DNA of 64,000 nt, taken from NCBI RefSeq assembly GCF_019740355.2, contig NZ_CP091819.1, positions 434,001-498,000 on the forward strand, in the 5' to 3' direction. Within the stretch, counting starts at the first letter, position 1. Each line of letters begins with the position of its first letter. Shown piece after piece: positions 1 to 64,000 of this stretch. The translations under genes and the position numbers were made by a program. The DNA is from Paracrocinitomix mangrovi (GTDB taxonomy: Bacteria; Bacteroidota; Bacteroidia; Flavobacteriales_D; Crocinitomicaceae). The notes beneath the pieces were generated by a model. It searched no databases. It worked only from the letters and a program-made list of their open reading frames with translations, and was not told the origin of the DNA.

Positions 1-533
1 GGGATTGTCAAAATTGCTATCAAATAGGGATGGAAAGTTTTAAAGATTTAAGTGAGCCTTTAGATATTCCTTTTGACGGAACAAGAAGAAGAGAGCATGC
101 AGATATGGCTAAATTGTTTGGTATTGATTTAAGTGAGCACAAAGAACCTCATGATTATCCTGTTACAGAGAATTACAGTTATCAAAAAATAGATAATGAA
201 AGTGGAAGCTGTACAAATGCTATTTTGCAGTTTTTGGACACCAAGTATTTGTTAATCAATAGAATGAAAACTATACACGAACCAAGTATGGCCGGTGCAA
301 GTCAGTTTAACTCAGGATTAGTTGAGGGAGATGTTTTGGTTTTTGATGTAGAGAAAGCAAAATTATTGGGTGGATTCACTGTGAGTTCTCAAAATGATCA
401 AAACGTTCAAACTTCTTCGGGTAGAGATATTGAAAATGTACGTGCCGATTTGGAAATGAATGTTCAGGGGGTAATAAGAGATAAGTTTAAAAAATTAACT
501 CCTTCTTTGGAAGGTGAGAGCTTTGAGTTTTAA
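1..533 (+). CDS. C-terminal part of an unrecognised protein (5' end outside window)
   Basis: The reading frame is open from base 3 without a stop, so the first ATG (base 30) is probably internal and the gene begins before the window. The residues before that Met include a CxxC pair (Cys-Gln-Asn-Cys). The visible ~176 residues are soluble and acidic, with no hydrophobic segment and no motif I recognise. The TAA stop overlaps the ATG of the aldehyde dehydrogenase by one base (TAATG), so the two are probably co-transcribed and translationally coupled. A role linked to the same catabolic pathway is only an inference from this coupling. Confidence 0.6.
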   Translation, partial: DCQNCYQIGMESFKDLSEPLDIPFDGTRRREHADMAKLFGIDLSEHKEPHDYPVTENYSYQKIDNESGSCTNAILQFLDTKYLLINRMKTIHEPSMAGASQFNSGLVEGDVLVFDVEKAKLLGGFTVSSQNDQNVQTSSGRDIENVRADLEMNVQGVIRDKFKKLTPSLEGESFEF

Positions 534-2053
534 TGCAAATTCACGGTAAAAATCATATAGGATTTCAATTAAAGGCCTCAGGAGATAAAACTTTCAAAAC
601 TTTTGATCCTGAAAGCAATGCTGATAATGAATGGATCTTTCATGAAGCAATTGAAAGTGAAATAAATGAAGCTGTATCTCTTGCTAAAAAAGCTTTTTCA
701 CTGTTTAAAAATATTGCTGATTCAAAAAGAGCAACGTTTTTACGAAAAATCGCGGAGAACATTGAAAATCTGGGTGATGAGCTTTTGACCGTATATTCTA
801 AAGAATCTGGTTTACCAACTTCAAGAGCTAAAATTGAAAGACAAAGAACATGCAATCAACTAAGGATGTTTGTAGATTTCATTGAATCTGACAATTGGCG
901 AGAAACAATATTTGAAGAAGCGATTCCCGAAAGATCACCGAATCCAAAACCATCTTTATTAAAAACATATAAACCTTTAGGGCCGGTTGTGGTTTTTGGC
1001 GCCAGTAATTTTCCGTTTGCTTATTCTACTGCAGGAGGTGATACGGCCAGCGCTTTAGCCTCTGGATGTCCGGTAATTGTTAAGGGACACCCAATGCACG
1101 CGGGCACAGGGAGTTTGGTTGCAGATATGATAATTAAAGCAGCGAAAGAAACAGGAATGCCTGAAGGAGTTTTTTCTAATTTACAAAGCAGTGGAATAGA
1201 AGTAGGGCAAATGCTTCTGAATCATCCGGGAATCAAAGCAGTTGGATTTACTGGTAGTATAAGAGGAGGAAGGGCTTTGATGGATTTAGCTGCCAAAAGA
1301 GCAGAACCAATTCCTGTTTTTGCAGAAATGGGAAGCATAAATCCTGTGTTTATTTCACCGGATAGCATTAGTTACGAGTCAGATAAATGGATAGAGATTA
1401 TTACAAAGTCAGTGCTTTCGGGTACAGGTCAGTTTTGTACTAACCCAGGTTTAATCATTGGGATTGATTCGGAAGAATTAATGCGGTTTGCCAAGAAACT
1501 GGCAAGTACTGTTGCAGATGAGAATGCTTCAGTTATGTTGAATCCATCCATTCAAAAATCTTATAATAATCTAAGAGAACAGGCCTTAAAACAATCTGAA
1601 GTAATCCAACTGACAGCTGAAGGGAAAGTTCCGGCTAATTATGCTTGTCAGACAATTGCTACAGTTAAGGCAGAAGAGTTTATTAAGAATCCAACATTAA
1701 GGCATGAGGTTTTTGGACCCTATTCAATTGTTGTTCGAGCTAAAGATAAAAGCGAGTTGATTGAACTTATTCAAAATCTTGAAGGTCAGTTAACAGGAAC
1801 TTTGATCTTGCAGAAAAATGAATATGATAAATACAAAGAACTGGTCAGTGTTCTAGAAGATAGAGTAGGTAGGGTTATTTTTAATGGAGTTCCAACAGGG
1901 GTAGAAGTAACTGCTGCAATGACACATGGCGGACCTTATCCTGCTTCTTCAGACTCAAGGTTTACGGCTGTTGGTGTGTATTCAATAAAAAGATGGTTAA
2001 GACCGGTTACTTATCAGAATTTTCCTACAGAATTATTACCACTTAACGATTAG
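533..2053 (+). CDS. NADP-dependent aldehyde dehydrogenase, alpha-ketoglutarate semialdehyde dehydrogenase type
   Basis: Cytoplasmic aldehyde dehydrogenase of 506 residues. The sequence shows the general base Glu at about residue 265 (AEMGSINP) and the catalytic Cys at about residue 302 (GTGQFCTNPG). The FGASNFPFAYS stretch and the C-terminal GVPTGVEVT and HGGPYPASSD stretches are typical of the alpha-ketoglutarate semialdehyde (2,5-dioxovalerate) dehydrogenase subfamily, which oxidises this semialdehyde to 2-oxoglutarate in hydroxyproline, pentose or aldarate catabolism. No other gene of those pathways is in view, so the substrate is inferred from family resemblance. It starts at the stop of the upstream gene and its last 18 bases overlap the convergent TonB receptor gene. 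Confidence 0.85.
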   Translation: MQIHGKNHIGFQLKASGDKTFKTFDPESNADNEWIFHEAIESEINEAVSLAKKAFSLFKNIADSKRATFLRKIAENIENLGDELLTVYSKESGLPTSRAKIERQRTCNQLRMFVDFIESDNWRETIFEEAIPERSPNPKPSLLKTYKPLGPVVVFGASNFPFAYSTAGGDTASALASGCPVIVKGHPMHAGTGSLVADMIIKAAKETGMPEGVFSNLQSSGIEVGQMLLNHPGIKAVGFTGSIRGGRALMDLAAKRAEPIPVFAEMGSINPVFISPDSISYESDKWIEIITKSVLSGTGQFCTNPGLIIGIDSEELMRFAKKLASTVADENASVMLNPSIQKSYNNLREQALKQSEVIQLTAEGKVPANYACQTIATVKAEEFIKNPTLRHEVFGPYSIVVRAKDKSELIELIQNLEGQLTGTLILQKNEYDKYKELVSVLEDRVGRVIFNGVPTGVEVTAAMTHGGPYPASSDSRFTAVGVYSIKRWLRPVTYQNFPTELLPLND

Positions 2054-4723
2054 TCGTAAGTTTAGCCTACGTCCGGTGAGGTGGTTAGGAATGGCATAAT
2101 ATCTTGCACTAACATCTTGTAACCATTGATAGGAAATTACATTGTTTATCCCTAACAAATTAAAGGCATCCAAACTAACCGTTAGCTGATCAAGTTTGTT
2201 AAAGAATTTTTTATCCTTCACTTTGTCCTTGTTCTGCGGATTAATAAAGTCATACATAAATCCAAGATCAACTCTAAAATAACTGTCAGTTCTCAATACG
2301 TCTTTGTATCGCTCATAGGTAGGAGGACCATAAGGAAGTGGTGTTCCAAACAGAAGGTTTACAGACACTTTAAAGTCCGGTACTCTTGGCATGTGGTCCT
2401 GGAAAAACAAAGAGAATGTGAATGTTTGATCCGTTGGTCTTGGAATATAACCCGGAGATTGTAAAATGGAATCTGTAGCTATGCTGTTAAAAGTATATCC
2501 CTGAATAATAGTATCTCCATCAGAATTCAGATAGATATAATAGTCGTCATTCTTAATGTCTTCAGCCGTTTTAAGAAAACCAACCCTGAAAAATGACTCA
2601 ACTCCTTTAATGAATTCGCCGTGAATTTTTGCATCTAAACCATATGCATAAGCAACTGCACTATTTTCACCGTAATACCTGATTCTGACATTGTCAATTT
2701 CATAAGGAACAACATCCCACATGTATTTGTAATAAGCTTCGGTAACAAACTTAAATGGACGGTTCCACATTTTGAAATACACATCCATTCCTAAAACATT
2801 GTGAAATGATTTTTGAGATACCACATCAGGATTTATAGTTCCCAAAATACCTCTCATTGTCCTGTACAATGGTGGTTGATAGTAAAGTCCACTTGCAAAT
2901 CTAAACTTCATGTTACGTCTTGTAACCGTTGAATCCTCATTTAAAATGTAAGATCTAGGGGTATAGGTCATGCTCAATCTAGGAGTGATCCAATATTCTT
3001 CATTGTAAGTTCTGAATCCTCCTCTTGTTCCCAGGGTCATTGAGAATTTAGCGGGGCTATCAGCTAATGTATCTGTTTTATAGATAAAGTACTTAGTAGA
3101 ATCATTTTTGATCTTCTTTTTAAGTGAGAGTGGTTTTGATTTGAATCGAACCCAGTTTTGAGTAAACTGATAATGCGCCGTAAAACGATAAGTTTCAACT
3201 CTATTGTCTTGTTTAATTACCTCTTGTAATTCTATTTCATCAGGGTTTCCAATAGGCAATGAGTATCCTGCAGAATCTATCATGTGCCATTCACTTAAAA
3301 CATCATTGAACAATTCATATTGCGCTTTAGCTCCCCAACGCATTTCCCCAAAAGTTGTCATGATTTCACCATTAATTAGCTTAAGAGATTTGCGTTTGGT
3401 GGTGTACTTTGAATTCATGTAGACATTACCAATCCACACATTCAGGTCGTTTCTTCCGTGATCTAAAAATCCTCCAACACCAACGTTGCTTGTAGAATCA
3501 CCAAATTCTTCTTTAGAAGGATCTGTTTCTAATTGATTGATCCAGTACTGTCCTAAAATATCAAAGTGCTCACTTTCAATTGAATGGAAAACAGAAGCGA
3601 TAAAATCTGTTTTCAAGTTTTTGTTTTTACGCCATTCAACACCTGTGGCAGCTGTAAACGTCTGGAATTTGGTTTCTTCTTGTCCTTCATAAAATACTCT
3701 CAATTGATATGCTTCATTCACTGTTCCCCAATTGGTGAGTCTGGTAGTAGGGACAAAACGATAATTGTTATTTGAGTAATGACCAAGTAATATCAACTTT
3801 GTATAACTGTCAGGACTGTTATAATTCAAGTAATAATTGGTAAGAACTTGATAATCAAAGAATGTTGGGTTGTAATCCCCCTGAGTTGGTAAAGCACTTA
3901 AAATATAACTGTTTGCCCTGTATCTGGCTCCGGTTATATAATTGAATCTTTTGTTTTTAGAAACGCCCTCAATATGAGCCTGACCGCCCATTAAACTTGC
4001 TTGTGCACTTCCTCCAAAATTCAACGGTTCTCTGTACTTTATATCTAAAACAGAAGAAAGTTTATCTCCGTAATAGGCATCAAAACCACCTGCAGAAAAG
4101 GAGATGTTTTCAACAAATGCTGAATTGATAAAACTTAAACCTTCTTGCTGTCCTGAACGAACCAAAAATGGTCTGTAAATCTGAATTCCATTGACATAAA
4201 TAAGGTTTTCATCATAATTTCCTCCACGAACGTTGTAATTAGCTGTGAGTTCATTGTTGGATGAAACTCCCAATCCTACCATTTTGATGTAATCTTCGGC
4301 ATTACCCTGGACACTGGTAATTCTAAACAAGTCAACATGAGGTAATTTATCAATGAAATCACCAGTTGGTCCACCAACTACGGTTACTTTGGTTAATACA
4401 TTGTCATCTAAGATGAACTTACCAAGATGAATATCAACAGAATCTACAGTAACTTCTGTCAATAAATTCTCTGTTCCGGCAAATCTTGCTCTTATAATGT
4501 AAGTGTCGTTTGGAGGCAGTTCTAGTGTAAAGTCACCTAATGCATTTGTAAGTGCTTGAGAACCCTGGATTCCGTCTACTTTGATTTTTACTCTTTCTAT
4601 CCCGTTTCCTTCAGTATCAACAATATTACCTTTTACCTTGATTTTTTGGGCAAAGATGGTTGCGTTAAGGCAAATGAACAGTATGGAAAGTAGTTTTCTC
4701 AAATCAGGCTGTAAATGTATCAA
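2036..4723 (-). CDS. TonB-dependent outer-membrane receptor with carboxypeptidase-regulatory-like domain
   Basis: 895 residues. An N-terminal signal sequence ending near ATIFAQ is followed by a carboxypeptidase-regulatory-like beta domain at about residues 25-110 (GNIVDTEGNGIERVKIKV). A plug domain follows (about 115-235, with GGNYDENLIYVNGIQIYRP), then a long beta-barrel region rich in alternating aromatic residues, ending in LRLIVKW with a terminal aromatic. The protein should sit in the outer membrane and import a ligand using TonB energy. It resembles Bacteroidota receptors that lack a SusD partner; no SusD gene is adjacent. The ligand cannot be told from sequence. The gene converges on the aldehyde dehydrogenase with an 18-base overlap. 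Confidence 0.9.
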   Translation of the reverse strand: MIHLQPDLRKLLSILFICLNATIFAQKIKVKGNIVDTEGNGIERVKIKVDGIQGSQALTNALGDFTLELPPNDTYIIRARFAGTENLLTEVTVDSVDIHLGKFILDDNVLTKVTVVGGPTGDFIDKLPHVDLFRITSVQGNAEDYIKMVGLGVSSNNELTANYNVRGGNYDENLIYVNGIQIYRPFLVRSGQQEGLSFINSAFVENISFSAGGFDAYYGDKLSSVLDIKYREPLNFGGSAQASLMGGQAHIEGVSKNKRFNYITGARYRANSYILSALPTQGDYNPTFFDYQVLTNYYLNYNSPDSYTKLILLGHYSNNNYRFVPTTRLTNWGTVNEAYQLRVFYEGQEETKFQTFTAATGVEWRKNKNLKTDFIASVFHSIESEHFDILGQYWINQLETDPSKEEFGDSTSNVGVGGFLDHGRNDLNVWIGNVYMNSKYTTKRKSLKLINGEIMTTFGEMRWGAKAQYELFNDVLSEWHMIDSAGYSLPIGNPDEIELQEVIKQDNRVETYRFTAHYQFTQNWVRFKSKPLSLKKKIKNDSTKYFIYKTDTLADSPAKFSMTLGTRGGFRTYNEEYWITPRLSMTYTPRSYILNEDSTVTRRNMKFRFASGLYYQPPLYRTMRGILGTINPDVVSQKSFHNVLGMDVYFKMWNRPFKFVTEAYYKYMWDVVPYEIDNVRIRYYGENSAVAYAYGLDAKIHGEFIKGVESFFRVGFLKTAEDIKNDDYYIYLNSDGDTIIQGYTFNSIATDSILQSPGYIPRPTDQTFTFSLFFQDHMPRVPDFKVSVNLLFGTPLPYGPPTYERYKDVLRTDSYFRVDLGFMYDFINPQNKDKVKDKKFFNKLDQLTVSLDAFNLLGINNVISYQWLQDVSARYYAIPNHLTGRRLNLRLIVKW

Positions 4724-4840
4724 TTCAGCTGCAAAACAAAACGCAATGTTTTCTACAATATTTTAAAAGAGTCCACAATATGATTGATAAATTGTTAATA
4801 TTCTTTTGGTTTTCTGCGTTTAAGGTCTTGATATCTCTAT

Positions 4841-4848
4841 TATTTTTG
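4841..4848 (+). promoter_or_regulatory. Candidate -7 box for parE
   Basis: TATTTTTG fits the Bacteroidota TAnnTTTG element. A weak TTTA lies 18 bases upstream in the -33 position. Transcription would begin about 4855, some 45 bases before the ATG at 4900. Confidence 0.4.
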
Positions 4849-4899
4849 TTGATATGGCAGCCTTCATAGTATTTTGAAGGCATATTGAAATTTGAGAAG

Positions 4900-6756
4900 A
4901 TGGCAGAAAACAATCAAACCAACTATACAGAAGATAACATCCGGTCACTTGATTGGAAGGAGCATATCAGGTTAAGACCGGGTATGTATATCGGAAAGCT
5001 AGGTGATGGAGGAGCAGCAGATGATGGGATTTACGTTTTAGTGAAAGAGGTGATGGACAATTCAATAGATGAGTTTGTCATGGGTAACGGAAAACGTATC
5101 AATGTCAAAATCAAAGATGGAGTGGTCAGTATTAGGGATTTCGGACGTGGAATTCCATTGGGTAAAGTAATTGATTGTGTTTCCAAAATAAATACTGGGG
5201 GAAAATACGATTCAAAGGCTTTTAAAAAGTCGGTTGGATTAAATGGGGTAGGTACTAAGGCAGTTAACGCATTGTCAACTCATTTTTTAGTTGAATCATA
5301 CAGGGATGGAGAGCGAAAAAGAGCTTCTTTTAAAGATGGTGAACTGGTTGAGGATGAAAAAGTTGATAAAACAGATGAGAGAAATGGTACTTACATTGAG
5401 TTTAAACCGGATGAAACCATTTTCAAAAATTACAAATTCAGGGTTCAGTACTTACAAAAACTTTTCTGGAATTATTGTTACTTAAACAGGGGATTGGCCA
5501 TTTATTTTAATGGTGAAAAGTACATGTCAGAAAATGGATTACAAGATCTATTAGAAGACAATATGGAGAGTGATCCTTTGTATCCTATCATCCATCTAGA
5601 GGGAGAAGATATAGAAGTAGCCATTACGCACGTAAGAAGTTACGGTGAAAATTATTATTCATTCGTTAATGGACAGCACACAACACAAGGAGGAACGCAT
5701 CTAAGTGAATTTAGAGGTGCTGTTGCCAAAGTGATTAAGGAGTTTTTTGGAAAAAACTATGATGCTGTGGATATTCGTCAGTCAATGGTTGCAGCAGTTT
5801 CAGTGAAAGTTATAGAGCCTGTTTTTGAGTCTCAAACTAAAACAAAATTAGGGTCACAAGAAATTGAACCAGGAGGAACTTCAATGAGAGCCTTTATAGG
5901 AGATTTCTTAAAAACAAAACTGGACAATTATCTACATAAAAATCCAAAGACTGCGGAGATCATGGAAAGAAAGATCAAGCAATCTGAGAAAGAGCGTAAA
6001 GAATTGTCCGGAATTAGAAAATTGGCCAGAGAGAGAGCGAAGAAGGCAAGTTTGCACAATAAGAAGTTAAGAGATTGTAGAGTGCATTACAACGATAATA
6101 AAGATGATAGATACAAGGAGTCTAGTATTTTTATTACAGAAGGTGATTCTGCAAGTGGATCTATTACAAAATCAAGAAATGTAAACACGCAAGCAGTCTT
6201 TAGTTTAAGGGGGAAACCTCTAAATTCTTACGGTTTGACTAAAAAAGTAGTTTATGAAAACGAAGAGTTTAACTTGCTTCAGGCGGCTTTAAACATTGAA
6301 GATGGAATTGAGGGGTTGAGATATAATAAAGTGATAATTGCTACAGATGCGGATGTAGATGGTATGCACATCAGACTATTACTGTTGACTTTCTTTTTAC
6401 AGTTTTTTCCTGAATTAGTAAGAGATGGTCACGTTTACATACTGCAAACACCTTTGTTTAGAGTTAGAAACAAAAAAGAAACTAGATATTGCTATACTGA
6501 AGAAGAAAGATTAAAGGCGCTAGATGAATTAGGGAAAAATCCTGAAATTACCAGATTTAAAGGGTTGGGAGAGATTTCGCCGGATGAATTCAAGAATTTT
6601 ATTGGAGAAGATATTCGTTTAGATCCTGTATTAATTGGGCAGGATGCTAAAATTGATGATGTGTTAAGTTTCTACATGGGTAAAAACACGCCAACCAGAC
6701 AGGATTTTATCATAGACAACCTAAGGGTAGAAGAATCGGTAGAGGAGTTAGATTAA
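4900..6756 (+). CDS. parE: DNA topoisomerase IV subunit B
   Basis: ATPase subunit of topoisomerase IV, which decatenates chromosomes together with ParC (11206). The GHKL ATPase motifs are visible: [19 protein letters not shown] and [15 protein letters not shown] transducer domain follows, and then a TOPRIM domain with EGDSASGS and [10 protein letters not shown], where the acidic residues bind Mg2+. At 618 residues it is the short ParE form, without the insertion found in some GyrB proteins. I place the start at the ATG at 4900 (MAENNQ) rather than the TTG at 4885. The overlapping parC gene lies 4.4 kb downstream on the same strand, with four other genes between them. Confidence 0.9.
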
Positions 6757-6782
6757 TGGTTTAAATAAATTTATTTAAATAA

Positions 6783-7496
6783 TTGAATATTATTAAGTTA
6801 CATGTTTTAATATTATTATTTGTTACCGGCTTTTTCACTTTGGAATTGAAAGCTCAAGAGCAAGGAGAAGTGAATTTTCTGGTAGATGTTGATAATGGGT
6901 ATTTTGAGATTGTTGTAAATGATACAATGTATCTAAAAATCTACAAATGTACCTTACCTGTTGGGCATCATAGAGCCAAAGTTTGGTCTCCTGGTTATTC
7001 AGTAAAAGAGGTTGAATTTGACGTAAAAGCTGGTGAAGTGACCAAGCAATATGTTGAAATGGAAGTAACTTCTAACAGAAAGCAGTTCGAATCTGAGTAT
7101 AAAGATTACCGAATGAAATTTCACAAGTCGCTTACAGTTCCAGGTTCTGCCACACTTGCTGTTGGTGTAACTTCTGCATTTTTAATGATGAAAGCGTATG
7201 ATACCAAGCAACAAGTTTATTCAAATATTAAAGACTACTTTAATGCGCCAACTTATTATGAAGCAGTAACATATAGGCAAAATATTGAAGATTTAAATAG
7301 AAAGTACAATGCTTTACGCTTCTCATTTTACACTGGTTTAGGATTGACGTTGGCGGGTACAGTAACTACAATTATTACTTATAAGAAATTTAAAAAGAAC
7401 TATACAGAGCCTACGTTTAACCCAGAAAGTCCTTTTAAAGATAGGTTTTCACTAAATGTTGGTCCTACAGCTTTTTCACTTTCCTTCAAAATCTAA
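6783..7496 (+). CDS. Exported PEGA-like domain protein, TTG start
   Basis: 237 residues. A hydrophobic signal peptide (LHVLILLFVTGFFTLELKAQ) precedes a PEGA-like beta domain at about residues 25-95, in which GHHRAKVWSPGYSV resembles the 'a short structure is mechanically elevated' repeat seen in surface proteins. Two hydrophobic segments lie near 115-130 and 180-200, so it may be membrane-anchored. An in-frame TAA lies immediately before the TTG at 6783, and the next ATG would remove the whole signal peptide, so TTG is the likely start. The stop abuts the next gene's ATG. Function unknown; envelope role inferred. Confidence 0.65.
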   Translation: MNIIKLHVLILLFVTGFFTLELKAQEQGEVNFLVDVDNGYFEIVVNDTMYLKIYKCTLPVGHHRAKVWSPGYSVKEVEFDVKAGEVTKQYVEMEVTSNRKQFESEYKDYRMKFHKSLTVPGSATLAVGVTSAFLMMKAYDTKQQVYSNIKDYFNAPTYYEAVTYRQNIEDLNRKYNALRFSFYTGLGLTLAGTVTTIITYKKFKKNYTEPTFNPESPFKDRFSLNVGPTAFSLSFKI

Positions 7497-7919
7497 ATGA
7501 AACATTTCATAATTGCCATATCGTTGATATTCTTGTCAAGTTCTTGCCTTAAAAAGATTGAGGAGGTTGAAACGGCTAATACCAATATTATGGATCCGGA
7601 TTATGCTGGAGGTCAATGGTTTGTTTATGATGATGTTTATACATTTACCAATTCAAACAATGATCAATTCGTGAAATTGGATTTCACTATTCCGGCTGAG
7701 AATGCACCTAAATTGAAACCTACATTTATTGATTTGGCTGTAAAGGTCAATGGAGGGAATTATATTTATACTTCTGTAAATATCAATACGCAAGGGGATT
7801 ATGATGGAAGTGTTGCTGTTGTTCCGCAGGGTGAAACAAACTATTGTGTTGAAATTGGCGTCTATGTAGAAGAAGAAGATTTAGTAATAAATTCATTTTC
7901 AGAGTGTAAATCACTATGA
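7497..7919 (+). CDS. Small lipoprotein of unknown function
   Basis: 140 residues with a lipoprotein signal: a short basic N-terminus, hydrophobic stretch IIAISLIFLSSSC and a lipobox Cys at residue 17. The mature part is acidic and probably beta-rich, with no recognised domain. It begins directly after the TAA of the PEGA-like gene, and its stop overlaps the start of the T9SS cargo gene by four bases (ATGA). The three genes therefore look like one transcription unit for cell-surface proteins. Confidence 0.65.
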   Translation: MKHFIIAISLIFLSSSCLKKIEEVETANTNIMDPDYAGGQWFVYDDVYTFTNSNNDQFVKLDFTIPAENAPKLKPTFIDLAVKVNGGNYIYTSVNINTQGDYDGSVAVVPQGETNYCVEIGVYVEEEDLVINSFSECKSL

Positions 7920-9709
7920 TGACCTTGATTCAATCTATAAAAAAAACCTTTTTAGTACTAGTTGTAATACTTTTAAGTAAAGGTGCCTCTGCCCAATATA
8001 CCTGGGGACAGCAACATTCTGGTTCGTATGATATGCATGCTGTTTATTTTGTAAATCACTTTGAAGGGTATTGTGGTGGACAAGGTGGATATCTCTTTAA
8101 AACACTTTCAGGTGGTAATGCAGGATGGACTCAAATATTTTCTCCTACTACCAATTTAATAACAGGCATTTATTTTTCTGATGCTAACAATGGTTTTATT
8201 GTTGATGATAATTCCTATATATATAAAACGAGTGACGGTGGAGTGACCTGGATAAATTCATATTCCGGTCAAGCTGGTGATGTAGCATATGCTATTAAAA
8301 AGTACGGAACAAGATTGTTTGTGCCGAGAGTTAATGAGATACTAATTTCAGATGATAATGGTGGTTCATGGTCTTCTGTGACGATAGCGTCTACTGGTTC
8401 AATTACAGATCTTTCATTTTCAGATGCTGATCATGGTTATTTTTGTGGAGTTGCGGGTGGTTTGGGTTATACTTCAGACGGTGGGAACACATGGATAGCT
8501 ATGTCCGGACCAGGTATCTATTCATCTTATCATTATAATTCAATTCACACATTTTCTCCAGATCACTTTATTTGTGTAGGAGATAATGGTGCTGTTTTTT
8601 CTACTATGGACGGTGGTGTAAGTTGGTCATTTCCATCTATTTCATTAGCAGGCTCTAGTTTGTATGATATTGAGTTTTATAATGCAACCAATGGATTAGC
8701 TGTAGGTCAAAATAACAATGTGCATTATTCAACAGACGGAGGAGTTACATGGACTCCGGCTCCAACATCTGTTTCATCTACTAGCTTTTTTGCATGTGAT
8801 CCAAGAACAGATGTGATCGCTTATATCTGTGGAACTAATGAAGAGATATGGCGTTCGCCAGCAGGAGTTGAAGATATTGCTGGTATTTCAATTTTAAGTC
8901 CCGATACTGTTTGTGTTGGAGAGCCTTTTAATTTGGTTTTCACATTTACTAATGTTGGTGGTGGTCCGTCATTTAATCCCGGATTCACAGTCTTGGCAGG
9001 TGGTAACTCTTTATTTGGTGATACCATAAATTGGGTAGGAACAGTTGATTCAGGTGATGTGATAACTTTTTCTACACAATTAGCAACATTAAATAATCCC
9101 GGAGATCAGTCTGTGATCATTTTTTCTACCGAACAAAATAATCAATCAAATAATGCCATTTTTGGAACAATAGTGGTGATGGAGCCGGATCCAACTACAG
9201 TTACTGGTTCAACTTATTTTTGTGTTGGAGACACCATTACTTTAGAAGCTGATGGAGGAATTGATTATACCTGGAGTTCAAATGTAGGCGGGTCTGATTA
9301 TAGCAATCCTATTCAAACCGTTTATCCTACATCTGATGAATATTATGATGTAAAGATTATTCAAGCTTATTGCACCGTTTTCGATACGGTCTTTGTGAAT
9401 CTGGATCCCGCTTGTGAAACGGATACAACAATGAATAATCAACCGGCTGGAAATTATACTTTTTCCCCCAACTTTGATGGAGTAAATGATTTTTTGGTGC
9501 TAGATTTTTTAAGCGCCTCTGTTCCTAATACAGTTAAAATATTTAATCGTTGGGGAAATGTGTTGTTTGAAACAGAGAATTATGATAACGAATCTGTTTT
9601 TTGGGACGGCACATATAGCGATCGTCCATCTCCAGTAGGTACCTATTATTTTGTCGCAGAAGCACAGAATTTAGGTGTGGTGAGGGGTTGGATTCAAATT
9701 GTAAAGTAA
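7916..9709 (+). CDS. T9SS type B cargo with YCF48/BNR-like beta-propeller
   Basis: 597 residues. A signal peptide ends near KGASAQ. Residues ~30-310 form a beta-propeller with repeated Asp-box-like turns (TSDGGVTW, SDDNGGSW, TSDGGNTW, TMDGGVSW, STDGGVTW), as in YCF48/BNR repeat proteins. Two Ig-like stretches follow (about 320-420 and 425-500). The last ~85 residues are a gliding-motility-associated C-terminal (type B sorting) domain, recognisable by FSPNFDGVNDF, VKIFNRWGNVLFE and PVGTYYFV. By established T9SS knowledge this domain directs export across the outer membrane. The substrate or ligand of the propeller is unknown. A clear terminator follows at 9852. Confidence 0.85.
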   Translation: MMTLIQSIKKTFLVLVVILLSKGASAQYTWGQQHSGSYDMHAVYFVNHFEGYCGGQGGYLFKTLSGGNAGWTQIFSPTTNLITGIYFSDANNGFIVDDNSYIYKTSDGGVTWINSYSGQAGDVAYAIKKYGTRLFVPRVNEILISDDNGGSWSSVTIASTGSITDLSFSDADHGYFCGVAGGLGYTSDGGNTWIAMSGPGIYSSYHYNSIHTFSPDHFICVGDNGAVFSTMDGGVSWSFPSISLAGSSLYDIEFYNATNGLAVGQNNNVHYSTDGGVTWTPAPTSVSSTSFFACDPRTDVIAYICGTNEEIWRSPAGVEDIAGISILSPDTVCVGEPFNLVFTFTNVGGGPSFNPGFTVLAGGNSLFGDTINWVGTVDSGDVITFSTQLATLNNPGDQSVIIFSTEQNNQSNNAIFGTIVVMEPDPTTVTGSTYFCVGDTITLEADGGIDYTWSSNVGGSDYSNPIQTVYPTSDEYYDVKIIQAYCTVFDTVFVNLDPACETDTTMNNQPAGNYTFSPNFDGVNDFLVLDFLSASVPNTVKIFNRWGNVLFETENYDNESVFWDGTYSDRPSPVGTYYFVAEAQNLGVVRGWIQIVK

Positions 9710-9851
9710 CGATCAGTTCTCTTTACGTACACTTTAATTCATTTTATATTCATTTAAATCAACAGGCTGTTTTTTGGTATGATTGTTTCAGCAATTATAT
9801 AAGATTAATCGCCAATTAATCTCATCATTTAATGATCGCATCAAATGGCAG

Positions 9852-9879
9852 CCTTCTCAGAGATGAGAAGGTTTTTTTT
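9852..9879 (+). terminator. Rho-independent terminator
   Basis: A perfect 8-bp stem (CCTTCTCA/TGAGAAGG) with GAGA tetraloop is followed by eight T residues. It closes the 6783-9709 gene group about 140 bases after the stop. The stretch from 9710 to 9851 shows nothing else. Confidence 0.85.
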
Positions 9880-9933
9880 GTGCTTAAAACAATCGATTTA
9901 GTCTATGCGAAAAACAACTATGTCGAATAATGA

Positions 9934-11121
9934 ATGAATTCTGAATTATACGGCTCGATATTATTTAAATTTGCCCAAATTAAACTAAATAGATTGTTTA
10001 GAATCAGTAATTTATATTTGTCTTTAGTGTTCTTAGCATTGTTTCAATTTCAAGGCAGTGCAAAAGCGCAAACAGTTGACTCTTTAAGATTGGACTCTCT
10101 TATAACAATCCTTACGTTAGAAAAAGATTCTAGTCAAACAGTTGATGTTTATTTGAGTTTGGCTGATGAGTACATGAGGGTGACTGATTATACTATCGCT
10201 TCTACTTATACTGATTTGGCGCTAGACCTAGCTGTTAAAATAGGATATAAAGAAGGTGAGTTAAGAGCTACATTGAATATGGCTCACATGTATTTAGCTT
10301 ATTATCTGGATTATACTAAGTCAATATCTTTCTATGATCATGCTTTGAAGTTGGCTGAAGAAATCGGTAATGATGAAGATTATTTATCAGTATATAGAGG
10401 TTATTCTAATCTGTATTCTAGTGTTGGAAATCATTCGTCAGCATTGCATTTTAATGAAAAAGCAATAGAAGTAGCTGAGAGAATTGGAGATCAAGAAGTT
10501 GTTTCTGAATTAAATGCATATGCCGGAAGTATTTATGAAGAGTCTGGTGATAATGCTAAGGCAATTGAGTGTTATGAGAAGGTAGAGTCAATTGAAGATG
10601 CTAACAATTATATGGGTACCTCAAATGCCGCTTATACAGTTATCGCTCATCTTTATTATTTAAAAGGAGATTTCAAGAGGTCAATAAAGTTGTATAGAAC
10701 TGCAATTAAGAGATTTGAAAGATTGCAAGAGTTTAGATGGGTGTCGTATACACATTCCGAGATAGCAGGTGTCTTAATTGAAGATGGTCAGATGGAATTA
10801 GCTGAGAAGCATGCTTTAAAAGGGTTAGAAATTGCAGAATTATATGATCTGAATAAAGAAAGAGGTGATAATTATAAAATGCTAGCTAACGTCTATAAGG
10901 CAAAAGGAAATACAGAAAAATATCAGAAATATCAGAAAGCTTATGAAGAATTTACGGATTCTGTGATGGTAAAGCTAGAAGATAGGGTTGCTGTGCAACA
11001 GTCAGTTTCATTGCCACCGAGTTCAGGTGTTTCTTTTAAAACTCTTATCAATTTGGCAATTATTTTATTCTTTGTGATAATTGCAGTTTTCTTAAGTGGT
11101 TTAAAGTTCAGTAGAGGTTAA
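9934..11121 (+). CDS. TPR-repeat protein with N-terminal signal and C-terminal membrane anchor
   Basis: 395 residues from the first ATG. At least five tetratricopeptide repeats span residues ~60-330 (for example ALKLAEEIGNDEDYLSVYRG and AIECYEKVESI), and a single membrane segment (LINLAIILFFVIIAVFLSGL) closes the protein. It resembles the sensor half of the TPR-histidine kinase and TPR-LuxR proteins common in Bacteroidota, but no kinase or DNA-binding domain follows. The signal peptide (SNLYLSLVFLALFQFQGSAKA) begins well inside the frame. A TAAATTTG box at 9966-9973 also lies inside it, so a TTG start at 9994 is a real alternative. Function unknown. Confidence 0.65.
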   Translation: MNSELYGSILFKFAQIKLNRLFRISNLYLSLVFLALFQFQGSAKAQTVDSLRLDSLITILTLEKDSSQTVDVYLSLADEYMRVTDYTIASTYTDLALDLAVKIGYKEGELRATLNMAHMYLAYYLDYTKSISFYDHALKLAEEIGNDEDYLSVYRGYSNLYSSVGNHSSALHFNEKAIEVAERIGDQEVVSELNAYAGSIYEESGDNAKAIECYEKVESIEDANNYMGTSNAAYTVIAHLYYLKGDFKRSIKLYRTAIKRFERLQEFRWVSYTHSEIAGVLIEDGQMELAEKHALKGLEIAELYDLNKERGDNYKMLANVYKAKGNTEKYQKYQKAYEEFTDSVMVKLEDRVAVQQSVSLPPSSGVSFKTLINLAIILFFVIIAVFLSGLKFSRG

Positions 11122-11205
11122 TAGTAAATACATTCTGTTGATAACTCTTGTCTTTCTTTAGTCTAATTATTTGTCCTCCTTGCTATTTTTGTTTGTTGAT
11201 CTATT

Positions 11206-13995
11206 ATGTCAGAGGAGAACGAACCACATAACGAAGAAGAAGAGAATTTACCACAAGGTGAAAATAATAATGAGAATGATGATAATATCATTCCGTTATC
11301 AGGAATGTACAAGGACTGGTTCCTTGATTATGCTTCATATGTAATTCTTGAAAGAGCTGTACCTGCTTTATTGGATGGGTTTAAACCTGTGCAAAGACGT
11401 ATCATGCATTCCATGAAAGAAATGGATGATGGTCGTTACAATAAAGTAGCTAATGTTATTGGTAACACCATGAAGTATCATCCACATGGAGATGCGTCAA
11501 TTGGTGAGGCCATGGTTCAAATGGGACAAAAAGACCTTTTGATAGATACACAAGGTAACTGGGGTAATATATTAACAGGTGATTCTGCTGCTGCACCAAG
11601 ATATATTGAAGCAAGGCTTTCTAAATTTGCTTCACATGTTGTTTTTAATGCTAAAACTACAGAGTGGTTGCCGTCTTATGATGGTAGAAATAAAGAACCG
11701 GTTCATCTTCCGGTTAAATTCCCTTTATTATTAGCGCAAGGTGCTGAAGGTATTGCTGTGGGGATGGCTTGTAAGGTAATGCCTCACAACTTTATTGAAT
11801 TGATTGATGCGTCTATTGATGTGTTAAGAGGGAAGAAAACTAACATCCTACCTGATTTTCCTCAAGGTGGTTTGGCAGATTTCTCTAATTATAATGAGGG
11901 TGAACGAGGAGGAAAAATAAGAGTTCGTGCAAGAATAGAGAAAGTAGACACTAAAACACTTATAATTACTGAAGTTCCTTTTGGTTCAACTACCGGCTCA
12001 TTGATTGAGTCTGTGATTAAAGCCAATGAAAAAGGGAAAATCAAAATCAAGAAAATTGAAGATAATACGGCTGCTGAAGTCGAAATTATGATTCATCTTG
12101 GTACAGGTGTTTCACCGGATAAAACGATAGACGCCTTATATGCATTCACTAATTGTGAAATGTCTATATCTCCAAATACTTCTGTAATTCACGAAAACAA
12201 GCCAATGTTCTTGTCTGTGAATGAAATCTTAAAAATTTCAACAAACCAAACTGTTGAGTTGTTGAAATTAGAATTGGAAATCAGAAGAGGAGAGCTGGAA
12301 GAACAATGGCATTTTGCTTCTTTAGAAAAGATATTTATTGAGCAAAAGATTTATATCGAGTTTGACGGTAAAACTTATGAAGAAGCTATAGAGGTTACGC
12401 ATGAGTTATTGAAGCCGCATGTCAAACATCTTAAACGTGAAGTTACAGATGATGATGTAAAGAGGTTGTTAGAGATTAAAATGCGTAGAATCACCAAGCA
12501 TGATTCAGATAAAGCAGACACGTTTATTGAATCTCTTGAGGAAGAATTGAAACAAATTGCTTTTCACCTTGATAACCTTATTGAATTTGCAATTGACTAT
12601 TTCAAGGATCTTAAAAAGAAATTTGGTGAAGGAAAAGAACGTAAAACAGAAATTCGTCACTTTGATAATATTGCAGTTCAAAAAGTAGTTGTCGCTAACA
12701 AAAAGCTCTATGTAGATAGGGAAGAAGGCTTTGTTGGTTGGGGACTTAAAAAAGCCGAGTTTGTAAAGGAATGTAGTGACCTGGATGATGTGATAATCTT
12801 CTTCAAAACAGGTAAGATGATGGTGACCAAAATTGCTGACAAAAAATTTGTTGGTAAAGGTATTATCCATTGTACTGTTTGGAAAAAAGGAGATGAACGT
12901 ACCATTTATCACTTGATTTACAGAGATGGTGGTGAAGGTGGTCCGACAATGATGAAGCGTTTTGCCGTAAAATCTATCACAAGAGACAAAGAATACGACT
13001 TAACAAGAGGAACGAAAGGTTCTAAAGTGTATTATTTCTCATATCATCCAAACGGAGAAAGAGAAGTTGTTCAGGTTCAATTAAGACCAAGACCTCACTT
13101 AAAAAGAGTGAAGTATGATATTGATTTTGGTGAACTTATCATTAAAGGTAGAAGTGCTGCAGGTAACAGGGTTACAAAAGAAATTGTTTCTAAAGTAATT
13201 CAAAAAGAAGTTGGTGAATCTACATTGGCTGCCAGAAAAATATGGTGGGATGATGTTGTTAAAAGACTTAATGTTGATGGAAGAGGTGAGTTTTTGGGAA
13301 GATTCAAAGGTGATGATAAACTTTTAACTATCTATGATACCGGAGAGTTGAGAGTCACCAATTTTGATTTGTCAAATAGATTTAGTGATAATTTAGTGCA
13401 CATTGAAAAATGGCATCCAGAAAGACCTATCTCTGCAATTTATTATGATGCAGAAAAAGATCTGCATTTTGTGAAAAGATTCCTGGTTGAAGTGAAATCT
13501 GATAAGAAAACTTCATTTATTGCTGAATTTGAGGGATCTACTTTAGATGTGGTTTCGACAGCCTATAAACCGGTTGCAAGAGTGGTGTATAATAAACGCC
13601 TTAAAGAAACCAGAGATAAAGAAGATGAGCTAATTAATCTTGATGAATTCATTGATATCAAAGGGATGAAGGCTCAAGGTAATCAGTTGACAAAGCTTAA
13701 GATTAAAGAAATCTTGCTTGAAGGCCCAATCAAAGGAGATGAGCCGTGGCCGGAAGTAGAGGTTGAAGAAGAAGATCAATTAGAAGATGGAATGGAAGAT
13801 GGTGAAGATTTTGATGATTCAGATGAGGATACGCAATCTAGTATATCTGATGATGATACAGAAGATGAGGATTCTGAAAGCCCTATTGAAATAGAATGGG
13901 ATCTTGAAGAGGAAAAAGAAACCAAAAAGCCGAAGAAAAATAATCCTATAAAAGATTCGGATGAAGATGATGATTCTCAAACCTCATTATTTTAA
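11206..13995 (+). CDS. parC: DNA topoisomerase IV subunit A
   Basis: 929-residue cleavage/rejoining subunit. The breakage-reunion domain covers about residues 30-470, with the catalytic Tyr at residue 133 in AAPRYIEARL. The winged-helix quinolone region reads HPHGDASIGEAM: the position equal to E. coli ParC Ser80 is Ala, and the Glu84 position is kept. A beta-pinwheel C-terminal domain follows (about 500-830). The last ~90 residues are a strongly acidic low-complexity tail (EDGEDFDDSDED). The first ~30 residues are also acidic. The YCF48-like gene downstream begins 35 bases inside this gene. It pairs with ParE at 4900. Confidence 0.9.
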   Translation: MSEENEPHNEEEENLPQGENNNENDDNIIPLSGMYKDWFLDYASYVILERAVPALLDGFKPVQRRIMHSMKEMDDGRYNKVANVIGNTMKYHPHGDASIGEAMVQMGQKDLLIDTQGNWGNILTGDSAAAPRYIEARLSKFASHVVFNAKTTEWLPSYDGRNKEPVHLPVKFPLLLAQGAEGIAVGMACKVMPHNFIELIDASIDVLRGKKTNILPDFPQGGLADFSNYNEGERGGKIRVRARIEKVDTKTLIITEVPFGSTTGSLIESVIKANEKGKIKIKKIEDNTAAEVEIMIHLGTGVSPDKTIDALYAFTNCEMSISPNTSVIHENKPMFLSVNEILKISTNQTVELLKLELEIRRGELEEQWHFASLEKIFIEQKIYIEFDGKTYEEAIEVTHELLKPHVKHLKREVTDDDVKRLLEIKMRRITKHDSDKADTFIESLEEELKQIAFHLDNLIEFAIDYFKDLKKKFGEGKERKTEIRHFDNIAVQKVVVANKKLYVDREEGFVGWGLKKAEFVKECSDLDDVIIFFKTGKMMVTKIADKKFVGKGIIHCTVWKKGDERTIYHLIYRDGGEGGPTMMKRFAVKSITRDKEYDLTRGTKGSKVYYFSYHPNGEREVVQVQLRPRPHLKRVKYDIDFGELIIKGRSAAGNRVTKEIVSKVIQKEVGESTLAARKIWWDDVVKRLNVDGRGEFLGRFKGDDKLLTIYDTGELRVTNFDLSNRFSDNLVHIEKWHPERPISAIYYDAEKDLHFVKRFLVEVKSDKKTSFIAEFEGSTLDVVSTAYKPVARVVYNKRLKETRDKEDELINLDEFIDIKGMKAQGNQLTKLKIKEILLEGPIKGDEPWPEVEVEEEDQLEDGMEDGEDFDDSDEDTQSSISDDDTEDEDSESPIEIEWDLEEEKETKKPKKNNPIKDSDEDDDSQTSLF

Positions 13996-14968
13996 ATTCA
14001 GTTTTCTATTACTGCTTATTTCTTGTAAGCCTTTACATTTTAAAGAACAGTTTAGACAAAATCATGCTATTGGAAAGCATTCTAGAGCCTTGAGTCATTC
14101 AGGACTTGAAACTTACGTTGCTGGCAAAGATGGCGTTTATTCATTCATTGTTTCAGATAAAATCATCTTAACAGATAGTGTTGAGAATGCAGAAGATATT
14201 CGCGATTTACATCTTATAGGAAGCAATTTACTTTTATTAAATTCTGGAAACCATGGGTTGATCTGGAAAATTGAAGGAGATGAAAAGAAAGTGGTATATC
14301 AAAAAGACAGTGTGTTTTTAGATGGCTTTGATTTTTGGGATGAAAACAGAGGGATTGCTTATGGGGATCCAGTAAATGGAAAAATGTTTCTATTAACTAC
14401 AGAAAATGGAGGTAACACCTGGGATCAAGTAGCGTCTGAAAATATCCCTTCGGCTTTACAAAATGAAGCAGGTTTTGCAGCAAGCGGAACAGGAGTGAGG
14501 TGTTTACCTAATGGCGTGGCCTATATATCAACTGGTGTTTCAGATGTGTCAAGATTATTGAAGACCTCAGATTTTGGTGAACATTGGACAGCAATTAATA
14601 CGCCAATTAAATCTGGAGAAAGCTATGGAATTTATAGCATGTATTTTTGGTCAGAACAGGAAGGGATGATTATTGGTGGTAGTTATTTGCATCCCGAAGA
14701 CAATCAACAAATATGTTATTATACAGATGATGGAGGTGAAAATTGGAAAGATAGATCAAAAGGTTTGGGCGGCTATATCTCATGTATAGATGCTTATGAT
14801 GATTTAATTGTCGTTACCGGAAGGATGGGGACTTACTACTCTGTCAATAGAGGTGAAAAATGGAACCTTTTATTTTCTGATAAATTTTATTCGGTTGATG
14901 TGGAAGAATATTCAATTGCTTTCTCAGGCAAAAACGGTGCGGTTCTAATTGGCACCTATAAATTTTAG
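13961..14968 (+). CDS. YCF48-like beta-propeller lipoprotein
   Basis: 335 residues. The start overlaps the end of parC by 35 bases in another frame; ATGs at 13961, 13967 and 13970 are all possible. A hydrophobic stretch with lipobox (FLLLLISC) predicts a lipoprotein. The rest shows propeller turns typical of YCF48/BNR proteins (TENGGNTWDQV, SDFGEHWTAI, DDGGENWKDR, VNRGEKWNLL). Plant and cyanobacterial YCF48 helps assemble photosystem II, but in heterotrophic Bacteroidota such proteins are generic surface propellers, so no function is assigned. Confidence 0.7.
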   Translation: MKMMILKPHYFKFSFLLLLISCKPLHFKEQFRQNHAIGKHSRALSHSGLETYVAGKDGVYSFIVSDKIILTDSVENAEDIRDLHLIGSNLLLLNSGNHGLIWKIEGDEKKVVYQKDSVFLDGFDFWDENRGIAYGDPVNGKMFLLTTENGGNTWDQVASENIPSALQNEAGFAASGTGVRCLPNGVAYISTGVSDVSRLLKTSDFGEHWTAINTPIKSGESYGIYSMYFWSEQEGMIIGGSYLHPEDNQQICYYTDDGGENWKDRSKGLGGYISCIDAYDDLIVVTGRMGTYYSVNRGEKWNLLFSDKFYSVDVEEYSIAFSGKNGAVLIGTYKF

Positions 14969-15048
14969 CTTAGTAAATCATTTTCAAAAACTGACAAAAG
15001 TCATGTTTGAAGTTGTTGGGTGTCATCATTTGGGCAGCATATCTGCTA

Positions 15049-15056
15049 TACTTTTG
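15049..15056 (+). promoter_or_regulatory. Candidate -7 box for the small membrane protein gene
   Basis: TACTTTTG fits TAnnTTTG. A TTTG at 15029 is only 16 bases upstream, which is short. It would start transcription near 15063 and so rules out a GTG start at 15020. Confidence 0.4.
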
Positions 15057-15079
15057 GGTTATACAAAAAACTTAAAACT

Positions 15080-15451
15080 ATGGCACATACAACAACAACT
15101 TCAGGAGTAGCTCACAGCACAAGTGCAAAAATTCAAGTGACAAGCCCGGCTAAAACTAGAGATAATGAACAGTTTTCTGGAATTAAATGGTTGGACAATC
15201 TTGTAGGTGAATATAATTTTAACAGATATGGTATTTATGCAATCGCACTTCTTTTGGTGGGTTGTTTAGGTGGAGTAGCAGTTGGATTAGGTTCAATGAC
15301 TAGCTCTATCGAGATTTTAATTTTAGTAATTCCTACTATGGTATCATTAACAATGATTTTAGCAGTAGCGCCAATGAGACTGTTGTTATGGACAGTTTTG
15401 TTTACTTGTTTGCTAGACATTATAATGATCGTATATAATATTTTGGTTTAA
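15080..15451 (+). CDS. Small integral membrane protein of unknown function
   Basis: 123 residues from the ATG at 15080 (MAHTTTTSG). A polar, Thr/Ser-rich N-terminus of about 50 residues precedes three predicted membrane segments (IYAIALLLVGCLGGVAVGLG, IEILILVIPTMVSLTMILAV and LLLWTVLFTCLLDIIMIVY). No family recognised. A GTG 60 bases upstream is in frame, but a promoter-like box lies between the two codons, which favours the ATG. The gene stands alone between the YCF48-like gene and a strong terminator at 15508. Confidence 0.7.
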   Translation: MAHTTTTSGVAHSTSAKIQVTSPAKTRDNEQFSGIKWLDNLVGEYNFNRYGIYAIALLLVGCLGGVAVGLGSMTSSIEILILVIPTMVSLTMILAVAPMRLLLWTVLFTCLLDIIMIVYNILV

Positions 15452-15507
15452 AGTTCTTTTGATAGGTGATCACTATAAAGTGATTCATTTCTTAAGGTGA
15501 GTGATGG

Positions 15508-15535
15508 CCGTCCCTAAAGAGGGACGGTTTTTTTT
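15508..15535 (+). terminator. Rho-independent terminator
   Basis: An 8-bp stem (CCGTCCCT/AGGGACGG) with an AAAG loop and eight T residues. It isolates the small membrane protein gene from the histidine operon. Confidence 0.85.
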
Positions 15536-15576
15536 GTTCTATAAATCAAGTAGTTATGATTTTATTATGTAAAAAA

Positions 15577-15609
15577 TTTGTTTATTAAATAAAAGTTGAC
15601 TTAAATTTG
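15577..15609 (+). promoter_or_regulatory. Promoter of the histidine operon
   Basis: TTTG (15577-15580), a 21-base spacer, then TAAATTTG (15602-15609): a close match to the Bacteroidota housekeeping promoter. Transcription would start near 15615, only a few bases before the leader-peptide ATG at 15619. Confidence 0.7.
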
Positions 15610-15618
15610 TCCTCGAAT

Positions 15619-15678
15619 ATGTTAAAACAATTGCATCATATCCATTTTCATACTTGCATACAGGCGAGGAGGAAATGA
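15619..15678 (+). CDS. Histidine operon leader peptide
   Basis: A 19-codon frame encoding MLKQLHHIHFHTCIQARRK, with four His codons among residues 6-11. It lies between the promoter and an intrinsic terminator that sits just before hisG. By analogy with enterobacterial his leaders, a ribosome stalling at the His codons when charged tRNA-His is scarce would change folding of the downstream RNA. The peptide itself probably has no function. Translation would have to begin very close to the predicted transcript 5' end. Confidence 0.7.
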   Translation: MLKQLHHIHFHTCIQARRK

Positions 15679-15701
15679 TATGTCAATAACTGAATATTAT
15701 A

Positions 15702-15734
15702 AAAACCCGTCTGAGTGAATTGGACGGGTTTTTT
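15702..15734 (+). terminator. Attenuator (intrinsic terminator) in the his leader
   Basis: A CCCGTC/GACGGG stem, extended by AAAA/TTTT, with an 11-base loop and a run of six T residues, ending 42 bases before hisG. A competing pairing is possible: 15661-15669 (CAGGCGAGG, the end of the leader peptide frame) can pair with 15706-15713 (CCCGTCTG) with one G-U pair and one bulged A, destroying the terminator. A ribosome stalled at the His codons leaves 15661-15669 free; one that reaches the stop codon covers it. This is classic attenuator logic. Confidence 0.7.
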
Positions 15735-15776
15735 GTTTACATATCCTTTGGTTTACTCAGACACTTTAAAAACAAA

Positions 15777-16634
15777 ATGAGTAAACTAAAAATCGCAATT
15801 CAAAAATCAGGTAGGTTAAAAGACGACAGTTTGGCATTATTAAAACAGTGCGGTATCTCTGTTGACAATGGTAGGGATCAATTAAAAGTTTCTGCGAACA
15901 ATTTTCCACTTGAAATATTTTTCCTCAGAAACTCCGATATTCCTCAATATATAGAAGATGGTGTGGTTGATCTGGGAATTGTAGGGGAAAATCTTTTGTA
16001 TGAAATCGACAGTGAATTAGATGTATTGAGATCCTTGAATTTTTCAAAATGTCGGGTTTCTATAGCGGTCCCTAAAAATTCAAAATTCACTGATATCAAA
16101 GATTTCGAAGGTAAAAAAATCGCAACATCTTATCCAAATACAACTCAAAAGTTCTTTAAAAGTAATGGTGTTAATACTGAGGTGCACGCAATTTCCGGAT
16201 CAGTAGAAATCGCTCCTAATATCGGATTGTCTGATGCTATTTGTGATATTGTTAGTACAGGTAATACCTTATTTAATAATGGCTTAAAAGAATTGTTTGT
16301 GATAATGAAATCTCAGGCAGTATTAGTAAAGCAGCCAAAGCCTTCAAGGGAAGTAAATAGTTTGATAGAGCAATTAAATTTTAGAATTGGTGCGGTACTA
16401 CGGGCTAAAACTTCAAAATACATTCTAATGAATGTTCCAAATGCTAATATTCAAAAAGTGTCAGCCCTGTTACCGGTTCTAAAAAGCCCAACAGTATTGC
16501 CATTGGCAGAAGAAGGTTGGAGTTCTTTGCACTCTGTTATTGATGAAGATGATTTTTGGAATGTGATAGATCAGCTTAAAGAAGCCGGAGCAGAAGGAAT
16601 ATTAGTAGCACCAATTGAAAAGATTATAGAATGA
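15777..16634 (+). CDS. hisG: ATP phosphoribosyltransferase, long form
   Basis: First step of histidine synthesis: condenses ATP with PRPP to phosphoribosyl-ATP. At 285 residues it is the long form. The catalytic part covers about residues 1-205 (LKIAIQKSGRL, GVVDLGIVGENLL, and the PRPP-binding DAICDIVSTGNTL). A C-terminal ACT-like regulatory domain follows (about 210-285), through which histidine usually inhibits the enzyme. No hisZ is needed for this form. The start is the ATG at 15777; the in-frame TTG at 15720 lies inside the attenuator hairpin. It overlaps hisD by four bases. Confidence 0.93.
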   Translation: MSKLKIAIQKSGRLKDDSLALLKQCGISVDNGRDQLKVSANNFPLEIFFLRNSDIPQYIEDGVVDLGIVGENLLYEIDSELDVLRSLNFSKCRVSIAVPKNSKFTDIKDFEGKKIATSYPNTTQKFFKSNGVNTEVHAISGSVEIAPNIGLSDAICDIVSTGNTLFNNGLKELFVIMKSQAVLVKQPKPSREVNSLIEQLNFRIGAVLRAKTSKYILMNVPNANIQKVSALLPVLKSPTVLPLAEEGWSSLHSVIDEDDFWNVIDQLKEAGAEGILVAPIEKIIE

Positions 16635-17917
16635 AAATAATAAGTGGTAAAAATCAGGGAGAGGTATTTCAGCAATTGAAAAGACCTCAGTTGAATCAGC
16701 AGGATTTGAATGATTTAATGAATGAAATATTCACTGAAATCAAAGAAAAGGGAGATGCGGCAATTGCTAAATATGTTGAGAAATTTGATGGATATAAAGC
16801 GCAGAACTTTTTAATTGATAATAAGCAAATTGAATTGGCTGCAACGAAGGTTAGCGCAGAGGTAAAAGCGGCCATTCAACAAGCTAAATCTAATATTGAA
16901 AAATTTCACTCTGCTCAAATTCCTTCTAAAATTCAAGTGGAAACCACAAAGGGTGTAATGTGCTGGCAAGAATTCAGACCTATTGAAAAAGTAGGAATTT
17001 ATATTCCCGGTGGTACTGCACCATTGTTCTCTACAGTTTTGATGCTTGCAATTCCTGCTAAACTTGCGGGCTGTAAAGAGCTTGTGCTGTGTACACCAGC
17101 GAGTAATATAGGTGGAGTTGCTGCTGAGATTCTTTATGCTGCCAAAATTTGTGGAGTAGATAAAATCTATTCAATAGGAGGTTCTCAGGCTATAGCTGCT
17201 CTTACAATAGGGACAGAAAGTATACCGTCTGTAGATAAAATTTTTGGTCCTGGTAACCAATACGTAACTGCTGCTAAAGTAAAAGCGCAGCAAATGGGAG
17301 TAGCTATTGATATGCCTGCCGGACCATCAGAATTAATGGTTGTTGCAGACAAAAATGCAGATCCTGAATTTGCAGCTGCTGATTTATTGTCACAAGCTGA
17401 GCACGGAGAAGATAGTCAGGTTGTGGCAATAGTTGAAACGGTTGAGTTTGCTGAGCAATTACTGGAAAAGGTCAACAACCAATTGCTTTTGCTTTCAAGA
17501 AAAGGAATAGCCGAAAAAGCTTTGCAAAATTCCAAAATCATTGTACTTAAAACTTTAGAAGAAGTTGTAGAGGTAGTCAATTATTATGCACCTGAGCATT
17601 TAATTCTGATGACAGAAAAGAATGATGCAATTATTCCTTTGGTTTTAAATGCAGGTTCTGTGTTTGTGGGAGCTTATACTCCTGAGAGTGCGGGTGATTA
17701 TGCTTCTGGAACCAATCATACTTTGCCTACAAATGGAGCCTCCAGAGCATATAGTGGGGTAAATATTGATGCTTTTATCAAGAAAATTACATTTCAAAAA
17801 ATATCTCCTTCAGGAATTAAAAATATTGGTAATACCATAAGTGTAATGGCAGATGCAGAAGGATTAGATGCCCACAAGAATGCAGTTGAAATCAGATTAA
17901 AAAAACTAAAAGTATGA
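16631..17917 (+). CDS. hisD: Histidinol dehydrogenase
   Basis: 428 residues, usual length. Catalyses the last two oxidations, L-histidinol to L-histidine, using two NAD+ and a Zn2+ ion. Visible family motifs are YIPGGTAPLFST, the nucleotide-binding GPGNQYVTAAK, AGPSELMVV, the AEHGEDSQ metal/catalytic region, YYAPEHL and TNHTLPTNG with the conserved His residues. It overlaps hisG upstream and hisC downstream by four bases each, which suggests translational coupling across the operon. Confidence 0.94.
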   Translation: MKIISGKNQGEVFQQLKRPQLNQQDLNDLMNEIFTEIKEKGDAAIAKYVEKFDGYKAQNFLIDNKQIELAATKVSAEVKAAIQQAKSNIEKFHSAQIPSKIQVETTKGVMCWQEFRPIEKVGIYIPGGTAPLFSTVLMLAIPAKLAGCKELVLCTPASNIGGVAAEILYAAKICGVDKIYSIGGSQAIAALTIGTESIPSVDKIFGPGNQYVTAAKVKAQQMGVAIDMPAGPSELMVVADKNADPEFAAADLLSQAEHGEDSQVVAIVETVEFAEQLLEKVNNQLLLLSRKGIAEKALQNSKIIVLKTLEEVVEVVNYYAPEHLILMTEKNDAIIPLVLNAGSVFVGAYTPESAGDYASGTNHTLPTNGASRAYSGVNIDAFIKKITFQKISPSGIKNIGNTISVMADAEGLDAHKNAVEIRLKKLKV

Positions 17918-18960
17918 ATATCTCAGATTTATTAAGACCCAATATTCTAAAGATGAAAGCGTATTCTTCTGCGCGAGATGAGTATGCTGGAAAAGCAATG
18001 ATTCAATTGGATGCAAACGAAAATCCATTTGCAGGTGAATTTGCAAGATATCCTGACCCTTATCAAAATGAGTTGAAAGCTAAAATAGCTGAAGCTAAAG
18101 GGATGAGCGCCAATAAAATTGTTTTGGGGAATGGTTCTGATGAGCTGATAGATCTTGTATTCAGAGCATTCTGTATTCCCGGTAAAGACAATGTGATTGG
18201 TATGTCGCCATCATATGGCATGTACAAGGTTTGTGCTGAGTTGAATGATGTTGAGTACAGGGAAGTGTTGTTGAATTCGGATTTTCAGTTGGACTTAACG
18301 TCAATGATGAATGCTATTGATGAAAACACCAAAGTGATATTCCTTTGTACACCTAATAATCCAAGTGGAAATGTTTTAGATATTGAGGATGTAGGGCGCT
18401 TATTGAGGGAATTTAATGGCATAGTGGTGATGGATGAAGCTTATATCGATTTTTCAACCAACCCGTCTTACATTAATACTTTAGATGAGAATCCTCAAAT
18501 AATTGTATTACAGACTTTATCAAAGTTTTATGGCTTGGCAGGTTTGAGACTGGGAATTGCTTATTGTAGTGAAGAATTGGTTGCAGTATTTAATAAAATT
18601 AAACCACCTTATAATGTAAATGAAGCTTCTCAAAAATTAGCAATTAAAAATCTGGCAACTATTGATTTTTCCAACTATAAAAGATCATTTTTTGAATTAA
18701 AAGAGATGCTTCTTGAAGCTTTGCAAGGTAGTTCAGAGGTTGTTAAAGTATTTCCTTCAGAAGCCAACTTTTTCCTGGTGAAATTCAAGGATGCTCATTT
18801 CATATATAATTATTTAATTGAGAATGGTGTGGTAGTAAGAAACAGATCAAATCAGCCATTGTGTGATAACTGTTTGCGCATTACCGTTGGAAACAAAGAC
18901 GAAATAACAGCATTAATTAATGTATTTGACAGATATGAAAAAAGTATTATTTATAGATAG
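17914..18960 (+). CDS. hisC: Histidinol-phosphate aminotransferase
   Basis: 348-residue fold type I PLP enzyme converting imidazole acetol phosphate to histidinol phosphate with glutamate. Motifs: DANENPF near the N-terminus, LGNGSDELIDL (phosphate loop), TPNNPSGN, VMDEAYIDF with the PLP-contacting Asp, and the Schiff-base Lys in TLSKFYGLAGLRLG. It overlaps hisD by four bases and hisB by 26 bases. Confidence 0.93.
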   Translation: MNISDLLRPNILKMKAYSSARDEYAGKAMIQLDANENPFAGEFARYPDPYQNELKAKIAEAKGMSANKIVLGNGSDELIDLVFRAFCIPGKDNVIGMSPSYGMYKVCAELNDVEYREVLLNSDFQLDLTSMMNAIDENTKVIFLCTPNNPSGNVLDIEDVGRLLREFNGIVVMDEAYIDFSTNPSYINTLDENPQIIVLQTLSKFYGLAGLRLGIAYCSEELVAVFNKIKPPYNVNEASQKLAIKNLATIDFSNYKRSFFELKEMLLEALQGSSEVVKVFPSEANFFLVKFKDAHFIYNYLIENGVVVRNRSNQPLCDNCLRITVGNKDEITALINVFDRYEKSIIYR

Positions 18961-20044
18961 AGATGGCACATTGATTTATGAGCCACCCGTTAATTTTCAG
19001 GTAGATGCACTTGAAAAACTCTCTTACATCCCTTATGTATTTAACTATTTATCAAGGATTGTAAATGAATTTGATTATGAATTGGTCATGGTTACCAATC
19101 AGGATGGTTTAGGTACTTCATCTTTTCCGGAAGATACATTTTGGCCGGTTCAAAATAAAATGATGGAGGCCTTTGAAAATGAAGGAATCATTTTTACGGA
19201 GGTGTATATCGACAGAACCTATGAAGATGATCCGGGACCCGGACGTAAACCAAGCACTGGCATGCTAGGGCGTTACTTGAGCGGAGATTATGATTTGGCC
19301 AATTCATACGTGATTGGTGATAGAAAAACAGATATGAGACTGGCTGAAAACTTAGGATCAAAGGGGATCTTAATAGGAGATAGAAAAGAAGAGTATTACA
19401 AGGATGATGTGCAGGTTTTAGTGGCAGATGATTGGAAAGATATTTATCAGTTTTTATTACAAGAATCTCGCAAAAGTAGTTGGACTAGAAGTACTTCTGA
19501 AACCAATATTACTGTTGAACTAAACTTAAATGGTACAGGAAAATCTGACATTAAAACCGGTTTAAACTTTTTTGATCACATGTTAGAGCAAATTGCTCGT
19601 CACGGATTAGTTGATCTTCAAATATTTGCCAAGGGTGATTTGGAAATTGACGAACACCATACAATAGAGGATACTGCAATTACTTTGGGAACCGTTTTTA
19701 AGGCTACCTTGGGTAAAAAAATGGGAATAGAAAGATATGGCTTTTGTCTCCCTATGGATGATTGTTTAGCTCAGGTAGCTATTGATTTTGGAGGTCGTTC
19801 TTGGATTGAATGGGATGTGATTTTTAATCGTGAAATGATTGGAGATGTGCCAACTGAGATGTTTTATCACTTCTTTAAATCCTTTTGTGATGCGGCGCAG
19901 TGTAATCTCAATGTGAAAGCTGAAGGGGAGAATGAGCATCACAAAATTGAAGCAGTCTTTAAAGCCTTTGCAAAAGCCATAAAGATGGCAGTTAAACAAG
20001 ATAAAGAGAAGATGATTCTTCCATCATCAAAGGGATTGTTATGA
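18935..20044 (+). CDS. hisB: Bifunctional histidinol-phosphatase / imidazoleglycerol-phosphate dehydratase
   Basis: 369 residues. The N-terminal HAD phosphatase domain (about 1-165) starts with FIDRDGTLI, where the Asp pair is catalytic, and has a GDRKTDMRLAEN motif. The C-terminal dehydratase domain (about 178-369) has FFDHMLEQIARHG, DEHHTIEDTAI and EGENEHHKIEA with the Mn2+-binding His residues. The loop that carries four Zn-binding Cys/His residues in E. coli HisB reads DRTYEDDPGPGRKPSTG here and has no Cys, so this is a Zn-free variant. I chose the ATG at 18935 (MKKVLFIDRDG) over 18920. The overlap with hisC is 26 bases. Confidence 0.92.
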   Translation: MKKVLFIDRDGTLIYEPPVNFQVDALEKLSYIPYVFNYLSRIVNEFDYELVMVTNQDGLGTSSFPEDTFWPVQNKMMEAFENEGIIFTEVYIDRTYEDDPGPGRKPSTGMLGRYLSGDYDLANSYVIGDRKTDMRLAENLGSKGILIGDRKEEYYKDDVQVLVADDWKDIYQFLLQESRKSSWTRSTSETNITVELNLNGTGKSDIKTGLNFFDHMLEQIARHGLVDLQIFAKGDLEIDEHHTIEDTAITLGTVFKATLGKKMGIERYGFCLPMDDCLAQVAIDFGGRSWIEWDVIFNREMIGDVPTEMFYHFFKSFCDAAQCNLNVKAEGENEHHKIEAVFKAFAKAIKMAVKQDKEKMILPSSKGLL

Positions 20045-20640
20045 AGTTGGTGATTATTGATTACGGAGCCGGTAATGTAAAATCGGTGCAATTTGCCTTT
20101 GAAAGGCTGGGGGTTGATGTTGAGTTAACGGATGATTTTGAGATGATCAGAAAAGCTGATGGAGTTGTGTTTCCAGGTGTTGGGCACGCTCAATTTGCCA
20201 TGAATGCTTTGCAGGAAAAGGGATTGGATGCTTTGATTCCAAGTCTAAAACAACCAGTGTTGGGCATATGTCTTGGAATGCAATTATTGTGTCAAAACAC
20301 GGCTGAAGGTGACGTGAAAGGTTTAGGCGTGTTTGACGTATCGGTTGAAAAATTTAAGGATAATTTGAAGGTTCCCAAAATTGGATGGAATAAGTTGAAT
20401 GCTACCGAAAATGAATTGTTTAAGGATTTAAGCAAGGAAGCGTTCTTCTATTTTGTGCACAGCTATTATGTTCCAACTAACCCTTTTGAAATAGCGGCAG
20501 CCACTTATGGGAATTCTTATTCAGCCTCTATTTGCAAAGATAATTTTTACGCTTGCCAGTTTCACCCTGAAAAAAGTGGAGTTGAAGGTGAGCAAGTACT
20601 TAAAAACTTTATAGAATTATGCGAATTATACCAGCCATAG
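20041..20640 (+). CDS. hisH: Imidazole glycerol phosphate synthase, glutaminase subunit
   Basis: 199-residue class I glutamine amidotransferase. It supplies ammonia to HisF. The nucleophile Cys is in LGICLGMQLL, and the catalytic His and Glu are in CQFHPEKSG; the N-terminus IIDYGAGNVKSV is typical of HisH. It overlaps hisB by four bases and hisA by 22 bases. Confidence 0.93.
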   Translation: MKLVIIDYGAGNVKSVQFAFERLGVDVELTDDFEMIRKADGVVFPGVGHAQFAMNALQEKGLDALIPSLKQPVLGICLGMQLLCQNTAEGDVKGLGVFDVSVEKFKDNLKVPKIGWNKLNATENELFKDLSKEAFFYFVHSYYVPTNPFEIAAATYGNSYSASICKDNFYACQFHPEKSGVEGEQVLKNFIELCELYQP

Positions 20641-21338
20641 ATATAATAGAAGGTCAATGTGTTAGATTGACACAAGGAGATTATAACAAAAAGAAGATTT
20701 ACAGCTCAAGTCCACTTGATGTCGCTAAGTCATTTGAAGATGTTGGGATGAAATACTTACACCTGGTAGATTTAGACGGGGCAAAATCAAAGAAAATAGT
20801 AAATGATAAGGTCTTGGAAGCTATTTGCAGCAACACCAATTTAATTGTTGATTTTGGTGGGGGAATTAGATCTATAAATGACCTTGAAATAGCTTTTGAA
20901 TCTGGAGCAAAACAAGTAACTGTAGGTTCTTTGTCATTTTATGAGCCTGAGGTGGTTTATGAATGGATAGCAGAATTTGGGGCTGATAAAATAATTATTG
21001 GTGCAGATGTTAAAGACAAAATGATTGCTGTGAATGGTTGGCAAAGTGTAGCTGATCGTAAAATAGATGAATTTATTGAAGCTTATTCTGCTCACAATGC
21101 TAAATACTTTGTGGCTACAGACGTAGCTGTAGATGGTACTCTAACTGGTCCTTCTGTTGATCTGTACAGGATTTTACTTGATAAGTTTCCTGAAATTAAT
21201 CTTGTAGCATCAGGTGGAGTTTCGTGCTTAAAGGATATAGAAGTGCTGAAATCTATAGGAATTGAAGGGGTAATAGTGGGGAAAGCCATTTATGAGAATA
21301 AAATCACATTAAAAGAATTGTCTGTATATGTTGACTAA
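20619..21338 (+). CDS. hisA: ProFAR isomerase
   Basis: 239-residue (beta/alpha)8-barrel enzyme that performs the Amadori rearrangement of ProFAR to PRFAR. Catalytic Asp residues are in the first strand ([10 protein letters not shown]) and in [13 protein letters not shown]. Two phosphate-binding half-barrel repeats are visible as VDFGGGIRS and VASGGVSCL. It begins 22 bases inside hisH and overlaps hisF by 11 bases. Confidence 0.93.
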
Positions 21339-22083
21339 GAGAATAATACCTTGCTTAGATATTAAAGATGGAAGAACTGTGAAAGGTGTCAATTTCATTA
21401 ATTTGATAGATGCCGGAGATCCTGTAGAATTGGCTGCAAAGTATGCTCAATTAGGGGCTGATGAATTAGTGTTTCTGGATATTTCTGCCACTCTTGAAAA
21501 AAGGAAAACTTTGGTGTCTTTGGTAGAGAAAATCGCTCAACGCATTAATATTCCTTTTACCGTTGGTGGTGGAGTAACATCAGTTGAAGATGCATCTTCC
21601 ATCTTAATGGCTGGGGCTGATAAAATAGCCATTAATTCGGCAGCTGTTAAACGTCCCGAATTGATTAATGAATTAGCTGATACATTCGGTAATCAATGCA
21701 TTGTTGTTGCTACTGATGCTAAGAATACTCCTGATGGATATAAAGTTTTTATAGGAGGAGGAAAAGTGGAAACAGATAAAGAGCTTTTATCGTGGACAAA
21801 AGAGGTGGTGAGTAGAGGTGCCGGTGAAATCCTCTATACCTCAATGGATTGTGATGGAACTAAAAATGGCTTTGCTATTGAACCCTTAAATAAGCTTTGT
21901 CAAGCTGTTAATGTGCCTGTTATTGCTTCAGGAGGAGCCGGGGAAATAGATCATTTTATTGATGTTTTTAAATCGGCAAATGTAGATGCAGCTTTGGCGG
22001 CTTCTGTTTTTCACTTTGGTGAAATAGAAATTCCGGCATTAAAAGAATCATTAAAAAAACAAGAAATTCCAATCAGATTATGA
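21328..22083 (+). CDS. hisF: Imidazole glycerol phosphate synthase, cyclase subunit
   Basis: 251-residue barrel paralogous to HisA. With HisH it makes imidazole glycerol phosphate and AICAR. The catalytic Asp residues are in [13 protein letters not shown] and VVATDAKN. Phosphate-binding loops are [11 protein letters not shown] and [11 protein letters not shown]. It overlaps hisIE by four bases. Confidence 0.94.
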
Positions 22084-22661
22084 ATTTGAAATTTGATAAC
22101 AACCAACTTATTCCTGCAATTATTCAGGACGCTAAAAACAAGAGCGTCTTAATGTTGGGGTATATGAATCAAGAGGCTTTTGAGTTGACTAAAACAACAA
22201 ATCGAGTGACTTTTTACTCAAGGTCCAAAGAAAGAATATGGGTAAAAGGTGAAAGTTCAGGAAATTATCTTGAATTAGTTGATATTAAACTTGATTGTGA
22301 TAATGATGCCTTGCTTATCACGGTAAATCCTCAGGGTCCAACTTGTCACAAAGGTACAGCTAGTTGCTGGGGAGACGTAGATTTGGATACCATCCAATAT
22401 TTAGAAAAAACCATTCAAAATAGACAAGAGAGTTTAGCGGATAATTCATACGTTTCTTCCTTGTTTAAAAAGGGGATCAATAAAATTGCGCAGAAAGTGG
22501 GAGAAGAAGCTGTTGAAGTGGTGATAGAATCAAAGGATGACAATGACGAATTGTTCTTAAATGAATCTGCTGACTTGTTTTTTCACTTCTTGATATTGTT
22601 GAGAGCGAAGAATTTTAATTTTTCAGACGTTCTAAATGTCTTGGAAAGCAGGAAGAATTAA
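22080..22661 (+). CDS. hisIE: Bifunctional phosphoribosyl-AMP cyclohydrolase / phosphoribosyl-ATP pyrophosphatase
   Basis: 193 residues. The N-terminal HisI domain (about 1-105) carries the metal-binding motifs LDCDND and [13 protein letters not shown]. The C-terminal HisE domain (about 108-193) carries [14 protein letters not shown] and [14 protein letters not shown]. The fusion performs steps 2 and 3 of the pathway. It is the last gene of the operon. No clear terminator hairpin follows in the 99 bases before the next gene. Confidence 0.93.
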
Positions 22662-22725
22662 GCGTTATTTTAATTGTCTATCTCCCTATAAATAAATGTG
22701 ATACTATAATCCGAAAGATATGTGA

Positions 22726-22733
22726 TAGCTTTG
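22726..22733 (+). promoter_or_regulatory. Candidate -7 box for the reductase-pirin pair
   Basis: TAGCTTTG matches TAnnTTTG and is well placed, 28 bases before the ATG at 22761. No TTG is present at the -33 position. Confidence 0.4.
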
Positions 22734-22760
22734 CGTCAAATAGTTTGAAAGGATTAAATA

Positions 22761-23312
22761 ATGAAGAAAATACTGTTGTTTGCCGGAAGTAATAGTTCAA
22801 CATCTATAAATAGAACGTTGATAGAGTATACTTTAGGTTTAATTGAAGGATTTGAGTTAAATCATATTGATTTAAGAGATTTTGATATTCCTATGTTCAG
22901 TCAGGACCTGGAAAAGTCAGAGGGTTTGCCTCAAGGTATTTTAGAATTACTAAAGTTGATTGATGAGGCAGATGGAATCATAATCAGTACTCCTGAACAT
23001 AATGCAATGATGCCTGCATTTTTTAAGAATGTTATAGATTGGTTGAGCAGGATAACACTGCATTTAGAGAGGACAGAAAAATATTTGAATGATAAAAAGT
23101 TATTTATCATGTCAACATCAGCAGGTCGTGGTGGTGCAGCAAAATCATTAGCATTACTAAAAATGTTGGTGGATAGAGGAGATGGTGAGGTGGTTGCAGA
23201 ATTTTCATTGCCCTCATATAATCATACATCTAATGATGGTGTAATAACAGATGCGGAATTGAAAGAACAGCATCAAGAACAATTAAGACATTTTTTGGAG
23301 GTAATATCATGA
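22761..23312 (+). CDS. NADPH-dependent FMN reductase family protein
   Basis: 183-residue flavodoxin-like protein. The N-terminal phosphate-binding loop FAGSNSSTSINRTL and the flavin-contacting STPEHNAMMPAFFKNVIDWLSR are characteristic of the NADPH-dependent FMN reductase/quinone reductase family (ArsH, ChrR and YieF relatives). It should be a cytoplasmic homodimer reducing quinones, azo compounds or chromate with NAD(P)H; the true substrate is unknown. It overlaps the downstream pirin gene by four bases, a common pairing that suggests a shared role in quinone or redox stress. Confidence 0.85.
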   Translation: MKKILLFAGSNSSTSINRTLIEYTLGLIEGFELNHIDLRDFDIPMFSQDLEKSEGLPQGILELLKLIDEADGIIISTPEHNAMMPAFFKNVIDWLSRITLHLERTEKYLNDKKLFIMSTSAGRGGAAKSLALLKMLVDRGDGEVVAEFSLPSYNHTSNDGVITDAELKEQHQEQLRHFLEVIS

Positions 23313-24007
23313 AAACATATCACATTAAATCTATTGAAAGAGGAAGCGCAGACTATGGATGGTTAAAAGCTAACTATATGTTTAGTTTTGCGAATTACTA
23401 TAATCCAAATCAAATGGGATTTGGGTCGTTGAGAGTGTTGAATGATGATGTAATCCAAGGTAAGACAGGTTTTTCGGAACATCCGCATCAAAACATGGAA
23501 ATCATTACTGTTCCTATTGCCGGAGCTTTGAGACACAGAGATAGTATGGGAAATGAAGGGGTGATTAAAAGTGGGGAGGTACAGGTGATGTCTGCAGGAA
23601 CCGGTGTTTATCATTCTGAATTTAATGATATTGCTGATGTAACTAACATATCTCAAATTTGGGTAATCCCAAATAAAAATAATGTGGAGCCCAGGTATGA
23701 TCAAATTTCGTTTTCTTTTGATGCTAACAGCTGGCAACAAATTGTGAGTCCAAATCCTGATGATGAAGGTTCATGGATTCACGCTAATGCCTGGTTTCAT
23801 CATGGAGTATTTGATAAAGGAGAACTTACGGCTTATCAGTTCAATGATAAGGAGAATGGTGTTTTCATCTTTCTGATTGAAGGTGAAATTGAAGTGAATG
23901 GTGAAAAGATTGAAAAGAGAGATGGGTTTGGAGTGCATGATACTGAGGGTTTTGACATTAAGATAATGGAGGATAGCAGAATTCTACTCATGGAAGTGCC
24001 TCTTTAA
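23309..24007 (+). CDS. Pirin family bicupin protein
   Basis: 232 residues. The N-terminal cupin carries the metal ligands in FSEHPHQNMEIITV and GTGVYHSEFN (His, His, His and Glu). A second, degenerate cupin lies after about residue 140. Bacterial pirins of this type (YhhW/YhaK relatives) are quercetin 2,3-dioxygenases in vitro and may be redox regulators in vivo. It is translationally coupled to the FMN reductase. Confidence 0.85.
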   Translation: MKTYHIKSIERGSADYGWLKANYMFSFANYYNPNQMGFGSLRVLNDDVIQGKTGFSEHPHQNMEIITVPIAGALRHRDSMGNEGVIKSGEVQVMSAGTGVYHSEFNDIADVTNISQIWVIPNKNNVEPRYDQISFSFDANSWQQIVSPNPDDEGSWIHANAWFHHGVFDKGELTAYQFNDKENGVFIFLIEGEIEVNGEKIEKRDGFGVHDTEGFDIKIMEDSRILLMEVPL

Positions 24008-24066
24008 TGATGTTGATTGGATGTAAAACTTGTTAATATTTCCTTGATTTTCATAGGGATAAAAGA

Positions 24067-24096
24067 TTTGTATTGGATATTCAATCCGTATATTTG
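24067..24096 (+). promoter_or_regulatory. Promoter of the WD40-caspase gene
   Basis: TTTG (24067-24070), an 18-base spacer and TATATTTG (24089-24096). Transcription should start near 24103, which is past the ATG at 24099, so translation must use the ATG at 24120. Confidence 0.65.
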
Positions 24097-24119
24097 ATAT
24101 GAATCTCAATTATCCGGTT

Positions 24120-27100
24120 ATGCAAAGGTTGCTATTGTCTTTTGTTGTATTGTTGTCATTTTATCAAAGTACAGCTCAAACCAAATATCCATTAGAAACA
24201 ATTCTCCAAAAAGGGCATGCAAAGTATGTTACTTGTGCAGATTTTCATCCTTCAGGAAAATATGCTGTTACAGGAGGTTTTGATAATGCCATCATTTTGT
24301 GGAATGTTCAAACTGGTAAAGAAATCAGAGTCTATAACAGGCATTCAGCTCCTATTTGGTCTGTTGAATTTAGTCCAAATGGAGAAGAGATTTTATCAGC
24401 CAGTCAAGATCACTCAGTAAAGCTTTACAATGTAATCAATGGTCATTTGATTAGAAGTTGGGAGTTTCCAAATCAAGACATCAGACAGGCTTATTTTAGT
24501 CCTGATGGTAAAAAGATGGTTACTTACTCTCGTGATGAAATGAAAATCTATGATGTTAAAACAGGGGATTTAGTAGGGGAATACAAAAAGAATTACAGTG
24601 CTTTTTACATGCATAATGTTATCAATAATCAAGGAGATAAGGTGTTAAACACAAGTGGTTATAAAGGAGCTGAAATTTATAACCTAAATACAGGAGACAC
24701 CATTTTACACATTCCTTTTGATAAGGTTTTTGAAATGTCTTTCAGTCCTGATGGTTCCAAGGTGTTATTGTCGTCTTCTAAGTTGTTTGCTAAGATTTTT
24801 GATGCTAATACCGGAAAAGTAATAGCGGATTTAACTGATCCTGATTCAGAAGAGCGTTGTGATGGTTGTAACACTAAGCACGCCTGGAGTAACAATAGTG
24901 ATTTTGTTGTTACTATGTCAAATAAGGTAGATGCAATTCTCTGGGATGCCAATTCGGGTAAAAAGCTTAGATCTTTTAATGATAATAGAGATCGTCCTTC
25001 CAATATGGTTTTTTCACCAAATGATGACTATGTAGTAATTAATGTGGATGAAACAATCTTTGCTTACCATGTAAAATCAGGTAAAAAAACCATGGAGGTA
25101 AAGTCTGAAAAGGTTGACTATTATGAAATTAACTTCAGTGTTGATGGTAAATCTATCATTCTTCCGGGTGAAAATAATACAGCTGCCATTTGGGATGTTA
25201 CTACAGGTAAAAAAGTCTCAACTTTAGGTGGGTACCTGAATAAGGATCGAGATGATGGTTTGCGTTATAGTTATGACAATTGGACAGAAGAAGGAATCCT
25301 GGAATACATTAGTATGAAAAGAGGTTTTGCTTTGAGTCCTAATGGTGAGCACCTTGTAATTGGTGGTGTAGATTCAACAGCATTAATGATTAATGTAAAG
25401 ACAGGTAAAGTAGAAAAAGAGTTTAAGGGGCACAGTAAGGTGGTGATTGCATATGATTTTTCACCTGATGGCAAAACAGTAGCAACTGGCTCAGGGGACA
25501 GAACTATCAAGCTTTGGGATGTTGAAAGTGGTAAGCTAAAAGAAACCTTAAAAGGACATAGAAACTTGGTTTTTGATCTTTCATTTAATAGTGATGGTAG
25601 CAAAATAGCTTCGGCAAGTTGGGATGGAACAATGGCTATTTGGAATTTGGATAATGGAGAATACAGGATGAAAGATATGGGAGGAAACTCTCCTTATTGC
25701 ATTGGTTTCTCTCCTAATGATTTGTATGTAGTTACCGGGGATCTTAAAAATAGATTCGAATTTTGGGAGCAAGATGCTATGGAAAGCTTCAGGAATTTAG
25801 TGGGGAATACAGATGTTGTCGGTAGTTATGATTTCAGTCCGGATGGTACACAATTAGTGACTGCATCTTGGGATGGAAAGGTGAAAGTGTGGCATACTTT
25901 GAGTGGGATGCTTCAGGCTAGAAATTCAAATCACCATGCGCCTGCATACAGTGTGGCTTGGGATCCCAAGGGCAGATTCATTGCTTCAGGTGGAGCTGAT
26001 AATAATGTAATTATCTGGAATCCTGAAACAAATGAAGTGTTAGCGACTTTATATGGACATAATAATCCTGTTACTGACCTTGCTTTTACGGCGGATGGAA
26101 AAAAGTTGATTTCATGTAGCAATGAAGGTATGATTAAGGTGTGGGATTTAGCCACCTACACGGAGGATTACTCAAGAATTCAAATTTCAAGAGATCAATG
26201 GTTGTCTACAACAGCTAATGGTTATTTTGATGGTTCATCTAAAGCTTTAGGTTTAGTTAATTATGTATCTGGATTAGAAGTTGTTCCGGTAAGCTCATTA
26301 TTTGATAAATATTTCTCTCCTGGCTTGATTAAAAGATTAAGTGAAGGAGAAACTTTTAATGATACAGGTGAACGAATTGGAGAGCTTATAGAAAGTAGCC
26401 CATTGATTGCATTCCATTTAACTGAATCTAAGCAAAGAGCGATTCCTGTTGCCAATGATTCAGTTTATAAATGGAAGAAAGATAAATTGCCATTAGGAAT
26501 TGAAATCAATAGTCAGGATGTGGCTCTTTCAGAAATCAGAATCTATAATAACGGAAAGCTTGTGATTTCAGAGTCTTTGGATAAGGAAATTGTTTTTAGA
26601 GGAGGGGATAAAGATATTAGAACCTATGAAATTCCTTTATCTGATGGAAGAAATGAGATATCAGGGATTGTAATCAATAAAAACCGAACTGAATCAGCTC
26701 CTAAGCAAGTGGTTGTTGATTTTGATGGGGTGGCGGCACAAACTGAATTGTACATCCTTACTATCGGTATTAATGATTACAAAAACCCTAAGTACAACCT
26801 GGATTTTGCTGTCAATGACGCAAGTGCTTTTTCAAAGGCAATTGTGAAAGGTGGAGATACCTTGTTTAATGCAATTCATGACTACAGCATAACAAATGAC
26901 AAGGCTACAAAATCTGAGATCACTCGCGTGATGCAAGAGATTAAAGAAAAAATTGGACCTGAAGATGTATTTGTGTTTTATTATGCCGGTCACGGAGTAA
27001 TGGGGTATGCAGAAAAGCCTGAAGACGCAGATTTTTATATCGTTACACATGATGTTACCAATCTCTATGGTGATGTAGAAATGCTCAATAATAAAGCTCT

Positions 27101-27518
27101 TTCTGCAAAAGAATTAATGCAGCTTTCAATGGAGGTGTCAGCTGAAAAACAATTGTTTATTTTGGATGCTTGTCATTCGGGAGGAGCCTTGAATTCCTTA
27201 GCTACTAGAGGTGATGGAAGAGAAAAGGCTTTGGCGCAATTGGCGCGTAGTACCGGAACATTTTTCTTAACAGCTGCTCAGGATGCGCAATATGCAAATG
27301 AAGTAGGGAACTTAAAGCACGGTTTGTTTACTTATGCAATTCTAGAGGTGTTAGAAGGGGATAAGGGAGATAATGGTGATTCAAAAATCACAGTAAACGA
27401 GTTAAAATCTTACGTTGAAGATAGAGTTCCGGAATTATCAGAAGAATTTAGAGGTTCTCCTCAATATCCAACTTCTTACAGTTTTGGTCAGGATTTCCCA
27501 ATTGTATTGATTAAATAA
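24120..27518 (+). CDS. WD40-repeat protein with C-terminal caspase-like peptidase
   Basis: 1132 residues from the ATG at 24120, which begins directly with a signal peptide (MQRLLLSFVVLLSFYQSTAQ). About a dozen WD40 repeats form one or two beta-propellers over residues ~25-690 (LWNVQTGKEIRVY, TIKLWDVESGKL, IIWNPETNEVLATL). A linker follows, then a C14 caspase-like domain over the last ~260 residues. Both catalytic residues are present: His at about 958 (YYAGHGV) and Cys at about 1018 (LDACHSGGA). The protein is probably exported to the periplasm or outer-membrane face, but it lacks a T9SS tail. It could be a stress or cell-death peptidase or a surface-processing enzyme. Its stop directly abuts the convergent stop of the next gene. 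Confidence 0.85.
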   Translation: MQRLLLSFVVLLSFYQSTAQTKYPLETILQKGHAKYVTCADFHPSGKYAVTGGFDNAIILWNVQTGKEIRVYNRHSAPIWSVEFSPNGEEILSASQDHSVKLYNVINGHLIRSWEFPNQDIRQAYFSPDGKKMVTYSRDEMKIYDVKTGDLVGEYKKNYSAFYMHNVINNQGDKVLNTSGYKGAEIYNLNTGDTILHIPFDKVFEMSFSPDGSKVLLSSSKLFAKIFDANTGKVIADLTDPDSEERCDGCNTKHAWSNNSDFVVTMSNKVDAILWDANSGKKLRSFNDNRDRPSNMVFSPNDDYVVINVDETIFAYHVKSGKKTMEVKSEKVDYYEINFSVDGKSIILPGENNTAAIWDVTTGKKVSTLGGYLNKDRDDGLRYSYDNWTEEGILEYISMKRGFALSPNGEHLVIGGVDSTALMINVKTGKVEKEFKGHSKVVIAYDFSPDGKTVATGSGDRTIKLWDVESGKLKETLKGHRNLVFDLSFNSDGSKIASASWDGTMAIWNLDNGEYRMKDMGGNSPYCIGFSPNDLYVVTGDLKNRFEFWEQDAMESFRNLVGNTDVVGSYDFSPDGTQLVTASWDGKVKVWHTLSGMLQARNSNHHAPAYSVAWDPKGRFIASGGADNNVIIWNPETNEVLATLYGHNNPVTDLAFTADGKKLISCSNEGMIKVWDLATYTEDYSRIQISRDQWLSTTANGYFDGSSKALGLVNYVSGLEVVPVSSLFDKYFSPGLIKRLSEGETFNDTGERIGELIESSPLIAFHLTESKQRAIPVANDSVYKWKKDKLPLGIEINSQDVALSEIRIYNNGKLVISESLDKEIVFRGGDKDIRTYEIPLSDGRNEISGIVINKNRTESAPKQVVVDFDGVAAQTELYILTIGINDYKNPKYNLDFAVNDASAFSKAIVKGGDTLFNAIHDYSITNDKATKSEITRVMQEIKEKIGPEDVFVFYYAGHGVMGYAEKPEDADFYIVTHDVTNLYGDVEMLNNKALSAKELMQLSMEVSAEKQLFILDACHSGGALNSLATRGDGREKALAQLARSTGTFFLTAAQDAQYANEVGNLKHGLFTYAILEVLEGDKGDNGDSKITVNELKSYVEDRVPELSEEFRGSPQYPTSYSFGQDFPIVLIK

Positions 27519-28568
27519 TTAATCGTTCAACCAGGCGATAAACTTTTGCCAAATCCCTTTAGGAGCTTGTTCCTTAGCTTTTTTAGCTTGCTCTTTCTGA
27601 GATGGTTTATTGTTTTTCTTTTTCTTCTTGCTAGGAGTCTGAGCTTTAGCAGCTACATTCTCTTCGTAGTGACGCTTTTTCTTATTTCTGATAGCTTCTT
27701 CACGCTCACGTCTTTCTTTTTCCGCAAGACTTTTACGTCTGTTAGCCTTTTGTTCAGGAGTAAATCTGTATTCTCCTTTAGCGTTTTTATAAATTGAATG
27801 TTCTTCTTCCTCTTCTTGGTTCTCTATAACTTCTGAAGCGTCATTAACAACTGACTTTACAGATGTATCAGATGGTTGATCCATAGCAGCATCTAGTTCT
27901 GCAAAAATGGCTTCTTTCTCTTCTGAGTCTGTAGATGTAAGCATGTCAGGAAACTCTGAAGTATCTACATCACCATCTAATTGATCAATTTCATTTTCAA
28001 TAGCATCTACAGTTGGTAAAGCTTCCGGTTCTGGAAGTTTGTCTTCAGGTAACTCAATTTTACCTACAACTTTTAATCCTTCTAATTTTTCAACTTTAGC
28101 TGAAATCAATTCTGCTTCACGGTCTACTTCAACTTCTTGAAAATTACCGATATTGTCTTCTTCAACTTCTTTTCCTTCGCTATCGTAATCAATGCTTACA
28201 ACTTTCTTTGGAGCAGCCTCTTTAGTAGTTTCAGCAACTGTTTCTTCTTGTACAGGAGTTTCTTTTACTTCAGGAATTTCAACTACTTCGTCTTTCACTT
28301 CTTCTTCAGCTATCTCTTTTAAGCTGTCAATATCAATGTCAACGCTTTCGTCAATTGGAATTTCAACCACCGTTTCTTTTTTAGGAGCTTCAACTACAAC
28401 TTCTTCCTCTTCTTCTTTTGCAAACTCCTGTAAAATAGCATCTACTTGTTCGTCTTCAAGCTTTACATTTGGATCATTATCCAGCTCAAGATCAAACTTC
28501 TTTTTGATGAATGCTCTAATGTCGGATGGTTTTTCTTGAACTTTTCTTGCGATTTGTGCCAATCTCAT
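27519..28568 (-). CDS. Highly charged protein resembling the N-terminal region of translation initiation factor IF-2
   Basis: 349 residues without a signal or membrane segment. The first ~50 residues (MRLAQIARKVQEKPSDIRAF, then a stretch with NDPNVKLEDEQVDAILQEF) resemble the IF-2 N-terminal fold of Bacteroidota InfB. The segment LEGLKVVGKIELP at about residue 163 resembles the short GxxVxGKIDL element that follows the acidic region of InfB in this phylum. Between and after them are Glu-rich and Lys-rich low-complexity regions. No G-domain is present, so it cannot act as IF-2 itself. Binding to the ribosome or RNA is only an inference. The start follows a TATATTTG-type box on this strand. Confidence 0.65.
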   Translation of the reverse strand: MRLAQIARKVQEKPSDIRAFIKKKFDLELDNDPNVKLEDEQVDAILQEFAKEEEEEVVVEAPKKETVVEIPIDESVDIDIDSLKEIAEEEVKDEVVEIPEVKETPVQEETVAETTKEAAPKKVVSIDYDSEGKEVEEDNIGNFQEVEVDREAELISAKVEKLEGLKVVGKIELPEDKLPEPEALPTVDAIENEIDQLDGDVDTSEFPDMLTSTDSEEKEAIFAELDAAMDQPSDTSVKSVVNDASEVIENQEEEEEHSIYKNAKGEYRFTPEQKANRRKSLAEKERREREEAIRNKKKRHYEENVAAKAQTPSKKKKKNNKPSQKEQAKKAKEQAPKGIWQKFIAWLND

Positions 28569-28596
28569 TTCAATTCCTTTTTTCCTTTTGCAGGCA

Positions 28597-28604
28597 CAAA
28601 TATA
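28597..28604 (-). promoter_or_regulatory. Candidate -7 box for the IF-2-like gene
   Basis: On the minus strand this reads TATATTTG, about 29 bases before the ATG at 28568. No clear -33 TTG. Confidence 0.45.
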
Positions 28605-28651
28605 AATGAACTTTGGCTTTTTATTGGTTCATTTTGCAACTAATGCTAACA

Positions 28652-28659
28652 TATTTTTG
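28652..28659 (+). promoter_or_regulatory. Candidate -7 box for the HNH gene
   Basis: TATTTTTG, 10 bases before the ATG at 28670, giving a very short leader. The nearest TTTTG upstream is 15 bases away, which is short. Confidence 0.4.
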
Positions 28660-28669
28660 TTAGATAAGT

Positions 28670-28969
28670 ATGAAACCCGATAAAAACGATCAATGTTCAC
28701 TCTGTGAAAGAGAGAAGGAGTTGAGCTTTCATCACCTTATTCCAAAGAAAATGCATAAAAAGAAACAAGTGATTAAGGCGTTTTCGGATATTGATTTTGA
28801 TCATTATGGAATTTGGGTTTGCACAGACTGTCACAAAGAGGTACACAGATTGTTTGATCATGAAGTTTTGGCGTATCACTTAAATACGTTGAAAAAGTTA
28901 AAAGAAAATGAAGAAATGCAAAAGTTTGTCAAATGGGTAAGTAGGCAAGATAAAAAAGTAAAAAGGTGA
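28670..28969 (+). CDS. Small HNH-family protein
   Basis: 99 residues. A zinc-binding CSLC pair is followed by the HNH-type core HHLIPKKMH and a second CTDCHKEVH motif, giving the Cys4/His pattern of HNH endonucleases. The tail is Lys-rich. It may be a nuclease of the Cas9/McrA-like HNH superfamily or a housekeeping nucleic-acid-binding protein; such short stand-alone HNH genes are common in Bacteroidota chromosomes. It is divergent from the IF-2-like gene and is followed closely by the queuosine transporter gene. Confidence 0.75.
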   Translation: MKPDKNDQCSLCEREKELSFHHLIPKKMHKKKQVIKAFSDIDFDHYGIWVCTDCHKEVHRLFDHEVLAYHLNTLKKLKENEEMQKFVKWVSRQDKKVKR

Positions 28970-28993
28970 GATATTACTATCTTGCAAAACCAG

Positions 28994-29683
28994 ATGGATA
29001 AAAGCAAACTAAAACAGGCGAGATTACTTTATTTGTTACTGGCAGGAGTGTTTATTTCACTGTTGGTTTCTTGTAATCTCATATTTCTGAAATTTATAGA
29101 TATTGATTTTGGATTTACAGTGGTGCCAATCTCTGTGGGATTACTTCCTTATCCATTGACATTTTTAGTGACTGATTTGATCTCAGAAATTTTTGGAGAA
29201 AAAAGAGCGAATGATGTTGTGAAAGTAGGCTTAGTTTGCGCTTTATTGGTAATTGGCTTCACTTATTTAGCAGATCAAGTTCCGGCAGGGAAGAGTACTG
29301 TTTTGTCTGATGCAGAATTTCATAAGACATTTGGTTTGGCAGGAGTTTCAGTGACGGCTTCAATGTTAGCCTATTTGTTGGCACAATTTATAGATATCAA
29401 AATCTACCATTTTTGGAAACGTAAAACAGAGGGGAGAATGTTGTGGCTGCGAAATAACTTCTCTACTTTTTCTTCTCAAATTATTGATACACTCACCATA
29501 ATGCTACTGTTGTGCACTTTTGGAGCAATTCCCTGGGATCAATTTCAATACCTGGTGTTAGGAAGTGTTATTTATAAATTGATTGTAGCCCTGGCAGATA
29601 CTCCTTTTTTGTACCTCTTTGTTTATTTGATAAAGCGTCACTTCAACTTAGAGCGCAATGAAGAAATTGATCTGGATGCTTAA
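28994..29683 (+). CDS. Queuosine precursor transporter (YhhQ family)
   Basis: 229-residue inner-membrane protein with about six hydrophobic segments. The segment PYPLTFLVTDLISEIFGEKRAN is the signature of the YhhQ/DUF165 (VUT) family, shown in E. coli to import the queuosine precursors preQ0 and preQ1 used to modify the wobble base of GUN tRNAs. The ATG at 28994 is preferred to the TTG at 28982. The last four bases overlap the convergent membrane protein gene. Confidence 0.85.
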   Translation: MDKSKLKQARLLYLLLAGVFISLLVSCNLIFLKFIDIDFGFTVVPISVGLLPYPLTFLVTDLISEIFGEKRANDVVKVGLVCALLVIGFTYLADQVPAGKSTVLSDAEFHKTFGLAGVSVTASMLAYLLAQFIDIKIYHFWKRKTEGRMLWLRNNFSTFSSQIIDTLTIMLLLCTFGAIPWDQFQYLVLGSVIYKLIVALADTPFLYLFVYLIKRHFNLERNEEIDLDA

Positions 29684-30099
29684 TTGGTAGTTTCTTTTAT
29701 TTCCTTTAACCGTACCCATTCAACGCAGTAAAGTATAATCAAACATGGTAACCAAAGGAAAAGCACGAGCATTCCTAAGCCCGGAGCTATGTCCACCGCA
29801 AAACTGGTTGAAAAGTATGCCATTAACCAGCACAATCCGGAAACTAACAGTGAGTATAGTTTCAATATACCTCTCAAGTAGTAATTTTTAACCACCATTG
29901 TAAAAGGCCAAATTAAGTAGAGGCTAATTATTGGGTAAGAAATTAATAAATCCTCTTGCCAAAGATAGATTCTGTGCCATTCTAAATCACTAAGCTCTGT
30001 TCCAGGGTAAAATGAGTAGTAGAGGGGTAAGGAAATAAATAGGATAAGCAAAATAGCAAATGTTACTCTGAGTAGTTTTATGATGGTAATTTGCTTCAT
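29680..30099 (-). CDS. Four-helix membrane protein of unknown function
   Basis: 139 residues with four predicted membrane segments (FAILLILFISLPLYYSF, LISYPIISLYLIWPFTMVV, LYSLLVSGLCWLMAYF and GMLVLFLWLPCLIILYCV). The tail is charged and cytoplasmic or external. No family recognised. It lies downstream of clpC but is separated from it by a terminator, so it probably has its own promoter or receives read-through. Confidence 0.6.
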   Translation of the reverse strand: MKQITIIKLLRVTFAILLILFISLPLYYSFYPGTELSDLEWHRIYLWQEDLLISYPIISLYLIWPFTMVVKNYYLRGILKLYSLLVSGLCWLMAYFSTSFAVDIAPGLGMLVLFLWLPCLIILYCVEWVRLKEIKETTN

Positions 30100-30104
30100 A
30101 CTAT

Positions 30105-30134
30105 AAAAAAAGCCACGCTATTAACGTGGCTTTT
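30105..30134 (-). terminator. Rho-independent terminator of clpC
   Basis: A 10-bp stem (AAAAGCCACG/CGTGGCTTTT) with a seven-base loop. On the minus strand it ends in seven T residues, just after the clpC stop. Confidence 0.8.
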
Positions 30135-30139
30135 CAATA

Positions 30140-32692
30140 TTAAGAATCACTGTTCTTTTCTTCTTTTTTGGCTTTTCCTTTGCCTTTATCAATTTTAATC
30201 TTGATAGATTCATTTTTCTTGTCAAGATCAATTGTGATTGTATCACCTTCAACTAAAGAAGCGTTAATGATCTCTTCTGCTAATGGATCTTCAATGTATT
30301 TTTGGATCGCTCTTTTAAGAGGTCTTGCTCCAAACTTCTCATCATATCCTTTATCAGAGATGAAATCTTTAGCCGCTTTGGTGATTTTCATTTCGTATCC
30401 AAGCTCATGAATTCTTCCATAAAGCTCTTTCAATTCGATTTCAATAATCTTATCGATATCTTCTTTCTTCAATGAGTTGAACACGATCATGTCGTCAATT
30501 CTGTTCAAGAACTCAGGAGAGAATGCTTTTTTCAATGCATTTTGAATCACTTTTTCAGTGTTTTCAGATTCCTGTTCTTTTTGAGATTTAGTTCCGAATC
30601 CAACTCCGGTTCCAAAATCTGCCAATTGACGTGCACCAATGTTTGATGTCATGATTAAGATGGTGTTTTTGAAATCAATCTTTCTACCTAAACCATCTGT
30701 CATGTGTCCATCATCCAATGCTTGCAATAACATGTTGAATACATCAGGATGCGCTTTCTCAATCTCGTCTAACAAGACAATAGAGTAGGGCTTTCTCCTT
30801 ACTTTTTCAGTTAACTGTCCACCTTCTTCGTAACCAACGTATCCCGGAGGTGCTCCAACTAATCTTGAAACTGAGAATTTCTCCATGTATTCTGACATGT
30901 CAATTCTGATCAATGCATCTTCAGAATCAAACAATGTTTTAGCTAATACTTTTGCTAATTGTGTTTTACCAACTCCTGTTGGTCCTAAGAAAAAGAATGA
31001 ACCAATTGGTTTGTTAGGATCTTTTAATCCTGCTCTGTTTCTTTGGATAGCTTTAACCACTTTAGCAACAGCTTCATCCTGTCCAATCACTTTCCCTTTG
31101 ATGGTATCACCAAGGTGCATGATTTTTCCTGTTTCGGACTCAGATACTTTTTGCAATGGAATTCCTGTCATCATTGAAACCACTTCAGCCACGTGTGACT
31201 CTGTTACAGTGATTTTATGTGCTTTGGAATCTTCTTCCCATTTCTTTTGTTCTTTATCTAGCTGTTCTAGCAATTTCTTTTCAGTATCACGCAATTCAGC
31301 TGCTTTTTCATACTGCTGACTCTTGATGACATTTCCTTTTTCTTCTTTGATGTCTTCAATGCGTTTTTCTAAATCAACAATTTCTTTAGGAACGTTGATA
31401 TTGGTGATATGAACTCTTGATCCAACTTCATCTAAAGCGTCAATTGCTTTATCTGGTAAGTTTCTGTCAGAAATGTATCTATCAGTCAATTTAACACAAG
31501 CTTCAATTGCTTCAGGAGTGTATGTTACTGAATGATGATCTTCATATCTTTCCTTGATATTGTTAAGGATTTGTACTGTTTCATCAATAGTAGTTGGCTC
31601 AACCAATACCTTTTGGAATCTTCTTTCTAAAGCTCCGTCCTTTTCAACATATTGTCTGTACTCGTCCAGTGTGGTAGCTCCGATTACCTGGATTTCACCT
31701 CTCGCCAGGGCCGGTTTAAACATGTTTGAAGCATCTAATGATCCAGAAGCTCCTCCGGCACCAATGATGGTGTGAATCTCATCAATGAATAAGATAATGT
31801 CTCTAGACTTCTCTAATTCATTCATAACGGCTTTCATTCGTTCTTCAAACTGTCCACGGTATTTTGTTCCCGCTACTAAAGAAGCTAAATCCAAAGAGAT
31901 GATTCTTTTACCGAACAATACTCTGGAAACTTTCTTTTGAACAATTCTTAAAGCCAAACCTTCTGCAATGGCAGATTTACCAACTCCTGGTTCACCAATT
32001 AGGATAGGGTTGTTCTTTTTTCTTCTTGAAAGGATCTGAGATACTCTTTCAATTTCGTTCACACGTCCTACGATAGGGTCAAGCTTGTTTTGCTCAGCCA
32101 TAGCCGTTAAATCTCTTCCAAAGTTGTCAAGAACCGGAGTTTTTGATTTGGAATCTGAACGCTTAGAACTTCCTCCCGAACCGTAGTTAGTACCTCCTCC
32201 TTCCGGATTGTCATCTGCTGTGTCACCCGGAAATTCGGCTTTAGGATAATTTTGTTCTTCAAGCATAGCTTCTAATTCTTCTTTTACGTTTTCATAAATC
32301 ACTCCATATTTATTTAATATGCGAGTGGCAATATTGTTTTCTTCTCTTAAAATCGCCAATAAAATATGCTCAGTGCCTACTTTGGCGCTTTTAAATAGTT
32401 TAGCCTCCAGATAAGTAATCTTTAATACTTTCTCTGCTTGACGAACCAAAGGAATATTGTTTGCGGTAATACTTTTTACACGCGTTTCTTTTAATGTCTT
32501 TTCTAATTCTACTCTAATCTGAGCTAGATCCACCTGAAACTCCTTTAAAAGTTTGATAGCCAAACCTTCTCCTTCTCGCAAAATTCCTAATAGAATATGC
32601 TCGACACCCAGGTAATCATTGCCCAATCTCAGCGCTTCCTCTCTGCTGTAAGAGAGAACATCTTTAGCTCTTGCTGAAAAATTTGCATTCAT
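30140..32692 (-). CDS. clpC: ATP-dependent Clp protease ATP-binding subunit ClpC
   Basis: 850-residue AAA+ unfoldase. A duplicated Clp N-domain occupies residues 1-150. The first AAA module (about 190-430) has Walker A GEPGVGKS and Walker B FIDEIH. A middle coiled coil contains a UVR-like QYEKAAELRDTEKKL segment. The second AAA module (about 535-800) has GPTGVGKT, the LLDEIEKAH Walker B and NRIDDMIVF. A VGF tripeptide in the GTGVGFGTK loop matches the ClpP-docking tripod, so it should feed substrates to ClpP, which is not in this window. The C-terminus is Lys-rich. It is transcribed divergently from gyrA. Confidence 0.93.
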   Translation of the reverse strand: MNANFSARAKDVLSYSREEALRLGNDYLGVEHILLGILREGEGLAIKLLKEFQVDLAQIRVELEKTLKETRVKSITANNIPLVRQAEKVLKITYLEAKLFKSAKVGTEHILLAILREENNIATRILNKYGVIYENVKEELEAMLEEQNYPKAEFPGDTADDNPEGGGTNYGSGGSSKRSDSKSKTPVLDNFGRDLTAMAEQNKLDPIVGRVNEIERVSQILSRRKKNNPILIGEPGVGKSAIAEGLALRIVQKKVSRVLFGKRIISLDLASLVAGTKYRGQFEERMKAVMNELEKSRDIILFIDEIHTIIGAGGASGSLDASNMFKPALARGEIQVIGATTLDEYRQYVEKDGALERRFQKVLVEPTTIDETVQILNNIKERYEDHHSVTYTPEAIEACVKLTDRYISDRNLPDKAIDALDEVGSRVHITNINVPKEIVDLEKRIEDIKEEKGNVIKSQQYEKAAELRDTEKKLLEQLDKEQKKWEEDSKAHKITVTESHVAEVVSMMTGIPLQKVSESETGKIMHLGDTIKGKVIGQDEAVAKVVKAIQRNRAGLKDPNKPIGSFFFLGPTGVGKTQLAKVLAKTLFDSEDALIRIDMSEYMEKFSVSRLVGAPPGYVGYEEGGQLTEKVRRKPYSIVLLDEIEKAHPDVFNMLLQALDDGHMTDGLGRKIDFKNTILIMTSNIGARQLADFGTGVGFGTKSQKEQESENTEKVIQNALKKAFSPEFLNRIDDMIVFNSLKKEDIDKIIEIELKELYGRIHELGYEMKITKAAKDFISDKGYDEKFGARPLKRAIQKYIEDPLAEEIINASLVEGDTITIDLDKKNESIKIKIDKGKGKAKKEEKNSDS

Positions 32693-33095
32693 ATAATAGT
32701 TTGTCGTATGCTGGTGGAATTACTTAAACCCCACGTATTATTAATAATATAACAATATTACAAGTTAATTTGTTACAGTAACCTCAATGGTAACTGAACT
32801 AAAAATACTCGATAAATATCACAATTTCAAAAATAACAAGAACAAATTCTATTCCGATTGTTAATAAAGAGTTTTTTATGCCACTTTTTGTTAATAAGTC
32901 GACATATTGACATGACAATTTTTCCTTTTAGATTGTGTATTTTCGACCCTTGTAAATGCGCAAACGGTGCTGAATGTTCACTTTGTTGAATGCCACAGAA
33001 ATACACGCTTTGTGATACAGTACCATAAGTCTTTGCACGACAAGCATTTCAACCATGAAATTTATTTATATAAAAAGTAAAACAAACCAATTTAT
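32693..33095. other. Divergent intergenic region clpC-gyrA
   Basis: 403 bases of AT-rich DNA that must hold the promoters of clpC (minus) and gyrA (plus). I found no CIRCE-type inverted repeat, no close TAnnTTTG match in either direction (best is TATTTTCG at 32938-32945), and no RNA gene or short coding frame worth calling. Confidence 0.5.
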
Positions 33096-35624
33096 ATGGC
33101 AGAGGGAGAGAAAATAATCAAAATCAATATTGAGGATGAAATGAAGTCCGCCTACATTGATTATTCAATGTCGGTAATTGTTTCCAGAGCACTTCCGGAT
33201 GTAAGAGACGGTTTTAAACCCGTTCACAGAAGAGTGTTGTACGGAATGCAAGACTTAGGAGTATTCTCTAATCGTCCTTATAAGAAATCAGCTAGAATTG
33301 TGGGGGATGTGCTTGGTAAGTACCATCCGCATGGCGACTCATCAGTATATGATACTATGGTGCGTATGGCGCAACCTTGGTCTTTGAGATATCCTTTAGT
33401 GGATGGTCAAGGAAACTTTGGTTCTGTCGACGGAGATAGTCCTGCAGCAATGCGTTATACGGAGTCTAGACTGCAGAAAATTGCAGAAGATATGTTGGCT
33501 GATTTGGACAAAGAAACTGTTGATTTTGCTCCAAACTTTGATGACTCCCTTCAAGAGCCTACTGTATTACCTACAAAAATACCTAATCTTTTAGTTAATG
33601 GAGCTGCAGGTATTGCAGTAGGTATGGCTACTAATATGCCTCCTCACAACTTAACAGAGGTTGTTGAAGGAACAATTGCTTATATCGATAATAGAGATAT
33701 TGAGATTGAGGAATTGATGCAATATATTAAAGCGCCAGATTTCCCAACCGGAGCAACTATTTATGGTTACGAAGGAGTGAAAGAAGCTTTTGAAACCGGT
33801 AGAGGTAGAGTAGTGATGAGAGGTAAAGCCTCAATTGAAGAGATCAGAGAAGGTAGAGAAGCTATTATTGTTCATGAAATTCCTTATCAGGTTAACAAAG
33901 CAGATATGATTAAAAAGACTGCTGAGTTAGTTAATGAAGGAAGAATTGATGGTATCTCAGATATTAGAGATGAGTCTGATAGAAAAGGAATGCGAATTGT
34001 TTACGAATTAAAGCGTGACGCAATTCCTAATGTAGTATTAAACAAATTATATAAGTACACTTATCTACAGACTTCATTTTCAGTTAATAACATTGCATTG
34101 GTAAATGGTAAGCCAGAGATGTTGAATCTAAAAGATATGATTCATCATTTTGTGGAGCACAGACACGAAGTTGTTACCAGAAGAACGCAATATGAATTGA
34201 GAAAAGCTGAAGAGAGAGCGCATATTTTAGAAGGTTTAATCATTGCTTCAGATAACATTGATGAAGTAATTGCATTGATCAGAGGATCTAAAAGCCCAGA
34301 AGAAGCGAGAGAGAAGTTAATTGCAAGATTTGAATTGTCAGATATTCAGGCCAGAGCAATTGTTGAAATGAGATTGAGACAATTAACAGGACTGGAGCAA
34401 GATAAATTAAGAGCTGAATACGACGAATTGATTGAGAAAATTGCTGATTTGAAAGATATCCTTGCTAACGAAAGCAGAAGAATGGATATCATCAAAACGG
34501 AATTGATTGAAGTAAAAGAAAAATACGGAGACGAAAGAAGATCTAATATTGAATACTCAGCTAATGAGATGAAGATTGAGGATTTGATTCCGAATGAAGA
34601 AGTTGTTATTTCTATCTCTCACGCAGGATATATTAAGCGTACAGCATTGAACGAATACCGCGTTCAAAGTAGAGGAGGAGTTGGAGCAAAAGGAGCTGCA
34701 ACAAGAGATAAAGATTTCTTAGAACACTTATTTGTATCTACTAACCACAACTGGTTATTGATCTTTACAGAAAAAGGTAAGTGTTTCTGGATGAGAATAT
34801 TTGAAGTGCCAGAAGGTGCTAAAAATGCAAAAGGTAGAGCATTACAAAACTTGATCAATATTGAGCAAGACGACTCTATTAAAGCATTTATTAATGTAGC
34901 TGACTTGAAAGATGAAGAGTACATCAAAGACAAGTACATTATTATGTGTACTAAGAAAGGTGTAATCAAGAAAACCAAGTTAGATGCTTACTCGAGACCA
35001 AGAACCAATGGTATTAACGCAATCGGAATTAGAGAAGGAGATGAGTTGTTAGAAGCTAAATTGACTAATGGAAGCATGGAAATCATGATGGCATTGAAGT
35101 CAGGGAAAGCTATCAGATTCAACGAGGAGAAAGTTCGTTTTATGGGAAGAACCGCTTCTGGTGTAAGAGGTGTTACCTTGGCAAGTGCTAAAGACGAAGT
35201 GGTAGGAATGATTTGCGTAGAGGGAGAAGATGCAAACGTATTGGTTGTATCATCAAATGGATACGGAAAACGTTCAGAAGTAGCAGATTATCGTGTTACT
35301 AACCGTGGAGGTAAAGGTGTTAAAACAATCAATGTTACTGATAAAACTGGTGAGTTGATCGCTATGAAAAACGTAACTGATGATGATGATTTGATGATCA
35401 TTACTAAAAATGGAATTACGATTAGAATGCACGTGGATGAATTACGTGTAATGGGTAGAGCTACGCAAGGTGTTAAAGTGATCACATTGAGAAATAGTGA
35501 TGAAATTGCTGCCGTTGCTAAGGTTTACAGAGATCGTGATGAAGAAGCTGCTGAAGGAGAAGAAGGAGAAACAAATGACGCAGAAGGAACAGCAGATAAC
35601 AACTTAGGTAACGAAGAAGAATAA
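33096..35624 (+). CDS. gyrA: DNA gyrase subunit A
   Basis: 842-residue gyrase cleavage subunit that introduces negative supercoils with GyrB. The catalytic Tyr is residue 121 ([10 protein letters not shown]). The quinolone region is [12 protein letters not shown], with Ser and Asp at the E. coli 83 and 87 positions, i.e. the susceptible-type residues. The C-terminal DNA-wrapping pinwheel spans about 500-815. Its GyrA-box position reads QSRGGVG instead of the canonical QRRGGKG, and a second TNRGGKG lies near residue 735. The tail is acidic. A terminator follows at 35672. gyrB is not in the window. Confidence 0.94.
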
Positions 35625-35671
35625 GTAATTGCCTTGATATTTAGTTTTTTCAATGGCAATCATTAAATTTG

Positions 35672-35700
35672 ATCCCGACAAATCCGTCGGGATTTTTTTT
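35672..35700 (+). terminator. Rho-independent terminator of gyrA
   Basis: An ATCCCGAC/GTCGGGAT stem with a six-base loop and eight T residues. Confidence 0.85.
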
Positions 35701-35785
35701 AAGGCCAATTATTATGGCATAAAAATTGAACCTTGATTGTGGAATTAGAAAATTTTCGCATCAAAACAAAAAGAAATATTTAACA

Positions 35786-36988
35786 ATGAAGAAGATATTA
35801 CTTATAGCTGCAGTTGGAATCGTATCTGCGGCTTATTCGCAAAAAGGAAACACAAGTAGTGCCGGTATCGCATACGGAAACTACGAAAAAGCTTTTTTTA
35901 GCGGTGACATGGAAGAAGCTGCTGCAGAGTTAAAAGACGCTAAAGAGTTTATTGATAAATCGTATGTACACGAAGAAACTAAGGATGATCCTAAAACTTT
36001 GATGTATTACGGTAAAATCTATATCGCTATTCCTCAGGTTGCTGCGGTTAGTGGAGACGAAGTATTAAAAGCAGTTGACGGTGAAAAAGCTGTTCAAGAC
36101 GGGTTTGCTGCTTTAAAAAGATCTAAAGAAGTAGATTCTAAAGGTAGATATCACAGTGATGTTGATGATTATTGTAATATGTACAGATCAATGTTGGCTA
36201 ACCAGGGAATTAAATTCTACGAAGAAGAAAAATGGTTAGAAGCAATGGGAGGTTTAGTTGGAGCAGGTATGTTTGGAGAAGTGATGGGATTGTCTGATTC
36301 TATCTACTACTTCTATGGAGGTTTAGCTGCTTATAACATTGATTCAATGTCTACTGCTGCTGAAGCATTTTCTAAAACTTTAGAGTGGGGTTACCAACCA
36401 GGAACATCTGCTTATTACTATTCTCAAGCTTTGCAAAAGCAAGGAAAAACTGGTGATGCAGAGAAAATGTTGAAAGATGCAGTTGCTAAATATCCTAACA
36501 ACAAGGATATCTTAATTGAAATGATCAATATCTACATTGATTCTGATAGAAAAGAAGAAGCGGTTCAAGCATTGAAAGATGCAATTGCTTTAGATCCTAA
36601 CAATGCTCAATTAGCTTATACTGCCGGAACCATTTATGAAAACATGAATGATTTTGAAAATGCAGAAAAATCTTATTTGAAAGCATTAGAGTTGAATCCT
36701 AAAGATGCAAACATGATGTCTGCTTTAGGTGGTGTTTACTTTAACAAAGGAGCTGAGTTGAACAATGAAGCTAACAAGTTAGAGTTTGGAGATCCTAAAT
36801 ATGACGGAATGGTAGCTGAGTCTAAAGAATACTTTAAAAAGTCAATTCCTTACTTAGAGCAAGCTACTCAAGCTTCTCCTGATGATGTTAATTTCTGGAT
36901 TGCATTAAAAGAAGCTTACGGAAAAGCCGGTGAAGTTGAAAAATTCAAAGAAGCGAAAGCAAAAGTAGCAGAGCTTCAAGCAAAATAA
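35786..36988 (+). CDS. Exported TPR-repeat protein
   Basis: 400 residues from the ATG at 35786; the TTG at 35726 is in frame but would put 20 polar residues before the signal peptide (KKILLIAAVGIVSAAYSQ). Four or more TPR units cover residues ~190-390, for example ALKDAIALDPNNAQLAYTAG and SYLKALELNPKDANMMSALG. It is predicted to be periplasmic and to act as a protein-interaction scaffold. Partners are unknown. Codons look like those of a well-expressed gene, and a strong terminator follows. Confidence 0.75.
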   Translation: MKKILLIAAVGIVSAAYSQKGNTSSAGIAYGNYEKAFFSGDMEEAAAELKDAKEFIDKSYVHEETKDDPKTLMYYGKIYIAIPQVAAVSGDEVLKAVDGEKAVQDGFAALKRSKEVDSKGRYHSDVDDYCNMYRSMLANQGIKFYEEEKWLEAMGGLVGAGMFGEVMGLSDSIYYFYGGLAAYNIDSMSTAAEAFSKTLEWGYQPGTSAYYYSQALQKQGKTGDAEKMLKDAVAKYPNNKDILIEMINIYIDSDRKEEAVQALKDAIALDPNNAQLAYTAGTIYENMNDFENAEKSYLKALELNPKDANMMSALGGVYFNKGAELNNEANKLEFGDPKYDGMVAESKEYFKKSIPYLEQATQASPDDVNFWIALKEAYGKAGEVEKFKEAKAKVAELQAK

Positions 36989-37008
36989 TTAAGATCTAAG
37001 TATCTTTG

Positions 37009-37044
37009 AATCCTGATTTCCCAATGGAAGTCAGGATTTTTTTT
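37009..37044 (+). terminator. Rho-independent terminator
   Basis: A 13-bp stem (AATCCTGATTTCC with GGAAGTCAGGATT, one G-U pair), a CAAT loop and eight T residues, ending the TPR gene. Confidence 0.85.
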
Positions 37045-37063
37045 GTTATTACAATTCAATCAG

Positions 37064-37597
37064 ATGCTTACAGTATTTTCAGCTAAAGACTTTAGGTTGA
37101 CAGAAGAGCAATTTGCAACCTTATATGACATCATTATTCACGCATATCGCGAGACAGAAAGTGAAATTTGGGGAGAAAATTATGTGCGGGTTAGTGAGCA
37201 GGAGTTTGGAGCTTGCATTGATAGAGACGAAATTCTAGTTGCTTTTTTAGATGGTAAAGTTGTGGGAGGAATCAGATATTTTCATTTGAGAGACAAAACC
37301 TGGACCTTTAGTTTGCTGGGAGCAGATTTTAACCAAAAAGGCAAAGGAATTGGTCGCGCTTTAATTGATGCGGTAGAGGAGAAGGTGAAAGAAAAAGGCG
37401 GAGATCGCATTCATATTGAGGTATTGCGTGCTGAAGATATTGATGTAGAATCAAAAAACATTCTGAGCAATTGGTATCAACGTTTGGGATATGATTTGGT
37501 AAAAACCATTGATGTATTTGAAGTGTATGATGATGCTGATAAATGGAATAAATTAGCCAACCCTTCTGTGTTTGATTGTTATTTGAAAGCTTTATAA
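37064..37597 (+). CDS. GNAT family N-acetyltransferase
   Basis: 177 residues. The acetyl-CoA-binding motif A is visible as NQKGKGIGRALIDAV, followed by a beta-bulge strand (IHIEVLRAE) and the motif B region NWYQRLGYDLVKTIDVFEVY. The acceptor substrate is unknown. The ATG at 37064 is chosen because the in-frame TTG at 37043 lies in the T tract of the upstream terminator. The 3' end overlaps the convergent pseudouridine synthase gene by six bases. Confidence 0.8.
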   Translation: MLTVFSAKDFRLTEEQFATLYDIIIHAYRETESEIWGENYVRVSEQEFGACIDRDEILVAFLDGKVVGGIRYFHLRDKTWTFSLLGADFNQKGKGIGRALIDAVEEKVKEKGGDRIHIEVLRAEDIDVESKNILSNWYQRLGYDLVKTIDVFEVYDDADKWNKLANPSVFDCYLKAL

Positions 37598-38281
37598 GCT
37601 TATCCCCAAAACCTCCAAGTCTCTCTCCCAGAATTCGGGAAAATCTGCCATTGCAGTGAATGTTCCCTTAGTAGGATGCTCAAAAGTGATTGATTTTGCA
37701 TGTAAGTACAGTCTTGAATGTCCAAATTTGGCTTCAAATGCGTGATTGTGATGCCTGTTGCCATATTTGGAATCCCCAATAATTGGATGCGCTATTTTAT
37801 TCATGTGTTTACGCAATTGATGGGTTCTGCCTGTTTTTGGAATGAGTGATACCAAACTGTATCTGGCAGTAGGATAGGGCTCAACCTCCATTTCAACCTC
37901 TGTTTGTTGCAAGCATTTCAATAATGTCAATGCCTCTTGGTAGTTGCCTCTGTCATTTTTAACCGGTGAATCTATGGTTAATTCATCCGGAACAAATCCT
38001 CTTACCAATGCATTGTATTCTTTGGTGATGGATTGATCTGTAAACTGATTTTGATAGTAAACAGCTGTTGCTACATCTTTAGCAACCATCAATACTCCTG
38101 AGGTTTTTCGATCTAATCTGTGAATTGGATGAAGCTTGATAGGAAAAGTTTTACGCAATAGCTGTAAAAGACTTTCTTCGGTTATATTCCTGGCGTAATG
38201 CGAATGGTGAGTCAACAGATTGGCAGGTTTATTTACCACAATCAAATTGTCATCCTCATAAATTATCAGGCCGTTCATCAT
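37592..38281 (-). CDS. RluA-family RNA pseudouridine synthase, TruC-like
   Basis: 229 residues without an S4 domain. The catalytic Asp lies in HRLDRKTSGVLM, and the conserved Tyr and Lys/Arg regions are in KEYNALVRG and TGRTHQLRKHM. The compact single-domain form and the start LIIYEDDNLIVVNKPANLL resemble TruC, which isomerises U65 of some tRNAs; an rRNA target of the RluA group is the alternative. Start codons at 38281 and 38278 are equally possible. Confidence 0.82.
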   Translation of the reverse strand: MMNGLIIYEDDNLIVVNKPANLLTHHSHYARNITEESLLQLLRKTFPIKLHPIHRLDRKTSGVLMVAKDVATAVYYQNQFTDQSITKEYNALVRGFVPDELTIDSPVKNDRGNYQEALTLLKCLQQTEVEMEVEPYPTARYSLVSLIPKTGRTHQLRKHMNKIAHPIIGDSKYGNRHHNHAFEAKFGHSRLYLHAKSITFEHPTKGTFTAMADFPEFWERDLEVLGISL

Positions 38282-38387
38282 CTTGCGAAACTACTTTAAA
38301 AAGTAATTGCACCATCTTTTTTTCAATTGATGTAACTTTTTAGTTGTAATTGACACTTACCTATTAAATAGGGAAACTTTCCTTTTG

Positions 38388-38924
38388 ATGGATAAAAAGA
38401 AACAAGAAGAATTTTTAAAGCTGTATGAACCCATACATGACAGATTCGAAAGATTCTGTAGAGCTCGTGTGTATGGTGACATGGACTATAAAGATTTGAT
38501 GAATGAAACTTTGTTAAAGGCCTATCAAAAATTTGATACGCTCAGAAACAAACAAGCATTCTTATCTTTTTTATTTAGCATTAGTGTTAGAATCCTGGCC
38601 AATAACAATCGCAAAATCAAAGAAAGTGTTACGGATATTGATGTAGCAAATCTTCAGCTAAAGGATCATCACAATGAAGCTGACAAAAGTGCTGAGATTT
38701 ATATGCTACATAAGGCTTTGGCAATGTTGCCGGATGAGCAAAGAGAGAGTATCATTTTATTTGAAATTAGCGGATTCAGTATCAAGGAAATAGCAAAGAT
38801 TCAATCAGCATCTGAAACGGCGGTAAGGCAAAGATTGAGAAGAGGAAGACTGAAGTTGCGAGAAATTTTAATGCCGACTGTAGTTTCTGTGAATGCTAAT
38901 AAAACAGGGGAGGACAAGCTATGA
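38388..38924 (+). CDS. ECF-type RNA polymerase sigma factor
   Basis: 178 residues. Region 2 (about 10-75) has FCRARVYGDMDYKDLMNETLLKAY, for core binding and -10 recognition. Region 4 (about 110-165) has LAMLPDEQRESIILFEISGFS followed by a helix-turn-helix (IKEIAKIQSASETAVRQRL). It overlaps the next gene by four bases, and that gene encodes a membrane protein, the usual arrangement of an ECF sigma factor with its membrane anti-sigma or accessory protein. The start is the ATG at 38388; a TTG directly before it is possible. Confidence 0.88.
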   Translation: MDKKKQEEFLKLYEPIHDRFERFCRARVYGDMDYKDLMNETLLKAYQKFDTLRNKQAFLSFLFSISVRILANNNRKIKESVTDIDVANLQLKDHHNEADKSAEIYMLHKALAMLPDEQRESIILFEISGFSIKEIAKIQSASETAVRQRLRRGRLKLREILMPTVVSVNANKTGEDKL

Positions 38925-40168
38925 ATGAGGAACAAAAATTAGATCAGTTGTTTGCACTTGCTAGAGAACAAGCGCCGGAAGTGTCTTTTGATGAAACTAA
39001 AAAACGCTTTTTAGGAGCTGCTGTACTTGCTGCCGGAGGAGTTTTGGCCACTAAGGGAATTATCAAATTATTGACAACTAAAAAATGGATCATTATGATT
39101 AGTGGAATTACTGTAATTACGAGCGGTGCAGTGGTAGCAACAAGCCTAATGTCTTCAGGTGAAGAGATTGTTGCAGAAAACCGTTTGATTGAAAACAACA
39201 ATTTAGTAACATCTGTATTGACAGATTCTGTTGCTATAGAAGAACAGATGGTGGAAGAGCAAATGGTAAATAAAGAAGATACTTTTGTTTACACCCCAAA
39301 CAATGCATTTGTAGCACCTGTTGATATTACTGAATTAGAAGTAATAGCATTGGCGCCTCAACATCAAGAAATACCAATGATTGCCTTTGTGGATGACGAT
39401 ACCAATAAGGTAGTGAAAGCAAAGGATGAAGATTACACCAATAAATACGTAATCACCAGAAAAACTACAGAAGCCGAATTTGATGCGATTAAAAAATCTG
39501 CAGAAGAAGCCGGTATTGACTTTAGTTATTCAGTTAAATCATCTGATGATAGACTAGACAAGTTCTCTATTCATATGAAAATGAAGCATAAAAGAGAAGA
39601 TGGCAAATACAATAGATGTACTGCTAATTACCAAATTGACTATGAAGATGATGATGCAGATGACAGCAGATTTGTATTTGGTTGGTTGGCAGATGATGAT
39701 GGAAAAGCTGTTAAATTCAGATCGGGTGAAAAATCAAACATAAACAGAGGACCTGATTGCAATTGCGGCGGAATAATTGAGATTCCTGAAATTCCTGAGG
39801 TTCCAAACTTTGAATTTGACTTTGATTTCAGTGATTTAAATTTTGCAGATTCAATTTGTATTGAGATTCCGGATGTTGATTTCACGTTCAATTATGACGG
39901 AATGCATTTAAATAGAATTCCGGGTGGTACCAGTACATTGGTGATTGATTTAGAAGGTTTAAATGAAAGCATGCGTGAACTGCAAAAGGACCTGGATCAA
40001 ATGAACAAGGATCTACAAGAAGAAACCAAAGAGTTGCTGCAAGAGGTGAATGAAGAACTAAAGAAATTACAGAAAGAGTTAGAGGAGGAGATGAAAGAAA
40101 TTGAAAAGGATTTAGAAGAGCAAAAGAAAGCAGAAGAGGAGAAAAAACGCGAAGAAGAAAAAGAATAA
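38921..40168 (+). CDS. Membrane-anchored probable sigma-factor partner with acidic and coiled-coil domains
   Basis: 415 residues. A short cytoplasmic N-terminus (about 1-27) precedes two hydrophobic segments (FLGAAVLAAGGVLATKGIIK and KWIIMISGITVITSGAVVA). A long extracytoplasmic part follows, with an acidic stretch rich in PEIPE and FDFDFS-type segments (about 285-320) and a C-terminal coiled coil rich in Glu and Lys (about 350-415). There is no recognisable zinc-binding anti-sigma motif (HxxxCxxC). The four-base overlap with the sigma gene is the main reason to propose control of that factor. Confidence 0.65.
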   Translation: MNEEQKLDQLFALAREQAPEVSFDETKKRFLGAAVLAAGGVLATKGIIKLLTTKKWIIMISGITVITSGAVVATSLMSSGEEIVAENRLIENNNLVTSVLTDSVAIEEQMVEEQMVNKEDTFVYTPNNAFVAPVDITELEVIALAPQHQEIPMIAFVDDDTNKVVKAKDEDYTNKYVITRKTTEAEFDAIKKSAEEAGIDFSYSVKSSDDRLDKFSIHMKMKHKREDGKYNRCTANYQIDYEDDDADDSRFVFGWLADDDGKAVKFRSGEKSNINRGPDCNCGGIIEIPEIPEVPNFEFDFDFSDLNFADSICIEIPDVDFTFNYDGMHLNRIPGGTSTLVIDLEGLNESMRELQKDLDQMNKDLQEETKELLQEVNEELKKLQKELEEEMKEIEKDLEEQKKAEEEKKREEEKE

Positions 40169-40172
40169 GAAT

Positions 40173-40239
40173 TGAAAAAAGCCTATAATTTAAGCGCTAA
40201 GTAGTATATAGTAACCTTCATGGTATCAAGGCTTTTTCA
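40173..40239. terminator. Long hairpin with T tracts on both strands
   Basis: TGAAAAAAGCCT (40173-40184) pairs with AGGCTTTTTCA (40229-40239) with one bulged A, enclosing 44 bases. It can end transcription from both sides: the sigma operon on plus and the first small paralogue gene on minus. Confidence 0.5.
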
Positions 40240-40248
40240 TTAAGCAGG

Positions 40249-40280
40249 GAGGAACAGTAAAATGTTCCTCTTTTTATTTT
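40249..40280 (+). terminator. Rho-independent terminator
   Basis: GAGGAACA/TGTTCCTC stem, six-base loop and a T-rich tail (TTTTTATTTT). It is a second terminator after the sigma operon. Confidence 0.75.
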
Positions 40281-40671
40281 AAAACTGATTAACCCATTCA
40301 ACAGCATCTTCTAAATTATCAAATGCTTTAAGGGGATGATTTCTTTTTCTAAGTTTTGAATAAACAGTGAAAAGAATTTTTTGAGACAGGGCAGGAATCA
40401 CATAAGCTTCAGCTTTGGCCGGTCTTCCTTTTAATTGCACTAATTCTCTAGCTTGTCTGGTAATGGAAACGTATGATTCACAATGTATAATTCGTTTTAC
40501 ATTGCTATCCACTTCAAGTATATCATGAAGTTCAAATCCCAATTCGATTTCTTTTTCACCTATTTCTTGATTCTCAAAGTAGCGCATGTAAATGATGTCG
40601 TCTTCTAAAAGACAACCGCTAAACTTCTCAAATGTAAGAGGTTCAGAAACCGGAGTAGATGCTAGTGCCAT
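40279..40671 (-). CDS. STAS/SpoIIAA-like small protein, paralogue 1 of 5
   Basis: 130 residues, soluble. It is the most divergent of five related proteins encoded within 2.7 kb. The shared C-terminal half is visible as EAYVIPALSQKILFTVYSKLRKRNHPLKAF followed by EDAVEWV. The family pattern is a beta-strand start, an acidic middle helix, an invariant Gln-(Arg/Lys) and a final Trp; it recalls the small STAS/SpoIIAA-fold proteins often seen as hypothetical genes in Bacteroidota. This assignment is by pattern only and is uncertain. Confidence 0.6.
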   Translation of the reverse strand: MALASTPVSEPLTFEKFSGCLLEDDIIYMRYFENQEIGEKEIELGFELHDILEVDSNVKRIIHCESYVSITRQARELVQLKGRPAKAEAYVIPALSQKILFTVYSKLRKRNHPLKAFDNLEDAVEWVNQF

Positions 40672-40825
40672 TAAATGCTAATTTAAACCCTTGCTTGAAC
40701 ACTTTTCTTAATATTAGTTTAAGTGCAGTATTCAATCTATAGATACCTGAAATACAGTTAGGTTGTAAAATGAGCCTTGAATGATATAAACAATTTGGTT
40801 AGTTTATCAACATTTAAAAAGTTAA

Positions 40826-41197
40826 TCATCTATCTCTCAACCATTCAAGTGCTTCTTCGCGGTTACTAAAAGATTTTATAGGGTATTTGTGTTTTCTGAA
40901 TTTGGAGTAAAAGCGGAACAAAATGCGTTGTCCCAGGCTGTTAATGACAATGGCTTCTGCAATGGCCCACTGGTCTCTGTTTTCTGCAAATCTTCTGGCG
41001 TCATTATTAATGATAGTGTTAGCCGGAAATTCAATTAAAACTTTAAGTGGATTGCCAGTATCTGTAACCGCTAAATATTGCTCAACCGGTATGTGAATAT
41101 CCTCCACATCTAAGACCAAATCATCTTGATATTCTACCACGAAAATTTGATCGTGAGTGAGGTACACACGAGAAGTTTTATTAATGAATTCCTTCAT
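40826..41197 (-). CDS. STAS/SpoIIAA-like small protein, paralogue 2 of 5
   Basis: 123 residues. It shares AEAIVINSLGQRILFRFYSKFRKHKYP and EEALEWL with its neighbours. The position after the middle strand has NNDARRFAE, equal to the AAARKxAE helix of copies 3 and 4. About 155 bases separate it from paralogue 1 downstream and 106 from paralogue 3 upstream, so each copy may have its own promoter. Function unknown. Confidence 0.65.
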   Translation of the reverse strand: MKEFINKTSRVYLTHDQIFVVEYQDDLVLDVEDIHIPVEQYLAVTDTGNPLKVLIEFPANTIINNDARRFAENRDQWAIAEAIVINSLGQRILFRFYSKFRKHKYPIKSFSNREEALEWLRDR

Positions 41198-41303
41198 CTT
41201 AATTGATTGAGCTAATAGGTTGCTTAAATCGAAGATAAGAAAAATATACCAAACTGGTAGATTATTTGGTAGGCGGTATTTTTAAATTATTATTCGGGAA
41301 AAA

Positions 41304-41693
41304 CTAAAATTGTGACACCCAATTAAATGCCTCTTCATATGACTGAAAAATCTTAAAAGGGTGGGGCTGTTTGCGAAACATAATGTAGAATTTCAGTAAT
41401 AATCTTTGAGCCAAACTGTGAAAAATGGCAGCTTCTGCTACACAAACAATATTTAAAGATTCGGCATGTTTACGAGCTGCAGCTGTGGCAGTAGAGTATT
41501 TGCCAAATTCTGAAATAGCTTTTAAATTCTTATTACCATTGGCCAATTCATAGCAAGCAGCCAAACTGGCATCAAAGTCTTCAGGCTCAATAACGGCGTT
41601 TTCATGATAATACACAAAGACGATATTATCTGCCACCATTTTTACGGTAGAATTCTCGTTTTTAATCGTCTTATTTTGTAGTGTTTCAATCAT
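41304..41693 (-). CDS. STAS/SpoIIAA-like small protein, paralogue 3 of 5
   Basis: 129 residues. It is closest to paralogue 5: both have VKMVADNIVFVYYHEN/VKLVADNVVYVRYHEN and a SLAQRLLLKFY segment. The helix ATAAARKHAE is shared with paralogue 4. No catalytic motif and no membrane segment. Function unknown. Confidence 0.65.
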   Translation of the reverse strand: MIETLQNKTIKNENSTVKMVADNIVFVYYHENAVIEPEDFDASLAACYELANGNKNLKAISEFGKYSTATAAARKHAESLNIVCVAEAAIFHSLAQRLLLKFYIMFRKQPHPFKIFQSYEEAFNWVSQF

Positions 41694-41751
41694 TTAAGCA
41701 TAGAAATGTTTGCTAAATCAATTTAATAAAATTTAACGCGCGAAAAGAATT

Positions 41752-42168
41752 TTATTGATGTAAGTCGTATGTTTTCAGCCAATTAACCGCATCTTCTCGA
41801 TAAGTGAATATTTTTGAAGGATGGTTTTGCTTTCTGAAAAGGAGGTAAAAACGAATGAGTAATCGTTGTGGTAATCCATAAAACACAATAGCCTCTGCAA
41901 TACAATCTACCTGATGATCTTCCGCCCATTTTCTGGCTGCGGCTGTAGCAGTGGTATAAGTAGGGAATTCAACCAAGAATTTTAAGGGTTTATCTTCTGA
42001 CCATTTCAAGTAAACAGCCCTGGTTTCTTCAAAATCACTTATTTCAATGGTGATGTCTGTTTTATAAAGCACGTAAAAAATCTCCTCATCAATTAATTGA
42101 ATATAGGCATTAGTGGTACGTGTTTCTTTAGAAACATTACCACGCTTTAGATGGGAGGTAGTAGCCAT
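41752..42168 (-). CDS. STAS/SpoIIAA-like small protein, paralogue 4 of 5
   Basis: 138 residues, the longest copy, with a basic N-terminal extension of ~15 residues. It shares FPTYTTATAAARKWAED with paralogue 3 and ends in EDAVNWLKTYDLHQ. Only 58 bases separate it from paralogue 3, so these two may be co-transcribed. Function unknown. Confidence 0.65.
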   Translation of the reverse strand: MATTSHLKRGNVSKETRTTNAYIQLIDEEIFYVLYKTDITIEISDFEETRAVYLKWSEDKPLKFLVEFPTYTTATAAARKWAEDHQVDCIAEAIVFYGLPQRLLIRFYLLFRKQNHPSKIFTYREDAVNWLKTYDLHQ

Positions 42169-42271
42169 AAAAGTGGATTGAAGATAATTTTAATTTTGAT
42201 TAATGATGTGAAAATCAAAGGCTAATTTTGGATTTAGCTTATCTTAAAGATGGATTATTGAATTGTACAGC

Positions 42272-42565
42272 ATGTTCAAAGTGAAGGTTTTGATAGTTTT
42301 TACATTGGTTTTATTGACTTCGTGTTCAATAAGCATCCGCCAATACGCCAAAGCCGCCAAAGATTTATCTGATTGTGTGGGAGGTGTAAAAATGCCGGCA
42401 GATGAGTTTTGTGTTGAATGGAACAGTAAATGGGCTGATGCCAGAGAGAAAATGGACAAGCGTTTAGAAGGATTAAAATCTAAAAACCTGAGTAAATATG
42501 AACGTTTAAAGCATAAAGTAGAGGAGGTGGACTCCAATTTTGTAAGATCTACAAAGATTTATTAA
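42272..42565 (+). CDS. Small lipoprotein
   Basis: 97 residues from the ATG at 42272. The hydrophobic stretch VLIVFTLVLLTSC ends in a lipobox Cys. The mature protein is short and helical, with a Cys pair (DCVGG and EFCVEW) that could form a disulfide and a charged C-terminal helix. It lies on the opposite strand inside the paralogue cluster and overlaps the 3' end of paralogue 5 by four bases. A TAATTTTG box at 42223 could be its promoter. Function unknown. Confidence 0.65.
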   Translation: MFKVKVLIVFTLVLLTSCSISIRQYAKAAKDLSDCVGGVKMPADEFCVEWNSKWADAREKMDKRLEGLKSKNLSKYERLKHKVEEVDSNFVRSTKIY

Positions 42566-42957
42566 ATCTCTTTAATCCATTTAAAAGCATCATCATAGGT
42601 TACGAATATCTTGAAAGGATGCTGGTTTCTGCGAATCATGGTATAAAACTTCAAGAGTAACCTTTGCGCCAAACTTTCAAAAATGATAGCCTCTGCTACA
42701 GGATGAAATTTAATTTGCTCGGCGCGTCTACGACCATTGGTGGAAACTGTACTGTATTTAGTAAGTTCAGAAATTACTTTAAAATCCTGGCCTTGAGTAA
42801 GCTTCATAATGGCATCATATGCTTCGTCTAAATCTTCAGGCTCAAGCACTGAATTCTCATGATAACGAACATACACAACATTATCAGCTACCAGTTTTAC
42901 GATAGATTTTTTGTTGTGAACAACGCTAAGTGATTTAGACAGAGTTGCTTCGTGCAT
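42562..42957 (-). CDS. STAS/SpoIIAA-like small protein, paralogue 5 of 5
   Basis: 131 residues. Nearly every conserved position of paralogue 3 is kept (VADNVVYVRYHEN, AEAIIFESLAQRLLLKFY and the final KW), so this pair looks like the most recent duplication or the pair under strongest selection. It is separated from paralogue 4 by the small lipoprotein gene on the other strand. Function unknown. Confidence 0.65.
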   Translation of the reverse strand: MHEATLSKSLSVVHNKKSIVKLVADNVVYVRYHENSVLEPEDLDEAYDAIMKLTQGQDFKVISELTKYSTVSTNGRRRAEQIKFHPVAEAIIFESLAQRLLLKFYTMIRRNQHPFKIFVTYDDAFKWIKEI

Positions 42958-43038
42958 TAATTAAATATAAGCCAATTATCCGGATAAACAAATTTTGTAT
43001 TGAAAATACAAGCTATTAATAAATAGAAGATTAAACTA

Positions 43039-44406
43039 TTAAAGAGGAGGGAAGAGTACCGCATTAGCCAGCTGATGGCCTGTATTTTCAGACCACCACA
43101 ATTGATCATCTTCTGCAAAAATGAGGATGTCTAAATCTCCGTCCCGGTCAACATCTGTGGTTAATAAACCTTGTTGAGTGGAACCGCTTTCCATTAGTAT
43201 TTGATCTTTAAACGTTCCGTCTGCTTGTTGTTCACAGTAAACAATGCCAAAAAATGCATTTATTATAAAATCTGATCTCTTGTCATTATTGATGTCTACC
43301 ATATGCATATCATTGGCATCATAAGGTCCACCGGCAAAAACTCTTTTAAATCCACCGTTAGGCAAACCATAATAACAGATAATCAATTCTCCTGCGGTAA
43401 CAATGTCCAAAACCTTGTCATTGTTGATGTCTGCCACCTTAAAATAGTCTGGAGTAAGCCAAGATTGGTAAAATTCTACGGCATCATTATACTGTAACAA
43501 ACTGTACTCATCCTTTGAAAATATGGGACCACCGTAGAGAAGGAGTGAGTCCTTTTGCAACAATTCCCTTGATTTTTCCCAGGATCCTTCATTTGTTTGA
43601 TAATAAATGTAGCATTGATCATCACTGTGAACAAACACATCTAATAAATTATCCTTGTTAAAATCAGCCGCTAAACGATATTCAAAATCTCTTCTAAGTT
43701 GTATACTATCAAGTATTTGCACTGAATCAATTAAAGTAAAATCGTAAAACAATACGTTTTTGTTTTCATTGCGGCCAAATAGGGTTTGCGGACCATTGTT
43801 ATAATAGATGCCATAGGTCCATATTTTACCAAAATAATCTATTTCTAAGGTCTGTAAATTGGGTGTGGGTTCTGAGAAATCAAGGAAATAGTTAATGATG
43901 CTGTTTCCTTTTTTTTGATAGGCCGTTATCAGCTTTTGAGAATGGGAGAATTGTTGATCAGCATTGGGGAATTTTTTAGTGATTAATTGACGATTACCGT
44001 ATTTACCCTTGCCAAGGTTGGTAAAGGAATAAAGCTTTTTTTTACGCAAGGCAATAATGTCCGTTTGCTGGTCATTGTTTACATCACAAAGGTGTACAAT
44101 GGTGTATTTAGGTTTTTTGGTATTAAGTGCCTCAATTATTTCAAAAGTGCCGTCATTGTTGGTGTTAAAGCTGTTGATATAAGCTTTGGTATTGCGTGTG
44201 TAGGATTTTTTATCCGGATTTAAATCGTATACCTTAAAATAAGACGATCGTTCAACAATTAAATATTTTCCTGTAGCTGTATTAAGATGCTGAAAATTTA
44301 ATTGATATTCATTAAAAGAATATTGTTGCTCATTAAATGTCACAAAATTTTGCGCCAAGCCAAAAGTTGGAAGGAATAACAAAATATACAGGAGTTTTTT
44401 AATCAT
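43039..44406 (-). CDS. Exported FG-GAP/VCBS repeat protein
   Basis: 455 residues from the ATG at 44406, which begins directly with a signal peptide (MIKKLLYILLFLPTFGLAQ); an upstream in-frame start would add 26 residues. The protein has repeated calcium-binding-type loops of the FG-GAP/VCBS propeller (DVNNDQQTDI, DFNKDNLLDV, DINNDKVLDI, DINNDKRSDF, DVDRDGDLDI). It should fold as a seven-bladed propeller on the cell surface or in the periplasm. No T9SS sorting domain follows; it ends shortly after LWWSENTG. Ligand unknown. Confidence 0.78.
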   Translation of the reverse strand: MIKKLLYILLFLPTFGLAQNFVTFNEQQYSFNEYQLNFQHLNTATGKYLIVERSSYFKVYDLNPDKKSYTRNTKAYINSFNTNNDGTFEIIEALNTKKPKYTIVHLCDVNNDQQTDIIALRKKKLYSFTNLGKGKYGNRQLITKKFPNADQQFSHSQKLITAYQKKGNSIINYFLDFSEPTPNLQTLEIDYFGKIWTYGIYYNNGPQTLFGRNENKNVLFYDFTLIDSVQILDSIQLRRDFEYRLAADFNKDNLLDVFVHSDDQCYIYYQTNEGSWEKSRELLQKDSLLLYGGPIFSKDEYSLLQYNDAVEFYQSWLTPDYFKVADINNDKVLDIVTAGELIICYYGLPNGGFKRVFAGGPYDANDMHMVDINNDKRSDFIINAFFGIVYCEQQADGTFKDQILMESGSTQQGLLTTDVDRDGDLDILIFAEDDQLWWSENTGHQLANAVLFPPL

Positions 44407-44691
44407 GTTTAAATATAAGAATAGTGAATAAGGATATTGTTTGTTTTGTTTTAAATGAACGAAAAGGGGAAGTAAAAGTAACAAGACACAATAAAGCTCA
44501 GATAAGAATCGTATATATTCTATTTAACATAATATATATTATAAGATGAATTAGTCAAAATCTCCATATTCACAGAATCCTCTAGAATTAAATATTCTGG
44601 GTAATTGTACAGTTTTGATGTTTTTATGCGATTCTCAGGGAGAAGATTATGTCCAAAATATTCTTGCAGTTTATTAACTGAAGCTTTTTTT

Positions 44692-46239
44692 TTAAGGAGT
44701 TCTCATCTTACATTCAAACGATTCTTCTTGACCGTCTTCATAATATTTCAGCTGAAAGTTTCGCTCGTTTTTACAATATTTGATCGCAAACATTTGCAGA
44801 TGAGCCGCATCTTCTGCAATTTCTTTATCATTGGACAAATGATCTATAATTGCTTCCGAAACAAACATGATAAATTTACTTTTGGCTCTAGTCAGGCTTA
44901 CGTTAAATCTTCTTGGATCTAGAATAAACGACTCTTCTGAGCCAACAAAATCCTTATCTGAGACGGAATAACTCGCAATTATTAGATCTCTTTCTTGGCC
45001 TTGGAACCTATCAACTGTATCAATAAAGCCAGCCTCTTCGATTTCAATATCGGAGCTTAACAAAAGATTTTGAATTTGTGACCTCTGAGCTCTGTGTGGT
45101 GTCACAATCCCAATCCTTTTTTGAACGAATTCTGAATTTTCCAATTGGCCGGTAAGAGATAATTTGTAAAGGCTTGTAAGCCCGGCGGTCATTTGTGATT
45201 CAAATTGATTAGACACTGTATGAATTGAAGCCGGATAAGTGATTACTACTATAGGTTTTGTTGGATCTAGAATATCCAAATATTTGTCATTCCATATTAA
45301 ACTATCAGGCCAATCAGTTGGGCAAGATTCAGGTAGATCAATTTCTAATTGGTTATCAGGATTTTGTGATGTCAAATTACCATTGTAAAATCTAGCATTC
45401 GGCCATTCATTTATGTACAAGTTACTTCTGTAATTATCAACTATGGTTTGAGGCGTGACCCCATGTGTTTCTCGCATAAAAGTGTATATGCAATCATATA
45501 GACCTTCAGAATGATCTTCCATTTGGAATCCGTGGATTGGCCCTAACTGTTTGTCATCACCTGCTAAAACTAAATGCCCTTCTTCTTTTAGATATAAAAA
45601 ATAACCTGCAGCATGTTCTACCTTGACTTGAGAGGCCTCATCAATTAGTAATAAATCAAACCATTTTTTACTTTCCGCAGGGCTTCTCCTGTCGTTTTTT
45701 GATAAATTATAAAATTGCTTCCAAGTGCTTCCGCAAATAGAAATATTTACGTTTTGATCTAACCTGTCTTTCATTACGTCTGCGCTATTCGAGTAAACTA
45801 TTAGATCCTCAATTTGATCATTATCAAATTGGGTTCCTGACTGAGACCTAATCCTTGCCACTGATACATCAATATTAAATTCCCCTATCAAATCTCTTCT
45901 TCTATTTAAAACATCAGAAATATCTACTAGTAAATTATCAATTGCGGTCCATGTGCTGGAACCAACACCAATATTTAATCCTATTCCATTTTGAATGGCA
46001 TATTCAATCCAGCCAAGAACAATTGAGGCTAAAGTCGTAGTTTTACCCGTTCCCGGAGGACCCCATAGTAATGTAACTCTATTCTCAAAAGTGTAATTAA
46101 ATACATTTTCTTGCGAAGGATTAAGAGGATTATTCAACACTGGTGAAACTGTTTCCAACAAAGCGCTCGGGTCAACTTCGAGAGTTACCTCTCCTAAATT
46201 TTGGTGATCATATATTAAACTGTATGCTGGTTCAGTCAT
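44692..46239 (-). CDS. UPF1-like superfamily 1 helicase of a putative defence operon
   Basis: 515 residues with all core SF1 helicase motifs: Walker A GPPGTGKT (60-67), Walker B DEAS (200-203), motif III GDDKQLGP (227-234), motif V TVDRFQGQERDL (about 405-420) and motif VI RRFNVSLTRAKSKF. Motif order and spacing match the AAA_11/AAA_12 (UPF1/Dna2) group. There is almost no N-terminal accessory domain, so it may work in complex with the nuclease encoded eight bases upstream, in a different frame. Related genes elsewhere fuse a RecB-like nuclease to such a helicase. A single minus-strand operon with the methyltransferase is likely. Confidence 0.82.
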   Translation of the reverse strand: MTEPAYSLIYDHQNLGEVTLEVDPSALLETVSPVLNNPLNPSQENVFNYTFENRVTLLWGPPGTGKTTTLASIVLGWIEYAIQNGIGLNIGVGSSTWTAIDNLLVDISDVLNRRRDLIGEFNIDVSVARIRSQSGTQFDNDQIEDLIVYSNSADVMKDRLDQNVNISICGSTWKQFYNLSKNDRRSPAESKKWFDLLLIDEASQVKVEHAAGYFLYLKEEGHLVLAGDDKQLGPIHGFQMEDHSEGLYDCIYTFMRETHGVTPQTIVDNYRSNLYINEWPNARFYNGNLTSQNPDNQLEIDLPESCPTDWPDSLIWNDKYLDILDPTKPIVVITYPASIHTVSNQFESQMTAGLTSLYKLSLTGQLENSEFVQKRIGIVTPHRAQRSQIQNLLLSSDIEIEEAGFIDTVDRFQGQERDLIIASYSVSDKDFVGSEESFILDPRRFNVSLTRAKSKFIMFVSEAIIDHLSNDKEIAEDAAHLQMFAIKYCKNERNFQLKYYEDGQEESFECKMRTP

Positions 46240-46247
46240 TGTTGTAT

Positions 46248-48929
46248 TTATCTTCTTCTAGTTCTACGAGGCGCCCTACCTCCTATTAATCTAAAGGCGC
46301 TTTCTATATCTGCACTTTCAAAATCTTTAAAAACAGGATCGATAACAAGTGGCTGATTCAAGTCAAGTATCCCCTGCTCTAGCCCGAAATTGAACATTTG
46401 ACGATTGAATTCAGGTACTTGAATTATAACAAAAGGTGTTTCTGCGTTAGTGTTCAACTTTAAAATAGTTATTGAAAAAATCTGAGAAATCTTCATTCTA
46501 ACTTTTCTTTCAGGATAGTTAATGCCATTATCATTCAATCTCTGAAGTGCTTCTTGAAAGGTCAATCCTAAGCCAGCATACCAATATTCATGTATACTTG
46601 ATTCGCTATTTTCGTTTGAAATGCAACAAAGGAAATCACCTTCCTTCATTTTACAATCTCTGGAATCATCTGAAAATTCGAATGCATAAATGGTTTCACC
46701 AACAAGTGAGTCGTCCTCATCTCTCAATTCTTGAATTTGTATTTCAAAATCTTCAGTATTCTCAATAAGGCCCCTAATTGAAATAAACCTTGCTTCTTTT
46801 TCTTCAATCGGTAATGAAGTTGCATGCATGTTTTCAATCTCCCTCGTAATTGCATTTAACTTGTTGAATGTTACGAGATTTCTCGAAGTCTGAGGGACAT
46901 TCATCTGTCTAGGATTTGCAGCAGAAAAAGGCGCCTTTTTTAATTTCAATTGATCACCACAATGTTCTCTTAATTTCATTACAACATTTTGAAGAGCTCT
47001 CAAATGAGTTTTTACGGCTCTCTTAATTCCTTCATAGATTTCATCTCTGGTGTACCGTAATCCACCATTCTGTTGAGAATGTTTCAAGAATACGTCATCT
47101 TTCCATAGTTCATATGCTCTTTCAAAAGGGATCTGGTCATTTAAAGGAGTCGAAAACCCAAAGGATTGAAAATACTTGAAGTTTTCTCCATCTTCATTTT
47201 GATTTGGAAAAAATGTATTAGCTGTTTCAATTAAGGTATAATCATGATAGATCGGTAACCCGACTAATTGTCTAACAACCTGTTTTACTATAGTTCCTGG
47301 TTGCGATTTGAAAGATTCCTGATCCGGTAAAACGCTATCAGGTGGAAAGAGTCTTATGAGCAGTTCAATTCTTTCAATGACATCCGGATGATCCATATGT
47401 CTTTCAATCATCCTTATAAATTGCTTTGATTCTAACTGGCTCCAAAAAAAAGCATGTACTCTCATTTTTCCAAATTGACTATCCCTTTCTCCCGCAGCTC
47501 TTCTTTGATTTCTTATTTCTTCATTATCTGTATTAGCTTCAAAATACCAGCTTGAAACGAGATCAATAAACTCTATTAGCCTATTTCTTTCTGTGTCTGG
47601 GTTCAATTGTTCGACTCTTTCAGTAATAAATACATGTTCATCAACAATAGGAGAATCTCCTTGATTTCGAGGAGGCTTAAAATAAACACGTTTCGCACCA
47701 AGAGCGAAAGTTATTCCTGATCCTGGATCAAAATGAACCGTTAGAAAAACACTCATGTCGACCCAATTCGGCATCAGTTGTGTTGTCCTTTCTGTCACAA
47801 TTTTTGGTTCATTATCTATTATGGCGCTTACCCTTGCGTTTAAGGCTAATTCTTCAGCTTTTAATTGGTGATTTACAACCTTAGCATGTTTCCAAGTATC
47901 AGAATTGTTCGAAATGTTTGTGGATAAATCTGAACATGTATTAATCCCGGAGCTTCTTAATAAGTCCGCCTGCGTTTTATTAAGCCAGGGAATTTTTGAT
48001 AAATGGTCATCATTTTCAGCCATGTCTTTACAATACCGCAAGTATTGACATAGTTGACATTTAGAGCTTACATGCCATCCAACGTCTATCGGTGGAGTTT
48101 CCAGAAGAGGAATCATTTTTTCGTCTAAAAATCTCCTGACATGAACCTCATAAACTTCAAATGGAACTGGGATTAATGTATCGTTTAGTGCAGCAAGAGT
48201 TGGGTTAGCATTCCCTTCTGCCTCAAATCGTCTAGTTAGATTTCTAAATTCGTTTACATCATGACTACCAGGCCAAATAAGACCTCTAGCGCTAACCCGA
48301 TATTTATCGCTGAGATTATTTTCACGTATGAATGCATCTAACGCAAGCGCATAAAAAGTCACTTCAGTAAAGTGCTTTAATGACGCTTGAGCAGCCATTT
48401 TCACATCAATTATGTGCAGTTCATATTGTGGAGGGGGGTCATTATCAGTCTGAATTAAAGGAGCACCTGTATCATATTCTTGAATCCATATTATATCTGG
48501 AATAGCCTTTGAGGGTTCAATACCAAATCTAGTGTTTGCTTCAACTAATTTATCTGAGACGGACTGCGGAGTTGCAAAGCTCGCTTCAATTATTGCATTT
48601 GGCGGCGTATCCTGATTCAAGATATCTATAAGATTATTAATAGTTTTGAATTCTTTTACGCCAAGTCTTTCATTAATTCCTTCGTGTCTTTCAAAACTTA
48701 CATTATCAGCCCCGTATCCCGCAATTATGTCTTCATATTTATCGATCTCCCATTTGTTCCCAGCTTCTTGCATTAATTGAACGCCTGGCCTACTTCCCAA
48801 TGTATACCTATCCCCATCAATCTCTAGTTGTTCTTTTTCAGAATTGCTTGATAATTCAAATCTGAAAAACCTTTCACATTCAGTCTTAAATGTTTCTGCT
48901 AAAACTCTTTTGCTTAATCGTGGAGCCAT
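46248..48929 (-). CDS. RecB/Cas4-like PD-(D/E)XK nuclease with iron-sulfur cluster, multidomain
   Basis: 893 residues. The N-terminal ~300 residues look like a RecB/Cas4/AddB-type nuclease: PD at 144-145, IDVK (Asp175, Lys177) as the metal-binding strand and HFTEVTFYAL as the following QxxxY-like helix. Cys18 together with Cys291, Cys294 and Cys300 (KCQLCQYLRYC) gives the one-plus-three Cys pattern of an iron-sulfur staple. A helix-hairpin-helix-like segment follows (IPWLNKTQADLLRSSGI, 313-329). Residues ~385-560 may be a degenerate RNase H-like domain (FLTVHFDPGSGITFALG). The last ~330 residues are unrecognised. The layout resembles the TM0106-type RecB-like proteins, but with the helicase split off as a separate gene. 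Confidence 0.72.
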   Translation of the reverse strand: MAPRLSKRVLAETFKTECERFFRFELSSNSEKEQLEIDGDRYTLGSRPGVQLMQEAGNKWEIDKYEDIIAGYGADNVSFERHEGINERLGVKEFKTINNLIDILNQDTPPNAIIEASFATPQSVSDKLVEANTRFGIEPSKAIPDIIWIQEYDTGAPLIQTDNDPPPQYELHIIDVKMAAQASLKHFTEVTFYALALDAFIRENNLSDKYRVSARGLIWPGSHDVNEFRNLTRRFEAEGNANPTLAALNDTLIPVPFEVYEVHVRRFLDEKMIPLLETPPIDVGWHVSSKCQLCQYLRYCKDMAENDDHLSKIPWLNKTQADLLRSSGINTCSDLSTNISNNSDTWKHAKVVNHQLKAEELALNARVSAIIDNEPKIVTERTTQLMPNWVDMSVFLTVHFDPGSGITFALGAKRVYFKPPRNQGDSPIVDEHVFITERVEQLNPDTERNRLIEFIDLVSSWYFEANTDNEEIRNQRRAAGERDSQFGKMRVHAFFWSQLESKQFIRMIERHMDHPDVIERIELLIRLFPPDSVLPDQESFKSQPGTIVKQVVRQLVGLPIYHDYTLIETANTFFPNQNEDGENFKYFQSFGFSTPLNDQIPFERAYELWKDDVFLKHSQQNGGLRYTRDEIYEGIKRAVKTHLRALQNVVMKLREHCGDQLKLKKAPFSAANPRQMNVPQTSRNLVTFNKLNAITREIENMHATSLPIEEKEARFISIRGLIENTEDFEIQIQELRDEDDSLVGETIYAFEFSDDSRDCKMKEGDFLCCISNENSESSIHEYWYAGLGLTFQEALQRLNDNGINYPERKVRMKISQIFSITILKLNTNAETPFVIIQVPEFNRQMFNFGLEQGILDLNQPLVIDPVFKDFESADIESAFRLIGGRAPRRTRRR

Positions 48930-48934
48930 AGAAG

Positions 48935-49894
48935 TTATCTTTCTGGATTAACTTTTTTGTTCTTAACCTCTTTTTCAGTCAGCTTCAGAGGAATTCTACC
49001 TGTTTTCTGATTGGCAATAAAATACTTGTTCATCCAAATCACTTCAGTTCTAGAAAGATCATCTCCACTTACACCTCTTGTGCTGGTTTCAATAGTCTTT
49101 TTTACCCAACCTTTTTTAGTGGTTAAAATTGAATTATAAAGTTGATTTTCATATCCACTAATGAACACCATGCATTTCGCTTTATTTAGAATTTGAAGCA
49201 GCTCTAAATGATATTCTTCTTCTTCAATTTCTTCATCATAACTACTAGATCGATTCGCAAGATAAGGTGGGTCAATGTATACTAAAGTTGCTGGTCTATT
49301 GAGGAACTTATTGAATAACTCTATCGCGTCTTTGTTTTCAATTCTAACATTTCGTAGACGTTCAGATACTTTCAATAGTCTTTCAGGTAAATTATACCAT
49401 CTATTAACTCTCGCCTCCTTACCATTTCTGGTGTAAGAATTTGACGTTGAAAAACCGCCTTTATTCTTTCCGAATGCTCCATTGATTGCCATCATTGATT
49501 TTACTAAAAACCTTCTCGCTTTTTCAAGATCATCAATGTTTTTATCTTCATTTCTTGAAATATCCAATTCCTCTGATGAATAAGGAGTTAATGCAACTTG
49601 TCTACATAATTCTTCAGAATTATTTCTTAACTGAGAAAATAATGTGGTAATCTCGCTATTTATATCATTGATGATTTCTATCTGCGCAGGTTCCTTAGCT
49701 AAAGTTAAAGCTGCCGAGCCGCAGAATAACTCAACCCAACAGTTGTGTGGAGGTAAATCTACACACATTCTCATTGCGAGATTATTCTTTGATCCAAAGT
49801 ATCCAAATGGAGGGTTTATTTTCTCCCTTTTCTTATTATTTGAGGCTACAGTACCATCAATTTGTTTCATGATTTTCTCTGTATCGTAATTCAC
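48935..49894 (-). CDS. D12-class adenine-specific DNA methyltransferase
   Basis: 319 residues. The SAM-binding motif I is ELFCGSAAL (55-63) and the catalytic motif IV is DPPY (208-211) in LVYIDPPYLANRSSSY. The GYFGSKNNLA start (31-40) is typical of Dam-like D12 N6-adenine methyltransferases (MethyltransfD12). The recognition sequence cannot be told. Its stop is five bases from the nuclease ATG, so methyltransferase, nuclease and helicase form one operon in that order. In that setting the enzyme most likely marks self DNA. Confidence 0.85.
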   Translation of the reverse strand: MNYDTEKIMKQIDGTVASNNKKREKINPPFGYFGSKNNLAMRMCVDLPPHNCWVELFCGSAALTLAKEPAQIEIINDINSEITTLFSQLRNNSEELCRQVALTPYSSEELDISRNEDKNIDDLEKARRFLVKSMMAINGAFGKNKGGFSTSNSYTRNGKEARVNRWYNLPERLLKVSERLRNVRIENKDAIELFNKFLNRPATLVYIDPPYLANRSSSYDEEIEEEEYHLELLQILNKAKCMVFISGYENQLYNSILTTKKGWVKKTIETSTRGVSGDDLSRTEVIWMNKYFIANQKTGRIPLKLTEKEVKNKKVNPER

Positions 49895-50172
49895 ATAAAA
49901 ATAATTAAAATGAAGCTGAATTATCTAGGTTTTATTACGGATTCCTAAAAATATTTATTAACAACCTAAATTATTCACGTTTTGCAATTTTTCTTCAATT
50001 CAAAACACATTTTTATCAAAAGGGAAAACAAACTTTGTCACCAGCCTGCCTAACAAACCTATCAAAATTATTAGCTAATCCAAAGAATATCAGAAAAATG
50101 CGTATTTCCCGCAATTGGGTTTGGGCTCTCCTACCCTCTTCCATCTGAGCAAATTAATCTATAATTACTTGC
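49895..50172. other. Intergenic region upstream of the methyltransferase operon
   Basis: AT-rich region between divergent genes. The only promoter-like signal for the methyltransferase is TAATTTTG read on the minus strand (50063-50070), without a -33 partner. No tRNA, no attachment-site-like repeat and no control-protein gene were seen. Confidence 0.4.
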
Positions 50173-50203
50173 TTGTACCAAATCCCAAATTTTAATACAT
50201 TTG
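50173..50203 (+). promoter_or_regulatory. Promoter of the lipoprotein gene
   Basis: TTG (50173-50175), a 20-base spacer and TACATTTG (50196-50203). Transcription would begin about 50209, past the GTG at 50205, so the ATG at 50220 is the start. Confidence 0.65.
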
Positions 50204-50219
50204 AGTGATACCCCAACTT

Positions 50220-50981
50220 ATGAAAGCAAAGCATTTTCAACTTGGTATTTTCTCATTGATCTTAGGGTTAACTTTGGTTTCTTGCCGAAAAGATAAGGAG
50301 GTAGAAGATCCTAATGCCAACTTAAGCATCCATGATACTATTCCGTTTTTTGGTTTTGATGAAAGTGCGGTTTGGGTTTTTGCCAATGATTGGGACCAAT
50401 CTGCCCCATTGCCTCCTTACTCACATGAGGTTTATTTAGACACTTTTACTTACTATTTTGATGGTGATACCGTTATGGATAGGTCCTTGAGTACTGATTG
50501 GGATATTACTGAATATACAGGCGTAAACACTTATAAAAGATTAAGGTTTATTAAAAAGACCTCAGTATTTATAGATCCTAACAACCCTATTTCTCAAAAC
50601 CCTGATTATGTTACTACCAAAGAAGGAATTGCTGCTTATTTTAGATATGAGCAAGATGCGCAAAAAGTGATAGTGGCAAAACGATCCGGTTCAAACTATA
50701 ATCTGGAGGCCAACGATTTGTTATTGTATGATTTTTCATTGAACGCTGGAGATACTGTGCCTTATAATGCGCGTTTGGCTTCCTGGCAGAATTATACCGT
50801 AAGTGGTGTTTATCCATATTACTACAAGGCAGATGCATACTGGAAAAAGTTTGTTTTAACCAATGACAATGGAGAAGAGTTTATCTACATTGATGGGATG
50901 GGAAGTTTTACTGGCTTACTCAATACATTCACAAAAGGATTGGTTTCTTTTCACAGTGATCAGTTTGATTATGTTCCTTAA
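50220..50981 (+). CDS. Lipoprotein of unknown function
   Basis: 253 residues. The signal (FQLGIFSLILGLTLVSC) ends in a lipobox Cys followed by RKDKE. The mature part is acidic and rich in aromatic residues and Thr (for example TFTYYFDGDTVMD), as in beta-sandwich surface lipoproteins. No family recognised. The start is fixed by the promoter position. Confidence 0.65.
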   Translation: MKAKHFQLGIFSLILGLTLVSCRKDKEVEDPNANLSIHDTIPFFGFDESAVWVFANDWDQSAPLPPYSHEVYLDTFTYYFDGDTVMDRSLSTDWDITEYTGVNTYKRLRFIKKTSVFIDPNNPISQNPDYVTTKEGIAAYFRYEQDAQKVIVAKRSGSNYNLEANDLLLYDFSLNAGDTVPYNARLASWQNYTVSGVYPYYYKADAYWKKFVLTNDNGEEFIYIDGMGSFTGLLNTFTKGLVSFHSDQFDYVP

Positions 50982-51122
50982 ATAGTATCTATTTTTAAGA
51001 TCCTTCCCCTACTCTTTTTTGTTGAAGCTGAATTGAAAGCCTCTAAATCATTGACTTTGTTAGTGTGTTTGTAACTAAAAATCCTCCCCCAGATTATAAA
51101 GTTAAATCCAAAAACCTAGCAG

Positions 51123-52799
51123 ATGAAAACTTTATACTTGTTGTTATTCCACTTCGCTTTTATCTCACATCTTGCTTTTGCAGACATTCCACTTTTAACC
51201 ATTGAAAAGATTGAAGCCTACACGCTTTATCCTGAAAATAGTTTTAGAATTGAAGCCAATGTAGATGAAGATATCATCATCAATCCAAAAGATTTGGCAG
51301 CCCTTAAAGGTTTGAAAATTCATCACATTGATTTGGTATATACATCTTACCTGGGAAAGAAAACATTCAACCAAAATGCAGTAAACAAGCAGCAAATTGC
51401 CAAATTAAAAGAGGTTTTTCCTCAAGCAGTTTCAGACGCTCCTACATGGAAATGTATTGAGCAAACAGGTGCTAAAACTAACAAAGAAGCCAAAACTTAC
51501 TTTCACGGATTTATTGTGCATTTTGGTCCTGCACTGGATTATCAGCATTTAAGTACATTTTTTAAACCTTTTCAAACTCCGGTCAAATCATTTACGGTTA
51601 AAGCCAATGATGGCGGTAACTTTGATTGTGGTGACGGAACTACTTTGAAAATTGGCGGTAACACCGTAACACACGCAGATGGTAGTCCGGTAAATGGTGA
51701 TTACACTTTACAATACAAAGAGTTTAAAGATCCTTCAGATATCTTGTTTTCAGGGATTCCAATGACTTTTAATAATGGAAGAAGAGATCAAAACTTCTCT
51801 TCTGTTGGGATGTATGAAATTAGAGCTGAGCAAGATGGGAAATCCTTAAAAATGAAAGCTCCGGCTGCTGTTGATTTTAACTGCACTAAAGTAGACAATG
51901 GCGTAGGTTTTTATCAGATGGATGATCAATCAGGTAAATGGTCAAAGAAGAAAGATGTGGCTTTTAGAGCTCCTTTAAAACTGCTTTCAAAGTTTCAATC
52001 AAAACTTGCTTTTGACGGAATTGAGTTTGAACTCAATGCAGATATCTACAATCATTATTCAGAGATTCAATTCAACGAATCATGCTGGGATTGGGTGTTC
52101 AAACACTTTGCCACACATCCTGAACTCAATGCAGTACTGGAAAAAATAGATGAATCTAACAGAACAGCTCGCATGACTATTGAGCCAAAGCAATTCACAG
52201 AAATGGTAGCAGATATCATCATGGAAGAAAAAAAGGCAGAAATGCAAAGAGAACTTGAGAGACAAATTGCAGAAGAAAAACAACGCATTGCAGAATGGCA
52301 AGAACAAGAACGCATTCGCCAGGAAGAAGAGCGTGCAAGATTGGAAAAAGCCCGTCAAGAAGATCAACGTTTTGGCAATACCCTGCTTTCTGAAGGAATA
52401 GATGAAGGACACACCTACCCTGCTCTGGTTAAGGATTTAAACTCTCCAGGCTTTGGCGTGTACAATTGTGATCAGGTATATGATTTAGAACAACCGCTAG
52501 AATTGTCTCCGGTTTATGTAGATGAAAACGGAACTGAGATTAAAAACAAACATGTGGTTTGCGTGATCGATCTCAACTATAATGGATCATTCAGTTTTCA
52601 CCCAAACAATATTACCTGTAGCGGAAAAGGAAGAAATGTGATTTTGCTTTTTACAGATAACAAAGACGTTTACATGTTAAGTGAAGAGAAATTCAATCAA
52701 CTGAGTTTAAACAACAATATGCGTCCAACATTTGCTATGCAAAACATGACATCAGTAATTAAAACTTCAGATGATTTGAAGAAGTATTTGAAGATATGA
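51123..52799 (+). CDS. Exported protein with a C-terminal coiled coil, unknown function
   Basis: 558 residues with a signal peptide (LYLLLFHFAFISHLAFA). Residues ~20-330 are probably beta-rich, with GGNFDCGDGTTLKIGG and SPVNGDYTLQYKEF resembling carbohydrate-binding or adhesin-like segments. A charged coiled coil at ~365-425 (EEKKAEMQRELERQIAEEKQ) interrupts the protein, and a final ~130-residue domain contains three Cys. No family recognised. It is expected in the periplasm or at the surface. No adjacent gene suggests a role. Confidence 0.65.
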   Translation: MKTLYLLLFHFAFISHLAFADIPLLTIEKIEAYTLYPENSFRIEANVDEDIIINPKDLAALKGLKIHHIDLVYTSYLGKKTFNQNAVNKQQIAKLKEVFPQAVSDAPTWKCIEQTGAKTNKEAKTYFHGFIVHFGPALDYQHLSTFFKPFQTPVKSFTVKANDGGNFDCGDGTTLKIGGNTVTHADGSPVNGDYTLQYKEFKDPSDILFSGIPMTFNNGRRDQNFSSVGMYEIRAEQDGKSLKMKAPAAVDFNCTKVDNGVGFYQMDDQSGKWSKKKDVAFRAPLKLLSKFQSKLAFDGIEFELNADIYNHYSEIQFNESCWDWVFKHFATHPELNAVLEKIDESNRTARMTIEPKQFTEMVADIIMEEKKAEMQRELERQIAEEKQRIAEWQEQERIRQEEERARLEKARQEDQRFGNTLLSEGIDEGHTYPALVKDLNSPGFGVYNCDQVYDLEQPLELSPVYVDENGTEIKNKHVVCVIDLNYNGSFSFHPNNITCSGKGRNVILLFTDNKDVYMLSEEKFNQLSLNNNMRPTFAMQNMTSVIKTSDDLKKYLKI

Positions 52800-52892
52800 T
52801 GAACAAATAAGTTTGGAAATTGACTTAGATTTGGGTGATATTATCCTTTATTAATGGCATAAAAGTTGCCGGTACGATATCAAAAATCATCA

Positions 52893-53324
52893 ATGAAATT
52901 ATTTCTGTTAAGCTTACTACTATTACCATTTACTTTGTTTAGTCAAAGTATTCAAAGCGAAAAACATTTGAGATCAATCTTCTCTACTAAAGATACAAGC
53001 TATCTGAAGGAAATGGGGTTCAAACAAACCAAAGAAAATACCTGGACCAATATGAGTAATGGAGAGTCGGTTCTTTTTGAAGAAAAATCAATTACGTATT
53101 CATTTATAGACCAACTGCTAATTTCAAATGAAAATGATCATGAGGAAGTAGCCAAAGCAAAATCTACAGGATATAAATGGAAAGAAATCTTTAGTAAGAG
53201 CAATAAAGTAAAGATTGAAGAATATGAGTATCACGTAGATAAGCTCATCAAGAGAAGAAAGTACATGCTCAAAATGACAGAGTATGAAAATAGACGAATA
53301 TCTATTACAATGGTGATGAAATAG
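52893..53324 (+). CDS. Small exported protein of unknown function
   Basis: 143 residues from the ATG at 52893, which begins with a signal peptide (MKLFLLSLLLLPFTLFSQ). The in-frame TTG at 52866 would add nine polar residues. The mature part is basic and Lys/Glu-rich with no motif. A TAGATTTG box at 52826 may be its -7 element. The 33 bases after its stop separate it from the convergent desaturase gene. Confidence 0.6.
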   Translation: MKLFLLSLLLLPFTLFSQSIQSEKHLRSIFSTKDTSYLKEMGFKQTKENTWTNMSNGESVLFEEKSITYSFIDQLLISNENDHEEVAKAKSTGYKWKEIFSKSNKVKIEEYEYHVDKLIKRRKYMLKMTEYENRRISITMVMK

Positions 53325-53357
53325 ATTCGTTGATGATTAATATTCCTTCAAAACTTA

Positions 53358-54440
53358 CTAATCCTGCCCCAATCTCTTCAAGGTACGAATGTGCGATTTA
53401 AACGCAGCATAAAAAGACTTTTGGCTGTGATATGGCTGTCCGTATTCTTTAGCTGTTTCTTGCACAATGTGCGAAAGTTTAGGGTAATGAATATGTGAGA
53501 TATGAGGGAAAAGATGATGTTCTACCTGAAAATCTAATCCTCCGATATAAGCGCTTAAAAATGTCTTTTTAATCCCAAAATCTGAAGTTGTTTTCAATTG
53601 GTGAACGTAGAAATCATCATTGATTTCAAAGTTTTCATCCGGCATAGGTTCGTTCATATCTTCTACTACATGTGCCATTTGAAATACAGTTCCCATAATG
53701 ATTGATGATACCACATTAATGATCATGAATCCGATCAATACCTGCCACCAAGTGAAATCTGTTAACAATACAGGAAGTACAAGCATTACAAACAAATACA
53801 CCACTTTAATCAAGATCAACTTCCAAAGAGCTGAACTGTATTTGGCGTTATAAACCTTAAGTGCTCCTAATTTGTTGTAAGCTTTTAACCACTTAAACTC
53901 TAAAGAAAATCGTGAAAGTGTCATGAAACTATACAAGAATGGTCCAAATACATGTTGGTATCTGAACTTCTTTTTATAATCAGAGTTTTTTGAAAGTCTG
54001 ATCAAACCTTTGGTATCTACATCACTGTCCCATTCATAAACATTTGGATATGTGTGATGCAAAAGATTATGTTGGATTTTCCAGTTCAATACATTGCTTC
54101 CAAAAAGCATCATACTATTGGCCATCAAATTGTTAAGCCATTCATGTTTTGAAAAAGATCCGTGAGCTGCATCATGCATTACGCCCATCCCTACTCCGGC
54201 TTTACCAATTCCCATTAATACCAGTAGCAGAATGACAGACCAGGCAGGCATTGAAACTGTAAAAATAACAACGATTGGTGCCAGGTATAAAGCCAGCATC
54301 ACAATAGCCTTGATTAGAATTGTACTTCCACCGTAGGTAGAAATTTTGTGTTCTTTGAAGTATTTACGAACTCTTTTTGAAAGCTCTTTAGCGAATTCCT
54401 TTTGCACGGTGTCCTTCGCTTTGAATTTAATTGTTTGCAT
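53358..54440 (-). CDS. Membrane fatty acid desaturase, paralogue A
   Basis: 360-residue di-iron membrane desaturase. The three histidine boxes are HDAAHG, HNLLHH and QVEHHLFPH. Four or more hydrophobic segments surround them (TILIKAIVMLALYLAPIVVI, SVILLLVLMGI). The third box with Gln first (QxxHH) is the front-end/linoleoyl-CoA desaturase type; no cytochrome b5 domain is fused. It would introduce double bases-in-chain unsaturation into membrane lipids, the usual bacterial answer to cold. It lies 28 bases downstream of a cold-shock-domain gene, and a close paralogue lies at 59081 in a similar setting. Confidence 0.87.
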   Translation of the reverse strand: MQTIKFKAKDTVQKEFAKELSKRVRKYFKEHKISTYGGSTILIKAIVMLALYLAPIVVIFTVSMPAWSVILLLVLMGIGKAGVGMGVMHDAAHGSFSKHEWLNNLMANSMMLFGSNVLNWKIQHNLLHHTYPNVYEWDSDVDTKGLIRLSKNSDYKKKFRYQHVFGPFLYSFMTLSRFSLEFKWLKAYNKLGALKVYNAKYSSALWKLILIKVVYLFVMLVLPVLLTDFTWWQVLIGFMIINVVSSIIMGTVFQMAHVVEDMNEPMPDENFEINDDFYVHQLKTTSDFGIKKTFLSAYIGGLDFQVEHHLFPHISHIHYPKLSHIVQETAKEYGQPYHSQKSFYAAFKSHIRTLKRLGQD

Positions 54441-54468
54441 TAAGTTTTTTGAGTGTTCTTATGGTGTA

Positions 54469-54912
54469 TTAAATTTTCTTTACTTGTACAGCCATCATTC
54501 CTCTATCCCCTCTTTCAGTAAGGAATTGTACGTTGTCGCCTTCCACGATAGGCTCCTGACAATTGTTCATGTGTACGAAATAAGATGTTGAAGAATTTTT
54601 GTCTTTAATAAAGCCGTAACCTTTATCATCATTAAAAAATGTTACTCTTCCGTTATAAAGACTTTCCTCTTCAGGTAGATTTTCTGATTTAGGGATTCCT
54701 AATTCAATGTCTTCAGCTTTGATAGTTTTTTTCTTTTTGTTTTCATCAGGTGGTGTATCCACGATTACACCGTTCTCATCTACATAAGCCATCATAGCTT
54801 CTAAAGAAGAACCTTTGTCTTGCGCTTTACGTTCTTCTTTTCTTGCCAGTTTTTCTTTCTTTTTCTGTGCTTTCTTTTTCTGTTGTTCTTTTTTACTGAA
54901 ACTGTCTGCCAT
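54469..54912 (-). CDS. Cold-shock domain protein with basic N-terminal extension
   Basis: 147 residues. The cold-shock domain is C-terminal (about 85-147), with the RNA-binding motifs DKGYGFIKD (RNP1) and TSYFVHMNN (RNP2). The first ~35 residues are a Lys/Glu-rich helix (KKEQQKKKAQKKKEKLARKE), then a linker. Such extended cold-shock proteins are common in Bacteroidota and probably act as RNA chaperones. It is probably co-transcribed with the downstream desaturase. A TATCTTTG box on this strand at 55063-55070 would give a leader of about 145 bases. Confidence 0.85.
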   Translation of the reverse strand: MADSFSKKEQQKKKAQKKKEKLARKEERKAQDKGSSLEAMMAYVDENGVIVDTPPDENKKKKTIKAEDIELGIPKSENLPEEESLYNGRVTFFNDDKGYGFIKDKNSSTSYFVHMNNCQEPIVEGDNVQFLTERGDRGMMAVQVKKI

Positions 54913-55346
54913 TAATCTTTTTTGTTGATTATAATTCTTGTAAACTAAAAAAATGAAGTTCTTTAATTTTCCGAATTAACTCTGCTAAAAGATAAGTGGG
55001 CCACTAAACGGTATTTAATTTACCGCAATAAAGAACGCTACATGAGTTAGCTTATACGAGTACAAAGATACGATAAAGATTTGGCTCTATAAATATATTT
55101 AGAATATAGTGTGGTTTTATCAATCTAACTAATTGAAGATGAATATGTATGAAAGATTATCCTCCAGATGGATGTTTTGCTAAGTTTTTTGGATGTAAAA
55201 GCTAATTGTTGTTGACAACTGTTGCTTTTATTTACTTTCAAAATTTAACTTTATTTAAATGTCAATCATCTATCCATCAGACATTTTAAAATAATTTTGG
55301 ATCACAATGTAAACGCAATTATGACGTTAAAACAAAAATTAAAATT
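54913..55346. other. Divergent intergenic region, long leader of the cold-shock gene
   Basis: 434 AT-rich bases. The left part is the probable 5' untranslated leader of the cold-shock gene. A weak inverted repeat (AAAAGC at 55197 and GCTTTT at 55224) encloses another small one (GTTG/CAAC). A TAATTTTG box at 55292-55299 may serve the lipoprotein at 55347. No coding frame or RNA gene is convincing. Confidence 0.45.
55063..55070 (-). promoter_or_regulatory. Candidate -7 box of the cold-shock-desaturase operon
   Basis: TATCTTTG on the minus strand, about 150 bases before the ATG at 54912. No clear -33 TTG. Confidence 0.4.
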
Positions 55347-55769
55347 ATGAAAAGATTATTATGGATCGCGGCAATAGCCTTAGTAGTTGTGTCTTGTAAC
55401 AAAGACCAAAAAGCAGTTAAACGTTTAGATGGAACATGGAATGTTTCAAGTTGGTTAGCTACCTGGAATGGAACAACTGAAGAGTATATAGCAGATGGGT
55501 ATACTTTTACAATGAAATTTGATAACTGCAAACTAAAAGATGAAGAGTTTTGTAGTATTACAATGACAGAAGCTTATCAAGGATCAACAGACTCATACGT
55601 AATGGAATATAGAGTTGCCGGAGGTGGAACTTCATTAGAAATTAGAGATCTTGATTATCCATCTGAATTAACTTATTTCAGAATTGACGAAATGACGAAG
55701 GATAAATTAGTACTTTATTTAGATGAAGGAGATGGAGATTACTCCACATTGACACTGAATAAAGAATAA
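55347..55769 (+). CDS. Lipocalin-like small lipoprotein
   Basis: 140 residues. The lipoprotein signal (LLWIAAIALVVVSC) ends at Cys17. The mature part starts KRLDGTWNVSSW, the opening pattern of lipocalin-like beta-barrels of Bacteroidota (GxW motif), and continues in alternating beta-strands. Residues Cys near positions 60 and 68 may form a disulfide. The ligand is unknown. A strong terminator follows. Confidence 0.72.
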   Translation: MKRLLWIAAIALVVVSCNKDQKAVKRLDGTWNVSSWLATWNGTTEEYIADGYTFTMKFDNCKLKDEEFCSITMTEAYQGSTDSYVMEYRVAGGGTSLEIRDLDYPSELTYFRIDEMTKDKLVLYLDEGDGDYSTLTLNKE

Positions 55770-55784
55770 TTCAAATATTAATTG

Positions 55785-55815
55785 AAGCCCCGACATAAGT
55801 TGGGGCTTTTTTTTT
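55785..55815 (+). terminator. Rho-independent terminator
   Basis: A 10-bp stem (AAGCCCCGAC/GTTGGGGCTT, one G-U pair), an ATAA loop and nine T residues after the lipocalin-like gene. Confidence 0.88.
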
Positions 55816-55827
55816 GGTCAATACTTT

Positions 55828-55864
55828 ATTTAAGTATAAACACTTAATAGGTTGTAAAACAGTA
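55828..55864 (+). repeat. Operator-like repeat, copy 1
   Basis: This 37-base element matches 57498-57534 at 32 of 37 positions in the same orientation. It contains the perfect inverted repeat TTAAGT-6-ACTTAA (55830-55847). It lies just beyond the 3' end of the WG-repeat gene, where no plus-strand gene follows. Confidence 0.65.
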
Positions 55865-55881
55865 GTTTTACATCTGTTAAA

Positions 55882-57372
55882 TTATTTAAATGCACTACAG
55901 GGTCCACCAAAAGGAGAGAATTCCTTTTTTGCAATTAGACTACCCTTTTCATCAAACAAAAAAGCCTCTTTTCCTTTTTGCATCAACATGCAATTTGATC
56001 CACAATCATTGGTAGAAATGTAATTGGCATCACAAGCCATTTCATATTCACAGGGAACTAAGATACTTCCGTCATGGCTCAACCATCCACATTTTCCATC
56101 TTTCATGACAAAGAATTTTTTGTAATCCTGTATGATTATGTCATATTCTGCAGGAACTAAAACCTTTCCTTTAGTTGATGTTATACCTTTTTTTCCTTTT
56201 TCAAGGTGTATGAATAAGTCACCCTCATCAGCTACAAAGTCCCTCATTTTATTGTTCGCATCATCTAGCAATTGAATTTTAGATGGATCTATTGATTCCT
56301 TTAGTTTAGCTTTCTTATCATAGCGGTTTATAGTACTTTTATTGATGGCCATATATGCATCCCTTTCTTCATAAACAGTATCAAATTCAGCAGGGATTAA
56401 ATATTTCAAGCTTGAAAAATCAAACAATCCTTGTTTTCCATCAGCTGTCTTAACTATTTTGGTTTTATGGTATCTATCATCCGGATAAATAGCACTAAAT
56501 CTAAGTTCAGTTAATGGATTTAATTCGCTATTCACCATTATCCATTCACCGTTCTTTTTTACAAAAGATGTATCGTTTCCTTTAAAATCATACTCCAATT
56601 CTTCATAAGAAATAGGCACTACAATTTTTCCAGAAGGATCAACAGCACCCCACAAACCATTCTTTTTAATAAGGTTTGCTTCTTCAAATGGATCAGAGAT
56701 AAATTCATATTCAAAGGGTAAAATCACTTTGCCGGTATAAGTTACCATTCCGCATTTGCCATAAGAATCTTTGAGAGCAATGTTTCCCAGCACATTAAAT
56801 CCGAAATTTTTATCATCCCAACTAGTGCACACATAGGCACCTGGAACAACTGCGTTAAATGCAGGATCGTAGATACTGAAATAATCAGAATACTTTACCA
56901 AAAGATATCCTTTGTATTGATCATGTAGCGCTCTGATATCGGTCCAATAATCACCATTATTGAGCATAACGCTGTATCCGTAATAACTTTGATATCCACC
57001 ATCAACAACTGCCGGAACAGCATAAAGAGTATCATTGATGAAGTACGGTTGGTAATCATAAATGAAATCAAAATGACTTTCAAGAGATTTAGTGAGAGAT
57101 CCCCATTTTCCAGTACTATTTTTTAAAATAATGTGTTTACCACGAAACAGCTTTGGCGTGTAAAAATTTCCAATATCCTTTTCATTTTGATAGTCTGCTC
57201 TGGTAGGATATATGAAATAATCACCCAGGAAGGCGGTATAAACCTCTTCTGTTAACTTCTCTTTTTTAACCGAATCTTTTAATAAGATAAAACCTTCGCC
57301 ATTATACTGTAGAACTTGCGAATTGGCAACAAAGACAGTTGCACTGAAAATGAGTGAAATAAGAGCCTTCAT
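55882..57372 (-). CDS. Exported WG-repeat protein
   Basis: 496 residues with a signal peptide (LISLIFSATVFVANSQ). The body carries WG (KWG) repeats: GKWGSLTKS, GKCGMVTYTG, GLWGAVDPSGKIVVP, GEWIMVN, GKQGLFDF, GKKGITSTKGKVLVP and GKCGWLSHDGSILVPCEYE. Such repeats form propeller-like or solenoid surface domains; their role is mostly unknown. The gene stands alone and is bracketed by two copies of an operator-like element (55828 and 57498). Confidence 0.8.
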   Translation of the reverse strand: MKALISLIFSATVFVANSQVLQYNGEGFILLKDSVKKEKLTEEVYTAFLGDYFIYPTRADYQNEKDIGNFYTPKLFRGKHIILKNSTGKWGSLTKSLESHFDFIYDYQPYFINDTLYAVPAVVDGGYQSYYGYSVMLNNGDYWTDIRALHDQYKGYLLVKYSDYFSIYDPAFNAVVPGAYVCTSWDDKNFGFNVLGNIALKDSYGKCGMVTYTGKVILPFEYEFISDPFEEANLIKKNGLWGAVDPSGKIVVPISYEELEYDFKGNDTSFVKKNGEWIMVNSELNPLTELRFSAIYPDDRYHKTKIVKTADGKQGLFDFSSLKYLIPAEFDTVYEERDAYMAINKSTINRYDKKAKLKESIDPSKIQLLDDANNKMRDFVADEGDLFIHLEKGKKGITSTKGKVLVPAEYDIIIQDYKKFFVMKDGKCGWLSHDGSILVPCEYEMACDANYISTNDCGSNCMLMQKGKEAFLFDEKGSLIAKKEFSPFGGPCSAFK

Positions 57373-57497
57373 AATAGTGAAGGTAATGTTTCTAAATTAA
57401 ATAGTTAACACTGGTAAATACTCAATTGAATTTGTTTTGCGGTCAATTGTAAAATGATCATTAAGAAGCAAAGTTGAAATTTAGAATAATAATAGCC

Positions 57498-57534
57498 ATT
57501 TAAGTATAAACGCTTAATTGATTGTAAGTCAGTA
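57498..57534 (+). repeat. Operator-like repeat, copy 2
   Basis: Same orientation and 32 of 37 bases identical to 55828-55864. The inverted repeat is slightly weaker here (TTAAG/CTTAA). It overlaps the promoter of the T9SS cargo gene at 57570, so it is well placed to be a regulator's binding site. Confidence 0.65.
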
Positions 57535-57546
57535 TCTATATCTTTG
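57518..57546 (+). promoter_or_regulatory. Promoter of the T9SS type A cargo gene
   Basis: TTG (57518-57520), an 18-base spacer and TATCTTTG (57539-57546), 24 bases before the ATG. The -33 element abuts the inverted repeat of the operator-like element. Confidence 0.68.
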
Positions 57547-57569
57547 AGGTGAACTAAAAAGACACTACT

Positions 57570-58631
57570 ATGAAACTAATTTACAATGTGATTTTATTCA
57601 CCTTTTTATCTTTTCAAATAAATGCCCAAACTACAGATGTGGCAGTTGGATTAAGCAGCCCTAATGGATTAGCTGTAAAAGGCAACCAGATGTATATAGC
57701 TGAATACGGCGGAGATAAAATATCAGTTATTGATTACACAGGAGCTTTACCTGCAGCGGCTACTGATTTCGTAACTGGTTTAAATGGGCCTTCAGATTTA
57801 CTCATAGTTGGTGATTTTTTATATGTTACTGAATTTGATGGAGGAAAAATATCTAAAATTGATTTAACAGCAACATCTCCTACAGCTACAACTGTTATGA
57901 GTGGATTAGCTGCTGTAACAGGCATTGAAGTATACGGAAATCATATTTACTTCGCAGAGGCAGATAAAATTTCCAGATTTGATTACTCGCTCTCTTCTCC
58001 AACTAAATCTACAGTATTATCAGGATTTTTTTTCCCTAGTCAATTATTGATGAACGGAGACACCCTCTACGTAGCAGAAGGAAGTGGAGATAGGATTTTT
58101 AAAGTAGATTTATCGGCTGGTACACTTACAGCTGTGAATGTGGTAACCAATGTATGGACAGCTTCAGGTATTGCTTTTAATGGGGAAGACCTATATTATT
58201 GCGAGTCAATGGCAGATTCAATAACTAAAGTTGATATCTGGTCTTCTTCTCCGGTTGAAAGCTCTGTTTTAACTTCATTAAATCGCCCAACAAGATTGCT
58301 AGTTACAGGTAATGATCTTTACATTTCTGAGACAGATGGGAATAAGGTATCTAAACTTCCGGTTTCATTTGCTTCAAACAAGAAAATTGAAAAAGAAAAT
58401 ACATTATTGGTATATCCAAATCCTAGTAATGATGGTGCTTTTCATGTAAGAGCTACATCTAATCTGACTCAGTATGCCATTTATAATATTTCCGGTGAAC
58501 TTGTGATCGAGAAAACTATATCTGAACCAAGTAATGAAATTGATTTTAAAGTTGAAGCTGCAGGTGTTTACATGATCCATTTGATAGGAGATAATTTTTC
58601 AGAGAAAAGAAAAATTATCGTAGATAACTAA
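57570..58631 (+). CDS. T9SS type A cargo with NHL/YncE-like beta-propeller
   Basis: 353 residues. A signal peptide (YNVILFTFLSFQINAQ) is followed by six repeated blades with the pattern GLxxPxxLxVxGxxLYVxExxxxxIxKxD (residues ~22-265), as in SMP-30/NHL or YncE-type propellers. The last ~75 residues are a type A T9SS sorting domain: LLVYPNPSNDGAFHV, then YNISGELVIEKTI, AAGVYMIHL and a final EKRKIIV. The protein should be secreted to the surface. Its ligand is unknown. Confidence 0.85.
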   Translation: MKLIYNVILFTFLSFQINAQTTDVAVGLSSPNGLAVKGNQMYIAEYGGDKISVIDYTGALPAAATDFVTGLNGPSDLLIVGDFLYVTEFDGGKISKIDLTATSPTATTVMSGLAAVTGIEVYGNHIYFAEADKISRFDYSLSSPTKSTVLSGFFFPSQLLMNGDTLYVAEGSGDRIFKVDLSAGTLTAVNVVTNVWTASGIAFNGEDLYYCESMADSITKVDIWSSSPVESSVLTSLNRPTRLLVTGNDLYISETDGNKVSKLPVSFASNKKIEKENTLLVYPNPSNDGAFHVRATSNLTQYAIYNISGELVIEKTISEPSNEIDFKVEAAGVYMIHLIGDNFSEKRKIIVDN

Positions 58632-58650
58632 AGTGTCTTTTTAAAAGACA

Positions 58651-58687
58651 AAAAAATCCCCAAGCTTTGTGATAAAACTTGGGGATT
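58651..58687 (-). terminator. Rho-independent terminator
   Basis: A 10-bp stem (AATCCCCAAG/CTTGGGGATT) with a 13-base loop. Six A residues on the plus strand at 58651-58656 give a T tract on the minus strand, ending the small gene at 58694. Confidence 0.72.
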
Positions 58688-58693
58688 AAGCAT

Positions 58694-59005
58694 TTATTCA
58701 ATTGTAAATCGATCTAATATAGAATGCTTTTCTTCTACTTTGTAAAGCATCAAATATACTCCCGGACTTAATGAGGAAATGTCTACCGTAGCAGCTTCAC
58801 CTTGCATCAATTTCTCTTTTTCATGTTCACGGAATAGCGTATATGTTGTGTTTTTAGGAAGATGATAGGTTTTTTTACCCTCTTCTCCATCAACTTTAGT
58901 TTCAGTGATTCTTGGATGAATTTTGGTTTCTGCCTCTTGTGCGCTTGACACAAATGCGTTTCCAATAAATGCAGCCATTAAGGTTAAGATAATTTTCGTG
59001 TTCAT
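58694..59005 (-). CDS. Small exported protein resembling a lone T9SS sorting-domain module
   Basis: 103 residues with a signal peptide (IILTLMAAFIGNAFVSSAQ). The end of the protein, VDISSLSPGVYLMLYKVEE with a final RFTIE, has the beta-strand pattern of T9SS type A sorting domains (VDLSxLxxGxYxL), but there is no large passenger domain and no PNP motif. The middle is Lys/Glu-rich. It may be a small surface protein or a relic. It is a single gene between a terminator and the desaturase operon. Confidence 0.6.
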   Translation of the reverse strand: MNTKIILTLMAAFIGNAFVSSAQEAETKIHPRITETKVDGEEGKKTYHLPKNTTYTLFREHEKEKLMQGEAATVDISSLSPGVYLMLYKVEEKHSILDRFTIE

Positions 59006-59080
59006 TTAAGTTAAATTTTTAGTTCAACTTTATAAGTAGTCATCTTACAATAAGTTACGGTTTATTTCGTAGTTATTTTT

Positions 59081-60166
59081 TTATGACTCCTTTCCTAGCC
59101 TTTTTAAAGTTTTAATGTGCGATTTATAAGCACTTGCAAAAGATTTTTTGCAATGATATGGTTGGCCATATTCTGCAGCCGTTAATTCCACAATCAATGA
59201 TAAATCAGGATAATGTACATGGGATATGTTAGGGAATAGATGGTGTATCGCTTGAAAATCTAATCCACCAATGTACCATCCTAAAATACTTTTTCTTTTA
59301 CCAAAATCTGATGTAGTTTCTAGTTGATGTACATAAAACTGGTTATTGATAACGCCATTCTCATCCGGTAATGGCTGAGACATACCTTCTACCACATGAG
59401 CCATCTGAAAAACAGTTCCCATGATCATAGATGCAGTAAAGTGCATTATGCTAAAACCTAACAAAATCTGCCACCAACTGAAATCGGTGAAGATAAAAGG
59501 CATCCCAATGAAAACTCCTAAATAGATGATTTTGTTAATCAAAAGGTTTCTGAAATTTTTGCCTAAAGATCCACTGTAAATTTTCAAAGCTCCTAAACGG
59601 TGATAAGTTATCAATTGCTGAAAATCTCCAATAAATTTTGAGAGTGTCATGAAGCTATATAAAAACGGACCAAAAATGTATTGATACTTATATATTTTGT
59701 GATGCTCAGCATGGTTAGATAATCGAATTATTCCTTTTGTATCTATATCGTTATCCCATTTGTATACATTGGGATAACTATGATGTAATACATTGTGCTG
59801 TATTTTCCAATTAATCAGGTCAGTTCCAAATAAAAAAATACTTCCGGCCATTATACTGTTCAGCCACTTGTATTTTGAGAAAGTACCATGTGCGGCATCA
59901 TGCATTACCCCCATTCCAATACCGGCTTTACCAATTCCCATTAGAACTATTAATGTCAAAGCCATTAAAGGATGAAGGTTTATTGTGAAAATTAAAACCA
60001 AAGGTGTTATGTATAATCCTAACATCAGTATGGCTTTAAACAAAATTTTACCTCCTCCAAAAGTTGATTTGTCTTTTTCTTTAAAATATTTTCGAACTCT
60101 TTTTGTAAGTTCATTTGCGAAATCTTTTTGATTTTGGTCTTTCGCTTTAAATTTGATTGCTTCCAT
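59081..60166 (-). CDS. Membrane fatty acid desaturase, paralogue B
   Basis: 361 residues, clearly homologous along its whole length to the desaturase at 53358. Histidine boxes are HDAAHG, HNVLHH and QAIHHLFPN; the third differs from paralogue A (QVEHH) but keeps the Gln and the His pair. Membrane topology is the same. It is the last gene of a minus-strand group that also encodes a 119-residue protein, a cold-shock protein and a DEAD-box helicase. That context supports a role in lowering membrane melting temperature in the cold. Confidence 0.87.
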   Translation of the reverse strand: MEAIKFKAKDQNQKDFANELTKRVRKYFKEKDKSTFGGGKILFKAILMLGLYITPLVLIFTINLHPLMALTLIVLMGIGKAGIGMGVMHDAAHGTFSKYKWLNSIMAGSIFLFGTDLINWKIQHNVLHHSYPNVYKWDNDIDTKGIIRLSNHAEHHKIYKYQYIFGPFLYSFMTLSKFIGDFQQLITYHRLGALKIYSGSLGKNFRNLLINKIIYLGVFIGMPFIFTDFSWWQILLGFSIMHFTASMIMGTVFQMAHVVEGMSQPLPDENGVINNQFYVHQLETTSDFGKRKSILGWYIGGLDFQAIHHLFPNISHVHYPDLSLIVELTAAEYGQPYHCKKSFASAYKSHIKTLKRLGKES

Positions 60167-60178
60167 TTATTTTTTCAT

Positions 60179-60538
60179 TTAACTAATTACTATCAATTCA
60201 ATTTCCAGCTGTTTTTCTCTGATTATTTGTGAGAACTTTAGTCTATCTCCTTCATTTACTACTAAGTAAAATTTGCCTGATAGCAGTTTTGCTCTTACGG
60301 AAAAAAGGATCCATTTTAAGATCAATTCGTTTAGTCTTGAATTGGTATAATTGTTTTCAAATTCGTAAAAATCTGTTGAGTTTTCATATTCCGCGACTAA
60401 TCGTGGAATATGAAATACATTGGAATTTTTATAATTCAATGCTTTAGTTGGAAGGGATTTACTTCCTCTTTGGCGAATAATTACCCCTTCTTTTTTTGTT
60501 AGCTCATCAATGAATTGATCAATATCCTTGCTAGTCAT
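60179..60538 (-). CDS. Unrecognised small protein in the cold-response group
   Basis: 119 residues, mixed alpha/beta, without membrane segment or signal. The C-terminal half has hydrophobic strands (KFYLVVNEGDRLKF, IELIVIS). It starts eight bases inside the 3' end of the cold-shock gene and ends 12 bases before the desaturase gene, so it is part of the same transcript. No domain recognised; a regulatory or RNA-binding role would be a guess. Confidence 0.6.
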   Translation of the reverse strand: MTSKDIDQFIDELTKKEGVIIRQRGSKSLPTKALNYKNSNVFHIPRLVAEYENSTDFYEFENNYTNSRLNELILKWILFSVRAKLLSGKFYLVVNEGDRLKFSQIIREKQLEIELIVIS

Positions 60539-60728
60539 TAATAACCTTTACATTAATGGCATTCATCCCTTTTTGTCCAGGACTCTCTTCATAAGAGACT
60601 TTATCGTCATCACTAATTCTGCCCAGGATTCCACTTTTATGTACAAATAAATCTTCGCTTTTATCTGCAGGTTCAATGAATCCAAAACCTTTTGTGTGAT
60701 TGTAAAATTTAACTTTTCCTTCTTTCAT
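60531..60728 (-). CDS. Cold-shock protein (CspA family)
   Basis: 65 residues, the usual size of a single cold-shock domain. RNP1 is KGFGFIEP and RNP2 is DLFVHKSG; the C-terminal EESPGQKGMNAINV is typical of the family. It binds single-stranded RNA or DNA and melts secondary structure. It lies 33 bases after the stop of the DEAD-box helicase gene and overlaps the next gene by eight bases. Confidence 0.92.
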   Translation of the reverse strand: MKEGKVKFYNHTKGFGFIEPADKSEDLFVHKSGILGRISDDDKVSYEESPGQKGMNAINVKVIND

Positions 60729-60761
60729 TTTTGTTTGTTTTTTGATTGATTTTTTGGGGGC

Positions 60762-61967
60762 TTAGTCAATAAAAGTGTAAGCCATCCCCGTTTTACCGGC
60801 TCTTCCGGTTCTTCCAATTCTATGGATATATGTATCATAGTCAAGTGGAAGCTGGTAATTTATAACGTGAGTTACACTGTCAATATCCACTCCTCTCGCA
60901 GCTACATCTGTAGCAACTAATACTTTAATGCTACCTGTTTTAAATTTATTTAAAGCCTTCACTCTATAGTTTTGAGATTTATTACCATGAATTTGGTCAG
61001 ATAAGATTCCTGATTGATTTAGTTTTTTACTCAACCTATCAGCTAATCTCTTTGTTTCTGCAAACAAAATAACCTTGTTAAAACTTTGTCCGGCCAATAA
61101 TTTTTTCAGCATGTCAAATTTGTTGGCTCCGACAGGAACTCGGATAATATCTTGTGCTACATTTTTACTACTGGTTTCTCCATTGCTTACAGCAACTGTT
61201 ATTGGATTAGATACAATTTCATGTATCAATAATTTTTGTTTTGGATCAATAGTAGCCGAAAACAACATGGTATGCTTTCGATTTTTCATTCGACCAATAA
61301 TCTTCTTGATATCATTAACAAATCCCATGTCTAACATTCGATCAAATTCATCTAAAATCAATGTTTCTACTTGAGATATATTAAAATCTCCTCTATTAAT
61401 TAAATCAATCAATCTACCGGGAGTTCCAATGAAAATATCATTTGATTGCTTTAACCTATTGATGTCTTTTTTCAAATTTGTTCCGCCAATATGACAAGAA
61501 GATCTAAATTCCATTCCAACAGTCAACTTTTTAAACTCTTGTTCTACTTGCAAGGCTAGTTCTCTAGTGGGAACAATAACCAAACTTTTAAATTGCTCTT
61601 GATTTGGATCTAATAGATTATGGATAATTGGAATTAAAAAAGCACCAGTTTTTCCCGTTCCAGTATTAGCAATACCAATTAAATTTTGTCTAAGGATTAA
61701 ATTTTTATAAGTCTTTTCTTGGATTTCTGTTGGTTTAATAAAACCCATCTTATTTAAATTGGTCTTTAAACGGGGATTTAAATCCATATCCATGTAAAGT
61801 AATTTAGTTTCGTGTTTTGAGAGTTTTAATTCTTCAGCAGCTTGAATTAAACTACTAGGATTAATGGATGATTTTTGTTTTTTATTTGGTTTGTTCTGCT
61901 GAACTCTATTTTTACTCTGTTGAACTCTTTTTTTGTTTTGCTGAGTTCTATTACTACTTGTATTCAT
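60762..61967 (-). CDS. DEAD-box family RNA helicase with DEFD motif
   Basis: 401 residues from the ATG at 61967 (MNTSSNRT). A basic Gln/Lys/Asn-rich N-terminus of ~40 residues precedes the helicase core: Q motif GFIKPTEIQ, motif I ANTGTGKT, Ia PTREL, Ib TPGRL, motif II DEFD (in place of DEAD), motif III SAT, motif V ATDVAARGVDI and motif VI HRIGRTGRAG. The protein ends only about ten residues after motif VI, so it has no C-terminal RNA-binding extension. It belongs to the RhlE/CsdA-like group. Encoded directly ahead of a cold-shock protein, it probably unwinds structured RNA in the cold. The leader upstream is long (411 bases to the next gene). Confidence 0.87.
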   Translation of the reverse strand: MNTSSNRTQQNKKRVQQSKNRVQQNKPNKKQKSSINPSSLIQAAEELKLSKHETKLLYMDMDLNPRLKTNLNKMGFIKPTEIQEKTYKNLILRQNLIGIANTGTGKTGAFLIPIIHNLLDPNQEQFKSLVIVPTRELALQVEQEFKKLTVGMEFRSSCHIGGTNLKKDINRLKQSNDIFIGTPGRLIDLINRGDFNISQVETLILDEFDRMLDMGFVNDIKKIIGRMKNRKHTMLFSATIDPKQKLLIHEIVSNPITVAVSNGETSSKNVAQDIIRVPVGANKFDMLKKLLAGQSFNKVILFAETKRLADRLSKKLNQSGILSDQIHGNKSQNYRVKALNKFKTGSIKVLVATDVAARGVDIDSVTHVINYQLPLDYDTYIHRIGRTGRAGKTGMAYTFID

Positions 61968-62378
61968 AAAATTAATTGCTATTTCAAGCAAGATTATTTC
62001 ATAATGGACATGTATATTCTATATCAATTTTGTTGATATAAAAACTGATTGAAAAACATTGGTTTACACAATTTGATTTGAACTAAATCTTGTAGAGAAA
62101 TGCACTCAATTTCAGAATGTACTTTTTTTCTGATGTCCTTATTTGTTGATTAATAAGAATGCAACTTTTACACACTTAAAGCATGAAACTGTTGAACAAA
62201 TCAACTTTACATGCTGTTTCATGATAATCCTGATAGATGATAAGGAAGTTGTCGGTGCAATATGCTTTTGAAAAGCTATACCAAAAAAGTCACAAATTCA
62301 AAAATTGAGAATTAGCTTGATAATACAAAGGTAGGTTATTAAATCCACATGAAGTGTTAAAGTATGTTATATTAGCAT
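61968..62378. other. Long non-coding region upstream of the helicase-csp-desaturase group
   Basis: 411 bases with no convincing coding frame. It holds an inverted repeat CATGAAAC (62182-62189)/GTTTCATG (62216-62223), and an overlapping alternative, AGCATG (62180-62185)/CATGCT (62210-62215), with an inner GTTGA/TCAAC stem. The two outer stems exclude each other. A TACCTTTG box on the minus strand (62326-62333) could start a ~350-base leader that includes this structure. Long structured leaders are typical of cold-shock mRNAs. Confidence 0.45.
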
Positions 62379-63986
62379 CTAATCAAGTGTAGCTCTAGTG
62401 ATACCAAGCTTTTTTTTGTATTGCATAACGAATATTAGGTCGCCATTTTCTGTTTCGCTTGATCTTATTGGATGAAATAAAGCACCATCTTCTTTATAGT
62501 TGTCTCTGTAGTTGACTGATAAGTAATTCAAATCTGTGTCAAACACTGACTGTACCTGGAAAGTTCTACCGTTCACCATGTTGTTGTAAAAACAGTAAAC
62601 TTTGCCATTTTTAATGATAAATTCACAAGTCAATTTAGGCATATGATAAGAAGATGAAATTCCTTTTTCAATCCATTTAATCTTTGCTTCTTTACTTGAA
62701 AAGTTAATCAAAGCCATGTTGCCTGTTACCATTTTAGATGAAGTACTTGTGCTGCTGCTACCTCCTGAAGTTGAAGTAGTTGTCGTTACTATCATACCTT
62801 GTTTTTCTACACAAAGAATCTCATTTTCGGCATCTGAAATCACCCCTTTATTGATCAAAAATTCATCCTGATGTGGTGATTTTAAATTGAATTTCTTAAA
62901 GTTTAGTTCCTTAAAATCTCCAAGATCAATGGTAGACACAAAGGCATTGTTGATGAAAATATCTTTCTTTTCCTTGTCTATTTTTAGTCCAGAAACATAG
63001 GCTTTGCCTGTTTCTTCGTTTACGGATAATCTAGGAGTTCCGAACTTTCCAATACTGGAAACATCAATTTCAATAGTACTCATCTCCTCCCCTTTAGCAA
63101 CAATAAGATACAAGGTTCCTCTATCTCCGGATTCAAGTACGAGTAATCTGTCATCTGCCAAAATTCTAGCTTCAATTATCTGTCTGTTTTGAACTGAATA
63201 CTTTGCTTGTTTCTTCCCCATTCCATTATAGGCTACTAGGTTTCTTTTTGTATAGCAAATCAGTTTATTGGTTTGTTTGTTTCTATAATAACCATATTGA
63301 TATTCGTCATCTACAATTAACTCACGGATATTCACTTTCTCTAGATCTTTGTATTGTGATCTTCTCAAAGAATCAATATTTAACAGGGTACATCTTTTCT
63401 TTTCTTCATCCAGTAAAATGATCTTTTTTTCACCATTTTCCATATAGGCATCAATTGGCGTTCCTCTTAACTTTATTTCTAAGTCAAAAGTCTCAGTGTG
63501 CGTCATGCTACTGTCCAAAATATGAACAAGCCCTTGATTAAAGAGATAATGAGAAGTATCAGCACCTATGTAAATGGAGAAATATCCCTTTTTGGTTTTG
63601 AAAAGCTCACCCTGCTCAAAGAAATTGGATTTTAAAGGATTCGTTTCTCCATTTGGAGTTAATTCGTACTGATAATAGTGCTTGTAGGTTCCTGACCACA
63701 ACCAGGGTACTATGGCTACAAATCCTGTAAATACAGCCATTCCATTTACCCTGTCAAACTTTCCAATTTTTGTATTGTAAGTTTCATATCCTTCTTTTTT
63801 GATCTCTACTTTTCTTTGAACGCCCATTGGGAGTTTGTCTTTATGACGATAAGGAGTAGTTCCTTTGTATTGTCCACCAATGTACACTTCAGCATCCGGT
63901 ACATTTGAAGTGATAATCGTTGTTGTAGCGCATGATTGGAGTAATATCAATGCAATAAAAAAGCAAGCCAGTGATAACTTATTCAT
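62379..63986 (-). CDS. PEGA-domain lipoprotein
   Basis: 535 residues. The lipoprotein signal (LACFFIALILLQSC) ends at Cys19 and is followed by a PEGA domain (TTIITSNVPDAEVYIGGQ and KGTTPYRHKDKLPMG). A hydrophobic segment (VFTGFVAIVPWLW) lies near residue 95. The remaining ~400 residues are mostly beta-strands with a Ser/Thr-rich linker (STSGGSSSTSTSS) near residue 400, possibly a degenerate propeller. A surface or periplasmic role is likely; the exact function is unknown. The gene is complete, starting 14 bases from the right edge. Confidence 0.75.
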   Translation of the reverse strand: MNKLSLACFFIALILLQSCATTTIITSNVPDAEVYIGGQYKGTTPYRHKDKLPMGVQRKVEIKKEGYETYNTKIGKFDRVNGMAVFTGFVAIVPWLWSGTYKHYYQYELTPNGETNPLKSNFFEQGELFKTKKGYFSIYIGADTSHYLFNQGLVHILDSSMTHTETFDLEIKLRGTPIDAYMENGEKKIILLDEEKKRCTLLNIDSLRRSQYKDLEKVNIRELIVDDEYQYGYYRNKQTNKLICYTKRNLVAYNGMGKKQAKYSVQNRQIIEARILADDRLLVLESGDRGTLYLIVAKGEEMSTIEIDVSSIGKFGTPRLSVNEETGKAYVSGLKIDKEKKDIFINNAFVSTIDLGDFKELNFKKFNLKSPHQDEFLINKGVISDAENEILCVEKQGMIVTTTTSTSGGSSSTSTSSKMVTGNMALINFSSKEAKIKWIEKGISSSYHMPKLTCEFIIKNGKVYCFYNNMVNGRTFQVQSVFDTDLNYLSVNYRDNYKEDGALFHPIRSSETENGDLIFVMQYKKKLGITRATLD

Positions 63987-64000
63987 ATTTGGGTTAAATA

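What the first reader, a model, noticed from the sequence alone, without database searches (positions are those of the whole stretch)
44692..49894. Three-gene adenine methyltransferase / Fe-S RecB-like nuclease / UPF1-like helicase operon, a candidate undescribed defence system
Seen: three minus-strand genes spaced by five and eight bases encode a D12 adenine methyltransferase (DPPY), an 893-residue protein with PD...DVK and a one-plus-three Cys pattern (Cys18, Cys291, Cys294, Cys300), and a minimal SF1 helicase with all motifs. Known: Fe-S PD-(D/E)XK nucleases with SF1 helicases occur in AddAB, Dna2, Cas4 and TM0106-type proteins, and DNA methylation plus helicase-nuclease is the general plan of restriction-like systems (BREX, DISARM, type I and ISP restriction). 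Inferred: the methylase marks self DNA while nuclease and helicase degrade unmarked DNA. The composition does not match a named system I know; there is no specificity subunit, PglZ, DUF1998 or phospholipase D protein.
Basis: partly seen in the sequence, partly recalled or inferred. Interest (0 to 1): 0.82.

Follow-up and report, generated by a model that had tools for sequence, protein, structure and literature searches.

The report
Methylase with split DNA2-like nuclease-helicase
Three neighbouring bacterial genes look like a rare, mobile restriction-type system that pairs a DNA methylase with a two-part iron-sulphur nuclease and helicase related to the repair enzyme DNA2; the pairing recurs in many bacterial phyla, but its defence role is untested.

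Summary
Confirmed: three minus-strand genes (gaps of 5 and 8 bases) encode a D12 adenine methylase, an 893-aa Fe-S RecB/Cas4-type nuclease and a 515-aa UPF1/DNA2-type SF1 helicase. Nuclease plus helicase are a split form of what most relatives found here encode as one ~1,420-aa protein. A DNA methylase lies within 350 bp of that unit in 49 of 62 loci examined (6 lack it, 7 are cut by contig ends). Among 90 sampled non-adjacent genes of the same loci at least 3 PF01555 and 2 PF02384 methylases were seen. In the window's own clade the order methylase-nuclease-helicase is kept, but the methylase is exchanged: the nearest relatives are 67% (nuclease) and 69% (helicase) identical yet carry a methylase of another family. 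The operon is sporadic (only the window's genome of 39 relatives). The principle is not new: Wilkinson et al. 2020 described Bad, a bacterial DNA2-like enzyme beside a methylase, and proposed a novel restriction enzyme. New here: the split three-gene form, methylase exchange, a relative beside DpdJ in a 7-deazaguanine (Dpd) locus, and a predicted, probably degenerate, DEDD/RNase-H-like fold for the central domain. Restriction itself is inferred.

The parts
48935..49894 (-). D12 (Dam-like) N6-adenine DNA methyltransferase, 319 aa, first gene of the operon
   Evidence: PF02086 E 1.9e-22; PADLOC MTase_II E 9.9e-55; TIGR00571 dam 79.4 bits, below its cut-off 114.85
49262..49273 (-). catalytic motif DPPY (residues 208-211)
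46248..48929 (-). 893-aa nuclease subunit: Fe-S RecB/Cas4-type nuclease, HhH-like linker, central domain, C-terminal domain
48012..48929 (-). N-terminal Fe-S PD-(D/E)XK nuclease domain (residues 1-306)
   Evidence: residues 2-306 against Cas4 8d3l_J: Z 9.8, rmsd 3.8, 190 aligned; model pLDDT 82.9
48399..48500 (-). nuclease motifs P144-D145 to D175-V-K177
   Evidence: D145, D175, K177 invariant in 35 of 35; positions
48351..48365 (-). E189-V-T-F-Y193, in the place of the RecB-family QxxxY motif
   Evidence: Y193 invariant, E189 nearly invariant in 35 rows; the equation with QxxxY is recalled knowledge
48030..48059 (-). C-terminal three cysteines of the Fe-S motif, C291-x2-C294-x5-C300; the fourth is Cys18 at 48876-48878
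   Evidence: all four invariant in 35 of 35; positions
46815..47762 (-). central domain (residues 390-705), predicted DEDD/RNase-H-like fold, catalytic acids largely missing
   Evidence: family B polymerase exonuclease domains Z up to 13.4, RNase T Z 11.1; domain modelled alone: Z 13.3, DnaQ 8h18 Z 10.6; Foldseek E 0.24 or worse; D401 and E447 invariant, no acid at 403 in 35 rows
44692..46239 (-). 515-aa UPF1/DNA2-type SF1 helicase subunit
46039..46062 (-). Walker A GPPGTGKT of the helicase (residues 60-67)

Best explanation
A methylation-linked restriction system with a split bacterial DNA2-like (Bad-type) engine. Shown from sequence and comparison: an adenine methylase is co-encoded with an Fe-S RecB/Cas4-type nuclease subunit and an SF1 UPF1/DNA2-type helicase subunit; the two subunits match the halves of one fused protein in relatives and evolve together; the engine sits beside a DNA methylase in nearly all complete loci of its branch, and the methylase family is exchangeable. 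Inferred: the methylase modifies a short adenine-containing site in the host genome. On DNA without that mark the nuclease-helicase, probably recruited or licensed by the methylase (the part that changes), loads on a 5' single-stranded end, nick or flap, unwinds 5' to 3' with ATP (as measured for Bad) and cuts the unwound strand, destroying phage or plasmid DNA. Because the engine stayed 67-69% identical while the methylase was replaced by one of another family, sequence specificity most likely lies in the methylase, as in Type III and BREX systems, rather than in the nuclease. The central RNase-H-like domain is probably a non-catalytic DNA-binding or gating part.
For: Operon and domains. Catalytic and Fe-S residues invariant in 35 relatives; Cas4-like fold. 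Fused relatives: nuclease matches the N-terminal ~900 residues and helicase the C-terminal part of the same ~1,420-aa protein. Methylase within 350 bp: 49 yes, 6 no, 7 cut, of 62; in the window's clade (L015-L030) the methylase is visible upstream in 15 of 16 and the helicase downstream in 15 of 16, each exception being a contig end (L018's methylase only as a 109-aa tail). Five of five full-length viral-collection loci examined also carry it. Nuclease and helicase tree distances correlate, r 0.98 over 55 rows, 0 of 999 permutations as high (most rows are fused, so partly expected). Methylase exchange: window (PF02086) against L015/L016 (PF01555) with no significant similarity between the methylases (E 0.055); at least 4 changes of methylase class on the nuclease tree. 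Sporadic: 1 of 39 relatives, the window's own. Absent from a same-genus locus with both flanks kept. Neighbours of relatives include Type I and III restriction subunits, Hma, Hachiman. Biochemistry of the Bad relative from PMC7430649 sections 14 and 22.
Against: No activity is shown for any member of this branch. The D12 methylase itself occurs beside the engine only in the window. The nearest Bad-like protein I could fetch (L075) has no methylase within 350 bp, though it has HsdR-N, helicase and SIR2 genes beside it; Bad itself was not available for comparison. Rows are not independent: L021/L022 nucleases are identical and several others nearly so. Methylases were detected with six seeds taken from these same loci, and loci with a methylase count even if a flank is cut, which favours 'yes'. 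In the window there is no defence island: the flanks are FG-GAP, DUF7793 and unannotated genes. Bad prefers a free 5' end, which incoming intact circular or protein-capped DNA lacks, so an initiating nick or end must come from somewhere.
Confidence: 0.68

Rival explanations
1. Two independent functions packed together: the nuclease-helicase is a stand-alone defence or repair enzyme that recognises ends, flaps or replication intermediates of phage DNA, and the methylase is a passenger (anti-restriction or regulatory).
For: Bad prefers 5' flaps and ends (PMC7430649); some loci lack a neighbouring methylase (L014, L033, L067, L075 without; L054 and L062 with one a gene or more away); D12 methylases are common orphans in phages and plasmids (193 phage and 125 plasmid records).
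Against: 49 of 62 loci keep the pairing, mostly overlapping or within 30 bp, over at least five methylase classes and both gene orientations; a passenger would be lost more often.
Confidence: 0.2
2. Accessory processing module: the system trims or degrades ends made by another restriction enzyme (Type I, Type III) in the same island.
For: HsdR-like or Type III Res genes lie directly upstream in several relatives (L019, L025, L042, L043).
Against: They are absent beside the window, L015, L016, L020 and L023; the window has no other restriction gene next to it.
Confidence: 0.07
3. Housekeeping DNA repair (DNA2/AddAB-like) with a methylase that regulates it.
For: DNA2-type architecture; solved relatives are DNA2 and UPF1.
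Against: Rare and sporadic: 4 of 395 genomes of the phylum and 4 of 395 of the class including the window's own, 1 of 39 relatives; carried on plasmids and viral-collection contigs.
Confidence: 0.05

Closest known systems
Bad, bacterial DNA2-like helicase-nuclease of Geobacillus stearothermophilus (Wilkinson et al. 2020, PMC7430649; sections 14 and 22 read in full, other passages seen)
   Same: N-terminal Fe-S RecB-family nuclease with four cysteines, central domain of unknown function, SF1B helicase; a DNA methylase gene next door; proposed as part of a novel restriction enzyme. A Bad-like protein found here (L075, 1,274 aa) has D150 and Walker A K819 against Bad's D150 and K815 and aligns with both window proteins (nuclease E 3.6e-20, helicase E 1.1e-39).
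   Different: Here nuclease and helicase are separate genes; the methylase is D12, not the Type III Mod-like one named for Bad; the branch is distant (21% and 28% identity to L075).
Fused ~1,420-aa nuclease-helicase plus ~375-aa PF01555 methylase pairs (unnamed; L005, L007, L038-L072 and others)
   Same: Same two engine parts in the same order, with a methylase beside them.
   Different: One polypeptide, about 20-25% identical to the window's nuclease; methylase usually convergent (24 of 29 with the M375 class).
Dpd 7-deazaguanine DNA modification-restriction system
   Same: In the Skermanella Dpd locus (dpdA, dpdB, queE annotated) a 771-aa homologue of the nuclease precedes a 2,113-aa protein whose first ~460 residues are the same helicase; PADLOC's DpdJ model is the best PADLOC match of the window helicase (170.8 bits).
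   Different: No DpdA-K modification genes in the window operon; methylation replaces base exchange. NCBIfam DpdJ matched only residues 700-1394 of the Skermanella protein, 311 bits against a cut-off of 800.
TM0106 family RecB-like nuclease (TIGR03491)
   Same: Shared Fe-S/HhH segment, residues 289-378; 18 of 35 relatives match at E<=0.01.
   Different: Below the family cut-off (34.9 against 97.45 bits).
UvrD-Cas4-like fusions in defence contexts (PMC5704561, passages only)
   Same: Cas4-like nuclease joined to an SF1 helicase, proposed for defence.
   Different: UvrD (3'-5') type helicase, not UPF1/DNA2 type.

Membership tests
Bacterial DNA2-like (Bad) proteins | Fe-S RecB-family nuclease with four conserved cysteines | tested here: met
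   invariant C18, C291, C294, C300, D145, D175, K177 in 35 rows; Cas4-like fold
Bacterial DNA2-like (Bad) proteins | SF1B UPF1/DNA2-type helicase domain | tested here: met
   5'-3' direction itself not testable
Bacterial DNA2-like (Bad) proteins | nuclease and helicase fused in one polypeptide | tested here: not met
   two genes 8 bases apart
Bacterial DNA2-like (Bad) proteins | homologous central domain | tested here: inconclusive
   alignment to Bad-like L075 runs through it (window 5-724 on L075 4-648), but Bad's own sequence was not at hand
Type I restriction-modification | HsdS specificity subunit and SF2 HsdR motor | tested here: not met
   none among the three proteins
Type III restriction-modification | Mod plus Res with SF2 helicase | tested here: not met
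   D12 methylase and SF1 helicase
BREX / DISARM | PglZ, or DUF1998/DrmB with phospholipase D | tested here: not met
   no such domain in the three proteins or the two flanking genes scanned
Dpd | DpdA and preQ0 genes | tested here: not met
   none of the three genes; other window genes were not scanned
TIGR03491 (TM0106) | score above the family cut-off | tested here: not met
   34.9 against 97.45 bits
Restriction-modification in the functional sense | cleavage of unmodified DNA and protection by the cognate methylase | not testable with these tools
   needs plating, methylome and in vitro cleavage

The most novel reading that the evidence does not exclude
A general class of DNA-mark-guided, DNA-unwinding restriction: one Fe-S nuclease plus UPF1/DNA2-type helicase engine, fused or split, is plugged into interchangeable marking enzymes (D12 adenine methylases, several PF01555 methylases, and 7-deazaguanine insertion in Dpd). 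The marker supplies specificity, the engine unwinds and shreds unmarked DNA, and a degenerate exonuclease-fold domain in the middle senses or gates DNA. It would be the first restriction class that uses a true SF1 unwinding motor.
Probability: 0.4. Interest if true: 0.8.

Novelty: new variant of a known kind. Interest (0 to 1): 0.6.

Why it matters
Bad has been an enzyme with detailed biophysics and no known job. The survey here turns the 2020 suggestion (Geobacillus only) into a pattern over many phyla, shows that the marker is replaceable while the engine stays, and offers ready isolates and a swap pair (window against L015/L016) with which to ask where specificity sits. It also gives a testable fold for the central domain that the Bad authors could not assign, and ties the same engine to the Dpd system.

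Tried and rejected
Pfam and PADLOC on the 893-aa protein gave nothing at E<=1; Pfam on 35 relatives gave no nuclease or RNase H family, the only repeated match being DUF3701 in 9 of 35, best E 0.0011. No PDB chain matched the 893-aa protein by sequence at E<=1. Foldseek gave no match with E<=0.001 for the whole model or the central domain; the RNase-H-like reading rests on VIA-align Z-scores over Foldseek's top 1,000 and is marked as predicted. Families absent from those lists are not excluded.

First viral-contig scan with the single protein: none; with the alignment: 6 loci, 5 of them examined (L094 is partial and was left out). Phage collection: one record, with Dpd-type architecture.

Looked for a hypervariable specificity region in the nuclease subunit: residues 716-893 are less conserved (47-51% against 61-79% elsewhere, window against L015), but the same stretch is also weaker between L028 and L019, whose methylases are of one family, so it does not mark a target-recognition domain.

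Literature: searches gave no later paper on a Bad-plus-methylase system; this covers only the open-licence library, full-text words only.

Loci left out of the 62-locus count: L008-L011 (Dpd-type architecture), L006 and L068 (no intact nuclease ORF), L053 and L069 (same contigs as L013 and L014), and the loci fetched after that call or only as flanks. L010 was dropped from the helicase tree because my slice was out of frame.

Full report
Observation. The three genes exist as described: D12 methylase 49894-48935, nuclease 48929-46248, helicase 46239-44692, all on the minus strand with gaps of 5 and 8 bases. The methylase matches PF02086 (E 1.9e-22), the helicase AAA_11/AAA_12; the 893-aa protein matches nothing in Pfam or PADLOC at E<=1 and only part of TIGR03491 below its cut-off. 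The window genome has one copy.

Nuclease subunit. Among 35 aligned sequences, C18, C291, C294, C300, D145, D175, K177 and Y193 are invariant. An AlphaFold2 model (pLDDT 82.9, pTM 0.75) superposes at residues 2-306 on the Fe-S nuclease Cas4 (8d3l_J, Z 9.8, rmsd 3.8, 190 aligned). The Bad-like relative L075 carries a Pfam Cas_Cas4 match above the curated cut-off (27.2 against 22.7 bits). The Fe-S PD-(D/E)XK assignment is therefore well supported; the cluster itself is inferred.

Central domain. Residues 390-705 superpose on 3'-5' exonuclease domains of family B polymerases (Z up to 13.4) and RNase T (Z 11.1); modelled alone (pLDDT 76.7) the domain gives Z 13.3 and DnaQ 8h18 Z 10.6. The tool's note puts the usual best Z of models without a clear Foldseek match at 7 to 8. 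Against it: Foldseek's own E-values are 0.24 or worse. D401 and E447 are invariant but no row has an acid at position 403, and no further DEDD acids were recognised by eye, so the domain is probably not an active exonuclease. The Bad authors wrote that this central domain has no known homology (PMC7430649 Discussion).

Fused relatives. tblastn and a genome-wide scan found relatives in which nuclease and helicase are one protein: in L012, L013, L005, L007 and L014 the window nuclease aligns to the first ~900-1,040 residues and the helicase to the last ~500-550 of a 1,415-1,645 aa ORF. The scan of 84,980 species genomes (one degenerate pattern, so not exhaustive) gave 58 loci. Sixteen (L015-L030) are 44-67% identical to the window nuclease and have it as a separate gene; nearly all others have the fusion. 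The nuclease tree (56 rows, SH-aLRT, quick search) places the window with L015 and L016 (100) inside a 13-row split clade (100) whose records are labelled Bacteroidota, Acidobacteriota, Nitrospirota, Bacillota, Thermodesulfobacteriota, Synergistota, Pseudomonadota and Chloroflexota. Many are metagenome bins; the identical L021 and L022 from two phyla may be recent transfer or mis-binning.

Methylase association. With phmmer (over 90 bits to any of six methylase seeds taken from these loci), 49 of 62 loci have a methylase within 350 bp of the nuclease-helicase, 6 with at least 1.2 kb on both sides do not (L014, L033, L054, L062, L067, L075), and 7 are cut by contig ends. Loci with a methylase count as 'yes' even when a flank is cut, which favours 'yes'. 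L054 and L062 have a methylase one or several genes away; L014, L033 and L075 belong to the other, Bad/Dpd side of the tree. Of the 53 methylases so detected among 367 ORFs of 200 aa or more outside the unit, 49 are the adjacent ones. As a less circular control, Pfam on 90 of 202 non-adjacent ORFs (250-1,100 aa) matched PF01555 in 3 and PF02384 in 2; only the 25 commonest of 115 families are shown, so this is a lower bound. Five of five full-length viral-collection loci also have the adjacent methylase, as do the two fused plasmid loci.

Exchange of the methylase. In L015-L030 the methylase is visible upstream in 15 of 16 (L022 is cut; L018 shows only a tail) and the helicase downstream in 15 of 16 (L017 is cut). 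Window against L015: nuclease 67%, helicase 69% (71% over the trimmed part), but the methylases are PF02086 and PF01555 with no significant similarity (E 0.055). Other classes are the 721-729 aa, ~375 aa and ~390 aa methylases, all PF01555 relatives. Five classes need at least four changes on the nuclease tree. The D12 class was seen only in the window. I infer that specificity travels with the methylase.

Mobility. The engine was found in 4 of 395 genomes of the phylum, 4 of 395 of the class, 1 of 39 close relatives (all three counts include the window's own genome) and 2 of 398 of the phylum of L024's genome, itself included. In same-genus genome G797 the genes on both sides are conserved in order (window 33096-42168 and 51123-52799) while the stretch between holds other genes, among them an S9 peptidase; G797 has no copy. 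GC of the operon (32-37%) matches its surroundings. Relatives have Type I R, Type III Res, Hma, Hachiman and other defence genes nearby (8 of 9 hand-picked large neighbours matched PADLOC at 1e-10); the window's own flanks do not.

Link to Dpd. In Skermanella rosea plasmid pSR-1 a 771-aa nuclease homologue stands directly before a 2,113-aa protein whose N-terminus is the same helicase and whose residues 700-1394 match DpdJ below cut-off, downstream of annotated dpdA, dpdB and queE. Three further loci (L009-L011) have the same two-gene architecture, but only L008 was shown to be Dpd by annotation.

Known context. Bad was purified, holds iron, moves 5'-3', unwinds and cuts DNA with a preference for 5' overhangs, and in Geobacillus lies beside a Type III Mod-like methylase (GCCAT); [quoted passage not shown] Of other papers only passages or listings were seen: PMC12458937, PMC12839542, PMC11090510, PMC13381803, PMC5704561. 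No paper found in searches takes the proposal further.

Verdict. A real, recurrent, mobile three-gene module; most likely a methylation-linked restriction system with a split Bad-type engine (0.68). It is a new variant of a kind already proposed, not a categorically new one. The restriction activity, the target motif and the role of each subunit are inferred.

Noticed in passing
window 40279-42957: A run of small minus-strand paralogous genes (40279-40671, 40826-41197, 41304-41693, 41752-42168, 42562-42957); the two scanned match DUF7793. A similar, differently sized set stands in the same place in same-genus genome G797 (L088).
   Followed up: partly
L008 8584-17237 (Skermanella rosea pSR-1): A ~770-aa TM0106/Bad-like nuclease gene precedes a DpdJ-like protein that carries an N-terminal UPF1-like helicase; PADLOC has no model that matches the nuclease. 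A possible unrecognised Dpd component.
   Followed up: partly
L019, L021, L026, L027 (HsdR-like gene scanned in L019 only) and L042, L043: An HsdR-like Type I R gene directly upstream of the methylase-nuclease-helicase set or of the fused form, with a Type III Res gene in the same place in L025; a possible four-gene variant. L021, L026 and L027 have an ORF of the same size in the same place that was not scanned.
   Followed up: partly
L075 1-8830: Bad-like 1,274-aa protein next to genes with HsdR-N, helicase C-terminal and SIR2 domains and no methylase found: a different, unstudied context for a Bad-like protein.
   Followed up: partly
L021 and L022: Identical nuclease proteins in bins labelled Desulfobacterales and Dehalococcoidales, and a near-identical one in the isolate Mangrovibacter plantisponsor (L020): very recent transfer, or mis-binning of the two MAGs.
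   Followed up: no
L013 / L053: Two related ~370-384 aa methylases flank each other beside one fused nuclease-helicase, perhaps a recent methylase duplication or exchange in progress.
   Followed up: no
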